This document shows positions 1 through 64,000 of a stretch of DNA of 64,000 nucleotides, piece by piece. The notes below the pieces were generated by a model, which ran no database searches, had not been told where the DNA came from, and saw nothing but the letters and a program-made list of their open reading frames with translations. The position numbers and the translations under genes are program-made. Position 1 is the first letter of the stretch. Every line of letters starts with the position of its first letter. The stretch comes from Acidobacteria bacterium SCN 69-37 (GTDB taxonomy: Bacteria > Acidobacteriota > Vicinamibacteria > Vicinamibacterales > SCN-69-37). The stretch covers positions 1 to 64,000 of the forward strand of contig MEDJ01000019.1 in NCBI GenBank assembly GCA_001724025.1, given 5' to 3'.

Positions 1-345
1 ATCGATCAGATCGCCGAGGCGGCGATCGATGGGACGCGCAAGACGCTCCTCGCAGAGCTGACCGCGGTCCCCTTGCTCATCATCGACGACCTCGGGATGC
101 GGAAGCTGCCGCACACCGCCGCCGAGGACCTGCTCGAGCTGATCATGCGGCGCTATGAACGGGCCTCGACGCTGCTGACTTCGAACCGCCCGGTCGACGA
201 CTGGGGCAAGCTGCTCGGCGACACCGCAGCGGTCACGGCGCTGCTCGATCGGCTCCTACATCACGCGCATGTGCTGAAGTGCGGCCCCCGGAGCTGGCGG
301 ACGAAAGTCGCCACCGATTTGCGTCCGGAGCCGCTGGCGAAGTAA
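1..345 (+). CDS. istB: IstB-like ATP-binding protein, C-terminal part (IS21 family)
   Basis: This is the C-terminal 114 codons of an IS21-type transposition helper ATPase; the gene starts left of the window. The Walker B stretch PLLIIDDLGMRKL and the later sensor stretch LLTSNRPVDDW are diagnostic of IstB/DnaC-like AAA+ proteins. In the family this ATPase loads the IstA transposase on target DNA. No istA is visible here, so the element could be complete to the left or a remnant. The reading frame is open from base 1 and closes with TAA at 343-345. Confidence 0.88.
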   Translation: MDQIAEAAIDGTRKTLLAELTAVPLLIIDDLGMRKLPHTAAEDLLELIMRRYERASTLLTSNRPVDDWGKLLGDTAAVTALLDRLLHHAHVLKCGPRSWRTKVATDLRPEPLAK

Positions 346-436
346 AACCCTGTCGTCTCGGTCGCCCGCCTGTGGTGGCCGGTTTTGCGCCGTCGATCGA
401 TGGCCGGATTTGAGGTGTCCACCGAGGACTCCTGGC

Positions 437-688
437 GTGATTGTCGGGGCCGTCAAGCTCTTCTTCTCCAAGACCGCGGCACTGAACGACGAGCGCTCGC
501 GTTACGCCGGGGCGATCCTCCAAATGGCTGTCGAGGGCCTGAAAGGTGCTCAGGGCGTCGGCCATCGACTGTGTCTGGTGTTGGATGTGTTCGCGGGGCG
601 CTTGCACCAGGCTCCCCGCACCTCAAGACGGCGAAGGCAGGACGTCGAAGCCGCCTGTTCCGAGATCGAGACCATGTGGTCGGCGTAG
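437..688 (+). CDS. small protein of unknown function
   Basis: This is a short open frame with strongly GC-rich third positions, so it looks coding. It encodes about 83 residues from a GTG at 437; a TTG at 410 is also possible. The protein contains helical text such as AGILQ-like AGAILQMAVEGLKGAQ and a basic patch PRTSRRRRQDVEAA. I recognise no family. It follows the istB remnant and could itself be the tail of a longer gene cut by the insertion. Confidence 0.35.
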   Translation: MIVGAVKLFFSKTAALNDERSRYAGAILQMAVEGLKGAQGVGHRLCLVLDVFAGRLHQAPRTSRRRRQDVEAACSEIETMWSA

Positions 689-813
689 AGCCGTTCCCCC
701 CTTGCGCGTGGCCGATCGCCGCGAGAGTCGCCTCGCAGAGTTGAGTTCATTCCCCGTCCGTACCGGAAACCAAAAGATGTGCGCACATCCCGGACGGGTC
801 CCAATATCGGTGG

Positions 814-1164
814 CTACGGGCGACGCCGGCTGAGAAACAGAACCCGAGCCAACAACCCTCTTAGCTCGTTCGCGTCGCCTCCGAAAGCGCGTATGACTTC
901 GGCGTCAGAGAAGCCGACAATCTTCCGCGCCAACATGGACCGCTCTCTTTGCGTCAGGCCGCCGTTGATTTCGAGGACCGCCCTTCTGGCACTCACTGCG
1001 TCTTCATTGGAGACGTCTTCAAGACCGTCGGCATCCACGGTGCGAGCGGGAAGAATCTCACATGTATCGCAGTCGAAGGTGCGGCGGCAGAGGAGCCGAA
1101 CAAGGGCAACCGTTACTTCGCGACCGCAGCGGCCACATCGCACAACGACGGAGTTGTCTGCCAT
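814..1164 (-). CDS. zinc-ribbon protein of unknown function
   Basis: This encodes 116 residues. The N-terminus has two Cys pairs, VRCGRCGR and FDCDTCE (about residues 9-34), the pattern of a zinc ribbon. The remainder is mostly helical and ends with a basic tail (FLSRRRP). The frame stays open upstream to 1446, but that extension is low-complexity. I chose the ATG at 1164, immediately before the zinc ribbon; an ATG at 1203 is also possible. The upstream side faces the large inverted repeat at 1256-1310. It may be a nucleic-acid-binding accessory protein, but no function can be assigned. Confidence 0.55.
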   Translation of the reverse strand: MADNSVVVRCGRCGREVTVALVRLLCRRTFDCDTCEILPARTVDADGLEDVSNEDAVSARRAVLEINGGLTQRERSMLARKIVGFSDAEVIRAFGGDANELRGLLARVLFLSRRRP

Positions 1165-1248
1165 GGCTCCGGCCTGCGCAAGAACGAGGCCCCATTTAAC
1201 CATGAGAAATTCGGCGGTTTCGGGGTGGCCCGCCCGGCCCAGGGCGGG

Positions 1249-1318
1249 CGCGGCCGGGTAGCTGCTACCCTTGGCGCCCGCCGGGTCGCGCCAACGGGTA
1301 GCAGCTACCCACGTGCGG
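1249..1318. repeat. long imperfect inverted repeat built of nested palindromes
   Basis: GGGTAGCTGCTACCC at 1256-1270 is matched by its reverse complement GGGTAGCAGCTACCC at 1296-1310. The pairing extends inward through TTGGCGC/GCGCCAA, giving arms of about 22 bases around a roughly 10-base loop. Each outer block is also nearly palindromic on its own, so the DNA could form a cruciform or bind a dimeric protein at two sites. It lies between the zinc-ribbon gene and the retron. Confidence 0.7.
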
Positions 1319-1445
1319 CACGGCGTTAGGATCCTGTGTCCCTCCTGCGAAATCGAGAAGAACGCTCGATTTCGCGGCGACTGCCTCAAGCAACTGTGTT
1401 CTGACATCGGCCGCTCAGCATCGGAGGTCCAGCTGTTGGACATCA

Positions 1446-1619
1446 CCGGCTGTCGCTGCGCACAACCCTGCTAGACTTCGGCAGGGACCTCGTCGGGTAT
1501 TCGCCATATGGCTGTTGATACTGCGGCCACTTCACTCCAAAGTAAGCTGCGCGCGCTCGCCCGGTCTGTGCGGTGTGGACCGGCTAAAGCCGCCATCGCC
1601 ATCGCCTGCGACAAGCTGG
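1446..1619 (+). ncRNA. candidate retron ncRNA (msr-msd)
   Basis: The 5' end CCGGCTGTCGC (1446-1456) pairs with GCGACAAGCTGG (1608-1619) through 11 base pairs, one of them G-U, with a single bulged A. This is the a1/a2 arrangement of retron ncRNAs. Inside are a 6-bp hairpin (CCCTGC 1466-1471 with GCAGGG 1481-1486, 9-base loop), the palindrome GCCATATGGC (1503-1512), and a second 6-bp hairpin (CCGGTC 1561-1566 with GACCGG 1578-1583). It ends about 20 bases before the reverse transcriptase start, the usual place. The structure was read by eye; the branching G and the msd boundary were not identified. Confidence 0.55.
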
Positions 1620-1639
1620 AATAGGTCGACGTCTCCTTC

Positions 1640-3313
1640 TTGGCCAAACGGGACCAGGTCAACGACGTGGAGCCATTGGGTACTGACGCCCATCTGCGCG
1701 AGGCGTTTCCCAGGCTCATGACTCGCTGGGACGTTGCTCGGCTCCTTCGAGTCGACTCGAAGGACCTGCACTACTGGTGCTACCGAAACGGTGCCCGCTA
1801 CCGGGAGTTCCAACTTCCCAAGAAGAGCGGAGGCTACCGAACGATCAGCGCGCCGGAGGGCGGAATCAGGCTCGTCCAGCGGAAACTCTGCCAGATCCTC
1901 AACGCCATCTACGTGCCGCGCCACTCGGTCCACGGCTTCGTCCCGATCAAGGGGCGCGGAATCCTCACGAACGCCGAACCACATGTCAAGCAGCGGTGGG
2001 TGCTGAACGTCGACCTTTCAGACTTCTTCGACAGCATCCATTTTGGCCGCGTTCGCGGTGTCTTCGAGCGCTTCGGGGCCGGTCCAGATGCCGCCGATCT
2101 GATGGCGCGCATCTGCTGTTTCAGGGGCCGGCTGCCCCAAGGGGTTCCGACATCGCCCGTCGTCACGAACCTCGTGTGCCGTTCCCTTGACCGTGCCCTC
2201 CAGGCTTTTGCAAAGACACACAGGTGCGCGGTGACGCGGTACGCTGACGACATCACTTTGTCGACGGGAAGGGCCGGGTTCGACGACGCGGTTGTCTCGG
2301 TGAAGCACGATGAAGGTAGACGCGTTGCAGAGATTGGCCACGGGCTCCGCTTCCTGATCGAGAGCCACAACTTCAGCGTCAATGAGTCAAAGGTCAGGCT
2401 GTCCGGCACGCTTGACCGACAGGAAGTGACCGGCCTGATCGTGAATCGGAAGAAGAACGTCCCTCGCGAGTACGTCCGGAACGTACGGGCGATGATCCAT
2501 GCGGTTGAACGCTACGGCGTCGGAGAGGCCGAACGCGTCTTCCACGACAGGTTCTCCCGATCTCGACGTCCAGATCTGCCTGCCGCCGACTTCCTCAGGG
2601 CTTTGCGCGGCCGCCTCGAATTCATTCGAATGGTCAAAGGCGATCACGATGCCACGTTCGTCTCTCTCTGGAACCGCGCCGCCAGGTTTCATCAGTGGTT
2701 GACTCCAAGGATCGTAGACCTGAGCCACGTCGAGCAGGCTCTGTGGATTGTCGAGTCCGAGGTGGCCACCCAGGGCGTTTCCATCCGGCGACATGGCACG
2801 GCTTTCGTGCTGAAGGACGTTGGCCTCGTCACCGCCGGGCACTGTGTCGGTGAGAGGATGCGAATCTGGCATCCGACAAGACCTGCGGAACGTTTCCCTG
2901 CCAGGATCCGCGCCTTGTGCACTGCGAGCGACCTCTGCGTGCTCGAGCCGCCGCCGCGCGACAGACTGCCTGCTCTCGATCGAGGAGACGCCGGGACTGT
3001 CGCAGAGGGCGTCGAGATAGGAACAGCCGGTTTCCCAGACGAGCCGGTCAAGGTGGCCCAGCTCGAAGGCCGAGTCTCGATGATCCGGCTCCGATTTGGC
3101 CATCGAAACTTATTCCCGAGCTTCGAAACCAGAAAGGGAATGAGCGGTGCCCCGCTCCTGGATGCCCGCCTCCGTGTAGTGGGCGTCGTCCTTTACGGCC
3201 CCGACAGGAGTCCGTCCGGCGAGGAAGATCGCGTGCCGTCGTCAGCGGTCGCGATTGATCTTATCGATGAACTACCTAAGTTCACAGGCAGCTCGCCCGC
3301 GCTCCTGACCTGA
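1640..3313 (+). CDS. retron reverse transcriptase fused to a trypsin-like serine protease
   Basis: This is a 557-residue fusion. The RT part (about residues 20-345) has the retron signatures NAEPH (111-115, NAxxH of region X) and VTG (263-265, region Y), the catalytic YADD (201-204), LPQGVPTSP and the LNVDLSDFFDSI block. The C-terminal part (about 375-550) has a full chymotrypsin-like triad: His401 in TAGHC, Asp431 in ASDLCV and Ser502 in GMSG. Retron RTs copy their own ncRNA into msDNA, and known systems use a fused or linked effector that is released on phage infection; here the effector would be the protease. The start is uncertain: TTG 1640 directly follows the in-frame stop region, while GTG 1667 and ATG 1718 are alternatives. 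A candidate ncRNA lies just upstream. Confidence 0.93.
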   Translation: MAKRDQVNDVEPLGTDAHLREAFPRLMTRWDVARLLRVDSKDLHYWCYRNGARYREFQLPKKSGGYRTISAPEGGIRLVQRKLCQILNAIYVPRHSVHGFVPIKGRGILTNAEPHVKQRWVLNVDLSDFFDSIHFGRVRGVFERFGAGPDAADLMARICCFRGRLPQGVPTSPVVTNLVCRSLDRALQAFAKTHRCAVTRYADDITLSTGRAGFDDAVVSVKHDEGRRVAEIGHGLRFLIESHNFSVNESKVRLSGTLDRQEVTGLIVNRKKNVPREYVRNVRAMIHAVERYGVGEAERVFHDRFSRSRRPDLPAADFLRALRGRLEFIRMVKGDHDATFVSLWNRAARFHQWLTPRIVDLSHVEQALWIVESEVATQGVSIRRHGTAFVLKDVGLVTAGHCVGERMRIWHPTRPAERFPARIRALCTASDLCVLEPPPRDRLPALDRGDAGTVAEGVEIGTAGFPDEPVKVAQLEGRVSMIRLRFGHRNLFPSFETRKGMSGAPLLDARLRVVGVVLYGPDRSPSGEEDRVPSSAVAIDLIDELPKFTGSSPALLT

Positions 3314-4165
3314 CTACCTCGACAGCTCCTCAACCAGTTTCCGACTGAGATCAAGCGCCTTCTCGGCTTCTACGGTAGATACCGGCGCACCGGCATGAGC
3401 TACGGTGTTCCTCGCGTCGCGGAGGGTGCGGGCCATCTCGATGTGATCGCCGACGAGGATTCTTACAGACCGGGCTTCGTCGAGCAGTTCCTTGATACCA
3501 ACGTAGCGCACCTCGTTGTAGCCCAGCTTCTTCCTCAGCACGGCCTCGACGGCCGTCCACGCAAGCAGCACGGTGCTCCGGTAGTGCCCGGCCAGGTAGA
3601 CACGTCCGGCCTCTTCCACGAGCGGATCAACAACGTCGATCGGCGCAAGCCGTCTCAGCCGATCCAGGGCTTTGCCGAACCGACCGCGAAACTCTGACAG
3701 CAGGATCCGTACACGAGCGGCTTCGATGTCCGGCTCCAGTCGTCGGACCATGGCCTCGTCGCCAGAGAGCAACTGTCTCGCGATCCACGCCTTGAGATAC
3801 TCCGAGAAGGCCTCGACGCCTTCTGGCGTTCGCGGTACTGGCACCTCAGTGGACTCTTCGCCTACGAACGCCCTGACAGCCTCCGGGCTCGAGCCAAGAC
3901 TGATAAGTGTCCTGCACGCCCGCTCGTATCGAGCCTCGACGGCGTGTGCAGATGAGAGCTGCTGGCGAACGTAGCCTTCAGCATGGTCCCCACTCAGGAG
4001 CCGGTCCGGACCGAACTCGACGGAAGGATCGTCGCTCGGACGCCCGAGTACCCACAGCCGGTATTCCCTAGTGCCCTCACCATCTGTAACTCTGAAGGTC
4101 CGGTTCACCAACGCCGCCAGGACGTCTTCGACGACTCGAATCCAATCGACATCCCGCGTCTCCAT
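3314..4165 (-). CDS. HEPN-domain protein of the methylase-helicase operon
   Basis: This encodes 283 residues. The C-terminal third (about 180-283) is a four-helix HEPN-like domain with the RxxxxH motif R252-NTVA-H257, preceded by AWTAVEAVLRKK. HEPN proteins with this motif are usually metal-independent RNases used as toxins or abortive effectors. The N-terminal half (VVEDVLAALVNRTF...) is not recognised. The open frame extends far upstream inside the helicase gene, but that part is an out-of-frame reading. The ATG at 4165 lies 2 bases after the helicase stop, so it is translationally coupled and last in the operon. Role inferred: effector or specificity partner. Confidence 0.72.
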   Translation of the reverse strand: METRDVDWIRVVEDVLAALVNRTFRVTDGEGTREYRLWVLGRPSDDPSVEFGPDRLLSGDHAEGYVRQQLSSAHAVEARYERACRTLISLGSSPEAVRAFVGEESTEVPVPRTPEGVEAFSEYLKAWIARQLLSGDEAMVRRLEPDIEAARVRILLSEFRGRFGKALDRLRRLAPIDVVDPLVEEAGRVYLAGHYRSTVLLAWTAVEAVLRKKLGYNEVRYVGIKELLDEARSVRILVGDHIEMARTLRDARNTVAHAGAPVSTVEAEKALDLSRKLVEELSR

Positions 4166-4167
4166 CG

Positions 4168-7100
4168 TCAGTTGCCCCCGGAGCTCGCGCCCGTCACCGA
4201 TTTCACAACCGCTCGGTTCTGCTCCACCTCTTCCCTCCCTGCTGCCCCTTCGAACGCGGGAAACAACGGGCTCCCGGGCGACCACAAGGCGACGCTCTCT
4301 GGGTGCTGGTCGTAGTACGACGCGCTCGTGGTCACGCGCAGCGGCTCGGCCATGCCGGGCTGCGAATACTCGTACTCGCGCGGCCCTAGGGGCCGAACCT
4401 CCACTCCGGGCGGCAGCAGATCGGGCCGCCGGATGACCGCGTCGAGAAAGTCGAGGTCGTAGACCGGTTCGAACCGCGTCGGATCGTCGAGCTCGCCCGC
4501 CGTCAACGCGTCGAGGTCGAATGTCGACGCCTCGGCCTTCTGCACCTGATCGCCAATGACCGCCTGCGCCGCCTGGCGCTCCTCGTCGCGTTCCTTCGGA
4601 CCCGCAAGCGTCGCCTTGGCAATGGCTCTGGGCAGCGCCGCAAGAATCGGCTGCAGACGGCCGACGAACTGCTCGAACAGGCGGATACGCTGACGAAGTG
4701 CGCGGTACACGTCCGTCTCGACCGTGTTGTCGTAGTGCAGATTGACGATGCGGATGTCGGTGAACTTCTGCCCGAGCCGGTCGATGCGGCCGATACGCTG
4801 CTCGACGCGCATGGGATTCCACGGCATGTCGTAGTTGACCAGCGCACCGCAGAACTGGAAGTTCAGGCCTTCGGCCGCCGCATCCGTGCACATCAGGATG
4901 TCGGCCGCGCCGGCCGCAAACCGGCGCTTGCTTTCCTCGCGGGATACCGGCGTCCATTGACCGCCTGGCGTCATGGCCTCGCCACCACGGCCGCTGAAAC
5001 AGAGCACGCGGAAACCGGCGCCAGCCAACCGACCGCGTACGTAGTCCAGCGTGTCGGTGAACTGCGTGAACACCATGGCTTGCTGCCGGCCCTCGTCGCG
5101 CAACTGCCGGAGCTGCGTCAGCAGCCACTCCACCTTGGTGTCAGGCGGCAGCGCCCGAATGTCCTCCAGCAGCGATGCAATCAGCGCCGGCTCCTCGAAC
5201 TCGTTCGCCACCGTCAACGTGCCGTCGAGGTACTCAACCTCTGCCAACTCACCATCCACATCGTCTTCTTCCGGCACGTCTTCATCGGCCACCTCGGTCA
5301 GCCGCCCCGGACGCTTGAGCGCCTCGAGCCGCCCCTCGAGCGTCATTCGCAGCGCCTGGAAGCTGCTGGCGAGGCGCCGCCGATAGATGGTCATCACGAA
5401 CCCGATGGCGTTCCGGTTCTCCGGATCGGCCGCATTGTAGGTGTTGGAGATGTAGTCCTCGACACGGTCGTAGACGGCACGTTCGGCAGGCGTGAGCTCG
5501 ACGAACTCGTCGCGCACCTTCCGGTCTGGCACCGGTGTGCTGATGCGCCCTGCGCGGTAATAACGCCGGAGCAGGTCGCGCGTGTGGCGCGAGATAAGAC
5601 GCGCCACGGGCGACGCCTCCTGCATCATCCGCAGGGCCGCCTTGCGCCGGTCGGTCTCGAGCCGGCGCCGCTCGGTCTGTGCCGAGTCGCGCAGCGCGCC
5701 CAGGATCTTACGCGCTGCCAGCCGGCTGCCATTCGGCGCCCACTTCAGCACGTCGGCTTCAGTCAGCGGCCCGTAGGCGGCTTCGGCCGCGCGGAACAGC
5801 CGCGCCAGCTCCTCGAACAGCTCCGGCGACGGGTTCGGATGCGCCGTTCCCTCGAAGAACCGCACGAAGCCGTCGTCTGTCCACTCTTCCGGCATCTGCA
5901 GCAGTGCGAGCAGATCCCACACTTCCTTGGGATGCACCTGCATCGGCGTGGCGGTCAGCAGGAGAAGCCCGTCGGACCGCCCGCGCAATCGCTGCATGAG
6001 ATCGAGGAGCCGATTGGGCTGTCGATCGTTCGTGAGTCCGCCACCCTTGCGCCTGGCATGATGTGCCTCGTCGAGCACGACGAGATCCCACGGTTCGGCA
6101 CGTTCGATGAGTTCGGGCGCCCGTGCGGCACGCCGCATCAGATGACTGGATGTGATGACGAACGGCTCCTGGTGCCAGTCCTTCCCCGCTCGCCGCCGCG
6201 TGACATCCTCCTCCCGACCACGGCTCGACGTCCACTCGAGGTAGTCGCCGTCGTAGATGGGCCAGTCGAGGTTGAACTTCTCGCGCAGCTCGATCTGCCA
6301 CTGACGCAGCACGGCCTTGGGCGCCAGAATCAACGCCCGTTTGAGCCGGCCGTCCAACCACGCCTGACGCAGGATCAAGCCTGCCTCGATCGTCTTGCCG
6401 AGCCCCACCTCGTCGGCAATCAGCAGTCGCGGCGGCCACGTGCGGTGCATCCGATCGAAGGCGCGCACCTGATGAGGCCACGGCGACACGGTGGACGTGG
6501 CTTCGCCCACCCGTTCACCACCATTCGCGAATGTCGCCCCGTGCTGGATGAGGCCCCACACCAGAGGACGCAGGTCGCGCGGTTCGTCGGTGGCGGCGGT
6601 CTGGTCGGGGAGCTTTGCAGTCTGGGAGGGCTTGACCCTCCCCTCCGTATCCGTCTCAGTCAGCCTGCGCGGCGTCGCGTCCTCGGCGGGCAGGAAGCGC
6701 AGCAGGTCATCCCGCGCGGCGTCGGGCAGATCGACCACCAGGCAGTGCGTCGCTTCGTTGTTCCAGAGCTCCCGGAAACTCTGCTCCTCGGAATCGACGT
6801 GCGCGAGCGCCTCGACGCCCGACCACGACGTGAAGACGTGAAAACTCTCCACGTTGACGTGCCAGCCGTAGACGGTCTCATTGATGCTACCGTTGAAGGC
6901 CAGACGCTCGCCGGTCTTGTCCTCGATGATGCCCGACTTCTCGTGAAACATCCCGGCATTAGCAAGCGGCCGACGCCGATCGTCGCACGGGATGGCAAAC
7001 TTCACCTCCAGCGACCCGCGCGCCACCAGCCAGCTCAATAACTCGAGCGCTTCCTTCTCAGGCTCGGATTCGGGCGAAAGCGGGATCTCGCGAAGGGCCA

Positions 7101-7374
7101 GCGCCACGGCCTCGGCAGGATTCAGGCCGCGTTCGATCGCCTCCACTTCGGGCACTGCGAGCTGGCAGCCGACAATCAGGCGCCAGTGCCCCTGATTGCG
7201 AACCAGTCCTTCGACACCCCGCGACGCCAGCATGAGCACGCCTGCAGAGAAGAAGCCGGTGGCGCGGTCGTACCGCGTGGCCGCCGCAAGCGCCGGCTCG
7301 TAGAAGTCGCGCAGCAGGTTGTCGCGCCCCGACTTGTACTTCGCCTTCCACTTGCGGTCGGTCAGCAGACTCAT
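4168..7374 (-). CDS. SNF2/RapA-like helicase with N-terminal PLD domain (defence)
   Basis: This encodes 1068 residues. An N-terminal phospholipase-D-like nuclease domain (about 20-220) has HEK at 144-146 followed by NGSINET. The helicase has a Walker A DEVGLGKT (321-328), the DEAH box in [12 protein letters not shown], and a C-terminal lobe with [11 protein letters not shown] (motif VI). This architecture resembles the PLD helicases of DISARM-related and other DUF1156/DUF499 defence loci, where it is thought to translocate on and cut non-self DNA. Its start overlaps the methylase stop by 4 bases (ATGA), and the HEPN gene follows 2 bases after its stop. Confidence 0.92.
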
Positions 7375-10292
7375 CCGGCGTCCTCGCCGAGAAGCGTCAA
7401 CTGCTCCGGCTCACGGATGCGATCGGCAAACAGGAGGCGACGGACGTTCTCGAGGGCGTCGAAGTCCGAAGCCGCCTCGGCAAGCGGGCCAGCCGCCAGT
7501 TTGATGTTGGTGAAGGTCGACGACACCGGCAGCACCTCGAGCGCTGCGGTCAGGCCGGCGATGAACCCCGGCTCCTGCAGCAGTTGTTCGCGCTCGACCA
7601 ACTCGCGACCGGTCTGCAGTCCGGTCTGCCGTACTCGCCACGCCACGTGGTGCAGCGCGTCGAGCACGGCACGGCTGCCATCCGCCGGCCCGATCGTGCC
7701 CTTTGCGCCGCGGCGCGCGCTGTCCCACAGCACCAGATCCGACCCCTTCTTCTCCGCCAGATGTCCGACAATCTCGCGGTCGAGGTCCACACCGACGACG
7801 CGGGCAAGGCGCAGGGCTTCGTCGTAGGGAAACTGGGGCGACTTGAAAGCGTCCCAGGCCAGGATGAACCACTCGGTCAGCTTGTCGAGTTCCACCTGCC
7901 GCGATACCCGCAGCAACTGCTCCATACGCCAGCGTTTCACCTCGCGACGCGCGGCATCGAGTGCGTCTTCTGGTGTGACGGCATAGGGATCGAGCGCATC
8001 GGGCAGCAGCGTGTCCTGGCCCCGCCGCGGCCTTACCACTGGGCGCGGCTGTCCGCGGCGCAGCGGCCAGTGTTTCGCGAACTCCTCGAGCGCCGGACCG
8101 AAACACGACAGGTACAGGTCCACGCCACGGAGACCGGCCTTCTGGAACTGCTCGACCCGCGCCCGGACAGCCGCGGTGACTCGCGGCTCCGCATCCTCCC
8201 AGTACACGATCTCGTCGTCTGGTCGGCGATCCAGACGCGGACGGCAGACCAGAAAGATGGTGCTGTTGGCGGCAGACTTGTCCTTGATATGGAGGCTGCC
8301 CTCGGCCTCGGTGTTGATGGGCCACGACGCCGTAATCGTGAAGCCGGCGTCCATCAGACCGCTGGCCAGCGCATCCCAGGCGCCGGTGGCCTTGTGCGTG
8401 AACATCAGGGTCAGGATGCCGTCGGGCTTCAGCACGCGCCGGCACTCGGCGAAGATGGCGGCCATCTTCTGCTGGTAGTCCCGTCCAGCCAGGGCCTTGG
8501 CGCCTCTCTGCCCCTTGAACTTGGCGGGGTTGGCCACGGCTTCGGCGTCGGTGTCTGGCAATTGGCGCGTGAAGAGTTCCGGGAAGACGTAGCCCGCCGT
8601 GCGCTTGAGCCAGACGTAGAAGAACCCACTCAGCTCCGCGTACATCACGTTGTCGTAGTACGGCGGGTCCATCACCACCGCATCCACGCTGCTATTGTCG
8701 ATGTGCGACATCGAGTCCGCAGAGCCACAGGTGACGACAAGACTCGCGTCCGACCGCACGGCGTCAGCTTCATAGTTGAGGCCACGCTGGGACGCGGTCT
8801 CCTCTCCGTGAACAAGCGAGACAAGTTCACCAATGCACTTCGCCGTTTGTTTGAACGCCCATTCGAAACCAAGCCCGGTAACCAGCGGTGCCATTTCGGC
8901 GTACGACCACTTCATGGCGAAGTCATGACGATCGAAGGTGCCCGCAATGACTGCTCGATTGGGATGCCACCGCGTCATCCTGGAGTTGTAATCGCGCAAC
9001 TTATCGAGTGACATCGCAAAGTACACGAACGCCACCCGATCCAAGAGTGACAAGGGCCTTCGCTGCTCCCGCTCCGCGAGCAAACCACGAAAGAGCTCGA
9101 CGCTGATGGCATGGCACAACAGCTGCCGCTCAGAGAACATGTCCCGCCAGGAAGTCGCGCCGTAGCGAATCGGCTCGGACGTCTTGAGGCCAGGAGGAAC
9201 AGACTCTGTGGGCACGATGTCGTTCGCTTCCCACTCCGGCAGCTTCAGCCTGAGCCGCTCGGCGACCTGCTCCCGGTTGTCGTCTTCTGGGCGCGGGGCG
9301 CGGTATCCGCGGACCCACCTGATCTGTTTCCGACCGGTCTTGGTCTTGCCCTCGATACGTCTTTTGAAGACGACGGCGAAGAGCTGGTCGCCCATGGCGC
9401 CCGCCTGAGCCTGTCGCTTCACCTCGTCACCGTCGACGATGCGGCCGCAGTCGGGATACGGGCACTTCGCGTCACCTCCGGAGATGGTGCCCTCGCTCTG
9501 TTCCTCGACCGAATCGACAACCTCAAAGTCGCAGACCTTCCGCAACGGGTCTGGTCTCAAGGCGACACCGGTGCCGTCCGGCGCCAGGCGCCAGTTTGGC
9601 GACAGGGGAATCAGACCGTCGCAGTAGGGACAGGCGATCGTGCGCGCCCAGAGGTAACCGTCGATCAGGACGCCGTCGGGTTCGGCAGGGAATACTTCCT
9701 TGAAGTGAGGCTCAGCTTTGACAATGAACTCGGCCACGAGTTCCCGAAACCGCTGCGCGAGCTGTTCACCGAACTGGAAGGGCCAGTCAACAGTCGCTCG
9801 GAGCAGTAGCGCCGCCACTGGATTCAGATCGTTGGCGGCGACCGAGAACCCTAGCCGAAAAGCTTCCAAAGGGATGCTTCCGCCGCCGGCGGTCGGGTCC
9901 AGAACCCGCGGTTGGCTATCGAGGCCAACTCGCGCGATATTCGCCCGAGCCCAGGCGACGTCGGAGTCCGACGGTCGATAGGAGAATGCCCTGGTGTAGC
10001 CGTACACGTTCGGCCCAAGGTTTTCGCCTTTTCGCTTCGCGGCGTCTATACGCTTCCTTGTCGCCACCGGATCCCCGTGGATCCCCAGCACGAGTTTGAA
10101 CCGCTCTCGGTCCGCATCCGCCGGCAGCAGCGACGCCAGCACGGCGGCACGCGATGCCACGAGCGGCCGTCGCGCCCACCAGACGTGCAGGTAGTAGACC
10201 GGCGGCAGCGCGGTCATGGACCTGCGTTCGCGCGTACTTTCTTCGCCGAGTTCCGCAATGGGCAGCCAGGTTTCAATCAGTCGTGTTGTCAT
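7371..10292 (-). CDS. DUF1156-type DNA methyltransferase
   Basis: This encodes 973 residues. The N-terminus ([15 protein letters not shown]) is typical of DUF1156 proteins. The SAM-binding motif [16 protein letters not shown] begins at 131 and the catalytic MDPPYYDN is near 540, so it is probably an N6-adenine or N4-cytosine methylase. Zinc-finger-like pairs CPYCDG and CPYPDCG lie between them. In related loci the methylase marks host DNA while the helicase-nuclease attacks unmodified DNA. Both neighbours overlap it by 4 bases: Fic upstream and the helicase downstream. Confidence 0.92.
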
Positions 10293-11491
10293 CGCGTCGC
10301 CGGCGGTCTCGTCGTCGGAGTAACCATGTCGCGGCCCAGAAAGCCGACGATCTCACGCGCGACGTACACACGGTTACGTGTACGGCCGGTCACCTCTACC
10401 AGGATCCCGAGGTCCTGGAGCTTCGTGATCACAGACCCGGCCGTGGCCGCAGTCTTCCCGATCAACTGCGCCACACGGGTCGGTGTCGTGGTGGGAACAC
10501 GGAACAGGTCGTCGACGACAGTTAGGAGGGGCCCCGAGGAGCGCACTGCGCGCACCTGCGTGTGATAACGCTCGCGAAGCGCAAGGAGGTCTTCGGTCAG
10601 CACCTGACCGTCGCGCGCGCACTCGGCTACGCCCTGGAGGAAGAACGCCAGCCACGACTCCCAGTCACCATGGGTACTGACACGCAGCAGCAGATCGACG
10701 TATGCCTGCCGGTGACGCTCGAAGTAGGCGCTCATGTAGAGGAGTGGCGCCGACAGGCGGCCGCGCTCGCAGAGCAGTAGAGGAATCAGCAACCGACCCA
10801 GGCGTCCGTTGCCATCCCGGAAGGGATGAATGGCTTCGAACTGATAGTGAGCGACTGCGACGCGCACGAGTGTCGGCATCACGTCGTGTTCGAGGTGAAG
10901 ATCGTGCTCCCACGCGTCGAGTGCTGTGTGCATCTCGTCGACCGGCGGCGGCACGAAACGCGCGTCACTGATCGGCGCGTGCTGGGACCCGATGTAATTC
11001 TGCTCCCGCCGGAACTCGCCCGGCAGGTCCCGGCCGCCACGCACGCCGTGTAGCAGAACAGCGTGGAGCTCACGAAGCAGCCGGCGGGAAACCGGCAATC
11101 CGTCCAGCAGTTCCAGGCCACGTTCCATGGCGCGAACGTAGTTGAGGACCTCGCGTGTATCCGCCGTGATGCGTTCGTCCTCCTCGTCGGTCGGGACACC
11201 CGCCTCGAGTAACACGAGCTGTTCGGGAGTAGTGAAGGTACCCTCGATGCGGCTCGAAAGAATGGCCTCGCGCCGGAGGAGCGGCTGGCCAATAAGGTAG
11301 GGACTGACCAGGCGGCCGGCCGAGCCGTTCAGGAGGCCGAGCGTATAGACTGCGTCTTCGAGCAGGCGCACCGTTCCGGTGCCCAGCCGGAGCTCCGCCG
11401 GCATGGCGTCAGGTACGAACGCCACGGTTCCCCCCTCGGGGACCGGGACCAGTCGACCAGGGCTATCCTGTGTGAAATCAGATGGTTGCAC
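10289..11491 (-). CDS. Fic family protein (AMP-transferase)
   Basis: This encodes 400 residues. The Fic core motif [12 protein letters not shown] begins at 222, and an N-terminal inhibitory motif SSRIEGT at 79-85 marks a self-inhibited (class II) enzyme. A C-terminal winged-helix-like segment (about 325-395, [15 protein letters not shown]) suggests DNA binding or autoregulation. The family transfers AMP to protein hydroxyls. It sits between the small 160-aa gene and the methylase, overlapping the methylase start. An 86-base gap upstream holds a palindromic operator candidate, so it may have its own promoter. Confidence 0.9.
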
Positions 11492-11513
11492 GGCTGGTGT
11501 CAGTAATTGAGAG

Positions 11514-11544
11514 AACTGAAATAACGCCCACCGCTATTTCAGTT
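11514..11544 (-). promoter_or_regulatory. palindromic operator candidate upstream of fic
   Basis: AACTGAAATA (11514-11523) is the exact reverse complement of TATTTCAGTT (11535-11544), separated by 11 bases. A related half, AAAATAGCGC, lies at about 11560. It is the only intergenic gap of note in the defence operon and is centred about 38 bases before the fic start. A self-regulating winged-helix Fic protein is a plausible binder, but this is inference. Confidence 0.45.
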
Positions 11545-11578
11545 TTCGGTGCGTTCCTAAAATAGCGCAACCGTTGCC

Positions 11579-12061
11579 CTAAGAGTACTTGGGATCCACC
11601 AGGAGTGCCCGCAGCGCCTTGAGTACCCTCCGGGGGTACTTGCGGTGCATGGCCATGCCGAGCCAGTAGGCGGCCTCTTCGCGTGGCATCGCCTCGATGC
11701 CCTCGGCGACCGCGCGGATGTAGCCGCGGTGGCGCATGGGCGCCAGCGCTCTGAACATGAGGCCCAGCCGCAGCGCCCACGTTTCGGGCACGGAGAAGCG
11801 GTGACGATCACCAGTGCGAGTGCGGGTGATGTCGATGTGCTCGGCGCGGAGCTGCCGGAGCAGACGATGCTCGACCAAGGCGAAGTTGCGGCCACCGAGC
11901 CCACCGACGTAACGCGCCTCGCGCACTTCCGGTGTCGCGTGCGAGGGCAACTGCCACACCTCGAGCAGCAGGTCGCCAGCGCCGCGACGCTTCACACGGA
12001 GTTCGTACTGCGGCGTCGCGTGCAGGATGTCGATGGTGGCAGGCTGACGGGCGGCGCTCAT
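11579..12061 (-). CDS. small conserved protein of DUF499/DUF1156 defence loci
   Basis: This encodes 160 residues with no recognisable catalytic motif. It is rich in Arg and mixed alpha/beta, with text such as YELRVKRRG, FALVEHRLLRQLR and AYWLGMAMHRKYPRR. The start overlaps the stop of the ATPase gene by 4 bases, so it belongs to the operon. Small proteins of this size often sit beside DUF499 ATPases in these loci (possibly the family named DUF7680; I could not check this). A structural or specificity role is likely. Confidence 0.75.
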   Translation of the reverse strand: MSAARQPATIDILHATPQYELRVKRRGAGDLLLEVWQLPSHATPEVREARYVGGLGGRNFALVEHRLLRQLRAEHIDITRTRTGDRHRFSVPETWALRLGLMFRALAPMRHRGYIRAVAEGIEAMPREEAAYWLGMAMHRKYPRRVLKALRALLVDPKYS

Positions 12062-15039
12062 GACCGTTCTCCTCGCACCAGCTCGGCGCGGGCTTCGACT
12101 GTGCCGGTGGCAAAACGCGCAAGGCGTTCCGCGAGCTTCTGAGGCTCGTCACCGTCCAGTGACAGACCAGCTGCGTACGTCAGCGAGTATGACATCGTCA
12201 GATCCTTCTCACCCGCCGATCGGAACTGGGGCTGGAGGAACTCCTTCACGACCAGCGCGTCCTTCGGCGCGCCCTCGAACGTCAGGTCGAGCGTGCTGCC
12301 GGTAGACGTCTCGTAGGCGGCGGTGATCTCGACGCTGGTCTCGGCGCCAGGAATGCCGGTCATCGAGTTCAGCAGGCGGAGCGCCTCGTCCGCGTCGAAA
12401 ACCCGCAGACGGATCGACCGGATCTGCATCCCCGTCTTCGTGCGAGCCTGATCCCACAGGTGCGTGAGTGCTTCCTTCAGCGGCGCCTCGGCACGAATCT
12501 CGATTGTTCCCGGCGGCAGAGGCGGCGGGGTCGGGAGCGGCGTAGGTCCCGGTGGCGTCGGCTGCGGCCCTGGACCCGGCGCAGGTGTTCGCGGCCAGAT
12601 GCCGTGCTCCCGGGCGTAGGCCATGGTGAAGACCATGGAGTTTTCGTCGACGCGGATCTCAGCCCCAGGGTCCCCAGGTCCCAGTAACAGGTCGGCACTC
12701 CGGTAGACGTAGACCTCTTCCTGAATCCCCTTGCGGACGAGTTCGATGAAGTTGTCATCACCGAGCAGGATGGGCAGCCGCGGATCCTTCCTGAACTCGT
12801 TGCGCAGGGCGGCTGTTGTGATCTGGCCCTTCTTCAGCGGCGTCTGGTCGCGCACGTAGGTGGGAGCCAGCGGCGCGTCGCTGGCTCGGCGGATCTTGTT
12901 GTTGTTCTCGAGGGCGCGGAGAATGGCGAGCTGGCCGGAACCGGGGCGCTCAGACGCCGAAGGTACATCGAGCGCCGTGTGGCCAAGCTCCACCGTGGCG
13001 CCCTCGAGCCTGTTGTTGCGCGACGGGAAGAATACATGTCGGTAGCAGGTCTGGATCGCCGCAGCCAGTCGCTGCTCGGACTGCTGGAAGCGCTCGCGTA
13101 CGTCGTGCTGCTGGTGTTCGGCGAGCTGACCGATCCGTTCGGGCCGCGCGATGGCCTGCAGCGCCAGCCGGCGCACCATCGCGTCCTTCATCATCGTCTT
13201 CTGCGTCTCGTCGGCGGACAGGAACACGAGGTTGTTCTGGAGCGCGCGGAACTCCGACTGTGTGCCCTTGTAGCGGAAGATCTTCTCTACGACCTTCGGC
13301 ACCTCGAGGCGGTCGCTGCGGACCGCTTCGTTGTCGTGACCGATCAGGACGAGGAACGGGCGTCCCTCCTCGATGGAGTCTGGAACGTCCTCTGGTCCCG
13401 CGGCGAATGGGATCAGGCGGAGCGTCTGACCCTCATAGATGGCGCGAATCCGGTCCTGCAGGTCGCCGCGGGCCGCGTCGCGATCGACCTGCTGCTCCTG
13501 GCGACGGATGATCAGGTTCAGGTTGGCTTCCGTGAGGAACCGCTGCGGCACACCGGGCCGGTCGTCGAGGTAGGCCGACTGCGACGTGAACTTCTGCCGC
13601 GCGTCGTTGATGAACCCAAGGTCCATGCCCGGCGCGAGCGACGCGAAGCGGAGTTCCTCGACCGACGCGCCCTTCAACGGGTCGTTGAACGCGAATGAGT
13701 GCCAGAGGATCGACCGCGCGACGGCTGATCCGAACGGCGGAAGGCCGGCATAGTCGGCCACATCGATCTGCTGCGCGAGGGCCGTGCCGTTCGCCGACGC
13801 CACGTCGTTGTCGATGGCGGGAGCGAAGTTCCGGAGACCCAGGCGGGTGACGATTTCCGTACGAGTCGGACCGAAGGCCGGGTCGAGGTGGTGCAGATGT
13901 ACGGCGTAGGTCTGTGCCGGCTGTTCAGACCAGAGTTTCGCGACGGCCTGCGTCAACAGACGCAGCATGCCGCGCACGCGTTGGAAGTTCTCGAGGGTCG
14001 CGAGTTTGTCAGTCAGCACTGACAGCAGCTCTGGGTGGAGCGGGTAGCTGCGGCGGAACTCTTCTGTCGGATTCGCGTTCAGGCGAGTCGTGGGCAGATC
14101 GCCGGCGTGCTGTTTCCAGAGCGCGCTGTAGGCCTCGACCGCCTCTGCCGCGCCGGCCTCGTCTATATGGGCGAAGAGGCGACGACGGAGGACGGCGGCG
14201 GTCTCGTGTTCGGCGGTTGGTTCGAGGAGCGTGGCCTTGCGCGCCGCAACGCTCTCCGCTTCGGCGAGCTTCTCGGCGAGGTAGTCGTTCTCCTGCGCAT
14301 AGGCGTCGGAAGCCCCGCTCTTACCGAGGGCGAGGGTGAACACCAGCACGACGCCCGGTGAACTCTCGACAGCCTTGAACAGCGCCGTCAGGAAGGGTGT
14401 CAGCTGATCGGCCTCGGGCCGACCTTTCACCTTGCGGAGGTACACCGACAACTCGTCGAGCAGCATCAGCGCGGGTCGGCCGCCGAAAAGCTCAACGATC
14501 GTGGAGGCGCCAGGGGCCTTGCGCTGCTCGTCACTCGCGCGGACCCGTTCGTAGCCAGCCTTCCCTCCAAGCGCATAGGCCAGTTCGCCCCAGGGCGTGA
14601 AGGCGCGTATGCCGTCGCCGACGTCGCGCCCGTTGGCCGGGTCCGCGTTTTCGCCGTCGAAGGCGGCAACGGTGACGGGCGTGGAGGGAACGAGGGCGCG
14701 CTCGACGAACTCGTCGATGTTCGCGACTCCGGCCGCGCCGTTCGCGACGTGGGCGAGGGCGATCAGGGCGTGGGTCTTGCCACCGCCGTATTGCGTGTCG
14801 AGCCGGAAGATGGCGCTCGCTTCCCCGCCCGCACCCGACAGGCGACGGAACACGTTGGTCAGCAGGGCCTTTAGTCCTTCGGTCGGGTGGGTGTTCGCGA
14901 AGAACAGCGCCGGGTCCTGATACTCCTTCGCCGCCTCTTTGCGAAGGACCCGCGCCAGGTCGGCGGCGAACTCACTTTCGCGAATGGTGCCGTGGCGGAC
15001 GTCGTCTCTGGGCTCGCAGGTGTCGAAAATCGTTCGCAT
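12058..15039 (-). CDS. DUF499-type AAA+ ATPase of the defence operon
   Basis: The protein is about 993 residues from the ATG at 15039; in-frame ATGs at 15051 and 15087 are also possible. I chose 15039 because MRTIFDTCEPR matches how DUF499 proteins begin. In this numbering the Walker A-like QYGGGKTH lies near residue 85-90 and the Walker B-like ALMLLDELSVYL near 190-200. A Pro-rich linker (PGPGPQPTPPGP) at about residue 810-840 separates a C-terminal domain. It is the first gene of the operon. DUF499 proteins recur with DUF1156 methylases in defence islands; the ATPase presumably powers DNA sensing or modification control. Confidence 0.9.
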   Translation of the reverse strand: MRTIFDTCEPRDDVRHGTIRESEFAADLARVLRKEAAKEYQDPALFFANTHPTEGLKALLTNVFRRLSGAGGEASAIFRLDTQYGGGKTHALIALAHVANGAAGVANIDEFVERALVPSTPVTVAAFDGENADPANGRDVGDGIRAFTPWGELAYALGGKAGYERVRASDEQRKAPGASTIVELFGGRPALMLLDELSVYLRKVKGRPEADQLTPFLTALFKAVESSPGVVLVFTLALGKSGASDAYAQENDYLAEKLAEAESVAARKATLLEPTAEHETAAVLRRRLFAHIDEAGAAEAVEAYSALWKQHAGDLPTTRLNANPTEEFRRSYPLHPELLSVLTDKLATLENFQRVRGMLRLLTQAVAKLWSEQPAQTYAVHLHHLDPAFGPTRTEIVTRLGLRNFAPAIDNDVASANGTALAQQIDVADYAGLPPFGSAVARSILWHSFAFNDPLKGASVEELRFASLAPGMDLGFINDARQKFTSQSAYLDDRPGVPQRFLTEANLNLIIRRQEQQVDRDAARGDLQDRIRAIYEGQTLRLIPFAAGPEDVPDSIEEGRPFLVLIGHDNEAVRSDRLEVPKVVEKIFRYKGTQSEFRALQNNLVFLSADETQKTMMKDAMVRRLALQAIARPERIGQLAEHQQHDVRERFQQSEQRLAAAIQTCYRHVFFPSRNNRLEGATVELGHTALDVPSASERPGSGQLAILRALENNNKIRRASDAPLAPTYVRDQTPLKKGQITTAALRNEFRKDPRLPILLGDDNFIELVRKGIQEEVYVYRSADLLLGPGDPGAEIRVDENSMVFTMAYAREHGIWPRTPAPGPGPQPTPPGPTPLPTPPPLPPGTIEIRAEAPLKEALTHLWDQARTKTGMQIRSIRLRVFDADEALRLLNSMTGIPGAETSVEITAAYETSTGSTLDLTFEGAPKDALVVKEFLQPQFRSAGEKDLTMSYSLTYAAGLSLDGDEPQKLAERLARFATGTVEARAELVRGERS

Positions 15040-15181
15040 GGACGAGGGCATTCTACGGGAGAGGGAGGCGAATGCGCGATTGGGCAACCCGATGGGTGAG
15101 AGCGGCTGCCGGCTCCCTGCGCACCGCTGCCTCGGAGGTCTCCGAAGCGGTGCGACCGACCTGGTGCTCCGGCATCACGTC

Positions 15182-15571
15182 TCATGGCCAGATGGTGCTC
15201 GATGCTTCCGGACCGCCGATCTCCTCGACTCGAACGACGAACTCCGCAAGGTCAGGCACACCTCGATCGATCGTAAGTTCAACAACTTTCCTCTTGTCGT
15301 ACTGCTCGATCGTCTTGAAAGTCTCGAGGTCTCGGAAGTGAACAACTGAGCGGGTAGCACCAGTGTTGATGTGCGCAAGCCGGATCCTGGTAGCGTATCG
15401 ACCCACCAGTCGGCGGGTATCGGCGAAAATCACAGTCTGTCGTTGCTCACGATACGCCCGAGCACTGCGAAGGTCGTTGAGGCGCTTTTCGTCAACCCAG
15501 AAGAAGACACGACCGTTCAGGAGCCGATGCCAGTCCTCACCCTCGCTCGGGCTCGTGACGCTGAACGGCAT
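15182..15571 (-). pseudogene. DUF7002-like protein, N-terminus missing
   Basis: From WHRLLNGRVFFWVDEKRL to the end, the text matches the C-terminal two thirds of DUF7002-type proteins (FADTRRLV, INTGATRS, VVELTIDRGVPDLAEFV). The N-terminal domain expected at higher coordinates is absent: around 15545-15565 the sequence switches to a ParA-like gene on the other strand. The first residues (MPFSVTSPSEGE) are therefore out-of-family text created at the junction. It is probably non-functional. Confidence 0.6.
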
Positions 15572-15944
15572 CTCGATTTCCGACTACTACGTCATCCCGA
15601 CGATTCCCGACCATCTGTCGACGTACGGCATCAAGCAGATTGTGGACCGCGTGAAGGACTTCGCAGAAACGATCGGCAAGACAATCACCCCGCTCGGGAT
15701 CCTCGCAACGAAATACCGGGCGCAGTCTTCCGTACATAGCGCGCAGCTGAACATTCTCAAGCGCTACACTGAGGCGCCGTTGTTCGACACGGTTATTCCC
15801 GAGAACAACGACATCGCGCAGGCCGCGGAGTTCAAGGCTGTCTCGACGATGAGGCAAAAGTGGGGCTACCGCGGCCAGTTCGACATCTACCGCGCCTTCA
15901 CGAAGGAGATCCTGGACCGCGTCCAGGTACCGGTAGCTCAATGA
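15562..15944 (+). pseudogene. ParA-family ATPase, C-terminal fragment
   Basis: Beginning at NGISISDYYVIPT, the text matches the C-terminal half of ParA/Soj-like ATPases (DHLSTYGIKQIVDRVKDF, ILATKYRAQS, TVIPENNDIAQA, WGYRGQFDIY). The Walker A N-terminal half is missing, replaced across a junction near 15560 by the truncated DUF7002-like gene. The frame closes at 15942-15944 and overlaps the next start by 4 bases, showing the original two-gene unit. Confidence 0.65.
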
Positions 15945-16339
15945 GCGTTTCGACCATTCGACGCCTGTTCGACGAGATCTTGGCCGAGGCGGAACGTCGT
16001 CCGGATTTTGCCCGGCGTCTCGTCGCGGCGATCACCAGCGGTCCGACAGGATCCGCGCAGCCGGTGGTCGGCGGCGCGAAGCCGGCGCGGCGCAACCGGC
16101 GCGCAGCGGGTGTCGTGAACCCCTTCGACCAGTTCGCGCACGGCGAGGACGTGCTGCGCTCATCCCTCGCGCCGCTCTCGGTGGAACAACTGAAGGACAT
16201 CGTTGCCGAGCACGCCATGGACTCGTCGAAGCTCGCACTCAAGTGGCGATCGCCTGAACGGCTCGTCGACCTCATCGTGACCACGGTTCGTTCCCGAATT
16301 CAGAAGGGAGACGCCTTCAAGCGCGCATTCGCTGGGTAG
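15941..16339 (+). CDS. partner protein of the ParA-like gene
   Basis: This encodes 132 residues. The ATG at 15941 overlaps the ParA fragment's stop (ATGA). The N-terminal half is basic (KPARRNRRAAG, about residues 45-58). The C-terminal half is a helical domain with LSVEQLKDIVAEH and RSPERLVDLIVTTVRSR. Small second genes of this type accompany non-partitioning ParA-like ATPases. With the ATPase truncated, it is probably an orphan. Confidence 0.55.
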   Translation: MSVSTIRRLFDEILAEAERRPDFARRLVAAITSGPTGSAQPVVGGAKPARRNRRAAGVVNPFDQFAHGEDVLRSSLAPLSVEQLKDIVAEHAMDSSKLALKWRSPERLVDLIVTTVRSRIQKGDAFKRAFAG

Positions 16340-16361
16340 CGATAACGACAAGACGCCTAGC

Positions 16362-16845
16362 GGTGTCCCCACGATTGTCCCTGCGAGGGGCAAAAGCCGC
16401 GTCTCCAGAGCCAACAGTAGCTAAGTCACGCGACAGCGGAAGTTGTTGAAGGGCGCGGATTTACGAGGAAAAACGAGGATGTCCGAGAGCCGAGTTTCCG
16501 TTTAGCAAACCATCGCCTTCAGCCACTCGGCCACCTCACCGCGGCGAGAAACCTAAGTATACGACAGGCTTCGAGTTACGGGAACGCTGCTCTGTCCAAA
16601 TTGTCCCTGGAATTGTCCCTGCCAGCTCGCAAAACACGACATGGCAAAGCGCAGTGCGCGCGCGCTGAGCGCCGATCGGGAACGCAACGGTTCTTTTCGC
16701 CGACAAGTATCCCGGCAAGTGATTGGCGCGCGCCGCTTTACTCGCATGAGCCGGCGTCCACATATCTGGTCGGTCGTGCGTCGAGGACGCGAAGCGCGCG
16801 CAGATCTGGCGCGCGAACGGGCCGCCGTCAGGCACCGGTCTTTGA
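16362..16845. repeat. attachment-site-like direct repeat, copy A
   Basis: This segment is repeated at 35364-35850 (copy B), and its left part recurs at 58302-58446 (copy C) and, inverted, at 58643-58798 (copy D). It contains GATTGTCCCT at 16373-16382 on one side, and AATTGTCCCT twice at about 16600-16620 on the other. In the middle is the core TTTCCGTTTAGCAAACC. Positions 16493-16587 match copy B with one mismatch. Repeated short sites flanking a tRNA-derived core are the layout of tyrosine-recombinase att sites. I infer this is the left border of a roughly 19-kb island. The bases after about 16630 are less similar but still alignable. Confidence 0.75.
16501..16540 (-). other. tRNA-Ser(GCU) 5' half (partial) in att copy A
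   Basis: Read on the minus strand, GGTGAGGTGGCCGAGTGG followed by the D-loop text and TTTGCTAAA matches positions 1-40 of a tRNA-Ser(GCU). After the anticodon loop the pairing strand of the anticodon stem, variable arm and T arm are absent; CGGAAACTCGG follows instead. It is not a functional tRNA. The break lies in the anticodon loop, a common crossover point for integrases. Confidence 0.7.
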
Positions 16846-17133
16846 AACCGGTTCCTGCTGTTTGAGGTGACCTCGACGGACGTCGTCCCGGCGCTGCCAA
16901 TGAAGCTGTTGCGGTGCAACGCCGTCCAAGACCGAAGTGGCCTGTCGCGGACGACGATCTAGCGGCTCGAACGTCGCGGAGAGTTTCCGAAGCGTGTCAG
17001 GATTACCTCAAGCCTCGTCGCCTGGCTGGACGACGAAGTCATGGCCCGGATCCGCTCCAAACAGGATTGCCCGGCGGCGTGACGTCAGGATCGCTCGCGG
17101 CTCCCGTTGGAGTACACAGGCGTGAGTGATACG
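16846..17133. other. intergenic stretch with no recognised feature
   Basis: Between att copy A and the first metal gene I see no convincing gene. Short open frames here have no family resemblance. The promoter of the following metal genes must lie here, but no clear -35/-10 pair stands out. Confidence 0.5.
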
Positions 17134-17442
17134 ATGGCGCCCACAATGTTCGGCCGGTTGAGTCGGCGTGTCGTTTTGGTCATCGCGCTGTTTGTCACAG
17201 TCGATGCCCTCGTCTGCCCGGTGATGTGCCTGGTCGCGGGCGCCGAGTCGCATCAGGCGTCTAGCTCTGGCACGCAGGGAACAGCTTCGCTGATTTGCGG
17301 CGCGTGCTCCGCTGGCACCGGCCCGCTTCAAAGTTACCTCCCGACGGCACTCGTGCTGGTCACGGATTGCCGCACCCTACCCATCGACCCACCGTGCATC
17401 GCGCCGGTCGGCGATATCGACCACCCGCCTCGGCTCGCCTAA
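17134..17442 (+). CDS. small exported Cys-containing protein
   Basis: About 102 residues from the ATG at 17134; a GTG or ATG slightly upstream is possible. A signal-peptide-like N-terminus (RRVVLVIALFVTVDALV) is followed by VCPVMC and then ICGACSAG. The C-terminal part is Pro-rich with a conserved-looking ending (DHPPRLA). It is immediately upstream of the czcCBA-like genes and is probably a periplasmic metal-binding or sensing peptide; no family is recognised. Confidence 0.55.
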   Translation: MAPTMFGRLSRRVVLVIALFVTVDALVCPVMCLVAGAESHQASSSGTQGTASLICGACSAGTGPLQSYLPTALVLVTDCRTLPIDPPCIAPVGDIDHPPRLA

Positions 17443-17523
17443 TCCCTTAGCAATTCGTTTCACCGGCACGGTCCATTAGTGGCCGTGCGCTCCGTTTTCA
17501 TTTGTGCAACTCGAGGGTTGTTT

Positions 17524-18873
17524 ATGCGGCTACTCGCATGGTCGTGTGTCGTGCTGTTCCTTTGCAGTGGCCTGCCGCCAGCGGCAGCGCAGGGTTTTCG
17601 GGAGTCGTTGGGGTCCGCGGTGTCTGGCGCGCACACCGTTCAGGTTGGCGCACAAGGCCAGGGGCTGGCGCCCGACGACTTTCAGCGTCTGGCGCTGGAG
17701 CGCAATGCCGATCTCCTGGCGGTACGTCAGGACATTGCGGCTGCCCGTGGATTTGTGACGCAGGCGCGGCTTCGTCCCAACCCTGGAGTGGACGTGAGCG
17801 TCACGAGCGGCCGGCCGCTCGGCTCGCCGGGCGAGCGCGCCTTCGACGTGGGTTATGCCCACACCATTGAGCTCGGAGGAAAGCGTGCGCGACGTATCGA
17901 TGTCGCGCAGGTAGGCGTTGAGATCGCCGAGTTCCTTGTGGCCGACCGCGAGAGGCTCCTGCGGGCGGACATTCATGCACGGTACGCGGAGGCGCTGGCT
18001 GCTGCACGTAACTTCGCGACGCTCGGGGAACTGTACGAGTTGAACGACAGGAGCTTGCGGGTTGCCACTCAGCGCGTGTCCGAGGGCGAAGGCGCACCGC
18101 TCGAGCGGATACTGCTGCAAGTAGAAGTCGGGCGCATGGCGGCCGATCGATCGCTCGCGGGAGGTGCGGCGGAACGGGCGTTCACCGCGCTCAAGCTCGC
18201 GTCTGGTATGCCGCCCAGTGATTCGCTTGTACTTCGAGGCGAGTTGACCACTCCGGGGGTGGACGTGTCGCTCGATCAGGCCGTCGAACGCGCTCTTATG
18301 CAGCGGCCGGATCTGAAGGCGGCACGGGCCGAGGAGGCACGCGCCGACGCCGAGCTGAGGCTGGCCGGAGCGGAGCGGGTCCCAGACGTCATTGGCGTCG
18401 TCCGCTACGAACAGAATTCGACGCGGTTCGAGCAGTTCGGCACCACCGCGAGCGGCCAGATCGTTCCGCTGCGCGACACGGACCGCACCCTCACCGCTGG
18501 TGTATCGATTCCGTTGCCGTTCGCGAATCGGAATCAGGGTGCCATCGAAGCCGCGCAGGCTCGCCGCCAGGCCGCGGCGCTGCGTCGCCAATACATCGAA
18601 CAGTCCGTTCGGGCGGATGTTCGGGCGGCCTTCGCGCAGTACGTAGGAGCACGCCAGGCCATTGATGCATTCGATGGGCAGGTCATCAAACAGGTTCAAC
18701 AGACGGTGAACATCATTCGCACAAGCTACGAACTCGGCGAGAGTCAGCTGCTAGACCTCGTACAGGAGCAGAGACGCCTGGTCGAAACGCAGAAGGCATT
18801 CACCGATGTACTGAAAGAGCTGTACATCGCCCGCGCGACGCTCGAAGCGGCCGTCGGCGGAGAGTTGAGGTAA
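17524..18873 (+). CDS. czcC: CzcC-like outer-membrane factor (TolC family)
   Basis: This encodes 449 residues and begins with a clear signal peptide (MRLLAWSCVVLFLCSG, cleavage after AAAQ). I chose the ATG at 17524 rather than the upstream in-frame start for that reason. Two long coiled-coil OEP repeats are visible, with typical text LRPNPGVDVSVTSG and the second-half equivalent AERVPDVIGVVRYEQNS. It forms the outer-membrane tunnel of the RND pump whose adaptor and transporter follow directly (4- and 10-base gaps). Confidence 0.92.
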   Translation: MRLLAWSCVVLFLCSGLPPAAAQGFRESLGSAVSGAHTVQVGAQGQGLAPDDFQRLALERNADLLAVRQDIAAARGFVTQARLRPNPGVDVSVTSGRPLGSPGERAFDVGYAHTIELGGKRARRIDVAQVGVEIAEFLVADRERLLRADIHARYAEALAAARNFATLGELYELNDRSLRVATQRVSEGEGAPLERILLQVEVGRMAADRSLAGGAAERAFTALKLASGMPPSDSLVLRGELTTPGVDVSLDQAVERALMQRPDLKAARAEEARADAELRLAGAERVPDVIGVVRYEQNSTRFEQFGTTASGQIVPLRDTDRTLTAGVSIPLPFANRNQGAIEAAQARRQAAALRRQYIEQSVRADVRAAFAQYVGARQAIDAFDGQVIKQVQQTVNIIRTSYELGESQLLDLVQEQRRLVETQKAFTDVLKELYIARATLEAAVGGELR

Positions 18874-18877
18874 TGAA

Positions 18878-20170
18878 ATGGTGATGGAATCGCAAACCGG
18901 GTCCGGCGCGCCTGGCGCACGCCGCGCGTTGTTTCTGGCTGTCGTGGTGGCTGCCGTTATCGCGGTGATTGTCGTGGTTCAAATGCGAACGTCCTCGCCG
19001 GAGGCGGAGCCGGAGGGCACGACGGAAGAAGCCTCCGAAGCTGTGTCGTCGGACGCAGTAACAATCGGCGACGACGTCCGCGACGCGATCGGCTTGGCAG
19101 TCGTCGCTGCAGAAGAGCGGCCATTCGCCGCGATGATTCAGACGACAGGTGTCGTTATGCCGAACGAGACGCGCGTGGCGCACGTCCGCCCGCTCGCGCC
19201 GGGACGTGTCGAGCAGCTCCACGTGCGCACGGGCGATCGCGTCACCGCGGGCCAGCCGCTCGTCACCTACGACAACATCGAGATGGGGCAGCTCGCAGGT
19301 GAATATCGCGCCGCCGCCGCCGCCGTGGAGCGCGCAGAGGCCGAGGCCGACGTCGCACGCCGCGCGCTTGAACGCGCGGGACGGCTGGTCGAATCCGGGG
19401 GCATTTCTCGAGCCGAACAGGAACGCCGCGACGCGGAGCACAAGCGCGCGCTCGCCGGCATCAATGTGGAGCGCGCCGCGCTGTCGAACGTCGAACAGAA
19501 GTTGCGGCGCTTCGGCGTGACGAGCGCCGAGCTCTCGACGTTCAGTTCAGCCGGGGGTGGTGGATCCCGCGGCGTCCTGCGCGCGCCGTTTGCGGGCGTC
19601 GTGACTGCCACCGACGTCGCGCCCGGCGAAGCGGTCGACACGCAGACGGAGGTCGTCACCGTCACCGACCTTTCTACCGTGTGGGTACTGGGCGACATTT
19701 ACCAAAAGGACCTCGGATCCGTCCGCCGCGGGCAGGATGCACTCATCACCGTTGAAAGCTATCCGGGCGAGACCTTCAGCGGACGCATCACCTATATCAG
19801 CGACGTCCTGGATCCCACGAGCCGGACGGCGAAGGTGCGAGTCGAGGTGCCGAATCGCGATAGTCGCCTGAAGCTGGAAATGTTCGTCAGCATGCAGGTG
19901 CCCACCGGCGAGACGCGTTCGACCGTGACCATTCCGTCCGCCGCCCTGCAGGAGATCGACGAACAACCCGTCGTGTTCGTCCAGGCCACGGACGATCGCT
20001 ACGAGAAGCGGGTCGTGAAGGTAGGACCCGCTCAGCGCGACAGCGTGCCGGTGCTGGAGGGCCTCAAGGCAGGTGAGCGCGTCGTGACGACGGGTGCGTT
20101 CATGCTCAAGAGCAAGCTGAAAGCCTCATCCATCGAGGCCGAAGGCGAAGAAGAAGAAGAGGCCCCGTAA
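18878..20170 (+). CDS. czcB: CzcB-like RND periplasmic adaptor
   Basis: This encodes 430 residues: one N-terminal transmembrane anchor (ALFLAVVVAAVIAVIVVVQM), then barrel-sandwich and helical-hairpin segments (RPLAPGRVEQLHVRTGDRV; AGEYRAAAAAVERAEAEADV) and the membrane-proximal domain. The C-terminus is acidic (EAEGEEEEEAP), possibly metal-attracting. No N-terminal His-rich metal-binding segment is present. It lies between the outer-membrane factor and the pump in one operon. Confidence 0.92.
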   Translation: MVMESQTGSGAPGARRALFLAVVVAAVIAVIVVVQMRTSSPEAEPEGTTEEASEAVSSDAVTIGDDVRDAIGLAVVAAEERPFAAMIQTTGVVMPNETRVAHVRPLAPGRVEQLHVRTGDRVTAGQPLVTYDNIEMGQLAGEYRAAAAAVERAEAEADVARRALERAGRLVESGGISRAEQERRDAEHKRALAGINVERAALSNVEQKLRRFGVTSAELSTFSSAGGGGSRGVLRAPFAGVVTATDVAPGEAVDTQTEVVTVTDLSTVWVLGDIYQKDLGSVRRGQDALITVESYPGETFSGRITYISDVLDPTSRTAKVRVEVPNRDSRLKLEMFVSMQVPTGETRSTVTIPSAALQEIDEQPVVFVQATDDRYEKRVVKVGPAQRDSVPVLEGLKAGERVVTTGAFMLKSKLKASSIEAEGEEEEEAP

Positions 20171-20180
20171 GGGAACTGCC

Positions 20181-23100
20181 ATGATCGAACGCGTTCTCGA
20201 TTTCAGCATCCGTTGGCGTGGTCTCGTCGTCATTCTTGGCGTCGTCCTCGTCGCGTTCGGCCTCTACTCCGCGACACGTCTGCCGATCGACGCCGTTCCC
20301 GACATCACCAGCAATCAGGTCCAGATCAATACGGTGGCGCCGGCATTTGCCCCGCTCGAGATGGAGCAGTACGTCACGTTCCCCATCGAGGTGGCGTTGA
20401 GCAGCCTCCCCCGTAAGCAGGAGGTACGGTCCATCTCGCAGTTCGGCCTCTCGCAGGTCACGGTAACGTTCGACGACGATGTGGACCTGTACTGGGCGCG
20501 GCAATTGGTGCTGGAGCGCCTTGGTGAGGCGGAACGCGACCTGCCGCCCGGTGTGGTGCCGGAACTGGGACCGGTCAGCACAGGCCTCGGCGAGATCTAC
20601 CAGTTCACGGTCGAACGCGACACCTCAGTGGCTCCCGACCAGGACTTGCTGGCTGCCGGCGGCGTCGCCGGAACCCAAACCAACGACAGCCTCACCGACC
20701 TCCGTACGATCCTGGATTGGTACATCAAGCCGCAGCTACGCACCGTCCCAGGTGTCATCGAGGTCAACAGCTTCGGAGGGCGAGAGAAGCAATACGAGGT
20801 GCTCGTGGATCCGGCGCGGCTCGCCGGATTCGGGCTGACGCTGCGGCAGGTTGTGGAAGCGCTGGAGCGGAACAACGCGAACGCAGGCGGCGCGTACATC
20901 GAGCGCGGCGGTGAGCAAGAGTTGCTGCGCGGCGTCGGCCTGATTCGGTCCGTCAGCGACATCGAGACCATCGTCGTCGCAGCGCACAACGGGACACCTA
21001 TTTATGTGCGTGACGTCGGCCGGGTCGCCATCGGCGCGCAGGTCCGGCAGGGTGCCGCAACCCGCGACGGGCAAGGCGAAACGGTGATGGGGATGGCGAT
21101 GCTCCTCAAAGGAGAAAACGGCCGGACCGTCACCGAGGCTGTCAAAGCGCGTCTAGACGTGATCCAGAAGTCTCTGCCCCCCGGGATCGTCATCAGGCCC
21201 TTCTACGACCGAACGGACCTCATCGGAAACACCATCGCCACGGCCAGCACGAACCTGATTGAGGGCGGCTTGCTCGTGATCGTCGTCCTGTTCCTGTTCC
21301 TGTTACAGGTCCGCGCCGGGCTCATCGTGTCGTCGGCCATTCCGTTGTCCATGCTGATCGCGATTATTGGTATGAATTACTTCGGGGTGTCTGCGAACCT
21401 GATGAGCCTTGGCGCCATCGACTTTGGCCTGGTGGTGGACGGCGCCGTGATCATTGTCGAGAACACCGTGCGGCGGCTGGCGGAACGCCGGCATGCGCTC
21501 CAACGTGCGCTCACAGCCCAGGAGCGGCACGGAATCACCAAAGAGGCCGCGGTTGAGGTGCTGAAGCCGGCGCTGTTCGGGATGGTCATCATCATTGCGG
21601 CCTATCTGCCGATCCTGACGCTTTCCGGTATTGAAGGAAAGATGTTCAGGCCGATGGCGTTCACGGTGATCCTGGCGCTGTCCGGCGCCGTGGTGCTGAG
21701 TCTGACCCTCATTCCGGCACTCTGCGCGTTCTTCCTGCGCGATCCCGCCCGTGAACGCGACCATCCTGTGCTCGCGCGTCTCACCCCCGCATATCTGCGC
21801 CTGCTCGTGCGCTTCGTCGCGCATCCGGCGAAGACGGCGGCGGCGGCCGCCCTCATCTTCCTGGCGAGTGGTTCTCTGTTCTTCACCATGGGCAGTGAGT
21901 TTCTTCCTCAGCTCGAGGAGGGCGCGCTGGCGGTCAACCACGTGCGCCTCAAGAGCGTGTCGCTGACCGAAGCCGTGCGCCAGTCCGCGATCGTCGAGCG
22001 CACGCTGCAGTCGTTCCCCGAGGTGCAGTCCACTGTAAGTCGCATCGGGCGTCCCGAAATCGCCACCGATCCCATGGGACCGGACATGACGGACACCTAC
22101 GCCATCCTGAAGCCGCGTGACCAGTGGCGCGACGACGTTGACCAGGATGACCTCGTTCGCGAGGTGTCGGAACGGCTCGAAGCGATTCCAGGGGTGGTCG
22201 CGTCCATCTCGCAGCCAATCGAATTCCGCATGATGGAGCTCATCGAAGGCGTCGGCGTGCGCGCGGATGTCGGCATCAAGATCTTCGGCGAAGACATGAA
22301 CACGCTCCTGCGTGAGGCCAACGAAGTGGCCGCCGTCGTGCGAACAATCCCCGGCGCTGCCGACGTCAAGGTGCAGCAAATCACCGGCCTGCCAGTGCTC
22401 GACATCACCATCGATCGCCAGGCGATTGCACGATACGGGATCAACGCGGCGGACGTGCAGGAAGTCATTCAGTCAGCGGTCGCGGGGACGGAGGCGTCCA
22501 CCGTCCTTGAAGGATTCATGCGGTTCGACCTCGTGGTCCGCTTCCCTCCGGAAGTGCGCAAGGATGCGGAAGCGATCGGTAACCTCCTCGTCAGCGCGCC
22601 GAACGGTGAGCGCGTACCCCTGCGGCAGGTTGCCCAGATCGTGAGCCGCGAGGGGCCGGCTGAAGTCAGCCGGGAGAACGGGCAACGGCGCATTACCGTC
22701 GAAGTCAACGTTCGGGACCGCGATATCGGCTCGATGGTGGCGGAAGCGCAGCAGAAGGTGGCCGCCGCCGTCCCACTACCGGCCGGATACACGATGGACT
22801 GGGGCGGCATGTACGAGCACCTCGAGAGTGGGCGCCAGCGCCTGCTGATCGTGGTGCCGATTACCTTCGCCATCATCTTCCTGCTGCTGTTCACGACGTT
22901 CAATTCGCTGAAGCAGGCCGCGCTGGTGTTTACGGGCATCCCATTCGCGATCACTGGAGGCCTCCTTGCCTTGTTTCTGCGCGGGATGGACTTCTCGATG
23001 AGTGCGGGCGTTGGATTCATCGCGCTGTTCGGCGTCGCCGTGCTGAATGGAGTCGTCATGCTCAGCTTCATCAATCAGTTGCGCGAGGAAGGAAAAACGG

Positions 23101-23339
23101 TGAGCGAAGCCGTGTTGGAAGGCGCGGAGAAGCGGTTTCGCCCCGTGCTGATGACGGCCGCCGTCGCGAGCCTCGGATTCGTTCCCATGGCGCTGTCCTC
23201 CGGTACCGGCGCCGAAGTGCAACGGCCCCTGGCCACGGTGGTGATCGGCGGCTTGATCACCTCCACGCTGTTGACGCTCTTCGTTCTTCCCACGTTGTTC
23301 GCCTGGTTCGAACGGGACCGGCCGGAGGTCGAGCTGTGA
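20181..23339 (+). CDS. czcA: CzcA-like heavy-metal RND pump
   Basis: This encodes 1052 residues, full length for the family. The TM4 motif DFGLVVDGAVIIVEN (near residue 413) matches the divalent-cation (Zn/Co/Cd/Ni) HME-RND class rather than the Cu/Ag class. Two large periplasmic loops and twelve membrane segments are apparent. It drives proton-coupled export through CzcC/CzcB. Its stop overlaps the next gene's start (GTGATG). Confidence 0.95.
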   Translation: MIERVLDFSIRWRGLVVILGVVLVAFGLYSATRLPIDAVPDITSNQVQINTVAPAFAPLEMEQYVTFPIEVALSSLPRKQEVRSISQFGLSQVTVTFDDDVDLYWARQLVLERLGEAERDLPPGVVPELGPVSTGLGEIYQFTVERDTSVAPDQDLLAAGGVAGTQTNDSLTDLRTILDWYIKPQLRTVPGVIEVNSFGGREKQYEVLVDPARLAGFGLTLRQVVEALERNNANAGGAYIERGGEQELLRGVGLIRSVSDIETIVVAAHNGTPIYVRDVGRVAIGAQVRQGAATRDGQGETVMGMAMLLKGENGRTVTEAVKARLDVIQKSLPPGIVIRPFYDRTDLIGNTIATASTNLIEGGLLVIVVLFLFLLQVRAGLIVSSAIPLSMLIAIIGMNYFGVSANLMSLGAIDFGLVVDGAVIIVENTVRRLAERRHALQRALTAQERHGITKEAAVEVLKPALFGMVIIIAAYLPILTLSGIEGKMFRPMAFTVILALSGAVVLSLTLIPALCAFFLRDPARERDHPVLARLTPAYLRLLVRFVAHPAKTAAAAALIFLASGSLFFTMGSEFLPQLEEGALAVNHVRLKSVSLTEAVRQSAIVERTLQSFPEVQSTVSRIGRPEIATDPMGPDMTDTYAILKPRDQWRDDVDQDDLVREVSERLEAIPGVVASISQPIEFRMMELIEGVGVRADVGIKIFGEDMNTLLREANEVAAVVRTIPGAADVKVQQITGLPVLDITIDRQAIARYGINAADVQEVIQSAVAGTEASTVLEGFMRFDLVVRFPPEVRKDAEAIGNLLVSAPNGERVPLRQVAQIVSREGPAEVSRENGQRRITVEVNVRDRDIGSMVAEAQQKVAAAVPLPAGYTMDWGGMYEHLESGRQRLLIVVPITFAIIFLLLFTTFNSLKQAALVFTGIPFAITGGLLALFLRGMDFSMSAGVGFIALFGVAVLNGVVMLSFINQLREEGKTVSEAVLEGAEKRFRPVLMTAAVASLGFVPMALSSGTGAEVQRPLATVVIGGLITSTLLTLFVLPTLFAWFERDRPEVEL

Positions 23340-23671
23340 TGCACGAGATCAAGGCCATCATCCGGCCGCAGCGGCTGGATGAGGTGATGAGGGCGCTTCA
23401 CGCGATTGCCGGCCTCCCCGGCGTAACCGTGTCGACAGTCCACGCGTACTCGCGGCCCCAGCCGCACGATCCCGAAGTCGCTCCGCGGGGCCTCGAGGCC
23501 GACTTCATCAAGCTGGAAACCGTCGTGCCCGACGCGCTTGCGGACCGCGTCGTGGAGGTCATTCAACGGGCGGCGACAACGGGACGGCCCGGTGATGGCA
23601 TGGTCTTCAAGATCCCCGTGGCGGATGCGGTCCGTGTGCGTAACGGAGAGCATGGCGTCACGGCCTTGTAG
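23339..23671 (+). CDS. PII-like (GlnB/CutA fold) protein
   Basis: This encodes about 110 residues (ATG at 23339; a GTG at 23336 is possible). The ferredoxin-like pattern starts EIKAIIRPQRLDEVMRALHAI, and the C-terminal part has AATTGRPGDGMVFKIPVADAVRVR, typical of PII signalling proteins. PII-like proteins coupled to czcA homologues are known and are thought to sense metals or nucleotides for the pump. It overlaps the czcA stop. Confidence 0.85.
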   Translation: MHEIKAIIRPQRLDEVMRALHAIAGLPGVTVSTVHAYSRPQPHDPEVAPRGLEADFIKLETVVPDALADRVVEVIQRAATTGRPGDGMVFKIPVADAVRVRNGEHGVTAL

Positions 23672-23694
23672 GGGCGTATTCGCTGGTCAGTTCC

Positions 23695-24285
23695 ATGGCC
23701 GCTGACCATGCTCAGCAGCGGCGGGTGCTGCGGCAGGTGTTTGCGCTGAACGTACTCTTGTCCGTCGCGCTCACGCTGGCAGGCGTCTATGCGGATTCGA
23801 GCGGCCTGATGGCGAACGCGCTCGACAACGCGTCGGATAGTGCCGTGTACGCGATCAGCTATTTCGCGGTCGGGAAATCACCGCACCGCAAAACCGTGGC
23901 GGCGACGATCTCGGGTGCCATGCTCCTTGTGCTTGCCGGCATCGTCATCGCCGATGCGATGCGGCGATTCTTTGCCGGCGCCGAGCCGGTCAGTGGCGTG
24001 ATGGTCGCGATGGGCGTCGTTGCCGGTGGCGTCAACTTGTGGTCGCTGCGGCTTCTCCGCCGCTTGCAGACCAAAGACGTCAACCTTCGGGCGGCCCAGA
24101 CGTTCAGCGTCAACGATTTCATCTCGAATGTCGGCGTACTCGTAGCGGCAGCTCTGGTGGCATGGACCGGCACGTTCTGGCCCGATCTCGTTGTTGGGAT
24201 GGCGATCGCCGTTGTCGTCGCGTGGGGCGGGATCGCGATCCTTCGCGACGCCCGCCATACCCGTCGCGGGGTTCTGCATGGCTGA
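23695..24285 (+). CDS. cation diffusion facilitator-type transporter, membrane domain only
   Basis: This encodes 196 residues with about five or six membrane segments. The metal-site segments ANALDNASDSAVY and FSVNDFISNVGV correspond to TM2 and TM5 of CDF proteins (Asp/Asn in place of the His/Asp set of ZnT/CzcD). The cytoplasmic C-terminal domain of classical CDFs is absent. It is probably a Zn/Cd/Co exporter across the inner membrane, feeding the periplasmic RND pump. Confidence 0.82.
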   Translation: MAADHAQQRRVLRQVFALNVLLSVALTLAGVYADSSGLMANALDNASDSAVYAISYFAVGKSPHRKTVAATISGAMLLVLAGIVIADAMRRFFAGAEPVSGVMVAMGVVAGGVNLWSLRLLRRLQTKDVNLRAAQTFSVNDFISNVGVLVAAALVAWTGTFWPDLVVGMAIAVVVAWGGIAILRDARHTRRGVLHG

Positions 24286-24862
24286 ACACCTTCTGCGCCT
24301 ATTCCGCAGCAGGCGGTTCCCGCGAAGAAGACGTCCATCCCGGAGGTGGTCTCGTATCGATCTGGCGATTGCGACACTGTTCGGGATTGGCGGTGTCGCG
24401 CTCATCGGCATGCTGGTTCGTTCCGTGGAGCGCCACGACGCTCTGCTGGAATGGCGGCAGACACTCAATGCGACTGGGGCCGCTCCGCACTGGCCGACGT
24501 GGGATCCAGGGTGGCTGTCACTGCCGGATCGTCGTGGAGCGACCGTCGGAGATCTCGATGGCCTGTATACGTACGCAGCGCGTCATCCGGACGTGCTGCG
24601 CGCCATCCCGTGCTACTGCGGGTGCGCGCGTCTCGGGCATCGCAGCAATCTGAGTTGCTACGTGCGCGGCTTCACGTCCGCGGGTCAACCGATTTGGGAT
24701 GACCACACGTTTACGTGCCCGATGTGCGCCGCGATCACGCGTGAGGTTGCGCTGATGCTCCAACAAGGCCGCAGTGTTGCCGAGGCGAGAGTGGCGATCG
24801 ACGCCGTCTATAAACCGCTTTGCCGCACGGGGACGCCGACGCCGCCCCCACACGCACACTGA
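24278..24862 (+). CDS. PCYCGC-motif protein
   Basis: This encodes 194 residues; the start ATG at 24278 overlaps the CDF stop. One N-terminal membrane anchor (IDLAIATLFGIGGVALIGML) is followed by an extracytoplasmic domain with PCYCGCARLGH and a later CPMCAA. This matches the PCYCGC family, Cys-rich membrane-attached proteins of unknown role. The C-terminus is CRTG then PTPPPHAH. A metal-binding role is suggested by the neighbours only. Confidence 0.8.
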   Translation: MAEHLLRLFRSRRFPRRRRPSRRWSRIDLAIATLFGIGGVALIGMLVRSVERHDALLEWRQTLNATGAAPHWPTWDPGWLSLPDRRGATVGDLDGLYTYAARHPDVLRAIPCYCGCARLGHRSNLSCYVRGFTSAGQPIWDDHTFTCPMCAAITREVALMLQQGRSVAEARVAIDAVYKPLCRTGTPTPPPHAH

Positions 24863-26262
24863 TGAGCACGCACGTGTTTTCGTTGCTGCGGGACGCGCGC
24901 CGCGCGCGGAAGGAAGGCCCAGTCGGAATCGCGCGCCGGCAGCGTGCCCGATTCGCCGAGATCGTGGCCCATGCCCGCGCCCACTCGCCTTTCTACCGAG
25001 AGCTGTATAGGGACGTGCCCGCGCCGGTCGAGACGCCGTCGCAGGTGCCGATGACGAATAAGAAAGGGTTGATGGCGCGATTCGATGACTGGGTGACAGA
25101 CCGCGAGATCACGCTCGAGAAGGTTCGTGCGTTCATCAGCGAACCCGCGGCGATCGGTGAGCGTTTTCTCGATCGATACACCGCGCTGACGACGTCCGGT
25201 ACGACCGGCGTACCCGGCATATTCGTGTGGGACGACCGCACGATGGCGGTGACGACGGTTCTCGCGTTACGCATGCTGCGCGAGTGGCTTGGCGCGCGCG
25301 AGGTCTTCAGAATCATCGCGCGTGGCGGCCGAATCACGATGGTCTGTGCCACGAGCGGCCACTATGCGGAAGCCGTGGCCGGGGCTCGTCTGCAGGAGAA
25401 GCGCGGTCGGGAGAAAGCCCAGGTGCTGCCCGCGCATGCGCCGGTTGCCGAGCTCGTGGCGCAACTCAACGCGTTCGGTCCCGACGTCCTGGCGCCATAC
25501 GCCAGCATTGGGGCGTTACTCGCGGAAGAACAGATCGGCGGGCGACTCCGGATCAAGCCGGTATTCATCGTGTTGTCCGCCGAAGGGTTGCCGGAGTCGG
25601 GCTACGACCGTATTGAGAAGGCGTTCAACGTGCCCGTCCATCACAGTTACGCGGCAACAGAGTGTCCCTTTATCAGCTATAGCTGCGACCACGGCTGGTT
25701 GCACGTCAACAGCGACTGGGTACTGCTTGAGCCCGTCGATTCCGAATATAGGCCGGTCTCGCCGGGCATGCTCTCTCACACGGTGCTCGTTACCAATCTG
25801 GCCAATCAGGTGCAGCCAGTTGTCCGGTATGACCTTGGTGATCGCCTTCTGCTACGACCAGATCCCTGCGAGTGCGGCAGCGTGCTCCCCGCAATCCGCG
25901 TCGAGGGACGAACAGCCGATGTGCTCGCGTTCCCGACGGAGCACGGGCAGCAGGTGTCGATCCCGGCCCTGATGTTCGAGGTGGTCGACACGCCAGAAGT
26001 GGCATTGTTCCAGATCGTGCAGACCAGACCGACGATCGTTCGCGTACGGCTGCGATTCGCGCCTGGTGCCGATCCCGAGCGTGTGTGGCCGGCCGTGGAT
26101 CGCGAAATCCGCCGGGTGCTCGCGGCGCATGGACTCGGGCACGTCACCATCGAACGGGCGCACGAGCCTCCCGAGCAATCGGCGGGCGGCAAGTATCGGA
26201 GCGTCATCTCCCATGCTGAATACATCAAGCACGGATCAGTCGCCGAAGGGAGGCAGTCATGA
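24862..26262 (+). CDS. phenylacetate-CoA ligase-like AMP-forming enzyme
   Basis: This encodes 466 residues; the ATG at 24862 overlaps the previous stop (TGATG). The P-loop-like TTSGTTGVPG lies near residue 110, and ATECPFISYSC and YDLGDRLLL follow, as in the PaaK branch of adenylate-forming enzymes. A Cys pair CECGS lies near 345. The substrate is unknown. It sits unexpectedly inside a metal-export operon, with the same tight spacing as its neighbours. Confidence 0.82.
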   Translation: MSTHVFSLLRDARRARKEGPVGIARRQRARFAEIVAHARAHSPFYRELYRDVPAPVETPSQVPMTNKKGLMARFDDWVTDREITLEKVRAFISEPAAIGERFLDRYTALTTSGTTGVPGIFVWDDRTMAVTTVLALRMLREWLGAREVFRIIARGGRITMVCATSGHYAEAVAGARLQEKRGREKAQVLPAHAPVAELVAQLNAFGPDVLAPYASIGALLAEEQIGGRLRIKPVFIVLSAEGLPESGYDRIEKAFNVPVHHSYAATECPFISYSCDHGWLHVNSDWVLLEPVDSEYRPVSPGMLSHTVLVTNLANQVQPVVRYDLGDRLLLRPDPCECGSVLPAIRVEGRTADVLAFPTEHGQQVSIPALMFEVVDTPEVALFQIVQTRPTIVRVRLRFAPGADPERVWPAVDREIRRVLAAHGLGHVTIERAHEPPEQSAGGKYRSVISHAEYIKHGSVAEGRQS

Positions 26263-26393
26263 CCGATGCCACTCGACGCACGGACGCTGACCTCTACGAA
26301 GCCAACCATCGTCATCCTGTCAACCGCGCGTTCCACGCGGCAGGCCAGCTCACCGTCCCCTCGGCTTCCACGCCGCCCGTCACTCGCCAATGA
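26259..26393 (+). CDS. 44-aa peptide, possibly a DUF962-type N-terminal relic
   Basis: The start ATGACC overlaps the ligase stop, and the stop overlaps the start of the next ATPase (ATGA), so the frame is exactly fitted into the operon. The segment ANHRHPVNRAFHAAG recalls the N-terminal HPxNRxxHxxG pattern of DUF962 membrane proteins; the rest of such a protein is missing. It could be a translational-coupling leader or a remnant. Confidence 0.4.
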   Translation: MTDATRRTDADLYEANHRHPVNRAFHAAGQLTVPSASTPPVTRQ

Positions 26394-28492
26394 CTGAACA
26401 ACTCGAACTCCACGTCGCCAATCTGGACTGCGATCAGGACGCCGCGCGGCTGCGTCGCGGCCTCCAGGAGATGCCAGGTATCGCAGATCTGCAGGTACTG
26501 CCGAAGGCGGCCAAGGTGCGGGTCACGTTTGACTCAAGCCAGACGGATGCACCGACGATTGAGGCGCAGCTCCGCGGGATCGGCTTCCCTCCACAGCCTC
26601 TTCGCGCATCGTCCACGTTGCCGCGGCCGTGGCAGAACCCCAAGGTCTTGACGTCGGCAGGATCCGGTCTTCTGCTGCTGATTGGCTGGATTGCCACGAG
26701 GTCTGGCGCCGACCTGCCGGGGCTCGCGCTCTATGTCGCGTCGGCGGTCTCGGGCGCTTGGTATTTCGGACGCGAAGCGCTCGAAGAGCTGGTCTTCGAA
26801 CGGGAGGTCGGCATCGAGCTCCTCATGCTCGTCGCCGCCGTGGTGGCGATCGTGATGGGGCAGGCTGGCGAAGGTGCGATGTTGGCCTTCCTATATTCCA
26901 TCTCAGAGGCGGCCGAGGGATATACGGAGGAGAAGACCCGCTCCGCGATTCGTGCACTCATGGACCTGACGCCGAAAACGGCACTGGTGAAACGGGACGG
27001 ACGAGAGGAAGTGGTCCCGGTGGAGGCACTGGGCGTTGGAGACCTCTTTATCGTCAAACCCGGTCAGTCGATCGCCACAGACGGCGTCGTCGAGGCGGGT
27101 GAATCGAGCGTCAATCAGGCACCAGTGACCGGAGAAAGCGTCCCGGTCCACAAGGCGCCAGGCGCGCAGGTGTTTGCCGGCACCATCAACGCGGAGGGTG
27201 CGCTTGAGATCCGAGCAACGAAGACCTTCGCCGAGAACACCATCGCGCGCATCATCCACATGGTGGAGGAGGCCCAGGAGCAGAAGGGGCGCAGTCAGCG
27301 GTTCATTGAGCAGTTTGGATCGCGTTACAGCCCCGCGGTGCTGCTGGCGGGCCTGCTACTCGGCATCGTGCCGTCGCTGATGACCGGGGATTGGACACGA
27401 TGGATCGAACGCGCGACGGTCTTCGTGGTCGCGGCCGCTCCATGTGCGCTGGTGATTTCCGTGCCCATCACGCTCGTGGCGACCCTGGGCACCGGGGCGC
27501 GCAAAGGCGTGCTGATCAAGGGCGGCGTCTACGTCGAGCAACTGGCAAAAGTGTCTGTGGTCGCCCTGGACAAGACGGGGACGCTCACGCGCGGCGAGCC
27601 GGAAGTGACCGCCGTCATTCCCATGCGTGCGGACACCACCGTCGAGGATCTGCTCGTTCGCGCAGCGGCCGTCGAACGGCGCAGCCAGCACCCGCTCGCG
27701 CACGCCATCGTTACACGGGCGGAAGTCCAAGGGCTGACGATTCCTGAGGCGTCCGCTTTTCAGTCAATCACCGGCTTCGGCGCCGCCGCCCTGGTTGGCG
27801 ATCGAAAGGTGTACGTCGGGAGTCCTGAATTGTTCACCACGCGACTCGGTGCTGGGCTCGGCGGCCTCTCCGCAGAGATCGTTCGACTCCAGGAGTCGGG
27901 CAACACCGTGGTCCTGATCGGAGACGAGCGAAAGGTTGACGGGCTCATTGCCATCCGCGACAACCTTCGCCCAAATGCCCGCCAGGCCCTGCACGCGCTC
28001 CGACAGGCGGGCGTCCAGCGAATTGTGATGCTGACCGGAGATAACGAGCGGACCGCCCGCGCCATCGCCGCGGAAGCGGGCGTTGACGATGTGTATGCCG
28101 AACTGAAGCCTGACGGCAAGGTCGCGAAGGTGCGGGAGTTGTCGGCGCAATACGGCCACGTGGCGATGGTCGGCGATGGCGTCAACGATGCACCGGCGCT
28201 GGCTGCGGCCACGGTCGGCGTCGCGATGGGCGCCGCCGGTACGGATGTCGCGTTGGAGACGGCTGACGTGGCGCTGATGGCAGACGACCTGGAGCGACTG
28301 GCGTACGCGCTCACGCTCGCCCAACGCAGTCAGCGCGTCGTGCGGCAGAACCTGGTTCTGTCGGCGGGGGTGATTGCCGTGCTGGTCGTGGGTGCGATCG
28401 CCGGCGCCTTCAATCTCCCGGTTGCGGTCCTTGGCCATGAGATCAGCGAGTTCGTCGTCATCGGCAGTGGGCTCCGCATGCTCAAAGCGTAG
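26390..28492 (+). CDS. P1B-type metal ATPase with APC motif
   Basis: This encodes 700 residues. The N-terminal HMA-like fold has lost its CxxC (LDCDQDAARLRR). The phosphorylation site DKTGTLT lies near 393, SQHPLA is the nucleotide-domain HP motif, and GDGVNDAPAL the hinge. The TM6 metal motif reads AAPCAL where CPC is expected, so one ion-binding Cys is replaced by Ala. By similarity to ZntA/CadA it should export Zn/Cd-type ions, but the motif makes specificity uncertain. It follows the PII/CDF/ligase operon. Confidence 0.9.
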   Translation: MTEQLELHVANLDCDQDAARLRRGLQEMPGIADLQVLPKAAKVRVTFDSSQTDAPTIEAQLRGIGFPPQPLRASSTLPRPWQNPKVLTSAGSGLLLLIGWIATRSGADLPGLALYVASAVSGAWYFGREALEELVFEREVGIELLMLVAAVVAIVMGQAGEGAMLAFLYSISEAAEGYTEEKTRSAIRALMDLTPKTALVKRDGREEVVPVEALGVGDLFIVKPGQSIATDGVVEAGESSVNQAPVTGESVPVHKAPGAQVFAGTINAEGALEIRATKTFAENTIARIIHMVEEAQEQKGRSQRFIEQFGSRYSPAVLLAGLLLGIVPSLMTGDWTRWIERATVFVVAAAPCALVISVPITLVATLGTGARKGVLIKGGVYVEQLAKVSVVALDKTGTLTRGEPEVTAVIPMRADTTVEDLLVRAAAVERRSQHPLAHAIVTRAEVQGLTIPEASAFQSITGFGAAALVGDRKVYVGSPELFTTRLGAGLGGLSAEIVRLQESGNTVVLIGDERKVDGLIAIRDNLRPNARQALHALRQAGVQRIVMLTGDNERTARAIAAEAGVDDVYAELKPDGKVAKVRELSAQYGHVAMVGDGVNDAPALAAATVGVAMGAAGTDVALETADVALMADDLERLAYALTLAQRSQRVVRQNLVLSAGVIAVLVVGAIAGAFNLPVAVLGHEISEFVVIGSGLRMLKA

Positions 28493-28503
28493 GAGGTGTC
28501 TGA

Positions 28504-31500
28504 ATGATGCGTGGCTCTGTCGTAATCCTTCTTTTCGTTGTCTTCGGCGTTACACCCGATGCCGGAGCTGCCCAGACATTCACCGCCGGGGTGCGCGGCG
28601 CGGTCCGCGAGTCGGACCGTGTCGTGCCCGGTGTTACCGTGCAGCTGATCAACGAGGCGAGCGGTGCGATGCGCGCGACGGTCTCGAATGACCTCGGAGA
28701 GTACGACTTTTCTGCAGTTCCTCCGGGGATGTACACGATTCGAGCGGCGCTCGAGGGATTCAAGGCCTACGAGCGGACCGGCCTTCGCGTCGCGACGCAG
28801 CAGTTCATCACGGTCGACGTGCTGCTCGAAGTGGGCGGCCTGCAGGAGACGATCACGGTCAGCGGGCAAGCCCCGCTTCTGGACACGACGAATGCGTCAA
28901 TTGGCACTGTCCTGGCGGCCGAGGACCTCAATGCGCTGCCGTCAGTCGCCCGGAACATGTACATGATGTCGGTCGTCGTGCCGACGGTCGTCTCCTCAGG
29001 CAACCAGGTGTTCACGCGGCTGCAAGACCTGAATCATCCTTCCCTCGTGTCTCTTGGAGGCGGCGCACGCCGTGCGAATAATTACGTCATCGACGGCGTC
29101 TCGCACACGGACCTTGTAAATCGGCCGTCGGTGAACCCGTCATTCGAGGCAGTCGATAGCGTGAGCGTCCAGCTCCACACCTACGACGCCGAAACCGGAC
29201 GCACGGGCGGCGGCACGTACAACGTGACGTTCAAATCAGGCGGCAACGATTTTCGGGGAAGCGCCTTCTACCAGGAGCGCCCCAGCGCCTTCGTCGCCAA
29301 CAACTTCTTCACCCAGGCGGCGGGCCAGCCGAAGCCGCGCAGCTACTTCCACAACGCCGGAGGCGGCATCGGCGGCCCGATCGTGCGGAACCGCACGTTC
29401 TTCTGGTTCGCCATGGAGGGCTACACATCGCTGGATTCGCGGAGCAGCACGCTTCGGGTGCCAACGTCGCGGGAGCGCGCGGGCGATTTCTCGCAGAGTG
29501 TCAACAGCGCCGGTCAGCTCGTGACCATCTACGATCCGCTGACCACGCGCACAGATCCAGCGACCGGCCTGTTGGTCCGCGATCCATTTCCTGGCAACAT
29601 CCTCCCGGCCGATCGACTCAATCCCGTGGCGCTGAACATCCTGAAGTACTACCCGCTGCCCACGCGCGATGTGAGCAACGGCAGCGCCAACCTCGACAGC
29701 ACCGCCGACCAGACCGGCTTCGCCATCATGTCGAGCGTCAAGATCGACCACCGGTTCACCGACAAGGTGTCGCTGTCGGGCCTCTACATCACGAACAAGA
29801 CGTCACGCACGAATGAGAATTTCTGGGAGCGCGGTCAAGGCCCCAACCGGTTTGCCGATCCCCGTGACGGCACGCTCGACCGCACGCTTCACCTCGTGGC
29901 GCTCAACAACACGTGGCTGCCGGCAAACAACACGGTGGGCGGTACGGCTACACGCGCCTGCAGGACGACGATTCGACCACGATCGAGTTCGATCCGTCGC
30001 AGCTCGGCTTCAGCCAGACGTTCCTGGGCGCGCAGCAGATCAGGAAGTTCCCGCGTGGCACCGTCGCCGACTACGAAGGGTTCGGCGCGGTCGATCCCAC
30101 CCCGCGCATCTGGGACTCATGGGGCGTCAACGGCACGGCATCCAGGCTGGTGGGGCGTCACACGATCAAGGCGGGCTTCGACTTCCGTGCGCTCGGCGTG
30201 GACACGCAGTCGTTCACGGGCGGGTCTGGCGACGTGCGCTTCGATCGGTTCTATACATCGGCGAATCCGCTGGCGAACGGCACGGCCACCTCGGGCAACG
30301 CGCTCGCCAGCTTCCTTCTGGGGTATCCGTCAGGGGACCCTGGCAATCAGAGTCAGGTCACCGTCTCGAGCCCGCTCAGCGCGTTCGTGAAGTACTACGG
30401 CGCATATATCCAGGACGATTTCCGAGTGAACGAGAGGCTGACGCTCAACTCCGGCCTCCGCGTCGAGCGCGAGGATGGTCTTCGCGAGCGAAACGATCAA
30501 TTCACCGTGGGGTTCGACCGGACGCTCAATCCTGACGGAGCGCTCGGGAACGTCGTCGTCAACGGGCAGCCGGTGCGCGGAGGTCTGGTTTACCCTGGAC
30601 AAAACGGGGCGCCTGACTATCAGGGTGATCCTTCGGCGGCGAAGTTGTCGCCGCGCGTGGGAGTGGCGTACTCAATCAATCCCAGGACAGTGATGCGCGG
30701 CGGCTACGGCATTTACTGGGCCCCCTGGAATTACCAGCCGGTCAGTGGCGTCAACTACGGCCAGATTGGCTACGTCCGCCAGACATTCATCAGCCAGGGC
30801 CAATTCATCCCGACCACACCCCTTGACGATCCCTTTCCGAATGGCGCACTCCAGCCAGTCGGCAACACGCTGGGCCCGCTGACCGGCGTCGGCGGACAGA
30901 TCGAGTTCATCGATCAGGACAAAGGGTCGCCGTGGGTGCAGCAGTACTCCGTCGACGTCGAACGTCAGCTCGGCGAGAGCCTCTCGGTCGGCGTGGAGTA
31001 CGTCGGGGCGACCGGCCGAAGCCTGGGTCTCGGCGGCTCGAACGACGCCGTGGTGAATATCAACCAGCTCGATCCCCGCCACCTGTCGCTTGGCGCCGGG
31101 CTGTTCGACCAGGTGCCGAACCCCTTCTTCGGCCTGCCGGCGGGTCAGGGATTCGCCGTCACGAGCCCCACGGTGCAGCACCGCCAGTTGCTGCGTCCGT
31201 TCCCGCAGTTCGGCGACATCCTCATGCGGCAGCACACCGCCGGACGGAGCCAGTACCACGCTGCGGTGCTCAAAGCGGAAAAGCGGATGACGAACGGGTG
31301 GGGTGGCCGCGTGAGTTACACCTACAGCCGCCTGAAGGACAACCAGTTCGGCGAGACGAACTTCATGCAGCCGAACACGCCCGAGGCGTTGAACGCGTAC
31401 GACCTCGACGCCGAGTACGCGCTGGGCCTCATCGACGTGCCGCATAAGATCATGCTGGCGCCCGTGGTCGAATTGCCCTTCGGCGCAGGGAAGCGCTGGA

Positions 31501-31988
31501 TGAACAGCGGTGTCGAGGCCGCACTGCTCGGAGGATGGAGCGTCTCGGCCGTCATGGGCATTGAAAGCGGATTCCTGATTCCCGTGGCGTCTTCGACGAA
31601 CAATACGAACCTGTTCACGCGGATGCAGCGGCCGAACGCCACCGGCGTCGACCCGAACACGGCAGGCGGGCGCGACGAGCGCATTCTCGGCCAGTGGCTG
31701 ACCCCGGCCGGCTATTCGGTCCCGGCCCCGTTCACGCTCGGGACGGCGCCGCGCACGGACGGCAACCTTCGCGCGCCGCATCGCAACAACATCGATCTGG
31801 CCATCGCGAAGAACATGCGCCTGGGCGGCAACGCGCGCGGCCAGTTCCGGCTCGAGGTCATCAACCTCACGAACACGATCAAGGTGATCGGCCCGATCCA
31901 CACGGTGGGTAGCTCTGGCTTCGGCCAGATCCGTCAGCAGTCCGGGTTCATGCGCATCGTCCAGTTGATGTTCCGGACAACCTTCTGA
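28504..31988 (+). pseudogene. Oar-like TonB-dependent receptor, frameshifted
   Basis: The gene has a good SD (AGGAGG) and a signal peptide (VVILLFVVFGVTPDAGAAQ). Next come a carboxypeptidase-regulatory-like beta-sandwich (GVTVQLINEASGAMRATV; NDLGEYDFSAVPPGMYTI), a plug (VIDGVSHTDLVNRPS) and a large barrel, together about 1160 residues as usual for this type. Near 29935-29945 the frame changes: upstream text ends NNTWLPANNTVG and the other frame continues RYGYTRLQDDD. A single small indel explains it, either real inactivation or an assembly error. Such receptors take up ligands across the outer membrane. Confidence 0.85.
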
Positions 31989-31999
31989 CGTCGCGGCTC

Positions 32000-32251
32000 C
32001 GATCATGAAGCCTGCGTTCGCAACGCCACGTTGCGCCGTACTGGAGCGGCTGCACATGCATGGACCGGAGGCCTCGGCATCCCGGAACGTTCTTCGTCCT
32101 CTTCATGCTGCTGTATCTGCCGGTTCGGTTTGGGCTCGACTTTCTGCGCGTCGCGGATGCGCGATACGCTGGGCCGACGCCGGCTCAATGGGCAGCGGGG
32201 CCGCTATTTGTTATTGCTGTGGTGACTTGGCGCTCCCGCACGGCGCGTTGA
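32000..32251 (+). pseudogene. Lgt C-terminal fragment
   Basis: The frame starting around 32060 reads PGTFFVLFMLLYLPVRFGLDFLRV followed by PTPAQWAAGPLFVIAVV. This matches the last membrane segments of prolipoprotein diacylglyceryl transferase. The catalytic N-terminal part is not present. A complete lgt is found at 35946-36698, so this is a relic of another copy. Confidence 0.55.
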
Positions 32252-32286
32252 TTGCAGCTCATGCCTTCACCTCAGGAGGCATTCGT

Positions 32287-32520
32287 ATGACCAATCGCAC
32301 ACAGCTGCTCGGATTTCTGGCCGGTGCAGAAGCGTTTCACGCCGTCGTGCATGCGTACCTCAGCATCACAAAAACGCACGTCGAGCATCCGGTCGAGCAC
32401 CTCGGTATCAGAGCCACCCCGACCTTCCACGCGGCGGCTGCCCTCGTGAATGGCGCCATCGCCTTAGGTCTCGGCGCGCGAGCCTGGAGTGCGAGCCGCG
32501 CACTTAGAGCAGCCGCGTAA
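32287..32520 (+). CDS. small membrane protein of unknown function
   Basis: This encodes 77 residues with an SD (AGGAGG) just before the ATG at 32287. There are two hydrophobic stretches (LLGFLAGAEAFHAVVHAYL and AAALVNGAIALGLGARAW), and His residues are spaced through the middle (FHAVVHAY, THVEHPVEHLG). It is probably an inner-membrane micro-protein; family unknown. Confidence 0.55.
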   Translation: MTNRTQLLGFLAGAEAFHAVVHAYLSITKTHVEHPVEHLGIRATPTFHAAAALVNGAIALGLGARAWSASRALRAAA

Positions 32521-32574
32521 ATCGCGAGCACCCTCCCCGTGCGCGTTGAACACCCTCAGTCTCAAGGAGGGGTT

Positions 32575-32684
32575 ATGACACGTCAGACAAACGATCATCG
32601 TCCTCGTCGTGCTCGCTGTCGTGATCGTGCTGCTGCCGCTGCTTGGCATGATCGGCATGATGGGGATGGGTCTGTGGTTGTGAC
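32575..32684 (+). pseudogene. micro-protein with transmembrane helix and Met-rich tail, apparent frameshift
   Basis: A strong SD (AAGGAGG, 32563-32569) precedes ATG 32575, but the frame from that ATG gives Arg-rich nonsense. One base later, the frame from 32582 reads IIVLVVLAVVIVLLPLLG then MIGMMGMG and ends at a TGA. An indel right after the start would restore a typical single-helix peptide. It is similar in style to the next small gene. Confidence 0.4.
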
Positions 32685-32707
32685 GGCGGAATGATGGGAG
32701 GAATGTA

Positions 32708-32836
32708 ATGCGCGGGATGATGGACGGCATGATGGGCATGGGCGGCGGGCTCGGACTTCTCTGGATGCTGCTGGCTGCAGCAGTAATCGTCGCATTGCTC
32801 GTGGTCGTCGTGCGTAGTGTGACCCGGACCCCGTAG
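32708..32836 (+). CDS. 42-aa Met-rich membrane peptide
   Basis: GGGAGG lies just upstream of ATG 32708. The product begins MRGMMDGMMGMGGG and continues with one helix (LWMLLAAAVIVALLVVVV). Met-rich N-termini of this kind are common in small proteins of copper/silver loci and could bind Cu(I). It is too short for family assignment. Confidence 0.55.
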   Translation: MRGMMDGMMGMGGGLGLLWMLLAAAVIVALLVVVVRSVTRTP

Positions 32837-32873
32837 CCCAGGTCGGCGCAGCGCCGGGAGCTCCCCCGAGTAC

Positions 32874-33575
32874 ATGAAAAGTGATGCGGTGGTGCGCCGG
32901 CGGGATCTCGTCCTGCCGACGCGATCCGGTTTGGTTAGGCTCCCGCTCGGCCAATCGAAGGATAAAGCGATGCTTGAGACGCTGCGCAAGATGAAAGGAG
33001 GGGTTTGGCGTGGCGTGTTTCCTCACCAACTTGCGTTCGTGCTGGATCTGCCCGGCCGGGGCGTACTCCTCTCCCCGACGACGCTGGTCAAGCGCCTCCC
33101 TCTCCACCCCGGCTGCCGTGCACTGGAGATCGGCGCAGGCTCCGGACACTACAGTATCGCTGTAGGGACCAAATGTCGCCGTTTGATGTTGTTGGACCTT
33201 CAGCCGGAAATGTTGCGTAAGGCGAGGGCACGCAAACCTGTAACGAGTCAGATCAATGGCGTCGCGGCCAATGCGAGCATGCTTCCATTTCGCACTGGGT
33301 CGTTCGACCTTGTCTACATGGTGACGGTCTTCGGCGAGGTCTCGCAACAGGGGGAAATGCTGGCGGAAATCCGCCGGGTCCTGGCCCCAGGAGGTGTGCT
33401 GTCGATTAGCGAGCATCTCCCTGATATTGACTTTGCCGCATTCTCAAGCGTTCGACGGCTCGTCGAGCGGCACGGCTTTGAACTTCATCGCCGCGAGGGG
33501 CGGCCATGGTCGTATACGGCGAACTTCAGTAAGACATTGAGCGGTCTCCCGACAATCACGCCTTCAGCCCGCTGA
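32874..33575 (+). CDS. class I SAM-dependent methyltransferase
   Basis: This encodes 233 residues. Motif I ALEIGAGSGHYSIAV (about 83-97), an acidic end of strand 2 (MLLDLQPEM), motif II/III text FDLVYMVTVFGEV and RVLAPGGVLSISEH are all present. The family methylates small molecules or lipids; the substrate is unknown. It stands alone in direction with the neighbours. Confidence 0.85.
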   Translation: MKSDAVVRRRDLVLPTRSGLVRLPLGQSKDKAMLETLRKMKGGVWRGVFPHQLAFVLDLPGRGVLLSPTTLVKRLPLHPGCRALEIGAGSGHYSIAVGTKCRRLMLLDLQPEMLRKARARKPVTSQINGVAANASMLPFRTGSFDLVYMVTVFGEVSQQGEMLAEIRRVLAPGGVLSISEHLPDIDFAAFSSVRRLVERHGFELHRREGRPWSYTANFSKTLSGLPTITPSAR

Positions 33576-33750
33576 ACATCGAGTCCACATAGCCTTCACG
33601 TGAAAGGCGGGCCAGGACGCGTGGGGAAGGTAATCTCGGAGAGTCGCGGCTCGGTCGCTCGAAGAATGCCCCACAATCAGTCAGGCCGCACCATTTTAAG
33701 TGAGCCAACTCAGCACATGGCTCCCTAGGAAGTCCTTCCTCCAACACCCT

Positions 33751-33966
33751 ATGCACCACGTTCGCGAAAACCTTGAGCGACTGCAGATTGCCATCTACTT
33801 CTGCACCGTCGCCACTGCCGTCCTGATTGCGCTTCTCATGCCCGACACCGCGGCGTTCGAGCGATTCGTCAATCCGGCGCTGGCGTTGATGCTGTTCGCC
33901 ACCTTTCTACAGGTTCCGGTTGCTGAACTTCGACGCGCCCTCAGCGAGATGCGATTCCTCGCAGCC
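33751..33966 (+). pseudogene. arsenic-resistance/BASS-type transporter, N-terminal fragment
   Basis: The frame reads LQIAIYFCTVATAVLIALLMP and PALALMLFATFLQVPVAELRRA, then RFLAAL, matching the first membrane segments of ACR3-like arsenic resistance (bile-acid symporter superfamily) proteins. At about 33967 it switches into the CcdA-like gene, for which a complete copy exists at 56860. The rest of the transporter is gone, so this is a recombination scar. Confidence 0.6.
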
Positions 33967-34597
33967 TTGCGGTACTTGTGGCGATCGTCGCTGGTGTTCT
34001 GGCGAGCGCGGTCTGTCCGTGCACGCTGCCAGTGGGGATCGGACTGGCCACGGCAGCAGGGGGAACCGAGAGTGAAGAGCGACGCAGCGGCCTCCTCGTT
34101 GCGCTCGCGTTCTTCCTCGGGATCGTGGTCAATCTCACGTTGCTTGGTGCCGTGGCTGGCCGGCTCGGCGCGATTCTCACCGAATCGTTCGGCCGCTACT
34201 GGACGCTCGGCATGGCGGTGTTTTCCCTGACTGCAGCGATGGTCGCCCTCTGGGGTCCCCGTCTGAAAGTTCAACGACTCGCCGATTTGCGGCGGCCAGG
34301 AATCAGTGGTGCGTTCGTCTACGGGTTCATCTTCAGCCTCGGGACATCTGCAGCCCCGCTCCTCGTGCTGTTGACGGTCTCCGCGGCGCAAGCCCGCGCG
34401 GAGTACGGTCTCCTGCTCGCCTTCGCGTTCGGAATCGGTCGCGGGCTGCCATTTTCTGATCGTTGTGTCTCTTCGCGGGCCTCATGATGCGGTTCGCCTC
34501 GCTCAGCCGCTGGCGGCGCCCTCTGCAGATTGTGAGCGGATGTGCGCTGCTGACGGTCGCCGTGTATTACGTGCGGGCGTTCGCCACTCTGCTCTGA
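33967..34597 (+). pseudogene. CcdA/DsbD-like membrane protein, truncated and frameshifted copy
   Basis: It aligns throughout with the intact gene at 56860-57546 (shared text VAIVAGVLASAVCPCTLPVG, GISGAFVYGFIFSLGTS, VYYVRAFATLL). The start is lost at the junction with the arsenic transporter fragment. Near 34450 an extra T in CATTTTCTG and a second nearby indel shift the frame before the last helices. It is not expected to make a full protein. Confidence 0.75.
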
Positions 34598-34681
34598 GCC
34601 AATGTGGTGCATCGGCACTGTTCCGCTGATCGCCGAGGAACATGCTGGCTTCGATAAGATGAGGACTGCAGGAGGCAAAAC

Positions 34682-34987
34682 ATGGCCGATCTGCCGATCG
34701 TCTGCACGTTGACCCCGGATGCTCTCCGAGCCCGCCGCGCGGGACTTCTCTTGCAATTGCTGCATCAGGCCGAGCATCACGAGGACTTGCCCGAGGGTCT
34801 TCGCCTCCGGTTTGCGCCAACCGCAGACACACTATCGACGATCGTGAGCGCCGTCGAGGCGGAGCGTCACTGCTGCCGGTTTCTTCGCTTCGGAATCGCC
34901 GTCGAACCCGATGGCGGCCCGATCTTCCTGGAACTCAGCGGTCCACCCGGCACGCGAGAGTTCATAGCCGCCTTGCTCGAGATGTGA
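34682..34987 (+). CDS. 101-aa Cys-containing protein, paralogue of 57648-57953
   Basis: AGGAGG lies upstream of ATG 34682. Its sequence is [19 protein letters not shown] then a predicted alpha/beta domain ending [14 protein letters not shown]. The conserved centre is [16 protein letters not shown], with an adjacent His-Cys-Cys. It is closely similar to the second copy at 57648. Family not recognised; the His/Cys cluster and the neighbours suggest metal binding. The stop overlaps the start of ynfA by 4 bases. Confidence 0.75.
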
Positions 34988-35316
34988 GCGCCAACATCGC
35001 CCTCTTCGCGTTTGCGGCATTCTTTGAGATCGCCGGTTGCTTCGCGTTCTGGCTTTGGGTTCGTCGCGGCGCTTCGCCGGTCCTTGTAGTACTCGGAATC
35101 GTAAGCCTGATCGGCTTCGCCCTTGCGCTGACGCGAGTGGATTCGGCATTTGCCGGAAGAGCATACGCCGCGTATGGCGGGATCTACATCGCGGCGTCGC
35201 TCGTGTGGTTGTGGGTGATTGAAGGTCAGACGCCGACGCGTGCTGACGTCACCGGCGCAATTCTCGCTGTGATTGGAGCCCTGGTGATCATTGGCTTTGC
35301 CGCGCGTGCACGGTGA
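34984..35316 (+). CDS. ynfA: YnfA-family small membrane protein
   Basis: This encodes 110 residues from a GTG start overlapping the previous stop. Four membrane helices and the family hallmarks [27 protein letters not shown] and [14 protein letters not shown] are visible. YnfA proteins belong to the drug/metabolite transporter superfamily and have been linked to SMR-like efflux. A near-identical arrangement recurs at 57950. Confidence 0.93.
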
Positions 35317-35363
35317 GGTGCGATCCGCAACGCCGCTTCAGCCACAGGTGGAACGTCGCGCGA

Positions 35364-35850
35364 CTGTCCCCACGATTGTCCCTGTGGCGCGGCAAAATGG
35401 CCCATCCAGAGCCAACAGTAGCCAAGTAGTCCGATCGGAGAAGGTAAAGAAACGGAAGGATTTACGAGGAAAATCGAGGTTGGACGAGAGGCGAGTTTCC
35501 GTTTAGCAAACCATCGCCTTCAGCCACTCGGCCACCTCACCGCGGCGAGAAAGCTAAGTATACGACAGGCTTCGAGTTACGGGAACGCATCTGAAGTCCA
35601 AATTGTCCCTAAAATTGTCCCTGCCACCTCTCAGAGTCCACCGCGGAACATCGACGATGGAGGCGTCGAAACCGCTGACCAGAAGGTAGCGGTTCTTTTC
35701 GCCGACAACGATACCGGCAAGTGATTGGCGTGCGCTGCTTTACTCGCATGAGCCGGCGTTCGTATTTCTGGTCGGTCGTGCGTCAAGGACAGGAAGACGC
35801 GCAGATCTGACGCGTCGGCGGGGCTTCGGCAGGCGCCGGTCTATCGAACC
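35364..35850. repeat. attachment-site-like direct repeat, copy B
   Basis: This is the second copy of the repeat at 16362, with the same arm-like sites (GATTGTCCCT near 35374; AATTGTCCCT twice near 35600-35622), the core TTTCCGTTTAGCAAACC and the tRNA half. The part after about 35690 (TTCTTTTCGCCGACAA, ACTCGCATGAGCCGGCGT) also matches copy A. The left 85 bases before the core are closer to copy C (58302) than to copy A. It lies between the YnfA gene of island 1 and lgt of island 2 and probably is a shared border. Confidence 0.75.
35502..35541 (-). other. tRNA-Ser(GCU) 5' half (partial) in att copy B
   Basis: The same 40-base 5' half is present as in copy A, read on the minus strand from GGTGAGGTGGCC to the anticodon loop TTTGCTAAA. 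The 3' half is again replaced by CGGAAACTCG. It is not functional as a tRNA. Confidence 0.7.
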
Positions 35851-35945
35851 GCTGACGTGAATATTGGCAAGACGCCGTCATTGAGGCGGCACGGAATGAG
35901 AGCTGCCCGGCAGGCCAGGCCCACCTCTCGGGCTTTCAGCTCTGG

Positions 35946-36698
35946 CTAGTCGCGGGCGGGACGAGCTCTTCCTGATTGCGAATTGCCCCAAACTATCGTG
36001 GCTCCCGCAAGGACCAGAGCCAGCGAGATCAAATGCGCCAGCGTCAGCGGTCCCGCCACGCGCTGGTTGACCCGGATGAACTCAATCGCGAAGCGGGTTG
36101 AACCCGCCAACACCAAGTAGCGACCAAAAACGAAAGCATCGGCCACACCCTTGCGACGCCACCGAATCAGCAGCCAAGCGACACCGACAAGCGCGAAGGC
36201 CTCATACAGTTGCGTCGGGTGCACCGGTAAGAACGTGGGCGGCAGCCCTTGAGGAAACGCGACCGCCCAGGGCAGATTGCTTGGACGCCCGTAGTCGTCG
36301 CCCACCATGAAGCACCCGATCCGCCCGATCGCATGACCCACGGCGACCGCGGGCGTCGCTGCCGCCAACGCGCGAACGACAGGAACGCGGCGACGCCGGA
36401 GCATCCATAGACCTGTCCCAACGCCTCCAATCAGTCCCCCAAACCAGCTCAGCCCGCCACGGCTAAAGAGCAGATCGGCGATGGGCGCTTCACCAGAGAA
36501 TTCCAGAGTCCACAGCAGCTTGGCGCCAATCAGCCCGCCGATCACGCCTGCCACTGCGGCGTCCACGCCGGCATCGGGCAGGCCGCTCCGCTTCAGCTCT
36601 CGACCGAACATCCAGATGCCAACGAGGGCGCCAACCGCCACGAGCACGCCGAAGCTCGTGATCTCAAAATCGCCTATGCGGAATAGAACCGGATACAT
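35946..36698 (-). CDS. lgt: prolipoprotein diacylglyceryl transferase
   Basis: This encodes 250 residues with seven membrane segments. Lgt signatures include SRGGLSWFGGLIGG, AIGRIGCFMVGDDYGRPS (the conserved Gly-Arg-Ile-Gly-Cys block) and the HPTQLYEAF motif. It transfers diacylglycerol to the lipobox Cys of lipoproteins. It is the last gene of the copper operon, whose first gene encodes a lipoprotein. A chromosomal lgt would be expected elsewhere, so this is an accessory copy. Confidence 0.95.
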   Translation of the reverse strand: MYPVLFRIGDFEITSFGVLVAVGALVGIWMFGRELKRSGLPDAGVDAAVAGVIGGLIGAKLLWTLEFSGEAPIADLLFSRGGLSWFGGLIGGVGTGLWMLRRRRVPVVRALAAATPAVAVGHAIGRIGCFMVGDDYGRPSNLPWAVAFPQGLPPTFLPVHPTQLYEAFALVGVAWLLIRWRRKGVADAFVFGRYLVLAGSTRFAIEFIRVNQRVAGPLTLAHLISLALVLAGATIVWGNSQSGRARPARD

Positions 36699-36702
36699 GC
36701 CC

Positions 36703-36780
36703 TCACCCTTGCACTGCAGCTGCGATGGCGATGGCGGTCGCGAGCGCCATGCAAGTGAATCGAACGGATCCGATCTCCAT
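36703..36780 (-). CDS. 25-aa open frame between DUF411 gene and lgt
   Basis: The ATG at 36780 opens a short frame, MEIGSVRFTCMALATAIAIAAAVQG, ending just before the lgt start. It could be a tiny hydrophobic peptide or simply spacer. The frame is also open upstream to the DUF411 stop, but without a start codon. Confidence 0.25.
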   Translation of the reverse strand: MEIGSVRFTCMALATAIAIAAAVQG

Positions 36781-36832
36781 CGTGCTCCGGCCGATGAGTG
36801 TTAGCGCCTTGGCATTGCATAGGATTCGACTC

Positions 36833-37288
36833 TCAACGGCCGTGGGCGGCGAACACATTAGTTCGCCCCTCTTTGTCGAACGTCACCACCTCGTACGGCT
36901 GCGCCTTGGTACCCTGCACTTCCATGCCGGGTGAGCCGATCGGCATACCTGGCACCGCAATCCCGAGGACACCACTGGGGCGTTCCTTCAGTAGGCGCTG
37001 AATGTCGGCGGCTGGCACGTGCCCCTCAATGACGTAGCCGCCGACAAGGCCCGTGTGGCACGACTGGACGCGGCTCGGAACACCATGCCGCGCCTTCACG
37101 TCCGCGAGTCTGTCGAGATTGATAGTCCGTACGGTGAAGCCGTTGTTGCGGAGATGCTCCACCCACTTGTTGCAGCATCCGCAGGTCGGGGTCTTGTAAA
37201 CTTCGATCGCCGGTGTTTGCTGCGCTAGTGCGGCTGCCTGCGGCACTAGCATCGCGACCACGAGCCCCACCATCAGAATTCTTGGCAT
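36833..37288 (-). CDS. DUF411 metal-binding protein
   Basis: This encodes 151 residues. The start ATG at 37288 has an excellent SD (AAAGGAGG) and begins a signal peptide (ILMVGLVVAMLVPQAAAL). The thioredoxin-like core has KTPTCGCCNKW, then SCHTGLVGGYVIEGHVP and GIAVPGMPIGSPGME, all DUF411 hallmarks. The family is periplasmic, linked to copper resistance, and expected to bind Cu through CGCC and His/Met residues. It follows the DUF3347 gene by 24 bases. Confidence 0.92.
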   Translation of the reverse strand: MPRILMVGLVVAMLVPQAAALAQQTPAIEVYKTPTCGCCNKWVEHLRNNGFTVRTINLDRLADVKARHGVPSRVQSCHTGLVGGYVIEGHVPAADIQRLLKERPSGVLGIAVPGMPIGSPGMEVQGTKAQPYEVVTFDKEGRTNVFAAHGR

Positions 37289-37312
37289 CACTCCTCCTTT
37301 GTGCTGCGTCAT

Positions 37313-37789
37313 TCACTTTGCCTGCGGCGCTAGCGGAGAGCCGCAATTGGCCATCGCCTTACCGAAGTACGGGTTGCTCATCGTGTCGCCTCGCTGGATC
37401 CACGGCTTCTGCTTCATGGGACACATGTAGGCGTGAGCCCCGGGGATGCCTTCGGCCTGAAATTTCGGGACGAGTAGCACTGACAGATCACCGAAATATG
37501 CCCGCGCATCCTCGAGCGTCTTTGCTGCTGCGAGTTGGTCCGCGGCCTTCTTTGCAGCGTTCCCGACGACAGCCCCAACCAGCGGTGCAAGAGCCTTGGC
37601 GTGCTTCGCGGTCTCTGCGAGCGTTTCGGCAGAGAGCGCAACTCGGATCTGCTCGTAGTGGCTGAATGCCTCCAGCGCCGGCCTTTCCTGGCCGGCGGTT
37701 GCCGCAATCCAGCCCAGAGTGATCACGATCGTGGCCGTGCCGATTACTGTTCTCACAGCTTTACCCCTGTCTGGCTGAACGTTGTCCAT
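37313..37789 (-). CDS. DUF3347 copper-associated periplasmic protein
   Basis: This encodes 158 residues. An N-terminal signal segment (VIGTATIVITLGWIAATAG) is followed by a helical domain. The C-terminal signature is YMCPMKQKPW, then NPYFGKAMANCG, as in DUF3347 domains often fused to CusB/CzcB. Here it is a stand-alone gene downstream of the CusB-like adaptor. Cys and Met of CPM and CG are likely metal ligands. Confidence 0.9.
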   Translation of the reverse strand: MDNVQPDRGKAVRTVIGTATIVITLGWIAATAGQERPALEAFSHYEQIRVALSAETLAETAKHAKALAPLVGAVVGNAAKKAADQLAAAKTLEDARAYFGDLSVLLVPKFQAEGIPGAHAYMCPMKQKPWIQRGDTMSNPYFGKAMANCGSPLAPQAK

Positions 37790-37822
37790 TTATCGTTCTG
37801 TGATCCGTTCTCAGCGTGCTCC

Positions 37823-38260
37823 TCATCGGCTCCTCCATGCGGCTGCAAGCCACAAGCTCAGTGGCGTCAGTATCACCATCTGCACTAAGGGCACGGCCCC
37901 GAGTTCGGTGCCGGGTACCCGCGGCATGTACACCTGATACGTCCATCGGCCGGTGGCCAATCCCCACAGCTCGACGGCGACCGCGACGATCAACCCCGCC
38001 ACTGCTGCAAACGCGAACCTCGCCGGCGCTGGCTCTACGAACCATCTGCCCGTCCGAAACAGCATCGCTCCGCCCGCCACAACCAGCAGGATCATCAGCC
38101 CGTCGCCAAGGCTGGCTACGAAACACCGCCGCGTCGCCTCCCACGCGGTTCCCATCGGCTCGTAGAGTCGTGCCTGTGCCATCTCCCAGCCGAAGTTGAG
38201 CGCGACAGCGGAGACGAACGTGGCGACGACAAGGCCCCACGCATCCCTGTTGACTTTCAT
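37823..38260 (-). CDS. four-helix inner-membrane protein of unknown function
   Basis: This encodes 145 residues; ATG 38260 overlaps the adaptor stop by 4 bases. Hydrophobic segments include GLVVATFVSAVALNFGWEMA, GDGLMILLVVAGGAMLF, FAFAAVAGLIVAVAVELWGL and VPLVQMVILTPLSLWLAAAW. The NFGWEMAQARLY segment looks conserved. Unknown role in the copper operon. Confidence 0.7.
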   Translation of the reverse strand: MKVNRDAWGLVVATFVSAVALNFGWEMAQARLYEPMGTAWEATRRCFVASLGDGLMILLVVAGGAMLFRTGRWFVEPAPARFAFAAVAGLIVAVAVELWGLATGRWTYQVYMPRVPGTELGAVPLVQMVILTPLSLWLAAAWRSR

Positions 38261-39870
38261 TGCACGACGACGGTACCGCGCAACATGTTCATGCCGCACG
38301 CGAAGGCAATCTCGCCCGCTTTGTCAGGCGTGAATTCGATCGTGACGGGCTGGTTGAGCGGCAAGTCGCGTCGGATGTTCAGCGACGCGAACACGACGGA
38401 CGTCGCGCACGTCTTGTCGCTCGTTCGGATAAACGTCACCCGCGCGGGCACCCCCGCTCGCAGCGTGATCAGCTGTGGGTCGAAGCTCGCGTCCGTCACG
38501 GTGACCGTTGCTTCCTGCGCCTTCGTGTCGCCGTGCATGGCGCCTGGTGTCGTCGACGCTGTTGATGCCGGAATTGGCGAGGCGCTCGCAGGCGCCGGCC
38601 GCAACCCGAGTCGCTCACGCTCGGCGCGGACATAAAAACTGCCTTCGGCCACCACGACATCTCCCGGCTGCACACCAGAAATGACCACGACCTGGTCGCC
38701 AGTCACCGCGCCGAGCCGCACTTCACGTTCTACGAACTTCCCAGGCTCTTTCGGGTTCACGAGGTACACCACGGTGCGGTCGCCGACGTTCTGCACGGCG
38801 CTTCGCGGGATCACCGGCGTCGATGGGCCACCCTCACCGCCGCCGAGAAGCGCCTCGGCATACATCCCCAAACGCAGTTCATTGCGCGGGTTGGGCACTT
38901 CGATGCGAACCTTAGCGGTCCGCGTCTCTTTACTCACTTGCGGGTCGATATAGCTCACGCGACCCTGCAGCACCAGATCCGGATACGCATTCGTTGTGAC
39001 GGTGGCGGGGCCGCCGACGCGGACACGCGCGAAGTCTTTCTCGTAGAGATCCGCGACGACCCAGACGGTGGAGAGATCGACCACGGTGAAGAGTTTTGCC
39101 GCCTGGTCCACGTTGAGACCGACATTCGCGAGACGTTCAGTCACCATTCCTGAGATAGGTGCAGGGACGTTCGTGGTGGCGCTCTGATTCTTTCCGGGTC
39201 CAAGCGCTTCAATCGCAGCAGCGGACAGTCCAAGCAACTGCAGACGGGATGCCGCGCTCTCCACATCTGCGCGTCGTGCCGTATGCCCAGCGTGAATGCG
39301 CTCCAGTTCCTGACGGCTGGCGGCGCCAATCTCGACCAGTTTCTCTGTTCGAGCGAGCTCTTGCTCATGCGCCTCCAGTTCCGCGCGTGCCGAGATGTAG
39401 CGCGTTTGCGCGTCGGCCAGCTCCGGGCTGAAGATCTGCGCGAGCGTCTGACCCCGCTGCACGTGCTGCCCCAGTTCAGCCGCCACACGCGTGATCCGGC
39501 CGCTGACGACCGGTGTCACCACGACCTGTTTGTACGCATTGGGCTCCACCACACCTGGTGCTCGAAGGCCGCCGGACATCGTCCCGGCCGCGACTGCGGT
39601 GACGGTGACACCGGCGCGGTCGACCGCTTCCTTACTGAGGGCCACCACGACGTCCGGTAATGCCGCCGATTCAACTCCGCCAGAAGTAGGCTCGGCGGCC
39701 GGACGCGCAGCCGGCGATGGCGTTGGCGCCATCGGGGCGTGCCCGTCGGACTCCGACGGCGCCCTCGATCGCAAACCGATGTACGTCGCTCCTGCACCCA
39801 CCGCAATGAGCGCCAGAGCTGCCGCGATCAGCACTGCCCACCGCACTGACACGCGTGATTCCGAATTCAT
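38257..39870 (-). CDS. CusB-like RND adaptor with C-terminal cupredoxin-like domain
   Basis: This encodes 537 residues. A membrane anchor is followed by the adaptor body (VTPVVSGRITRVAAELGQHV; helical hairpin LEAHEQELARTEKLVEIG) to about residue 430. From about 452, a cupredoxin-type beta domain follows (ATVTVTDASFDPQLITLRAG ... KTCATSVVFASL ... IAFACGMNM). A cupredoxin fused to an adaptor would bring a Cu site next to the pump entrance. The start is placed at 39870, giving a 4-base overlap with the CusC gene. Confidence 0.88.
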   Translation of the reverse strand: MNSESRVSVRWAVLIAAALALIAVGAGATYIGLRSRAPSESDGHAPMAPTPSPAARPAAEPTSGGVESAALPDVVVALSKEAVDRAGVTVTAVAAGTMSGGLRAPGVVEPNAYKQVVVTPVVSGRITRVAAELGQHVQRGQTLAQIFSPELADAQTRYISARAELEAHEQELARTEKLVEIGAASRQELERIHAGHTARRADVESAASRLQLLGLSAAAIEALGPGKNQSATTNVPAPISGMVTERLANVGLNVDQAAKLFTVVDLSTVWVVADLYEKDFARVRVGGPATVTTNAYPDLVLQGRVSYIDPQVSKETRTAKVRIEVPNPRNELRLGMYAEALLGGGEGGPSTPVIPRSAVQNVGDRTVVYLVNPKEPGKFVEREVRLGAVTGDQVVVISGVQPGDVVVAEGSFYVRAERERLGLRPAPASASPIPASTASTTPGAMHGDTKAQEATVTVTDASFDPQLITLRAGVPARVTFIRTSDKTCATSVVFASLNIRRDLPLNQPVTIEFTPDKAGEIAFACGMNMLRGTVVVQ

Positions 39871-41189
39871 CTCGTTTCTCCCAGTGCGCGCTTGAGAGCG
39901 GCACGTGCCTCCCAAGCCTCGCGTAATGCGGTGGTGTACGCGTGCTCGATATCGAGATACCGGCGCTGTTCCGTAAGAACGTCGAAGACCGTGGCGCGAC
40001 CGAGATCGAACGTCTGCCGGACGACGTCGAGGTTTTGTCGAGCGAGTGTCCGCACCCTGCCGGAGTAGAGGGTGACCGCTCGCTGCGCCTGCGCATCGCG
40101 CGCCTGCGCCGAGGCGACCTCCGCGCGTGCGGCCAGTTCCGCCGCTTCGCGGCGAGCCTCCGCGCCAGTCCGCTCGGCCTGGGCCGCCGCGATTTGACCT
40201 TGGTTCCGATTGAACAGGGGCACCATCACCATCGCGCCCCCTGAGACATAGTTGAAGCGGCCACGCACGCGTTCCAGCGCGCCCGTCGGGCCGAACCCTT
40301 GCTGGGGAAAGCCGGCGTCCATGCGCATGTAGGTCCCAAACAGACTGACGTCGACACGGCCCTCGCGGCGTGCCTGATCGATCCGCGCGTCCGACACGGC
40401 GACGCGCGCCTCGGCCTCGCGCACGTCCGGCCGCGCCGAGATCGATACCGAGGATTCAGGCCCCGCGGCGATGGTGCTCGCCGTCACAAGACTCTCGAGC
40501 GTCTCACGTAGCCGCAGCGGTTCTTCCGGCGACATGCCCAGCAACTGCTTGAGCTGCACCATGGCCGCATCGGCGCGACCAGTGGCGAGCAGACGCTCTG
40601 CCTCGAAGCGGCGCAGCTCCACCTCGAGCAGATCGCGGTCCAGCGGCGGCGTGGCACCGGTCTCCGCGCGAGCGCGCACGATGTCCCACTGGCGCTGGGC
40701 GGCGGCGACCACCTCATCGGCGATGACCGCCTCACGGACCGCCGCCGCGGCAACGCCGTACTGCATGCGCACGTCCGCCGCCAGCAATCGTTCGCGATCG
40801 GTGACGCCGAGTTGCGTCGCCTGCAGCTCGCGCTCGGTCGTCTGCACGCGTCCGCCCCGGCGGAAAAGATCCAGCGGCCATTGAATGCCGACGCTGCTCA
40901 GGCTGTCCGTACCGCCCGGTTCGGTGCGGCGTTCGAACGTGAGCGTCGGATTCGGGCGCAGGCCTGCCTGCTGCCGCATTCCTTGTGCGATGGCGATGTC
41001 CGCACGCACGGCGCGAAGCGACGGTTGGCGCTCGAGCGCGCGTGTGATCGCCGTGTCGAGCGTCACGCCCGCCTGCGCGTCGACATACTGCGGCGCGAGC
41101 GGAGGCGGCGCAGCCTCCTGGCCGTGCACTGGCGCAGCGAGCACAATGGCCGCCAACATGAAGCGCGGGATTCGTCGACACGCCGTCAT
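39867..41189 (-). CDS. CusC-like outer-membrane factor (TolC family)
   Basis: This encodes 440 residues, with the start at 41189 overlapping the pump stop (ATGA). A signal peptide ([15 protein letters not shown]) is followed by [19 protein letters not shown] and [17 protein letters not shown], the classic OEP repeats. It is the outer-membrane duct for the RND pump encoded upstream. Confidence 0.92.
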
Positions 41190-44100
41190 TGCACCGCACC
41201 TTCGAAGTTGGCCGAACCTTGGCCGGCCGGGCCATTCCATTCGATGCTCATCTGCCACGCGCCCGCCATCCCGAACTCGGCGGTCGCGGTATAGCGCCCG
41301 GCGACACCTGCCGGATTCACCTGCACATTCCCCGGCATGACCATGCCGGGCATCGGCATGTTCGCAGCCAGCCGCACCGTTCCGACATCGAGCAGGTCGC
41401 CCGACGGTGAGCGGAACTCGATCGTGAAGGTATTGCGGCCACTTCGAAGCGTTCCGGTCGGAGAGAGCAGCACGATATCCACGTCTCCGGACCGCACCGT
41501 CTGGACCACGCCACCGCCGGCCGCGGACGCCCCGGCATCAGTCGTTGGCGTCCGCGTGAGCCGCCAGGCGGCGAACGACGCGCCCACGAGCGCGATCAGG
41601 ATCACCGTCGTGATCAGCATCGCGCGTCGGCTGAGAGGTCGCTGCAACGAGGCTGGTAGAGGCTCGTGCTGCAGACCTAGCTGCCGCTCACGGATCGAGA
41701 AGAAGATGACCGGCGTCACGATCAGCACGTGGAGGAGCGATGAGATCATGCCGCCGAGCACCGGTGTCGCGAGCGGTTTCATGACTTCCGCTCCAACACT
41801 GGTGCTCCACATGATGGGCAGCAGCCCCGCGACGACGGTCGACACCGTCATCACTTTTGGTCGCAGCCGCAGAAGCGCGCCCTCCATGACCGCGTCCCGC
41901 AACGCCGCGCGCGTGAGCGTGCCGCCGAGCTCGCGCCGCTTGCGCTCAACCGCCTCTTCCAGGTAGATGACCATCACGACGCCGGTCTGCACGGCCGTTC
42001 CGAAGAGCGCGATGAAACCGACCCAGACCGCCACGGAGAAGTTGTACCCAAGCAGCCACAACAGGTACACGCCGCCAGTCAGGGCAAACGGAACGGCAAG
42101 CAGCACATGAGCGGCTTCGATCGCCGACCCGTACGTAAAGTAGAGAAGGATGAAGATGATGACGAGCACGATGGGGATCACAATCTGCAACCGGTCGCGC
42201 GCGCGCTCCTGGTTCTCCCAGCGTCCACTCCAGCCGATGTAGTAGCCCGCGGGCAACGCGACCGCACGTGCGACGGTCTCGCGAGCCTCCTGCACAAACC
42301 CACCCACATCGCGTCCCTGCACGTTCAGCAGCACGGTGGCGAGAAGCAACCCGTTCTCGGATGAGATCATGGCAGGCCCTCGCGCGTGGTCGATGCGCGC
42401 GAGTTGCCCGAGCGGAATTTGAGCGCCGCCTGGCGCACTGACGAGTACCTGCGCCAGAGCCTGCGCGTCCGTCCGGTCCTCGGGCCGATAACGCACCCGC
42501 ACTGGGAACCGCGCTCGACCTTCGATCGTCGTCGTCAGCACCGTTTCACCGACGGCGTGCTCAATCACTTGCTGCACCTCGCCAACACCGATCCCGTACC
42601 GGGCGGCAGCCTCGCGGTCCACCTCGATATTGAGGTACTGACCGCTCGTGACCTGCTCGGGATACACGTTGCTCGATCCGGGGACCGCGCGCACCGCGTC
42701 TGCCACTTGTCGCGCCAGACCCTCGAGCTTCGTCAGGTCCGTGCCGAAAATCTTCACGCCCACTTCGGACCGGATGCCTGTGGTCAGCATGTCGATCCGG
42801 TTGATAATCGGCATCGTCCAGATGTTCGACACGCCGGGCATCTGCACTGCGCGACCCATCTCGGCACGCAGACGATCGAGCGTCATGCCCTCCCGCCATT
42901 GGTCCTTGGGTTTGAGATGCACCACCGTTTCCGTCATATTCAACGGCGCAGGGTCAGTCGAGGTATCGGCCCTCGCGACCTTAGCGACGGCATAGGCCAC
43001 CTCGGGGAATGAAGTCAAAATGGCGTTCTGCTTCGCGGCGATCTTGGTGTTCTCTTCCAGCGAGATGCTGGGATCGGCGATGGGCATGAACATCAAGTCC
43101 CCTTCGTTGAGGGGCGGCATGAATTCGCTGCCGATTCCGCGTGCCACAAACAACGCACCAGCGAATAACAGCGCGGCGATCGCCACCGTCACCACACGTC
43201 GCGCGAGTGCTGCCTCCAGCGCGGGACGATAGAGTCGCTGCAACCCGCGCATCACCGGGTTGTCATCTTCCCTGTGGAATTTGCCTCCGAGCAGCAGGCT
43301 GCACAACACGGGGACGAGCGTGACGGCCACGACGGTCGCCGCGAGCACGGCGAACGTCTTCGTGAAGGCGAGAGGGTGGAACAGCTTGCCCTCCTGGCCG
43401 GTGAGCGCGAACACCGGGATGAAGGCGAGCAGGATGATGGCCATCGAAAAGAACACGGGTCGGCCGACCAGCCGCGTCGACTCCAGCACGGTGTCCCAGA
43501 CCAGACGGCGGTCCTTCGGATCGACACCACGCTGTTCCATGAACCGGAAGGCGTTCTCGGTGACCACGATGCCCGCATCGACGAGGACGCCGATGGCGAT
43601 CGCAATACCCGCCAGGCTCATGATGTTGGACGAGATGCCGGCGTAGTACATCCCGAGAAACGAGATGAGCACCGCCAGCGGCAACGGGATGGTGACGATC
43701 AGGATCGACCGGAAGTGCATCAGGAACACAACGTGCGCCAGCGTCACGAGCACGATTTCCTCGATGAGCGCCCGTCGAAGCGTGTCAGCCGCCTGCTCGA
43801 TCAGCGTCGAGCGGTCGTAGAACGGCACGATCGTGACACCTTCCGGTAGCCCTGGCTGGATCTGGGCGATGCGCGCCTTCACGGCATCAATCACTTCCTT
43901 GGTGTTCACGCCGGTGCGCGCGACGACCACACCGCCTACCGCTTCGCTCGTCCCCTTAACGAGCGACGCCACGCGAAACGCGTTGCCGATCTGCACATTC
44001 GCGACCTGCTCGACGTACACCGGGGTGCCGTTCGAGGCGCCGATCACGATCTTCTTGACGTCGTCCACCGAGGCGATCAACCCGACGCCTCGGACAATCA

Positions 44101-44779
44101 ACCAGGCACCGTTCGACTCCAGAACGTTGCCTCCGACATTCAGGTTGCTCTCGCGGACCGCGGAGACGACAGCACTCAGTGGCAGCCCGTATTGCCTTAG
44201 GCGGTTGGGGTCCACATCGATCTGGTACTGCTGCACGAAGCCGCCAACGGATGCCACTTCCGCGACGCCAGGAACGGCGTTGAGTTGGTATCGGACAAAC
44301 CAGTCCTGCAAGCTTCGGAGCTCGCGCAGGGAGTGGTTGGGGCTTTCGAGGGTGTACCAGAAGACGTGACCGACGCCCGTGGCGTCAGGTCCGAGCGTCG
44401 GGACGACTCCAACGGGCAGTGTCTTGGCGACCAAGCTCATTCGCTCGAGCACGCGAGCGCGCGCGAAGTACAGATCGATGTTGTCCTCGAAGACGGCGTA
44501 GATCATCGAGAACCCGAACGCGGACTGCGACCGCACCACGCGCACACCGGCCAACCCCTGAAGGCTGACCGTGAGCGGATAGGTGATCTGATCCTCGACC
44601 TCCTGCGGGCTGTGCCCCTGCCAGTCGGTGAAGACAATCACCTGGTTGTCCGACAGGTCCGGAATGGCGTCGATCGGCGTCGCCCTGACAGCCCACCACC
44701 CCCACCCAGCGAGTGCGATGAAGAACGCAATGACGATGAAACGGTTCCGGAGCGAGAGCTCGATGAGACGGTTGATCAT
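41186..44779 (-). CDS. cusA: CusA-like RND pump with C-terminal YtkA-like domain
   Basis: This encodes 1197 residues, about 150 more than CusA. The pump part has [16 protein letters not shown] near residue 395, the Cu/Ag HME-RND pattern. After the last helices and a linker ([13 protein letters not shown]), residues of about 1095-1197 form a beta domain with Met-rich [13 protein letters not shown] and [14 protein letters not shown], as in YtkA/FixH-like proteins. The domain is periplasmic and probably binds Cu(I). The start ATG 44779 begins [15 protein letters not shown]; longer in-frame starts are unlikely. Confidence 0.92.
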
Positions 44780-44864
44780 GGACGACAGACCTCGCGCACG
44801 CGTCGGCGCGCGCATCTAGAGCCAAGCCGCCACTGGCGGCAGGACACACGGGTACTGTCGCGAG

Positions 44865-45272
44865 CTAGAGCAGGAAAACGGAGAGCAAGACGTGCCTCGG
44901 CACCTGAGCGCCCGGGAGAGGCACATGGGTGCGCGACGCATCGAGTGGTGCTGGCGCGGTCACTGGCGCCAGGGTCGCTAGAGGGCTGGTCACGAGGGCC
45001 GCTGACAGCGAAAGGGAGAATGCGCCAGCCGACGGGGTCGAGTCGTTCGTGTCGGACGCCGCGCAGCAGCTGTCTGCTTGGGCCTGTGTGACCACACTCG
45101 CAGAGCCGGAACCTGCCTCGGGGGCGCCGTGCATCGGACACACATCACTGTCCGAGCAGCAGGCCATGCGGGCCTCGGGCGTGGCCTGCCAGCCTGCGCA
45201 CTCGGCCCATCCAGCGGCACCGAGGGTGAGGGCAACGACGAGCGCCGCCGCACGTCTGAACAGCAGTTCCAC
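44865..45272 (-). CDS. exported Cys-rich protein, copy 1
   Basis: This encodes about 135 residues. I chose a GTG at 45272 (VELLFRRAAALVVALTLG) because it lies 6 bases after a promoter that is matched in the second copy (58912). A signal peptide is followed by ECAGW, TPEARMACCSDSDVCPMH and VTQAQADSCCAAS. The C-terminus is low-complexity with a final hydrophobic VPRHVLLSVFLL. The CC, CPMH and SCC groups could bind Cu or another soft metal. Both copies precede a cus-like operon. Family unknown. Confidence 0.72.
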   Translation of the reverse strand: MELLFRRAAALVVALTLGAAGWAECAGWQATPEARMACCSDSDVCPMHGAPEAGSGSASVVTQAQADSCCAASDTNDSTPSAGAFSLSLSAALVTSPLATLAPVTAPAPLDASRTHVPLPGAQVPRHVLLSVFLL

Positions 45273-45278
45273 AACAGT

Positions 45279-45308
45279 AGGATGCATGGTGGCTATAGCA
45301 GTGTCAAT
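45279..45308 (-). promoter_or_regulatory. promoter of Cys-rich gene copy 1
   Basis: Read on the minus strand: TTGACA, a 17-base spacer, CATCCT, then 6 bases to the GTG at 45272. The copy at 58877-58905 has the same hexamers, the same spacing and the same distance to a GTG start. The transcript would begin at or next to the start codon (leaderless). Confidence 0.6.
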
Positions 45309-45343
45309 CTAATCAGGCCAAAGCAGTCAGGACGCCGCAACGC

Positions 45344-45814
45344 TTACTTGGCCGTCACGGGGAATTTGCGCGAGCCGATTTCCTGGCCACTACGCGTCAC
45401 CTTGACCGTGGCTTCCCACGCGCCCGCCATCGCCACAGTGCCTATGCCGCGATAGCGACCGCTCCCGTCGTGCTTCAGGGCCACGGTGTTGCGCATCTCG
45501 GGCATGTTCATCGACGGCATCGCGGGCATCACGAACTCAACTGACACGCCGCCATCCGTGACCGGCTGCCCGCCGGCCATGACCATCGCCTCGAACGTGT
45601 TCTCGCCGACCTTCGGAGGATCTGGCTCGGTCTTGAACGTCACGTCGATGGCCTGCATTGATGTCATCGGCGGTGCCGCGGCTGCGGGCGGAGCCGCCGC
45701 GGGCATCGACGCCATGCCTTGGCTCGAAGCGTCGTTCTGAGTGCCACGACCGCAGCCGGCCGCGATGAGGCCGACCAGGACCGCGATGCCGATCGTCACG
45801 CCCATCAGTTTCAT
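45344..45814 (-). CDS. YtkA/FixH-like lipoprotein
   Basis: This encodes 156 residues. The lipobox is in VLVGLIAAGCG, so it is a lipoprotein. A Met/Ala/Pro-rich linker (MASMPAAAPP) is followed by a beta domain with FKTEPDPPKVGENTFEAMV and MPAMPSMNMPEMRN, the same domain found at the C-terminus of the CusA and CusB fusions and in 62460. The Met cluster suggests Cu(I)/Ag(I) binding. I chose ATG 45814 because it begins the signal peptide. Confidence 0.88.
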   Translation of the reverse strand: MKLMGVTIGIAVLVGLIAAGCGRGTQNDASSQGMASMPAAAPPAAAAPPMTSMQAIDVTFKTEPDPPKVGENTFEAMVMAGGQPVTDGGVSVEFVMPAMPSMNMPEMRNTVALKHDGSGRYRGIGTVAMAGAWEATVKVTRSGQEIGSRKFPVTAK

Positions 45815-46189
45815 CTCTCGTCTCCTATGCACGCCAGTGCCAACGACGGTGTGCATTGATTTGACCCTACGGGTCATTTGAGCGGCCCGCGGGGGGCCGA
45901 CGCGGCCTCGCTGGGTCGCAGCACCCTCACTAAAGGACAGTTCGCAGGGTACGAGCGTTTGGTTACAGAGGGCTAAAGGACTGGGGAATTGCAGCCCAAA
46001 AGTCGCCATCCCGCCCCCGTGTAACCAATTCGGTCGCGCGGACGGATTCCTCTGTAGACAGTCACGCGAGCCGAAACCGGTCGCAGCCGGCGACATGCAA
46101 TCAACGCAGCTCGTCACATCCGATTCCGGCGAGCGATTCCGTGGCTCACGTCAGTGGCGACTGAGGTCGCAGAGAAAGGTTGGTCCATC
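45815..46189. promoter_or_regulatory. divergent intergenic region with operator candidate
   Basis: This 375-base gap separates the copper operon (minus) from the helical-repeat gene (plus). A perfect dyad TGACCC-TAC-GGGTCA lies at 45862-45876, about 50 bases before the lipoprotein start. A GC-rich pair CGGCCC/GGGCCG follows. No gene is convincing here. The dyad could be a repressor site for the copper operon. Confidence 0.4.
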
Positions 46190-46879
46190 ATGTCTACGCT
46201 TCGTCCCCGTTCATGGTCAGTTGCGGCCCTCGCATTCCTGGCGTTCGCAGGAACTGCTGCCGCTCAAACACCGCCATCGGCCGTTTTGAACACTCTCGAG
46301 GTACGGCGTCTCGTCGGCAGTGCCGACACCGGTGACCAGGCCCGCCTCGCGAGCCACTTCTCTGCTCTCGCGGAACGATATGCGGCGCAGGCCCGGCGGC
46401 ACACGGCTATGGCAAGGGCGTTCACCGGGAATCCGAACCGCCAAATGGCGACGGGGTGGGCGATCCACTGCGAGCGCCTGGCCAAGCTGAATACACAGTC
46501 GGCGGATACTGTGAGAGAACTCGCCGCACACCATCAGCGGCTGGCGACGGGAACTGCGTCTACCGCGCCCCAGGCCGGCGCCAGTTTCGAAGCCGGCGCG
46601 GGCGCGCTGACGCCGAGCGACGAAGACCTCGTTGCGCTGGCTGCGAAGGCCAGCACGCCCGCCGATCACCGGGCACTGGCGGAGTATTTCGTCACGTTGG
46701 AGGAACAGTACACGGCCGACGTTGCGGAGCATGTGGCGATGGCCGGCACCTACAGGGGCACGCGAATCGCGTGGGCAGCGGTGCATTGCGACCAGTTGGC
46801 CAAACGCGCGCGCGAGTCCGCACAACAGGCCAAGGAGTCGGCCGCCATGCACGGTCGCCTGGCCGCCACATCGCGGTAG
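46190..46879 (+). CDS. exported helical protein with two tandem repeats
   Basis: This encodes 229 residues. A signal peptide (VAALAFLAFAGTAAAQ) is followed by two copies of one unit of about 80 residues: the first has ARLASHFSALAERYAAQARRH...GWAIHCERLAKLN, the second HRALAEYFVTLEEQYTADVAEH...AWAAVHCDQLAKRA. Each unit has spaced His residues and an HC(E/D)xLAK end. It is probably periplasmic. The His/Cys placement suggests metal binding, but no family is recognised. It is transcribed divergently from the copper operon. Confidence 0.75.
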   Translation: MSTLRPRSWSVAALAFLAFAGTAAAQTPPSAVLNTLEVRRLVGSADTGDQARLASHFSALAERYAAQARRHTAMARAFTGNPNRQMATGWAIHCERLAKLNTQSADTVRELAAHHQRLATGTASTAPQAGASFEAGAGALTPSDEDLVALAAKASTPADHRALAEYFVTLEEQYTADVAEHVAMAGTYRGTRIAWAAVHCDQLAKRARESAQQAKESAAMHGRLAATSR

Positions 46880-47041
46880 TCAGGTTGGTGGTGAGCCTGC
46901 CTGGGACACGGCCGACGGGATCCGTGCGCGGCATGTCCCAGGCGAAACCGTGGAAGGGGGTAGATGCAGTCCGCCTCCCATGGCTTCGACCGTCCTCTTG
47001 ACGAACAATGGGACGTACATGAGAACGGATGCGCGCGTGCG

Positions 47042-47605
47042 ATGACCGAGCAATCGAGCGAGTACGAACTTCGATCGCTCATGTGTGCTGGGCTCGACGG
47101 CGACGCCGACGCGCATCATCGCCTGTTAGTCGATCTGAGTCACCGCCTCCGAGGGTACTTTCGGTCGCGGCTCCTGCAGTTCCATCGGGGGCCGACAGAA
47201 GCAGAGGACCTCGTGCAGGAAGTCTTGCTCGCGGTGCACACGCGGCGCGACACGTACGATCGATCGCAGCCCTTTACGCCCTGGCTGTATGCCATCGCGC
47301 GCTACAAGCTCCTCGACTATCTTCGGCGCACCAAGGTGTCTTTCCGGGACATCCCCGCGGACGACGCAGAACACCTGATCGCCCAGAACGACGTCGACGG
47401 TGTCGAGAGCGCCTATGACCTCGATTACCTCTTGGCCACGCTTCAACCAAAGGCGAGGCGCGCCATTCGGTACATGAAGCTCCAGGGCTTAAGTGTTCGC
47501 GAGACCGCCGCAAAGACCGGCATGTCTGAGTCCGCGGTGAAGGTGTCCGTACATCGCGGCCTGAAAGCGCTCTCGGCATTGGTGAAGAAAGGGAACAAGC
47601 CATGA
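47042..47605 (+). CDS. ECF RNA polymerase sigma factor
   Basis: This encodes 187 residues from ATG 47042. Region 2 (PTEAEDLVQEVLLAVHTRRDTYD) and region 4 (LQGLSVRETAAKTGMSESAVKVSVHRGLKAL) are complete. The next gene encodes its NrsF-type partner with a 4-base overlap, as in SigF/NrsF-type ECF groups that respond to metals or oxidants. A role in switching on nearby copper genes is inferred. Confidence 0.9.
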   Translation: MTEQSSEYELRSLMCAGLDGDADAHHRLLVDLSHRLRGYFRSRLLQFHRGPTEAEDLVQEVLLAVHTRRDTYDRSQPFTPWLYAIARYKLLDYLRRTKVSFRDIPADDAEHLIAQNDVDGVESAYDLDYLLATLQPKARRAIRYMKLQGLSVRETAAKTGMSESAVKVSVHRGLKALSALVKKGNKP

Positions 47606-48240
47606 ATACGGCACGGCTGATCGAGGCGTTGAGCGCGGACGTCGGCCCCGTGAGGCGGGCACCCCTTGCGAAAATCCTGTCGTGGGTCATGGTGCTTGGC
47701 GCCGTCATCGCCGTCTGCGTTATGCTCGCGACGGTCGGGCCGCGACCCGGTCTCGCCGAAGCGCCCGCCCACTTCCTGGCGCTGAAGCTCCTCTTCAGTT
47801 TGAGCCTAGCTATCAGCGGCGGAGTCGTGTTGTTCAGCGCAATCCATCCAGGTCGCGATGTGCGCCGGCTGTCTCGCTACCTTCTCTTGCCCATCGTCGT
47901 GGTCGGTGCAGCAGGGGTGGCGGCATTGGCGCTGACGCCGCCTGCGGCGTGGGGTGAGATGGTGCTCGGGACGCACTGGGCGATGTGCGTCGTCTGCATT
48001 CCGCTGTTTGCGACGCTTCCATTTGCGCTGCTGATCTGGGGCTTGCGGAGAGGAGCCCCAACGGAGCTGGGGCGCACCGGTGCGATAGCGGGCTTGGTTG
48101 CCGGCGCGTTGGGAGCCGCCGCGTACTCGCTTCACTGCCCGGATGATTCATTGCCATTTGTCGCGATCTGGTACGCCGGATCGATTCTGCTGTGTGGCGT
48201 TGTCGGCAAATCGCTTGGCCGGACGCTGCTTCGGTGGTGA
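47602..48240 (+). CDS. NrsF (DUF1109) anti-sigma factor
   Basis: This encodes 212 residues with six membrane segments, for example LSWVMVLGAVIAVCVMLATV and LLLPIVVVGAAGVAALAL. DUF1109 text includes GTHWAMCVVCIPLFATLPF and YSLHCPDDSLPFVAIWYAG. The paired Cys residues (CVVC and HC) are the ones thought to sense metal or redox stress in this family. It overlaps the ECF sigma gene. Confidence 0.9.
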   Translation: MNTARLIEALSADVGPVRRAPLAKILSWVMVLGAVIAVCVMLATVGPRPGLAEAPAHFLALKLLFSLSLAISGGVVLFSAIHPGRDVRRLSRYLLLPIVVVGAAGVAALALTPPAAWGEMVLGTHWAMCVVCIPLFATLPFALLIWGLRRGAPTELGRTGAIAGLVAGALGAAAYSLHCPDDSLPFVAIWYAGSILLCGVVGKSLGRTLLRW

Positions 48241-48341
48241 CGATACTCGGTCGAAGTGAGTCCAGCGCCTGATCGAGATGTTGTGGAATCCCATCGCCGA
48301 TCTCGGTCCCGGGTAACGGATTCCAACCAAGGAGAACTCAC

Positions 48342-48506
48342 GTGGACTGGAGCAATCTTGCATATTTCGCTTTGCTCGCGGCATTGGTCATCCTGATGAT
48401 GCGGGGCTGCGGCGCTGGCATGTGCGGCATGGGCCGTCGCGCTCATGACGATTCACGCGCAGGCGGACGACAACGTCGTGATGATCACGCTGGAAAGGCG
48501 GCGTAG
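48342..48506 (+). CDS. 54-aa membrane peptide with Cys-Met motif
   Basis: AAGGAG precedes a GTG start at 48342. A single helix (LAYFALLAALVILMM) is followed by RGCGAGMCGMGRR and a hydrophilic His/Asp-rich tail. The CGAGMCGM segment could bind copper. It is just upstream of the copper ATPase and resembles other one-helix peptides of copper loci. Confidence 0.55.
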   Translation: MDWSNLAYFALLAALVILMMRGCGAGMCGMGRRAHDDSRAGGRQRRDDHAGKAA

Positions 48507-48649
48507 AAGTCCTGAGCGCATAGGAGGGTTCTCGGGGCCAAGACGACATTTACGGTTCGGCTGCACGGACCGGCAGCACCGCCGAAGCCTTCGGCAACGT
48601 GCTGAACAACGCAGAACGTCGTGATGCGTCAACCGCTGGAGGCCAGTCG

Positions 48650-50983
48650 ATGTCAGCGCAAAAGCACGAACACGGCTCAATGGCGCCTGCCGGCACGCTC
48701 GACCCAGTCTGCGGCATGACGATATCGCCCGACGACTCCGTCGGCCGCGTCGAGCACAAGGGGCACACGTACTACTTCTGCAGCGAGAGCTGTCTGGAGC
48801 AGTTCCGGACAGATCCAGAGCGCTTCGTCGATTCGGAGCGGAAGCAGCCGGCCGCGCTCGTGGACTCGGAGGCGGAGTACACCTGCCCAATGCATCCGCA
48901 GATCCGCCAGAAGGGCCCGGGTACGTGCCCGATCTGCGGCATGGCCCTCGAGCCAGTGGCGATCACGCTGGAGGAGCAACCGAACGAAGAACTCGAGGAC
49001 ATGACGCGGCGATTCTGGTGGTCCCTCGCATTGACCGCACCAATCCTCGTGTTCATGATCGACGAGTTGCTGCCGGGGCAGCCGCTCCACCATGCGCTGG
49101 CGCCTGGGACCGTGAATTGGATCCAGTTCGCGCTCGCCACGCCGGTCGTGCTGTGGGGAGGCTGGCCGTTCTTCCAGCGAGGCTGGGTGTCCGTCGTCAC
49201 CCGTCAGCTGAACATGTTCACGCTCATCGCGCTCGGCGTCGGAGCCGCGTACGTGTTCAGTGTCGTGGCGACGATCGCACCGGGGCTCTTTCCCGCCTCC
49301 TTCCGGATGAACGGCGCAGTGGCGGTGTACTTCGAAGCCGCGGCCGTCATCGTCGTCCTCGTGCTGCTCGGGCAAGTGCTGGAGTTACGCGCCCGCAGTC
49401 GAACCAGTACCGCGATCAGGAACCTGCTTGGACTCGCGCCAAAGGCCGCTCGCAGAATTGAGTCGGACGGAACGGAGCACGACGTCCCGCTCAGCGACGT
49501 GCATGTCGACGATCGCCTTCGCGTCCGGCCGGGTGAGCGCATTCCGGTAGACGGCGTCGTCCTTGAGGGTAAGACGGCCATCGACGAATCAATGGTCACT
49601 GGCGAGCCGATTCCGGTTGAGAAGACGGCAGGAAGCAAGGTCACGGGAGGCACCGTGAATGGAACCGGCACGTTCGTCATGCAGGCGGAGCGCGTGGGCG
49701 CGGATACTCTTCTGGCGCAGATCGTCCGCATGGTCAGCGAAGCGCAGCGTTCGCGGGCGCCGATCCAGCGGTTGGCCGACACGGTGTCCGCGTGGTTTGT
49801 GCCCATTGTCATTGCCGTCGCGGTCCTCGCCTTTATCGTGTGGTCGATGTACGGGCCCGAGCCACGTCTAGCCCACGCTCTGGTGAACGCCGTCGCCGTG
49901 CTGATCATTGCGTGCCCTTGCGCCTTGGGCCTGGCGACGCCGATGTCGATCATGGTTGGGACTGGGCGCGGCGCGGAAGCCGGAGTGTTGATCCGCAACG
50001 CAGAGGCACTTGAAATTCTGGAGAAGGTGACAACACTCGTTGTGGACAAAACCGGCACACTCACCGAGGGCAAGCCGAAGCTGATAACGGTCGCTCCGGG
50101 TAGCGGCCTTGATGAGGGACAATTGCTGCGCCTTGTTGCCAGTCTCGAGAACGTCAGCGAGCATCCTCTCGCGGCGGCGATCGTCAGCGGCGCACGCGAT
50201 CGAGGCGTCACGTTGACGGACGTGACCGACTTCGAATCCATCACCGGCCAGGGCGTGAGTGGGCTCGTTGAAGGACGACGTGTGGCGATCGGCAATGTCA
50301 CGCTGCTCGAGTCGCTGGCCGTAGACGTCAGCGGCCTAAGGGCACAGGCGGAAGAACTGCGGCAAAGAGGCCAGACGGTGATGTTCGTCGGTGTCGACGG
50401 CCGGGCAGCCGGTCTCATCGGTGTCGCGGATCCGATAAAGGACAGTTCGGCGGAGGCCGTACGCGCTCTGCACGCCGAGGGCATTCGAGTCGTGATGCTG
50501 ACCGGCGATAACAGGACGACTGCCGAGGCCGTTGCGCGTGTAGTGGGTATCGATCACCTGGAGGCTGATGTGCTCCCTGATCAGAAGGCTGTAGTTGTAA
50601 AAGGCTTGCAACAAAAAGGCGAGCGCGTCGCGATGGCTGGCGATGGCATCAACGACGCGCCGGCGCTCGCGCAGGCTGATGTCGGCATTGCTATGGGGAC
50701 CGGCACTGACGTGGCCATGGAGAGTGCCGGAGTGACGCTGGTCAAAGGCGACTTGAGGGGAATTGTGCGGGCGCGCCGGTTGAGCCAAGCGACGATGGGC
50801 AACATCCGGCAGAACCTGTTCTTCGCATTCATCTACAACGTGGCGGGCGTGCCCATCGCGGCGGGAATCCTCTACCCGTGGTTCGGGCTTCTTCTCAGCC
50901 CGCTGATTGCCAGCGCAGCGATGACGTTCAGCTCGGTGTCGGTCATTGGAAACGCGCTCAGGTTGCGACGCGTCGAACTCTAA
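48650..50983 (+). CDS. copA: CopA-like P1B copper/silver ATPase with YHS domain
   Basis: This encodes 777 residues. A YHS domain (DPVCGMTI ... [12 protein letters not shown], about 18-60) is followed by a heavy-metal-binding domain ([26 protein letters not shown], about 80-105). Then come eight membrane segments, [11 protein letters not shown] (CPC), [17 protein letters not shown] and [10 protein letters not shown]. It exports Cu(I)/Ag(I) from the cytoplasm. The upstream in-frame start at 48599 is less likely than ATG 48650. Confidence 0.95.
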
Positions 50984-50985
50984 AC

Positions 50986-51204
50986 CTAAAGGCCGACCCG
51001 GGTGGCTTCTACCGCGAGAACGGCTGCCCCCCCCGGCCAACTGCGAACGCGCGGTGAACCAGGCCATCCTTCTTCGCGCGTCGTGAAGAACCTTCGCAGC
51101 AGCTCATCAGCTGTGGGTGCGGCCGCCAATGCAGTGGAGCCGGAGCCGAGGATCACCAGATCGAAAAGTTCTTTCCATGTGCCCCAAACGGATTCGGCCG
51201 TCAC
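50986..51204 (-). pseudogene. merA remnant (mercuric reductase N-terminus)
   Basis: The first 25 or so residues include FDLVILGSGSTALAAA, the FAD-binding start of mercuric reductases. After that the text loses all resemblance and stops at 50986, just before the copA end. It lies 21 bases after merP, where merA normally is, so the enzyme gene was deleted to a stub. Confidence 0.6.
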
Positions 51205-51225
51205 TCGAGGCCGACGGTATCGACC

Positions 51226-51545
51226 CTACTTCGCGACCTCGGTCTTGTAGCCAGTCTTCTGGGCGATCGCTTTGGCGATCGCGTCCGGCGACGTCTTGGC
51301 GGAATCGTAGGTGACCTCGGCTGTCCCTTTCGCGTAGCTGGCCTTCGCGTCTTTGACCCCGTCAATCTGTTTCGCGGCGATCTTCACCGCCGCTTCACAG
51401 CCCGAACACGTCATGCCGGTGACCTTCATCGTGCAGACTTTGATGGCTTCGGCCGGCTTAGTCTGCGCGGACTCTGCGCGTCCGCCGTGACCGCTGCGAC
51501 GCCGCCGACCAGAACCGCTGCTGCCAGTACCAGAATCTTTCGCAT
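51226..51545 (-). pseudogene. merP: MerP-like periplasmic binding protein, frameshifted
   Basis: From ATG 51545 a signal peptide is read (MRKILVLAAAVLVGGVAAVTADA). One frame away, the mature domain follows: AESAQTKPAEAIKVC then MKVTGMTCSGCEAAVKIAAK and the rest of an HMA domain. A small indel near 51475 breaks the gene; the 67-aa frame starting at 51429 is the mature domain only. MerP normally passes Hg(II) to MerT. Confidence 0.75.
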
Positions 51546-51554
51546 ATGTCCCCT

Positions 51555-51869
51555 TCAGAACAGATAGTCAACGTAGTACGGAAAAGTGACGAGTGCTGTG
51601 GCGAGTGCGGCCGCGAACCACACGGCGAGACGGGTGCGTTTCCGCGACGCCGGGGAGCACGTGTCGCAGTTGGACGTCGGGCGGTATGCGACGTAAAAGG
51701 CGCCGCCAAGCAGCAGCGCCGTCGCCGTAAGCAAAACAGGACGGTACGGCTCCAGGGCGGCGAGGGAAGCGCCGAACGTGCCGGCGCCGAGGAGTACGAA
51801 TGCCACGGGTCCGATACAACACGCCGATGCCACACCGGCCGCCAACACGGAGGCGAGGGCGGTCTTCAC
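51555..51869 (-). CDS. merT: MerT-like mercuric transporter
   Basis: This encodes 104 residues from a GTG at 51869 that overlaps the merR stop (GTGA). There are three membrane segments; the first carries SACCIGPVAFVLLG, the Hg-binding Cys pair of MerT. A second Cys pair lies in NCDTCSPA. With merA lost, Hg uptake alone would be harmful, so its present substrate or expression is an open question. Confidence 0.85.
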   Translation of the reverse strand: MKTALASVLAAGVASACCIGPVAFVLLGAGTFGASLAALEPYRPVLLTATALLLGGAFYVAYRPTSNCDTCSPASRKRTRLAVWFAAALATALVTFPYYVDYLF

Positions 51870-52285
51870 TGGCGTGCTCCTCCCAATTCGACCATCACCG
51901 GGCACACGGGCCTCTCCTGCTTGAGGGCGTGCTCGCAATCGTGGAGGTGGGTACGGAGCGTCCGTCGAAACGCCTGCATCTCCTTGAGCCTGGCATCCAC
52001 GTCAGCAAGGCGACTCTTCAGGAGATCACGCACGCGACGGCATCGCTGATGCCCGCCACGTCCCTCGTTGGAAACGAGCTCCTTCACGTCCTTCAAGGTC
52101 AGCCCCATTGCCTGGGCCTGTTGAATGAATCGCACTCGCGGCAGCACGTCGTCGCCGTACGCCCGTAGCCCGCCAGCCGTGCGCGGCGCGCGGGGCAACA
52201 CGCCGAGCCGCTCGTAGTAACGCATGGCGTCAGGCGTAATGCCCGCCTTGTCTGCAACTTCACTGATCCGATACGTGGCGGCCAT
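51866..52285 (-). CDS. MerR-family metal-responsive regulator 1
   Basis: This encodes 139 residues. An N-terminal winged helix (YRISEVADKAGITPDAMRYYERLGVLP) is followed by the long dimerisation helix and a C-terminal HDCEHALKQERPVCPVM, giving two Cys as metal ligands. It is the first gene of the mer remnant operon. It may act on the promoter at 52779-52810. Confidence 0.9.
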   Translation of the reverse strand: MAATYRISEVADKAGITPDAMRYYERLGVLPRAPRTAGGLRAYGDDVLPRVRFIQQAQAMGLTLKDVKELVSNEGRGGHQRCRRVRDLLKSRLADVDARLKEMQAFRRTLRTHLHDCEHALKQERPVCPVMVELGGARQ

Positions 52286-52289
52286 GGGC

Positions 52290-52772
52290 TTACTTCTGAA
52301 TGACCGAGGCACTTTCAGCCTCGATCCGTGCGACAGCCTTCATGACATCGCCCAGGCAGCAGGCGCCGCGCGGGTTCCGCACTTCGCAGGCGCAGCGGCC
52401 GGCCGCGATATGGGCTCGCACCCGCTGCGGAGCGTCGCACCGACCCGTCTCTGCGAACTCCCGAGCCATCGACGCCTCATTCTCGTCGAAGCAATAACAG
52501 ATCCTGCCCGCGCCGACGGGCTGCTTCTGCCAGACGGGCACACGGAGGTCCGCCGTGTTGAAGACGTGACCCTCGTCGTCGAAGTACACCACCGCGCACG
52601 TGGGGTCGGCACAGAATCGATAAGGCCCCTCGCCAACAACCCGGAGTGCGGACTCGCACAGCAAGGCCTTGACGGTGAGCAGATCGACCGTGAGGCCCTT
52701 CGCGCCGCTCTGAGGACATCGCGACGTGACGGCTGCACGCACGCGGTCGGGAGATCCGCAACAGGAGCTCAT
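52290..52772 (-). CDS. CopZ-like Fe-S/zinc copper-binding protein
   Basis: This encodes 160 residues from ATG 52772; longer in-frame readings are spurious. Cys groups: SSCCGS at the start, SRCPQSG, YRFCADPTCAVVYF, ICYCFDENE, RCACEVRNP and ACCLGD. This is the pattern of the N-terminal 2Fe-2S/zinc domain of Archaeoglobus-type CopZ. A MerR-type promoter ends 6 bases before the ATG, so the mRNA is likely leaderless. The HMA part of CopZ is missing here but occurs in neighbouring proteins. Confidence 0.82.
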   Translation of the reverse strand: MSSCCGSPDRVRAAVTSRCPQSGAKGLTVDLLTVKALLCESALRVVGEGPYRFCADPTCAVVYFDDEGHVFNTADLRVPVWQKQPVGAGRICYCFDENEASMAREFAETGRCDAPQRVRAHIAAGRCACEVRNPRGACCLGDVMKAVARIEAESASVIQK

Positions 52773-52778
52773 GCCACA

Positions 52779-52810
52779 AGTATCCACCCTGGAGTGCACT
52801 CCAGAGTCAA
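52779..52810 (-). promoter_or_regulatory. MerR-type promoter of the CopZ-like gene
   Basis: On the minus strand: TTGACT (52805-52810), a 20-base spacer with the perfect palindrome CTGGAGTGCACTCCAG (52789-52804), and GATACT (52779-52784). The extended spacer and centred dyad are the hallmarks of promoters activated by DNA distortion through MerR-family proteins. The sequence is close to the ZntR type. The start codon follows 6 bases after the -10. Confidence 0.8.
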
Positions 52811-52848
52811 GCCCTATCCGGGCCCGCGCAGGCAGCATAAGAAACCGC

Positions 52849-52880
52849 TTGACCTTCAAGTGCCCTTGAAGGCGTGTAAT
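52849..52880 (+). promoter_or_regulatory. MerR-type promoter of the YPC ATPase gene
   Basis: TTGACC (52849-52854), a 20-base spacer, and TGTAAT (52875-52880). The dyad CCTTCAAG-TGCC-CTTGAAGG (52853-52872) is perfect. It resembles the promoter at 55931 more than the one at 52779. Confidence 0.78.
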
Positions 52881-52919
52881 GGAATTCGACACGAGTATTA
52901 CGCAACCAAGGTGGTCCTC

Positions 52920-55373
52920 ATGCACGCCGTCGCTACTGCTGAAGCCGCTCCACACTTCTGGAGCGAGGAACCGTCCAAACTGCCGGGCCGCCGACGCATC
53001 CGCGCCCGCATCGGGGGCCTGCATTGCTCGTTGTGCACTGGCACGATCGAGAAGGCGCTGAGCCGGCTACCAGGCGTTGAGAAAGTCGCCGTGAGCTTGA
53101 CGCACGAACAGGCGCTCATCGAATACGACCCGAGCGTGACGCGCGCCGAAGATCTCCTGCAGACGCTGATGGACATCGGCTATACGGTCTCCGATCCGCG
53201 CAAGCTGCGGCCGTATGAGGAAGAAGAGCGCGCGTTAGTGCACGAGCGTCGACGTTTCCTGACCGCCTTGACCACGTCAATCGCGGCGATGGGCCTCGTC
53301 GGCTACCCGGTCGACAGCGTGTGGTTTCCGCTGTGCGTCTTCTCCATTGCAAGCCTTGTCGCGCTTGCCTTCGTCGTCTTGCGCAGCTACGGGCAGCTGT
53401 GGGCGGTCGGCGGCTCGGCGCTGCTGGCGGCTTTGGGGGCAGCCATCTATTACTTCCAGTTGCGGGGCACGTTTGGAGCGGCGACACCATGGGTCGCCGG
53501 CGCGTTCGCAGTCGGGGTCATCTTCGGCGTGGGTGGCCATATCGTGCGTATGGCTTTCATGGCGCTGCGCCGCGGGATTCTTAACCAGCACGTGCTCGTG
53601 GAATTCGGAGCGTTTGCCGGCCTTGTAGGCGGCGCGATCGGTCTCGCCTTCAACCCCTCAGGGTATCCGACCGTGGCGTTTTTCTCCGTGGCGGTCATGG
53701 TGATCAGCTATCACATTTTTTCGGAGTGGCTGTCGTTGATCGTCAAAACGCGCAGTTCCCAAGCCGTCAAGAAACTCTTGGACCTCGAGCCCGACGTCGC
53801 GTACGTGGTGAGAAACGCCAGAGAGGAACCCGTGCCGCTCGAACAGGTCCGTGTTGGCGACCTTGTGCGCATCCGACCCGGGAGCCGGGTGCCGGTGGAC
53901 GGCGTGGTTGAATCCGGAGAATCGGACGTGGACGAATCGCTGGTCACCGGCGAGCCCGCGCTCGTCGAGAAGCGTGCGGGCGATCGGACGGTGAGCGGCT
54001 CACTGAACGGCCACGGCACGCTGCTCGTGCGTGCGACCGTCGTGGGTGAGGAAAGTTTTCTGAGACAGGTGATCCGCAGCGTAGAAGACGCCCGGGCGCT
54101 CAAACCCGGCGTGCTGCACCTCGTCGATCGCGTCCTGCAAGTCTACACGCCGTTCGTGCTGATCACAGCGGCCGGGGCGACGCTGTTCTGGCTGCTCGGT
54201 CCACTCATGATCGGAGGGTCTCCCGATCTCCAGCGCGCGATGTTTGCGGGGTTGAGCGTCCTGGTGATGGGCTATCCCTGTGCGGTGGGAATCTCGGCGC
54301 CGCTCTCGATCGTGCGCGGGGCCGGCGAAGCGGCCGAGCGAGGCGTGCTGATGCGCACGGGCGAGGCCTTCCAAGCGCTGCGCCGCGTCAACCGGGTGGT
54401 CTTCGACAAAACGGGGACCTTGACCGAGGGCAAGCCGGCGTTGCGCCACATCGTTGCCGTCTCGGGCACCGAAGAGGAGTTACTCGTCGTCGCCGCAGCG
54501 GTCGAAGCATCGTCCGAGCATCCGTTGGCGCGCGCAATCGTCGAAGAAGCGTTTCAGCGGGGTCTCCCGCTGCCAGAGGTCGAAGGATTCGAGGCCGTCA
54601 CCGGTCGCGGTGTTAGGGCCCGTCTCCGGGGTCACCCGCTAACCGTCGGTAGCCCGGCCTTCCTCGCCGCGGAAGGCGTGGACCTCAGCGCTCAGACCGA
54701 ACGCATTAGCGAGCTCGAAGCGCACGGACTCACCGTGATCGCCATCGCGCGCGACGGAGTACTGCTTGGTGTCGCGGCGCTCGGCGATGCGCTCAGACCA
54801 GACGCTGCGGAGACCGTCCGTCGGTTGCATACGCTTGGTATCCGCACAGCCCTGGTCACGGGCGATAATGAGCAGGCCGCGCGTCACTTCGCCGGTGCGG
54901 CAGGCATTGAGGAGGTGCATGCTCGCGTGCTTCCTGCGGAAAAGGCCGCGTTGATCCGCAAGATGCAGGAGAGTGCCCGTGTCGCGATGGTCGGCGACGG
55001 TATCAATGACGCGCCGGCGCTGATGCAGGCGGACGTCGGGATCGCGTTCGGCACCGGTGCGGATATCGCGATCGAGTCCGCCGATGTCATCATCCTCAGT
55101 CAACGCCTCGGGGCGGTGCTCGATGCGTACGCTGTGAGCCGAGACAGTTATCGAAAGATTGTGCAGAACGTATCGCTGGCATTCCTCTTCAACGGCATCG
55201 GCATTCCCGCGGCGGCCACGGGGTTGGTCTATCCGGTTTGGGGCATGGTCGCGATGGCCGCCAGCGTCACGACGATTTTCATCAATTCGCTGTGGGGACG
55301 CGGCACCTATTTCTTCGAGGCCATCAAGACGGTCGGCCAGCCGCCGCCAGCGCCCGCGCCCGTGACCCCATAA
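52920..55373 (+). CDS. P1B-type metal ATPase with YPC motif
   Basis: This encodes 817 residues from ATG 52920; the frame is open upstream but that part is antisense to the CopZ-like gene. An N-terminal HMA domain has GGLHCSLCTG (Cys36, Cys39). TM6 reads MGYPCAVGISAP near 451, so Tyr replaces the first Cys of [12 protein letters not shown] is near 495; SEHPLARAI and [10 protein letters not shown] follow. Four hydrophobic segments precede the actuator domain. Metal specificity cannot be read from the motif. Two HMA genes follow within the operon. Confidence 0.92.
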   Translation: MHAVATAEAAPHFWSEEPSKLPGRRRIRARIGGLHCSLCTGTIEKALSRLPGVEKVAVSLTHEQALIEYDPSVTRAEDLLQTLMDIGYTVSDPRKLRPYEEEERALVHERRRFLTALTTSIAAMGLVGYPVDSVWFPLCVFSIASLVALAFVVLRSYGQLWAVGGSALLAALGAAIYYFQLRGTFGAATPWVAGAFAVGVIFGVGGHIVRMAFMALRRGILNQHVLVEFGAFAGLVGGAIGLAFNPSGYPTVAFFSVAVMVISYHIFSEWLSLIVKTRSSQAVKKLLDLEPDVAYVVRNAREEPVPLEQVRVGDLVRIRPGSRVPVDGVVESGESDVDESLVTGEPALVEKRAGDRTVSGSLNGHGTLLVRATVVGEESFLRQVIRSVEDARALKPGVLHLVDRVLQVYTPFVLITAAGATLFWLLGPLMIGGSPDLQRAMFAGLSVLVMGYPCAVGISAPLSIVRGAGEAAERGVLMRTGEAFQALRRVNRVVFDKTGTLTEGKPALRHIVAVSGTEEELLVVAAAVEASSEHPLARAIVEEAFQRGLPLPEVEGFEAVTGRGVRARLRGHPLTVGSPAFLAAEGVDLSAQTERISELEAHGLTVIAIARDGVLLGVAALGDALRPDAAETVRRLHTLGIRTALVTGDNEQAARHFAGAAGIEEVHARVLPAEKAALIRKMQESARVAMVGDGINDAPALMQADVGIAFGTGADIAIESADVIILSQRLGAVLDAYAVSRDSYRKIVQNVSLAFLFNGIGIPAAATGLVYPVWGMVAMAASVTTIFINSLWGRGTYFFEAIKTVGQPPPAPAPVTP

Positions 55374-55398
55374 CGGAGCGACAAGAGGACGCGAGAAT

Positions 55399-55629
55399 AT
55401 GTTGAAATCAGTCACCTTCGAAGTCACCGGCGAGCAGCGGCTTCATTGTGCGGCGTGCGAGGAACGCGTCGCTCGTCTGCTTAAAACAGTGGAAGGTGTC
55501 GGACAGGTTCGAGCGCAGGCGGATCGTCAACGGATCGATGTGTTGTTTGACACTGCCGTGCTCGACCCCAAGTCGATCGCGGCGCGCCTCAGCGAGGCCG
55601 GATACGAGACGAGGGTGACCACACAGTGA
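55399..55629 (+). CDS. HMA-domain metal chaperone
   Basis: This encodes 76 residues: one heavy-metal-associated domain with LHCAACEER (CxxC) and the fold ending EAGYETRV. AAGAGG lies upstream of ATG 55399. It probably delivers metal to the ATPase encoded just before it. The next gene overlaps its stop by 4 bases. Confidence 0.88.
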   Translation: MLKSVTFEVTGEQRLHCAACEERVARLLKTVEGVGQVRAQADRQRIDVLFDTAVLDPKSIAARLSEAGYETRVTTQ

Positions 55630-55934
55630 GCAGGTTTACGCATCTCCTGGCGACGCTCGGCTTCCGTCGCGTCGTTCCGGGACGCGAAGAGATGACCGCG
55701 ACGGCACTGTTGGCGGATCGAGAGTTCCTGGTGCCAAACATGGTCTGCGAAGGGTGCGCGGAGAAGATCGCGGGAGCGCTGACCTCGATGCCCGGCGTCC
55801 GAGAGATCACATCGAAAGTGGCGAAAAAGCGCATCCGCGTGCGGTACGAGCCTGGAAAAGTGCAGGAGCACCAGCTCAAGGATGCCCTCACCAAGATCGG
55901 ATTCACCGCTCTCGACGCCCCAGAAAATACTTGA
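55626..55934 (+). CDS. HMA-domain protein with N-terminal extension
   Basis: This encodes 102 residues from a GTG overlapping the previous stop. The HMA motif is NMVCEGCAEKI (CxxC near residues 41-44). About 30 residues precede it. The end FTALDAPENT lies on the following MerR-type promoter. It is a second metal chaperone of the same operon. Confidence 0.85.
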   Translation: MSRFTHLLATLGFRRVVPGREEMTATALLADREFLVPNMVCEGCAEKIAGALTSMPGVREITSKVAKKRIRVRYEPGKVQEHQLKDALTKIGFTALDAPENT

Positions 55935-55962
55935 CCCTCAAGTTCGCTTGAGGGTGTGTACT
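55931..55962 (+). promoter_or_regulatory. MerR-type promoter of merR 2
   Basis: TTGACC (55931-55936), a 20-base spacer, TGTACT (55957-55962). The dyad CCCTCAAG-TTCG-CTTGAGGG (55935-55954) is perfect. The ATG at 55970 follows 7 bases after the -10, so the transcript would be leaderless. The likely regulator is the gene itself. The same hexamer pattern precedes the YPC ATPase, so one protein may control both. Confidence 0.8.
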
Positions 55963-55969
55963 GGTGGAT

Positions 55970-56452
55970 ATGGCAGGTCTGCTCATTGGGGACGTGGCCG
56001 AGCGCACCGGCCTGACGGCGCCGACGATCCGATACTACGAGAGCATCGGATTACTGAAGGCAGCACCGCGCTCCGCGACGGGGTATCGACGTTATGCCGA
56101 CACGACGGTCGAGGAACTGCGCTTCATCAAGAAAGCACAATCTCTCGGCTTCTCGCTCGAAGAGATCGGTGAGATTCTCAAGTTGAGCCGGGCGGGTGAC
56201 ACGCCATGCTCGCACGTGCTGGATCTTTCGCGACGACACCTCCAAGCGGTCCAGGAACGAATCCAACAGCTCGCGCGGTTTCGCGATCAACTGGCGGCCG
56301 AGCTCGCCAAGTGGGACGGGAAGAAAGAGCCGACGTGTCGAGGACTGTGCCAGATCATATCGAGCGCCGAAGAGCGAGAGGCGGATGCTCCAAGCCTCGA
56401 TTTGCACGCCAGGGATCTGCGGGCTGGGTCGCGACGGAAAGCACGTAGATAA
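55970..56452 (+). CDS. MerR-family metal-responsive regulator 2
   Basis: This encodes 160 residues. The winged helix GDVAERTGLTAPTIRYYESIGLL is followed by YRRYADTTVEELRFIKKAQSLGF, with metal-site candidates DTPCSHVLDL and PTCRGLC. Cys and His spacing resembles ZntR/CadR/CueR relatives. The start at 55970 is supported by the promoter; a GTG at 55964 is in frame. Confidence 0.9.
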   Translation: MAGLLIGDVAERTGLTAPTIRYYESIGLLKAAPRSATGYRRYADTTVEELRFIKKAQSLGFSLEEIGEILKLSRAGDTPCSHVLDLSRRHLQAVQERIQQLARFRDQLAAELAKWDGKKEPTCRGLCQIISSAEEREADAPSLDLHARDLRAGSRRKARR

Positions 56453-56473
56453 CGGTGTTCACGGAGACATCCA

Positions 56474-56863
56474 ATGCGTAGACCAGAATCGAGTCGCTCC
56501 CGAGCATTCGGACTTGCGGCGCTCGTTCTCACCGTCGCGGTCTCCGCGACCGCCTGTCAGCGGGATACGACTGCTTCGCCTCAGAGTACCGTGATCGCCT
56601 CGGCCCAACGCGCGCAGGCCAAACCAACGGAGATGCGGACAGTCACCGTTCCCGTGGAAGGCATGATCTGCATGGTGTGCGCGGGTAGCGTAAAAAACGC
56701 ATTGAAGGCCGTCCACGGGGTTCAGAACGCGGAAGTGAATTTAGAAAAACGCTCCGCCACTATCCAATTTGAGAATGGCACGGTCAGCGAGGATGACTTG
56801 ACCCGCGTGATTACCAAACTTGGATACAAGGCAGGAGTGCCAAAGCCCGCGCAATCGCAGTGA
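56474..56863 (+). CDS. HMA-domain lipoprotein
   Basis: This encodes 129 residues. The signal peptide ends in the lipobox VSATAC, so it is a lipoprotein. The C-terminal HMA domain has VEGMICMVCAGSVK (CxxC near 59-62). It is a periplasmic metal carrier like MerP but lipid-anchored. The next gene's GTG overlaps its stop. Confidence 0.88.
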   Translation: MRRPESSRSRAFGLAALVLTVAVSATACQRDTTASPQSTVIASAQRAQAKPTEMRTVTVPVEGMICMVCAGSVKNALKAVHGVQNAEVNLEKRSATIQFENGTVSEDDLTRVITKLGYKAGVPKPAQSQ

Positions 56864-57546
56864 TTCTCGAAGACTTCCTCCAAAGGTTTGGCGCGTGGCT
56901 GCCGCACGCGGGTGGAGCGGCAGTACTCGTGGCGATCGTGGCGGGTGTTCTGGCTAGCGCCGTCTGCCCGTGCACGCTACCAGTCGGGATCGGACTGGCC
57001 ACTGCGGCTGGGGGAACCGAGAGTCAGGAGCGACGGAGCGGCCTCCTCGTTGCACTCGCGTTCTTCTTCGGGATCGTCGTCAACCTCACATTGCTGGGTG
57101 CCGTGGCTGGCCGGCTCGGTGCGATCCTCACTGAATCATTCGGCCGATACTGGGCACTCGGTATGGCGGTGTTCTCCCTGGCTGCGGCGCTGGTCGCATT
57201 CTGGGGCCCCCGGGTGAAGGTTCAGCGGCTCGCCGATTTGCGGCGACCAGGCATCAGCGGCGCCTTCGTCTATGGATTCATCTTCAGCCTCGGGACCTCG
57301 GCCGCTCCGCTGCTGGTGCTGTTGACTGTCGCCGCTGCCCAAGCCCGCGCTGAATACGGTCTACTGCTCGCCTTTGCTTTTGGTCTCGGGCGCGGGTTGC
57401 CCTTCCTTATCGTCGGTCTGTTCGCAGGACTGATCATGCGGTTCGCCTCGCTGGCCCGGTGGCGCCGTCCGTTGCAGATTGTGAGCGGATGCGCGCTGCT
57501 CACCGTGGCCGTGTACTACGTGCGGGCGTTCGCAACTCTGCTCTAA
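56860..57546 (+). CDS. CcdA/DsbD-like membrane protein
   Basis: This encodes 228 residues with six membrane helices, from a GTG start. The first helix holds SAVCPCTLPVGIG (Cys-Pro-Cys, comparable to the CcdA/DsbD Cys-Pro element). GISGAFVYGFIFSLGTSAAPLLVLL is the second-half equivalent, with its Cys lost. It may pass electrons or metal across the membrane to the HMA lipoprotein. A damaged copy lies at 33967-34597. Confidence 0.82.
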   Translation: MILEDFLQRFGAWLPHAGGAAVLVAIVAGVLASAVCPCTLPVGIGLATAAGGTESQERRSGLLVALAFFFGIVVNLTLLGAVAGRLGAILTESFGRYWALGMAVFSLAAALVAFWGPRVKVQRLADLRRPGISGAFVYGFIFSLGTSAAPLLVLLTVAAAQARAEYGLLLAFAFGLGRGLPFLIVGLFAGLIMRFASLARWRRPLQIVSGCALLTVAVYYVRAFATLL

Positions 57547-57647
57547 CTCGACGAGTACCAAGAAGCCGCTAGCCTTGGCTGCTGCGCAGACCGGGCGTGA
57601 TCCAAGATAGAAGGGTGACCTACAGCAGAATCGGGGAGAGGACGACG

Positions 57648-57953
57648 ATGGCGGAACTGCCGATCGCTTGCACTTTGACGCCTGAAGCGCTCCGGACCCG
57701 TCGGGAGGGCCTGTTGATGGATCTCGTGGGGCGTGCCGTGCGCCGTGACGATCTCTCGAACGGTCTGCGTCTCGAGTTCGCACCTTCTGCTGAAACGCTG
57801 CACCTGATCGCTCGAGCCGTCGAGGCCGAACGTCACTGCTGCCGGTTCCTTCGATTTGCCATGACGGTGGAGCCCGATGGCGGACCGTTGTTCCTTGATC
57901 TCACCGGACCTCCTGGAACTCGAGACTTTATCAGCGCCTTGATCGAAGGGTGA
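57648..57953 (+). CDS. 101-aa Cys-containing protein, paralogue of 34682-34987
   Basis: Start ATG 57648 ([19 protein letters not shown]). The central [16 protein letters not shown] and the ending [15 protein letters not shown] match the island 1 copy. Unknown family, likely metal- or thiol-related because of the adjacent His-Cys-Cys. The stop overlaps the ynfA start. Confidence 0.75.
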
Positions 57954-58282
57954 CTGCTAACGTCGCCATCTTCGTGATCGCCGCGTTCTTCGAGATCGCG
58001 GGTTGCTTCGCATTCTGGATGTCGCTTCGCCGTGGAGCGACGCCTGTAGTGGCAGTGCTGGGTGTAGTGTGCCTTATCGCCTTTGCGTTTGCGCTGACGC
58101 GCGTGGACTCGGTGTTCGCCGGACGAGCCTATGCGGCGTACGGCGGGATCTACATCGCTGCGTCGTTGGTTTGGCTTTGGTTGATTGAGGGACAAGCGCC
58201 CACGCGGACCGACCTGGCAGGAGCCGCTCTAGCGATCGCAGGAGCGGTGATCATCATCGGCTTCGCCGCGCGCGTTCGGTGA
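57950..58282 (+). CDS. ynfA: YnfA-family small membrane protein, second copy
   Basis: This encodes 110 residues from GTG 57950, with the same signatures as the copy at 34984 ([27 protein letters not shown]). It is the last gene before the third att-like repeat, exactly as in island 1. Confidence 0.93.
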
Positions 58283-58301
58283 GCGCCGACGGCGCAAAGA
58301 C

Positions 58302-58446
58302 TGTCCCCAAGATTGTCCCTGTGAGCCGCCAAAACAGGGCCTCCAGAGCCAACAGTAGCCAAGTAGTCCGATCGGAGAAGGTAAAGAAAGGGAAGGATTT
58401 ACGAGGAAAATCGAGGTTGGTCGAGAGGCGGATTTCCGTTTAGCAA
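58302..58446. repeat. attachment-site-like repeat, copy C
   Basis: It has the same left half as copies A and B (GATTGTCCCT at 58311-58320, CCAGAGCCAACAGTAGCC, GGATTTACGAGGAAAA, TTTCCGTTTAGCAA). It is very close to copy B up to the core. Immediately after GTTTAGCAA the sequence becomes unrelated (GCCGCCCTACGCGG), so the recombination point can be placed within the core. Confidence 0.75.
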
Positions 58447-58642
58447 GCCGCCCTACGCGGCTCTCCGGAAGTCTTCGATTTGGCGCATCCAGCTGGTCAG
58501 TGGGTTCCATCTTCGTGGGAAAATCTGGGCCACCATCTCCAAGTTATTGATTCTAAACGGCTGAAATCGCCAACCCACTCCGTAGATCGAACCGCTATGA
58601 CCATGTGTCGTGTTACTGCTGCGGTGCGTCCGTTCTGCAGCG
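58447..58642. other. 196-base spacer between inverted repeat copies
   Basis: This stretch lies between copies C and D. It has a small hairpin CCGC-CCTA-CGCGG near 58450 and no convincing gene. It could be a trace of the chromosomal target or of a former insertion. Confidence 0.4.
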
Positions 58643-58798
58643 GTTTGCTAAACGCCCAATCAGCATTTCGGCCATCTCCGTTTTTCCTCGCAAATCCTTC
58701 TCTTCTCAGCGCATCGACCGACGCGCGAGTTGGCTGGCGTTGGCTCTGGGAGCGCTGTTTTTGGGCGCCGCAGGGACAATTTCAGGGACAGCTTTGAG
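58643..58798. repeat. attachment-site-like repeat, inverted copy D
   Basis: Reverse-complemented, this reads CTGTCCCTGAAATTGTCCCTGC, then AGAGCCAACGCCAGCC, GGATTTGCGAGGAAAAAC and finally GTTTAGCAAACC, the same order as copies A-C. It is the most diverged copy and has opposite orientation, so C and D face each other with their cores inward. Confidence 0.65.
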
Positions 58799-58876
58799 TT
58801 ATTCCGAACGACGAGCGCAGTCGACCACGAGACGGCAAGCGGCCGGGTCGGCGGGACTATGGGCGGCCTCGGTGAT

Positions 58877-58905
58877 TTGACACGGCACCAACCGTCAAGC
58901 ATCCT
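58877..58905 (+). promoter_or_regulatory. promoter of Cys-rich gene copy 2
   Basis: TTGACA (58877-58882), a 17-base spacer, CATCCT (58900-58905), then 6 bases to the GTG start at 58912. It matches the promoter of copy 1 in hexamers, spacing and distance to the start. TTGAC and GTCAA also form a dyad in the spacer. Confidence 0.6.
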
Positions 58906-58911
58906 AGGAAT

Positions 58912-59313
58912 GTGGTAAGGCTCGTCCATCAGCTCGCGGCGGTCGCCCTCAGCCTGGTGCTGGTCGGCGGCAACGCTGCCGTGTGCGCGGGCTGGGCTCC
59001 CACGCCGGAAGCGCGCATGGACTGCTGTGCCGACTCCGACTGCCCGATGCACAAGAGCGGCGCGTCGTACTCGACTGAGCACACCGTCACTCAGGCACAG
59101 GCAGACAGCTGTTGCGCCGCGTCTGAACACGAGAACTCCAGTCAATCGAATCCGACGTTTATCGTCTCGATCTCGAGTGCGGTATTGGGCACCGGCGTTG
59201 TGCTCCCAGCCACTATCCCAGCTCTCGTGCTGAGCGACGGCTGGCGAACCGCCGCACCGATTCCGGCACCACCCGTTCCGAAGCACGTTCTTCTCTCCGT
59301 CTTCCTCGTCTAG
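58912..59313 (+). CDS. exported Cys-rich protein, copy 2
   Basis: This encodes 133 residues from GTG 58912. A signal peptide (LAAVALSLVLVGGNAAVCAGW) is followed by TPEARMDCCADSDCPMH, VTQAQADSCCAAS and a C-terminal VPKHVLLSVFLV. The blocks are the same as in 44865-45272 although the linkers differ. It precedes the third RND operon, so the protein family is tied to cus-like pumps. Confidence 0.75.
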   Translation: MVRLVHQLAAVALSLVLVGGNAAVCAGWAPTPEARMDCCADSDCPMHKSGASYSTEHTVTQAQADSCCAASEHENSSQSNPTFIVSISSAVLGTGVVLPATIPALVLSDGWRTAAPIPAPPVPKHVLLSVFLV

Positions 59314-59517
59314 CCACTGACAGTCGTCGTGTGTCTGCCCGCGAGTACTGCGGGCAATGAGGACGCGCGTGTGCGCGTGTTCGTGACGAATGTTGTTGGC
59401 CATGATCACGCAACTTGTCGAGCATCCGCGTCAGCTGGAGCTTCGGCTCCAGCCGTGCCTCCGACAGCGACCGCGCGATTCGGATCGACAGAGAGAGACC
59501 TTGAAAGGCGAACGAGC

Positions 59518-60876
59518 ATGCGCACGAGTGTCATCATTTCGCTGTTCTGGATCGGTGCTGCGATGACGGCGAGGCCGGCCGCGGTGCACGCCGGTGCGGC
59601 GTCAGAACAGGCCCAACAGCCGCCGACCATCACGCACACTGAAGCGCACCCGACCGGACCGCCCGTCACCCTCGCCGAGTTCCTTCAGGAAGCGCTCGAC
59701 AAGAATCCCGAGCTGATTGCGCTTCGCGAGCAGCTTGGCGTCGTGCGGCAACGCCCGATCCAGGAGCGCTTCCTCGCCGCGCCGATGGCCGAGGCGCAGG
59801 TGTGGCAGTGGCCGTTCAACTCGATCAATCCGGCGGACACGAACATGTACATGTTCATGGTCACGCAGGATCTGCCGGGCCGGGGCAAGCGTCAGCTGCG
59901 TGCGGCCGTTGTGGAGAAGGACGTCGCGCTGGCCGAAAGCGACGTTGCCGTCCGGGCGCGCGAGGTCGTGAACCAGATCAAGCAGTCCTACGCCTCGCTG
60001 TACATCGCGCGCAAGGCCATCCAGGTGCACCTCGATAGCGTGGAGCTGCTGCGCCAGATCGCAGACGTCTCCCAGGCGAAGTACACGACCGGGCGCATCT
60101 CACAACAGGACGTCCTCAAGCCGGTCGTTGAGCTGTCGCGATTGCACACCGACATCATTAGGTTCGACGAGCAGGCGAAGCTGGCGAGCGCACGGTTGAA
60201 CGTTCTGCTCAATCGCCCGCCTGAAACGCCGATCGGTCCACTGATCGAGCCACAGGAAGAAACGATTCTCCCGGCGACTTCGGACCTGCAGCGGCTGGCG
60301 ATCGAGCGCCAACCGGAATTGCAGCGAGCCCGAGTCGAGATCGAGCGCGCTGAGGCGGAACTCGCGGTTGTCCGAAGCGACTACAAGCCGGACTTCACGG
60401 TGCAGGGCGGCTACATGTTGATGCCGCGCGGGACGGATGCGTGGATGGGCCGCATCGGCATTACGTGGCCCAAGGCGCCATGGTCGCGCGGCAGAATCGA
60501 CGCGCGCGTGGCCGAGCAGACCGCCGCCATCCAGGCCGCCAAGGCTCGTGTGCAGGCCGCAGAAAACACGGTGCGCCTGGCGGTGCAGGACGCGTACGTG
60601 CGTGCGAGGTCGGCACAGGACCGCGCTGCGCTGTTGCGCACGACCATCAGGCCGCAGTCGCAGCAGACGCTCGAGGTCTCGCGTGTCGCGTATCAGACCG
60701 ATCGCGTGGATTTCCAGGCGTTGATCGACAACCAGCGCGTGCTGCTGGACGTGAACCTGGACTACTTCCGCGCGCTGAGCGATTTCACACAGGCGCTGGC
60801 GGATCTCGAACGGGCGGTTGGCGCCGATCTGCCTGCTGGAACCACGGTGGCGGTGTTGGCGAAGGAAGGACAGTGA
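59518..60876 (+). CDS. CusC-like outer-membrane factor (TolC family)
   Basis: This encodes 452 residues from ATG 59518, with a signal peptide (VIISLFWIGAAMTARPAAVHA). OEP blocks LAEFLQEALDKNPELIALREQ and LAIERQPELQRARVEIERAEAEL are visible. The upstream in-frame extension to 59329 is not protein-like. The adaptor gene begins 2 bases after its stop. Confidence 0.92.
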   Translation: MRTSVIISLFWIGAAMTARPAAVHAGAASEQAQQPPTITHTEAHPTGPPVTLAEFLQEALDKNPELIALREQLGVVRQRPIQERFLAAPMAEAQVWQWPFNSINPADTNMYMFMVTQDLPGRGKRQLRAAVVEKDVALAESDVAVRAREVVNQIKQSYASLYIARKAIQVHLDSVELLRQIADVSQAKYTTGRISQQDVLKPVVELSRLHTDIIRFDEQAKLASARLNVLLNRPPETPIGPLIEPQEETILPATSDLQRLAIERQPELQRARVEIERAEAELAVVRSDYKPDFTVQGGYMLMPRGTDAWMGRIGITWPKAPWSRGRIDARVAEQTAAIQAAKARVQAAENTVRLAVQDAYVRARSAQDRAALLRTTIRPQSQQTLEVSRVAYQTDRVDFQALIDNQRVLLDVNLDYFRALSDFTQALADLERAVGADLPAGTTVAVLAKEGQ

Positions 60877-60878
60877 CC

Positions 60879-62426
60879 ATGAGGCGCGTACTGTTGGCGT
60901 CCGCCGTCGTTGCCGTCGTGGTGCTCGTGCTTGCTGGGGCGATGTACGCGATTCGGGCGCGCATTACCCAGCCGCCACCCGCACAGAGCGATGCGCCCGG
61001 TCAGCCGCCGATGGCGGGCATGCCGGCCGACAGCATGCCGGCCAAGCCAGGCGAGCCGGCCGCGACGCCGCGAGGCGACGTCACGATCGACCCGCGTCGC
61101 CAGCAGCTGATCGGCGTCAGGACTGCGCCCGTCATGCACGAGCCGATGCAACACATGCTTCGTACCGTGGGCGTAGTCCGTTACAACGAAACGAGCCTCG
61201 CGGACATCAATCTCAGACTCGAGGGCTGGATTCGCGATCTGTACGTGGATTACACCGGCCAGCCGATTCAGAAGGGCCAGCCACTCTTCACGCTGTACAG
61301 CCCGGACCTCCTCGCGACGCAGCACGAATACCTGCTGGCGCTGAAGACCCGGGATCAGGTGCAGACCTCCGTGATTGCGGACGCCCGCGAGCGCGCAGAG
61401 CAAATCGTCGCGGCAGCCCGACAGCGTCTTGTGCTCTGGAATCTGCCAGGCGAGGAAATCCAGGCGCTCGAGGAAAAGCGCCAGGCGCCAGATGTGGTCA
61501 CGTTTCGATCGCCAGTCTCCGGGTTCGTGATCGAGAAACAGGCGCTTCAGGGCATGCACGTGATGCCCGGCCAGATGCTCTACAAAGTGGCGAACCTCTC
61601 CACGGTCTGGGTCGAAGCGGACGTGTACGAGCAGGAGATGGGACTCGCGCGTGTGGGACAGCGCGCGACCGTCACGCTCGACGCCTATCCGGGCGAGTCC
61701 TTCGACGGCCGCGCCATCTACATCTACCCCTTCGTGGAAGAGAACACTCGGACGGTCAAGGTGCGATTCCAATTCGCGAACCCGCGTGAGCGGTTGAAGC
61801 CGGGGATGTACGCGAACGTCGAGATGCAGGGCCGAGGTGCGATGGGGCTGACCGTGCCGTCGAACGCAGTCCTCGATTCGGGCACCGAGCAGGTCGTGTT
61901 CGTGGCACAGGGAGACGGCTATTTCGTCCCACGGCCGGTCAAGATCGGACGCCGTCTCGGGCAGCGCATCGAAATCGCGGAGGGCTTGAAGGAAGACGAG
62001 CAGGTCGCGACGGGTGCGACGTTCTTCCTCGATTCAGAAAGCCAACTCCGCGCCGGCCTGCAGAACTACGAGGCGCCGCAAGCCGGTCCTGCGGCGCCGG
62101 GCGCCGGTGCCGCAGCGCTCGACATTACGTTCCGATCGCAGCCGGATCCGCCGCGGACTGGCGAAACGCTCTTCGAGGTGGCGGTCAAGGACGCCAAGGG
62201 TCAACTCGTGACGGATGCGGACGTGTCGGTGCAGTTGTTCATGCCGGCGATGCCGACGATGAACATGCCGGCGATGCGGAACGAGGCGAAGCTGCCCCAC
62301 GCCGGCGCCGGCGTGTACCGGGGTCCGGGGCAAGTGATGATGGCCGGCCGTTGGGATGTCACGGTGACGGTCAGCAAAGGTGGTCAACCACTCGGGCGGA
62401 AGCAGTTCGCCGTCGCCGCCCGATAG
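60879..62426 (+). CDS. CusB-like adaptor with C-terminal YtkA-like domain
   Basis: This encodes 515 residues. A signal anchor (RVLLASAVVAVVVLVLAGAMY) is followed by a Met/Pro-rich stretch (GMPADSMPAKPG), then the adaptor body with LRTVGVVRYNETSLADIN and IRDLYVDYTGQPIQKGQPL (CusB-type). From about 412 a YtkA-like beta domain follows (LDITFRSQPDPPRTGETLF; MPAMPTMNMPAMRN). The second copy of this domain type is encoded by the next gene. Confidence 0.92.
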   Translation: MRRVLLASAVVAVVVLVLAGAMYAIRARITQPPPAQSDAPGQPPMAGMPADSMPAKPGEPAATPRGDVTIDPRRQQLIGVRTAPVMHEPMQHMLRTVGVVRYNETSLADINLRLEGWIRDLYVDYTGQPIQKGQPLFTLYSPDLLATQHEYLLALKTRDQVQTSVIADARERAEQIVAAARQRLVLWNLPGEEIQALEEKRQAPDVVTFRSPVSGFVIEKQALQGMHVMPGQMLYKVANLSTVWVEADVYEQEMGLARVGQRATVTLDAYPGESFDGRAIYIYPFVEENTRTVKVRFQFANPRERLKPGMYANVEMQGRGAMGLTVPSNAVLDSGTEQVVFVAQGDGYFVPRPVKIGRRLGQRIEIAEGLKEDEQVATGATFFLDSESQLRAGLQNYEAPQAGPAAPGAGAAALDITFRSQPDPPRTGETLFEVAVKDAKGQLVTDADVSVQLFMPAMPTMNMPAMRNEAKLPHAGAGVYRGPGQVMMAGRWDVTVTVSKGGQPLGRKQFAVAAR

Positions 62427-62459
62427 CGAAGAGGCGAGAGCACACACAAAGGAGAAGAC

Positions 62460-62897
62460 ATGTCCAGCATCAGCAGCACACACACTCACGGCCGCGCACG
62501 AAGGCTCGTCTGCGCGGCCTCGCTCGCGGCGTTTGCACTCGCGGCCAGCGGCTTCGCATTGGCGCAAGCACCGGCCGCGGGTCAGAAACCGACGGTCGAC
62601 ATCATGCTGACCAGCAGGCCGAGTCCGCCAAAGACCGGTGACAACACCTTCGAGGCGATGGTCAAGGACGCGTCGGGAAAACCGATCACCGACGCCGAGG
62701 TCTCTGCCCTGTTCTACATGGAAAAGATGGGCAACATGCCGGAGATGAAGAACACCGTGGCCCTCAAGCACCAGAAGGAAGGGCGGTACGTCGGCACCGG
62801 GCAAGTGATGATGGCCGGCAAATGGGACGTCACGGTCAGCGTGAAGCGCGCCGGCAAGGAGATCGGATCGAAGAAGTTTCCTATCACCGCTCAGTGA
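62460..62897 (+). CDS. YtkA/FixH-like exported protein
   Basis: This encodes 145 residues with GGAGAAG just upstream. An N-terminal signal peptide with a His-rich start (SSTHTHGRARR) is followed by the same beta domain as in the fusions (MLTSRPSPPKTGDNTFEAMV; YMEKMGNMPEMKN). Probably a periplasmic Cu(I) or Ag(I) carrier. Confidence 0.87.
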   Translation: MSSISSTHTHGRARRLVCAASLAAFALAASGFALAQAPAAGQKPTVDIMLTSRPSPPKTGDNTFEAMVKDASGKPITDAEVSALFYMEKMGNMPEMKNTVALKHQKEGRYVGTGQVMMAGKWDVTVSVKRAGKEIGSKKFPITAQ

Positions 62898-62936
62898 GCA
62901 TGGCGTGAGAGGAGCGGCTCGAGACGAGAGGGCGAG

Positions 62937-64000
62937 ATGATTATCAGAATCATCGACTGGTGTGCGGGCAATCGGTTCCTGGTGTTCACCGGCACCGTGG
63001 TGCTCACGGTGTGGGGCATCTGGGCGATGACGGTCACGCCGCTCGATGCGGTACCCGACATCTCGGACGTGCAGGTGATCGTCTCGACCGAATGGATGGG
63101 CCGCAGCCCGGACATCATCGAGGATCAGATCACATACCCGATCGTCACGGCGCTCCTCTCCGCGCCACGTGTTCGGACGGTCCGCGGATTCACGGATTTC
63201 GGCATTTCCTACGTCTACGTCATCTTCGAAGATGGCACCGACATCTATTGGGCGCGCAGTCGCGTCGTCGAGTACCTGCAAGGGATTCGCGGCCGACTGC
63301 CGGAAGGAAGTAATCCGACGATCGGCCCAGACGCGACGGGTGTCGGCTGGGTCTTCCAGTACGCGCTGGTCGACGAGACCGGCGAGCACAACCTGGCAGA
63401 GCTCCGCGGCATGCAGGACTGGTTCTTGCGCTATGCCCTCGCCTCGGTTGAAGGGGTTGCCGAAGTCGCGAGCATCGGCGGGTTCGTCAAGCAGTATCAG
63501 GTCAACCTCGATCCCAACAAGCTCGCCGCCTACGACAAATCCGTCAAGGACGTGGTGCAGGCCATTCGCGCGAGCAACAACGAAGTCGAAGGGCGACTGC
63601 TGGAGTTCTCCGGTCGCGAGTACATGGTCCGAGGGCGAGGGTACCTCACGTCCTTGGAGGACATCGCGGCGGTGTCGCTCGGCGCCAACGAGCGCGGCAC
63701 GCCGGTTCGTGTCGGCGATGTCGCGGACGTTCAACTCGGACCGGATCTTCGGCGCGGTGTCGCGGAGCTCGACGGCAAGGGCGAAGTTGTGGGCGGCATC
63801 GTCGTGATGCGGTTCGGGGAGAACGCGCTGCGCGTGATCGACCGAGTCAAGACGAAGCTTCAGGAGATTCAAGGCTCCTTGCCTGGCGGCGTACGCGTCA
63901 TCCCGACCTACGACCGTTCGGGTCTGATCAACGAGTCGATCGGCACGCTCCGACGCACGCTGATCGAAGAGGCCATCGTCGTGTCGCTGGTCATCCTCGT
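62937..64000 (+). CDS. cusA: CusA-like RND pump, 5' part
   Basis: This is the first 354 codons; the gene runs off the right end. The start ATG 62937 begins IIRIIDWCAGNRFLVFTGTV, the first helix. DAVPDISDVQVIVSTEWMG, IEDQITYPIVTALLSAPRV and [15 protein letters not shown] are typical of CusA/SilA. The TM4 specificity motif lies outside the window. It ends the operon of Cys-rich protein, CusC, CusB-YtkA and YtkA. Confidence 0.92.
   Translation, partial: MIIRIIDWCAGNRFLVFTGTVVLTVWGIWAMTVTPLDAVPDISDVQVIVSTEWMGRSPDIIEDQITYPIVTALLSAPRVRTVRGFTDFGISYVYVIFEDGTDIYWARSRVVEYLQGIRGRLPEGSNPTIGPDATGVGWVFQYALVDETGEHNLAELRGMQDWFLRYALASVEGVAEVASIGGFVKQYQVNLDPNKLAAYDKSVKDVVQAIRASNNEVEGRLLEFSGREYMVRGRGYLTSLEDIAAVSLGANERGTPVRVGDVADVQLGPDLRRGVAELDGKGEVVGGIVVMRFGENALRVIDRVKTKLQEIQGSLPGGVRVIPTYDRSGLINESIGTLRRTLIEEAIVVSLVIL

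Follow-up and report, generated by a model that had tools for sequence, protein, structure and literature searches.

Paired arm repeats around a tRNA-Ser(GCT) core at a probable attP-like junction of stacked islands in an acidobacterium

The region displayed above, part of a 64-kb stretch of acidobacterial DNA (the whole stretch analysed is referred to here as the window), is very probably an attP-like junction of two mobile islands stacked at tRNA-Ser(GCT), with arms, a core and, most likely, an integrase acting in trans. Paired TTGTCCCT repeats flank the anticodon stem-loop of the tRNA gene; the repeats would serve as arm-type sites for a tyrosine integrase, which would contact them through its N-terminal domain, and the stem-loop would be the core of strand exchange. 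The same anatomy, with the same fixed spacings, recurs in relatives, and a family of integrases carries these repeats at the 3′ ends of its genes, next to the same tRNA. Each island would have a fixed left end, consisting of an arm pair, ~120 bp and the core, and a fixed right end, consisting of the core, the tRNA 5′ half with its upstream region, and two to three arm sites. With ends fixed in this way, insertion would displace the old tRNA 5′ half and bring in another 5′ half together with a promoter. Further rounds of insertion at the restored tRNA would then build a head-to-tail array in which each junction, such as copies A and B below, is attP-like.

Arms, core and tRNA half

The word ATTGTCCCT occurs nine times in the 64-kb window, against 0.19 expected, and none of 100 shuffles reaches nine. 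Its positions are 16374, 16600 and 16612; 35375, 35602 and 35614; 58312(+); and 58772(-), besides a single isolated copy at 50115(-). On both sides of the core the arm consists of two TTGTCCCT-like direct repeats, 12 bp apart. The excess and the pairing confirm the initial annotation in its claim that repeated words flank a tRNA-derived core. It had counted one site on one side and two on the other; the right pair stands, but the left arm is also a pair, made of a weaker outer repeat and an inner one (GTGTCCCCACGATTGTCCCT at 16363-16382 in copy A, and beginning CTGTCCCC... at 35364 in B and 58301 in C1). Conservation of position, claimed for A and B, holds as well, the left and right pairs being 238 bp apart in A and 239 bp apart in B, and extends in part to C. 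Across the whole genome the pair pattern, with up to two mismatches, has ten matches against zero for a reversed control, and eight of these lie at att copies (two each at A, B and contig C6, and one each at C1 and C2):

16363..16382, plus strand, left arm pair, copy A (outer repeat weak)
16383..16499, plus strand, left end between arm and core, copy A, from an alignment of 18 left ends
16500..16511, core, copy A, GTTTAGCAAACC, the anticodon stem-loop of tRNA-Ser(GCT)
16502..16540, minus strand, island-borne 5′ half of tRNA-Ser(GCT), copy A, right of the core
16541..16585, minus strand, upstream region of the tRNA half, copy A
16601..16620, plus strand, right arm pair, copy A
35364..35383, plus strand, left arm pair, copy B
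35501..35512, core, copy B
35503..35541, minus strand, 5′ half of tRNA-Ser(GCT), copy B
35603..35622, plus strand, right arm pair, copy B
58301..58320, plus strand, left arm pair, copy C1 (left half only, without right arms)
58438..58446, core, copy C1
58772..58791, minus strand, left arm pair, copy C2 (inverted left half, with its core at 58644-58652, minus strand)
Contig C6 of the same genome, left half at 74742-74893 (minus strand) and right end at 87777-87913

In the core, inverted half-sites surround a putative 7-bp overlap and match attB; the overlap in copy A is probably TTAGCAA at 16502-16508. The left end of copy A contains AGCCAA-type repeats at 16409-16415 and 16419-16425, which perhaps serve an accessory protein. 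Upstream of the tRNA half, TATACT at 16556-16561 is a possible -10 element picked out by eye, and the restored tRNA may be expressed from a promoter here.

Intact genes are present in relatives (whose regions carry L numbers). In eight of these, the right arms lie upstream of the 5′ end of a full tRNA-Ser(GCT) gene (L062, L063, L069, L072, L079, L080, L081 and L093). The 5′ halves of these genes match the island-borne half, and the anticodon stem-loop of the relatives' intact genes, CGGTTTAGCAAACCG, matches the core of the att copies. In L079 the intact tRNA with right arms upstream is accompanied by a displaced 5′ half, without arms, after the left end, and a 3.1-kb island (arm to arm) is therefore seen with both of its ends. 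It is through L079 that an island with a displaced 5′ tDNA fragment is recognised; the window shows junction copies only. ARAGORN returned zero tRNA genes in the 64-kb window, as expected if it holds half genes only. A DNA search of the genome's own assembly found serine tRNAs with GGA, TGA and CGA anticodons and no intact tRNA-Ser(GCT), so the chromosomal end of the array is unseen. The window's contig begins inside the array.

Spacing in the order and the integrase family

The initial annotation had proposed that conservation of the sites be checked in att copies of other genomes, and took random spacing in further copies as grounds for rejection. The spacings proved few and fixed in 39 sources, namely the window, L007 and L060-L096, which together contain 68 repeat pairs with up to two mismatches, overlapping registers of triple sites included. 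When a TTAGC[AC]A core lies downstream of the pair (within ~300 bp), its offset is 134 (1 pair), 139 (13) or 140 (3) only. Upstream cores are found only at 82 (3), 87-89 (7), 94 (1), 99-101 (12) and 113-114 (4), the 87-89 offset being the register of the third arm site. The remaining pairs of the 68 are without a recognisable core within ~300 bp. Arms thus stand on both sides of the core at conserved distances. The 40 regions from relatives were chosen by hand from pair matches within the order, not at random. Four of them, L070, L097, L098 and L099, have neither a core nor a conserved end and probably contain pairs by chance; the count omits L097-L099 and keeps L070. It also keeps the degenerate L065 and the unclear L088, both without a core.

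A model of the left end, R1, built on 18 left ends from 12 genomes, finds left ends in 36 of the 162 genomes and 30 of the 86 genera of the order, its own 12 training genomes included; the genome studied here has the most of all, with five. Fourteen further left-end loci lie outside the model. Seven of these have a recognisable core at 137-141 bp, at exactly 139 in five of the seven, and the other seven have none. Inside the order the pair pattern is found in 43 of 162 genomes, compared to 14 with the reversed control. Outside the order it is at or below the control level (11 of 136 genomes, compared to 30 with the reversed control).

A PF00589 profile search of the genome gave 11 matches, none of them on C19, the window's contig, and tblastn for the integrase described below gave zero matches in the 64-kb window. 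Consequently, mobilisation in trans is proposed for these islands. A tyrosine integrase of its own, as expected of an autonomous island, ICE or prophage, was found neither on C19 by PF00589 nor in the window by tblastn; both ends are present with no integrase found between them, and the islands may be CIME-like elements mobilised in trans. With no integrase found in or beside the islands, the likeliest agent of their movement would be a trans-acting enzyme like that encoded at C6:89595-90698 (minus strand), near the att right end on contig C6. This candidate cognate protein is a tyrosine integrase by its PF00589 score of 63.4 bits, against a cut-off of 27.1, and is 82-83% identical to its counterparts in L072/L115 and L081/L114. 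The residues R, K, HxxR, H and Y, which we take to be the catalytic pattern of tyrosine integrases, are invariant in 10 aligned relatives. Likeness to phage integrases, phage D3 included, is remote (27-28%). The N-terminus is predicted to form three strands and a helix, and the best structural match of the predicted integrase is lambda integrase (1z1b, E 3e-8), with a model of moderate quality (mean pLDDT 76.9, pTM 0.49) and TM-scores to 1z1b of 0.33-0.37.

Integrase genes of relatives place the arms in a coding context. In L114 and L115 the right pair, CAGGGACAATTTCAGGGACAAT, forms the last codons of the integrase gene, read as GTISGTI, and tRNA-Ser(GCT) follows directly; the L115 reading frame has a stop upstream. 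More distant members (L086/L182 and L095/L192, 55-58% identical to L114) have nearly the same arm letters beside tRNA-Leu(CAA), on its 3′ side. L173 (56%) also stands before tRNA-Ser(GCT), but with other letters, GGGCACACTTTCGGGCACAG / GGGCACAC..., which suggests that the arms track the integrase rather than the tRNA. Distant integrases beside tRNA-Val and tRNA-Arg have yet other letters at that place, such as GGGCACG... in L122 and GGGCACAAC... in L123. A repeat matching in at least 7 of 8 letters is found in the scanned stretch of 13 of 30 integrases from the order, and in 9 of the 11 that have a tRNA within ~250 bp of that stretch; the C6 gene (L164), whose tail is lost, is without one. Relatives on viral contigs numbered 45, of which 37 were examined (near-duplicates included). 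Near the end of the integrase gene, 28 of the 37 carry a repeat spaced 11-13 bp in which 7 or more of 8 letters agree, and 22 an exact one, compared to 992 and 187, respectively, of 3,000 random stretches. Together with the fixed spacings, the position of the right pair within integrase gene ends supports the arm/core layout of a tyrosine-recombinase site that had been proposed.

The C6 integrase itself lacks the arm-pair tail, its right end lies ~1.7 kb away, and that right end has a core, GGTTCAACAAACC, unlike those of A and B, which makes the fitness of this integrase to move the A-B island uncertain. An island complete with two ends and an integrase of its own was not observed.

Two other accounts of the repeats were weighed against this evidence. 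That they are operators for a transcription factor or host factor, with no role in recombination, is very improbable: short direct repeats at fixed spacing are typical of operators too, but here they occur on both sides of the core at fixed distances, form the end of the integrase gene in two relatives, and are replaced by repeats of other letters at the same place in other integrases. Nor does it seem credible, on the identity profile, that A and B are a single homologously duplicated segment whose sites are conserved through recent copying. Over the 91 columns that span core, tRNA half and upstream region, A and B do share 98.9% identity, as such copying would predict, yet the left and right ends are only 72.7 and 74.7% identical and the bodies beyond them 33-40% (in a forced alignment), and the same ends are present in other families of the order. 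The profile largely refutes duplication of the whole, and the 91-bp middle may have undergone gene conversion.

Islands, cargo and integrase-less right ends

Since copies A and B have both sides, they appear to be attP-like junctions between stacked islands. Their role as junctions within a tandem array goes beyond the initial annotation, as does the finding of zero integrase matches on the window's contig. C1 and C2 are oriented toward each other, and the array is therefore not purely head-to-tail. The islands and the genes noted by position in island 2 are:

1..16508, plus strand, island 1, clipped by the contig start and ending in left end A
16502..35508, plus strand, island 2 (A to B), 19.0 kb, integrase not found
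17479-23339, island 2, RND metal efflux
23695-24285, island 2, CDF transporter
26390-28492, island 2, P-type ATPase
34984-35316, island 2, YnfA
35503..58446, plus strand, island 3 (B to C1), 22.9 kb, integrase not found

Island 1 carries defence genes: a retron-type RT-protease, Hma-like genes and SoFic. The best PADLOC matches are RT-Protease_XI, the helicase BrxH (HmaA scoring lower), the methylase HmaB, the ATPase HmaC and SoFic. At 1640-3313, a reverse transcriptase is fused to a trypsin-like protease and adjoins the Hma-like defence genes (4168-15087). Island 3 carries copper/metal genes, encoding CusA/CzcA, two heavy-metal P-type ATPases and a MerR-family regulator, and, by likeness, a YnfA-like gene. 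Ahead of left ends B and C1 stand two copies of one gene block (33969-34981 and 56920-57947, 69-87% identity), each followed by a YnfA-like gene.

Further observations concern the left ends. About 90 bp after the core are common to three left ends from two genomes (58447-58540, C6:74660-74757 and L147); the minus strand of this stretch reads, by eye, ...WNPLTSWMRQIEDFxxAA-stop, and the sequence that follows core C1 had zero matches to plasmid records. A second type of left end (C19:100077-100105, L064, L066 and L087) adjoins the same core, bears GCCAACGCCAACCAA repeats as well as a strong hairpin, and perhaps belongs to another integrase family.

Six spans from right arm to left arm in relatives measure 1.2-5.6 kb and have no match to this integrase. 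Among these short spans, the right end of L061 and the left end of L087 are without a clear core, and L075 ends at tRNA-Ser(TGA). A toxin-antitoxin pair or an antitoxin lies next to the left ends of several small islands, namely Phd/YefM in L074, ParDE in L084 and nucleotidyltransferase/HepT in L075; L085, L087 and L090 have toxin-antitoxin genes by likeness only.

Fourteen right ends from 12 genomes have a common layout that is unlike the integrase-type ends, and the sequence examined beside them yielded no relative of this integrase. A core can be recognised in 11, at a distance of 99-101 bp, and a third arm site is present in 12 of the 14, although not clearly in A and B. All fourteen share a conserved module with no consistent reading frame seen (indels occur between copies). 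Its RNA fold is weak (-3.57 kcal/mol, eight pairs), with two-sided changes at a single pair in 5 of 14 sequences, so an RNA reading is not claimed. Two core-like sites lie beyond the arms:

16688..16702, plus strand, core-like site 1, copy A, CGGTTCTTTTCGCCG, one mismatch to CGGT-N7-ACCG
16836..16850, plus strand, core-like palindrome site 2, copy A, CGGT-N7-ACCG
35690..35704, plus strand, core-like site 1, copy B, one mismatch
35837..35851, plus strand, core-like palindrome site 2, copy B

Site 1 (CGGTTYTT...) lies ~66 bp beyond the arms and, in nine of the fourteen ends, fits CGGT-N7-ACCG when up to one mismatch is allowed. Site 2 fits the same palindrome at 203-216 bp in all 14, exactly in 11 and with one mismatch in three, against an overall background of 0.089 exact matches per kb, although this count is not an independent test because the fourteen ends were picked for looking alike. 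The seven middle bases vary. Five integrase-type ends have zero palindromes at the site 2 distance, the nearest being that of L072 at 199 with one mismatch. Exact palindromes at 203-238 are found in L084, L087, L092 and L093, and none at the site 2 distance in L064 and L069. If the site 2 stem changed along with the tRNA target, this should show in L076 and L088, but a comparable palindrome was found in neither.

These ends bear on whether the islands are mobile at all. They may instead be decayed integrase-bearing islands, each having lost its integrase gene by deletion, and thus fossils rather than a mobile integrase-less class; we consider this rather unlikely. In its favour, L085 keeps the integrase-type right-end spacing (113 bp) without a recognisable integrase gene, and several ends look shortened (L078 and L091). 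Against it stand the layout shared by the fourteen right ends, with its own core distance, third arm site and sites 1 and 2, and the shortness of the six arm-to-arm spans. Conserved ends without an integrase argue for selection of these islands as a class.

If they are such a class, a broader proposal can be put forward tentatively, although we lean slightly against it in its full form. An order of Acidobacteriota may carry distinct integrase-less cassettes of 1-23 kb with conserved phage-type ends, stacked at tRNA-Ser(GCT) and sometimes at tRNA-Ser(TGA), where they would replace the 5′ half and promoter. Moved in trans by the integrases of other elements, they would shuffle metal-resistance, defence and toxin-antitoxin genes in an integron-like manner, and the palindromes ~66 and 214 bp beyond the right arms would be an additional set of sites, for integrase or an accessory protein, that enables such ends to function without an integrase of their own. 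Uncultured Acidobacteriota may gain metal-resistance and anti-phage genes by this cassette-like route. The arms, core, ends and integrase family make up a defined att system that is open to direct testing.

Comparison with known att systems

The site belongs to a known kind, the arm/core att sites. In lambda attP, arm-type sites surround core-type sites, and the likeness drawn here is one of layout, made without a base-by-base comparison: arm repeats flank a core with a 7-bp loop, and the catalytic residues are present. Unlike lambda, the arm pair of the relatives lies in the 3′ end of the integrase gene beside the 5′ end of a tRNA, and no integrase gene was found in the islands of the window. 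In a limited literature collection, covered by titles and the openings of abstracts, a description of this att system was not found, and the top matches to the TTGTCCCT letters as a query look unrelated by title.

CIMEs and integrase-less relatives of ICEs carry cargo without an integrase between usable att sites and occur in arrays; those described are from other phyla. Unlike them, the ends described here form a conserved class across an acidobacterial order. Integron gene cassettes offer an analogy, as they are joined in arrays by a tyrosine recombinase acting in trans, and the likeness extends to small integrase-less units, some with toxin-antitoxin genes, arranged in arrays. Unlike integron cassettes, the islands here have att sites of the phage type, in which arms surround a core derived from a tRNA.

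Like the tRNA-targeting islands collected by Islander, these islands have an attachment site in the anticodon loop, a displaced tDNA fragment and tandem arrays. Unlike most of that collection, the displaced fragment is the 5′ one: in Islander a 5′ fragment is displaced in 159 of 3,919 islands and a 3′ fragment in 3,760, and tandems of at least three islands number only 4 (PMC4383910). Its filter rejects candidates without an integrase (PMC4383910), and island finders that require one, such as Islander, would therefore miss islands of this kind. For pTN3-like archaeal integrases, a review describes a restored tRNA that is expressed from the element's promoter, and states that bacteria rarely show such expression of a restored tRNA from the element (PMC8371274). 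In the pTN3-like case that promoter is the integrase's, whereas here the right end seemingly brings its own tRNA upstream region together with the arms.
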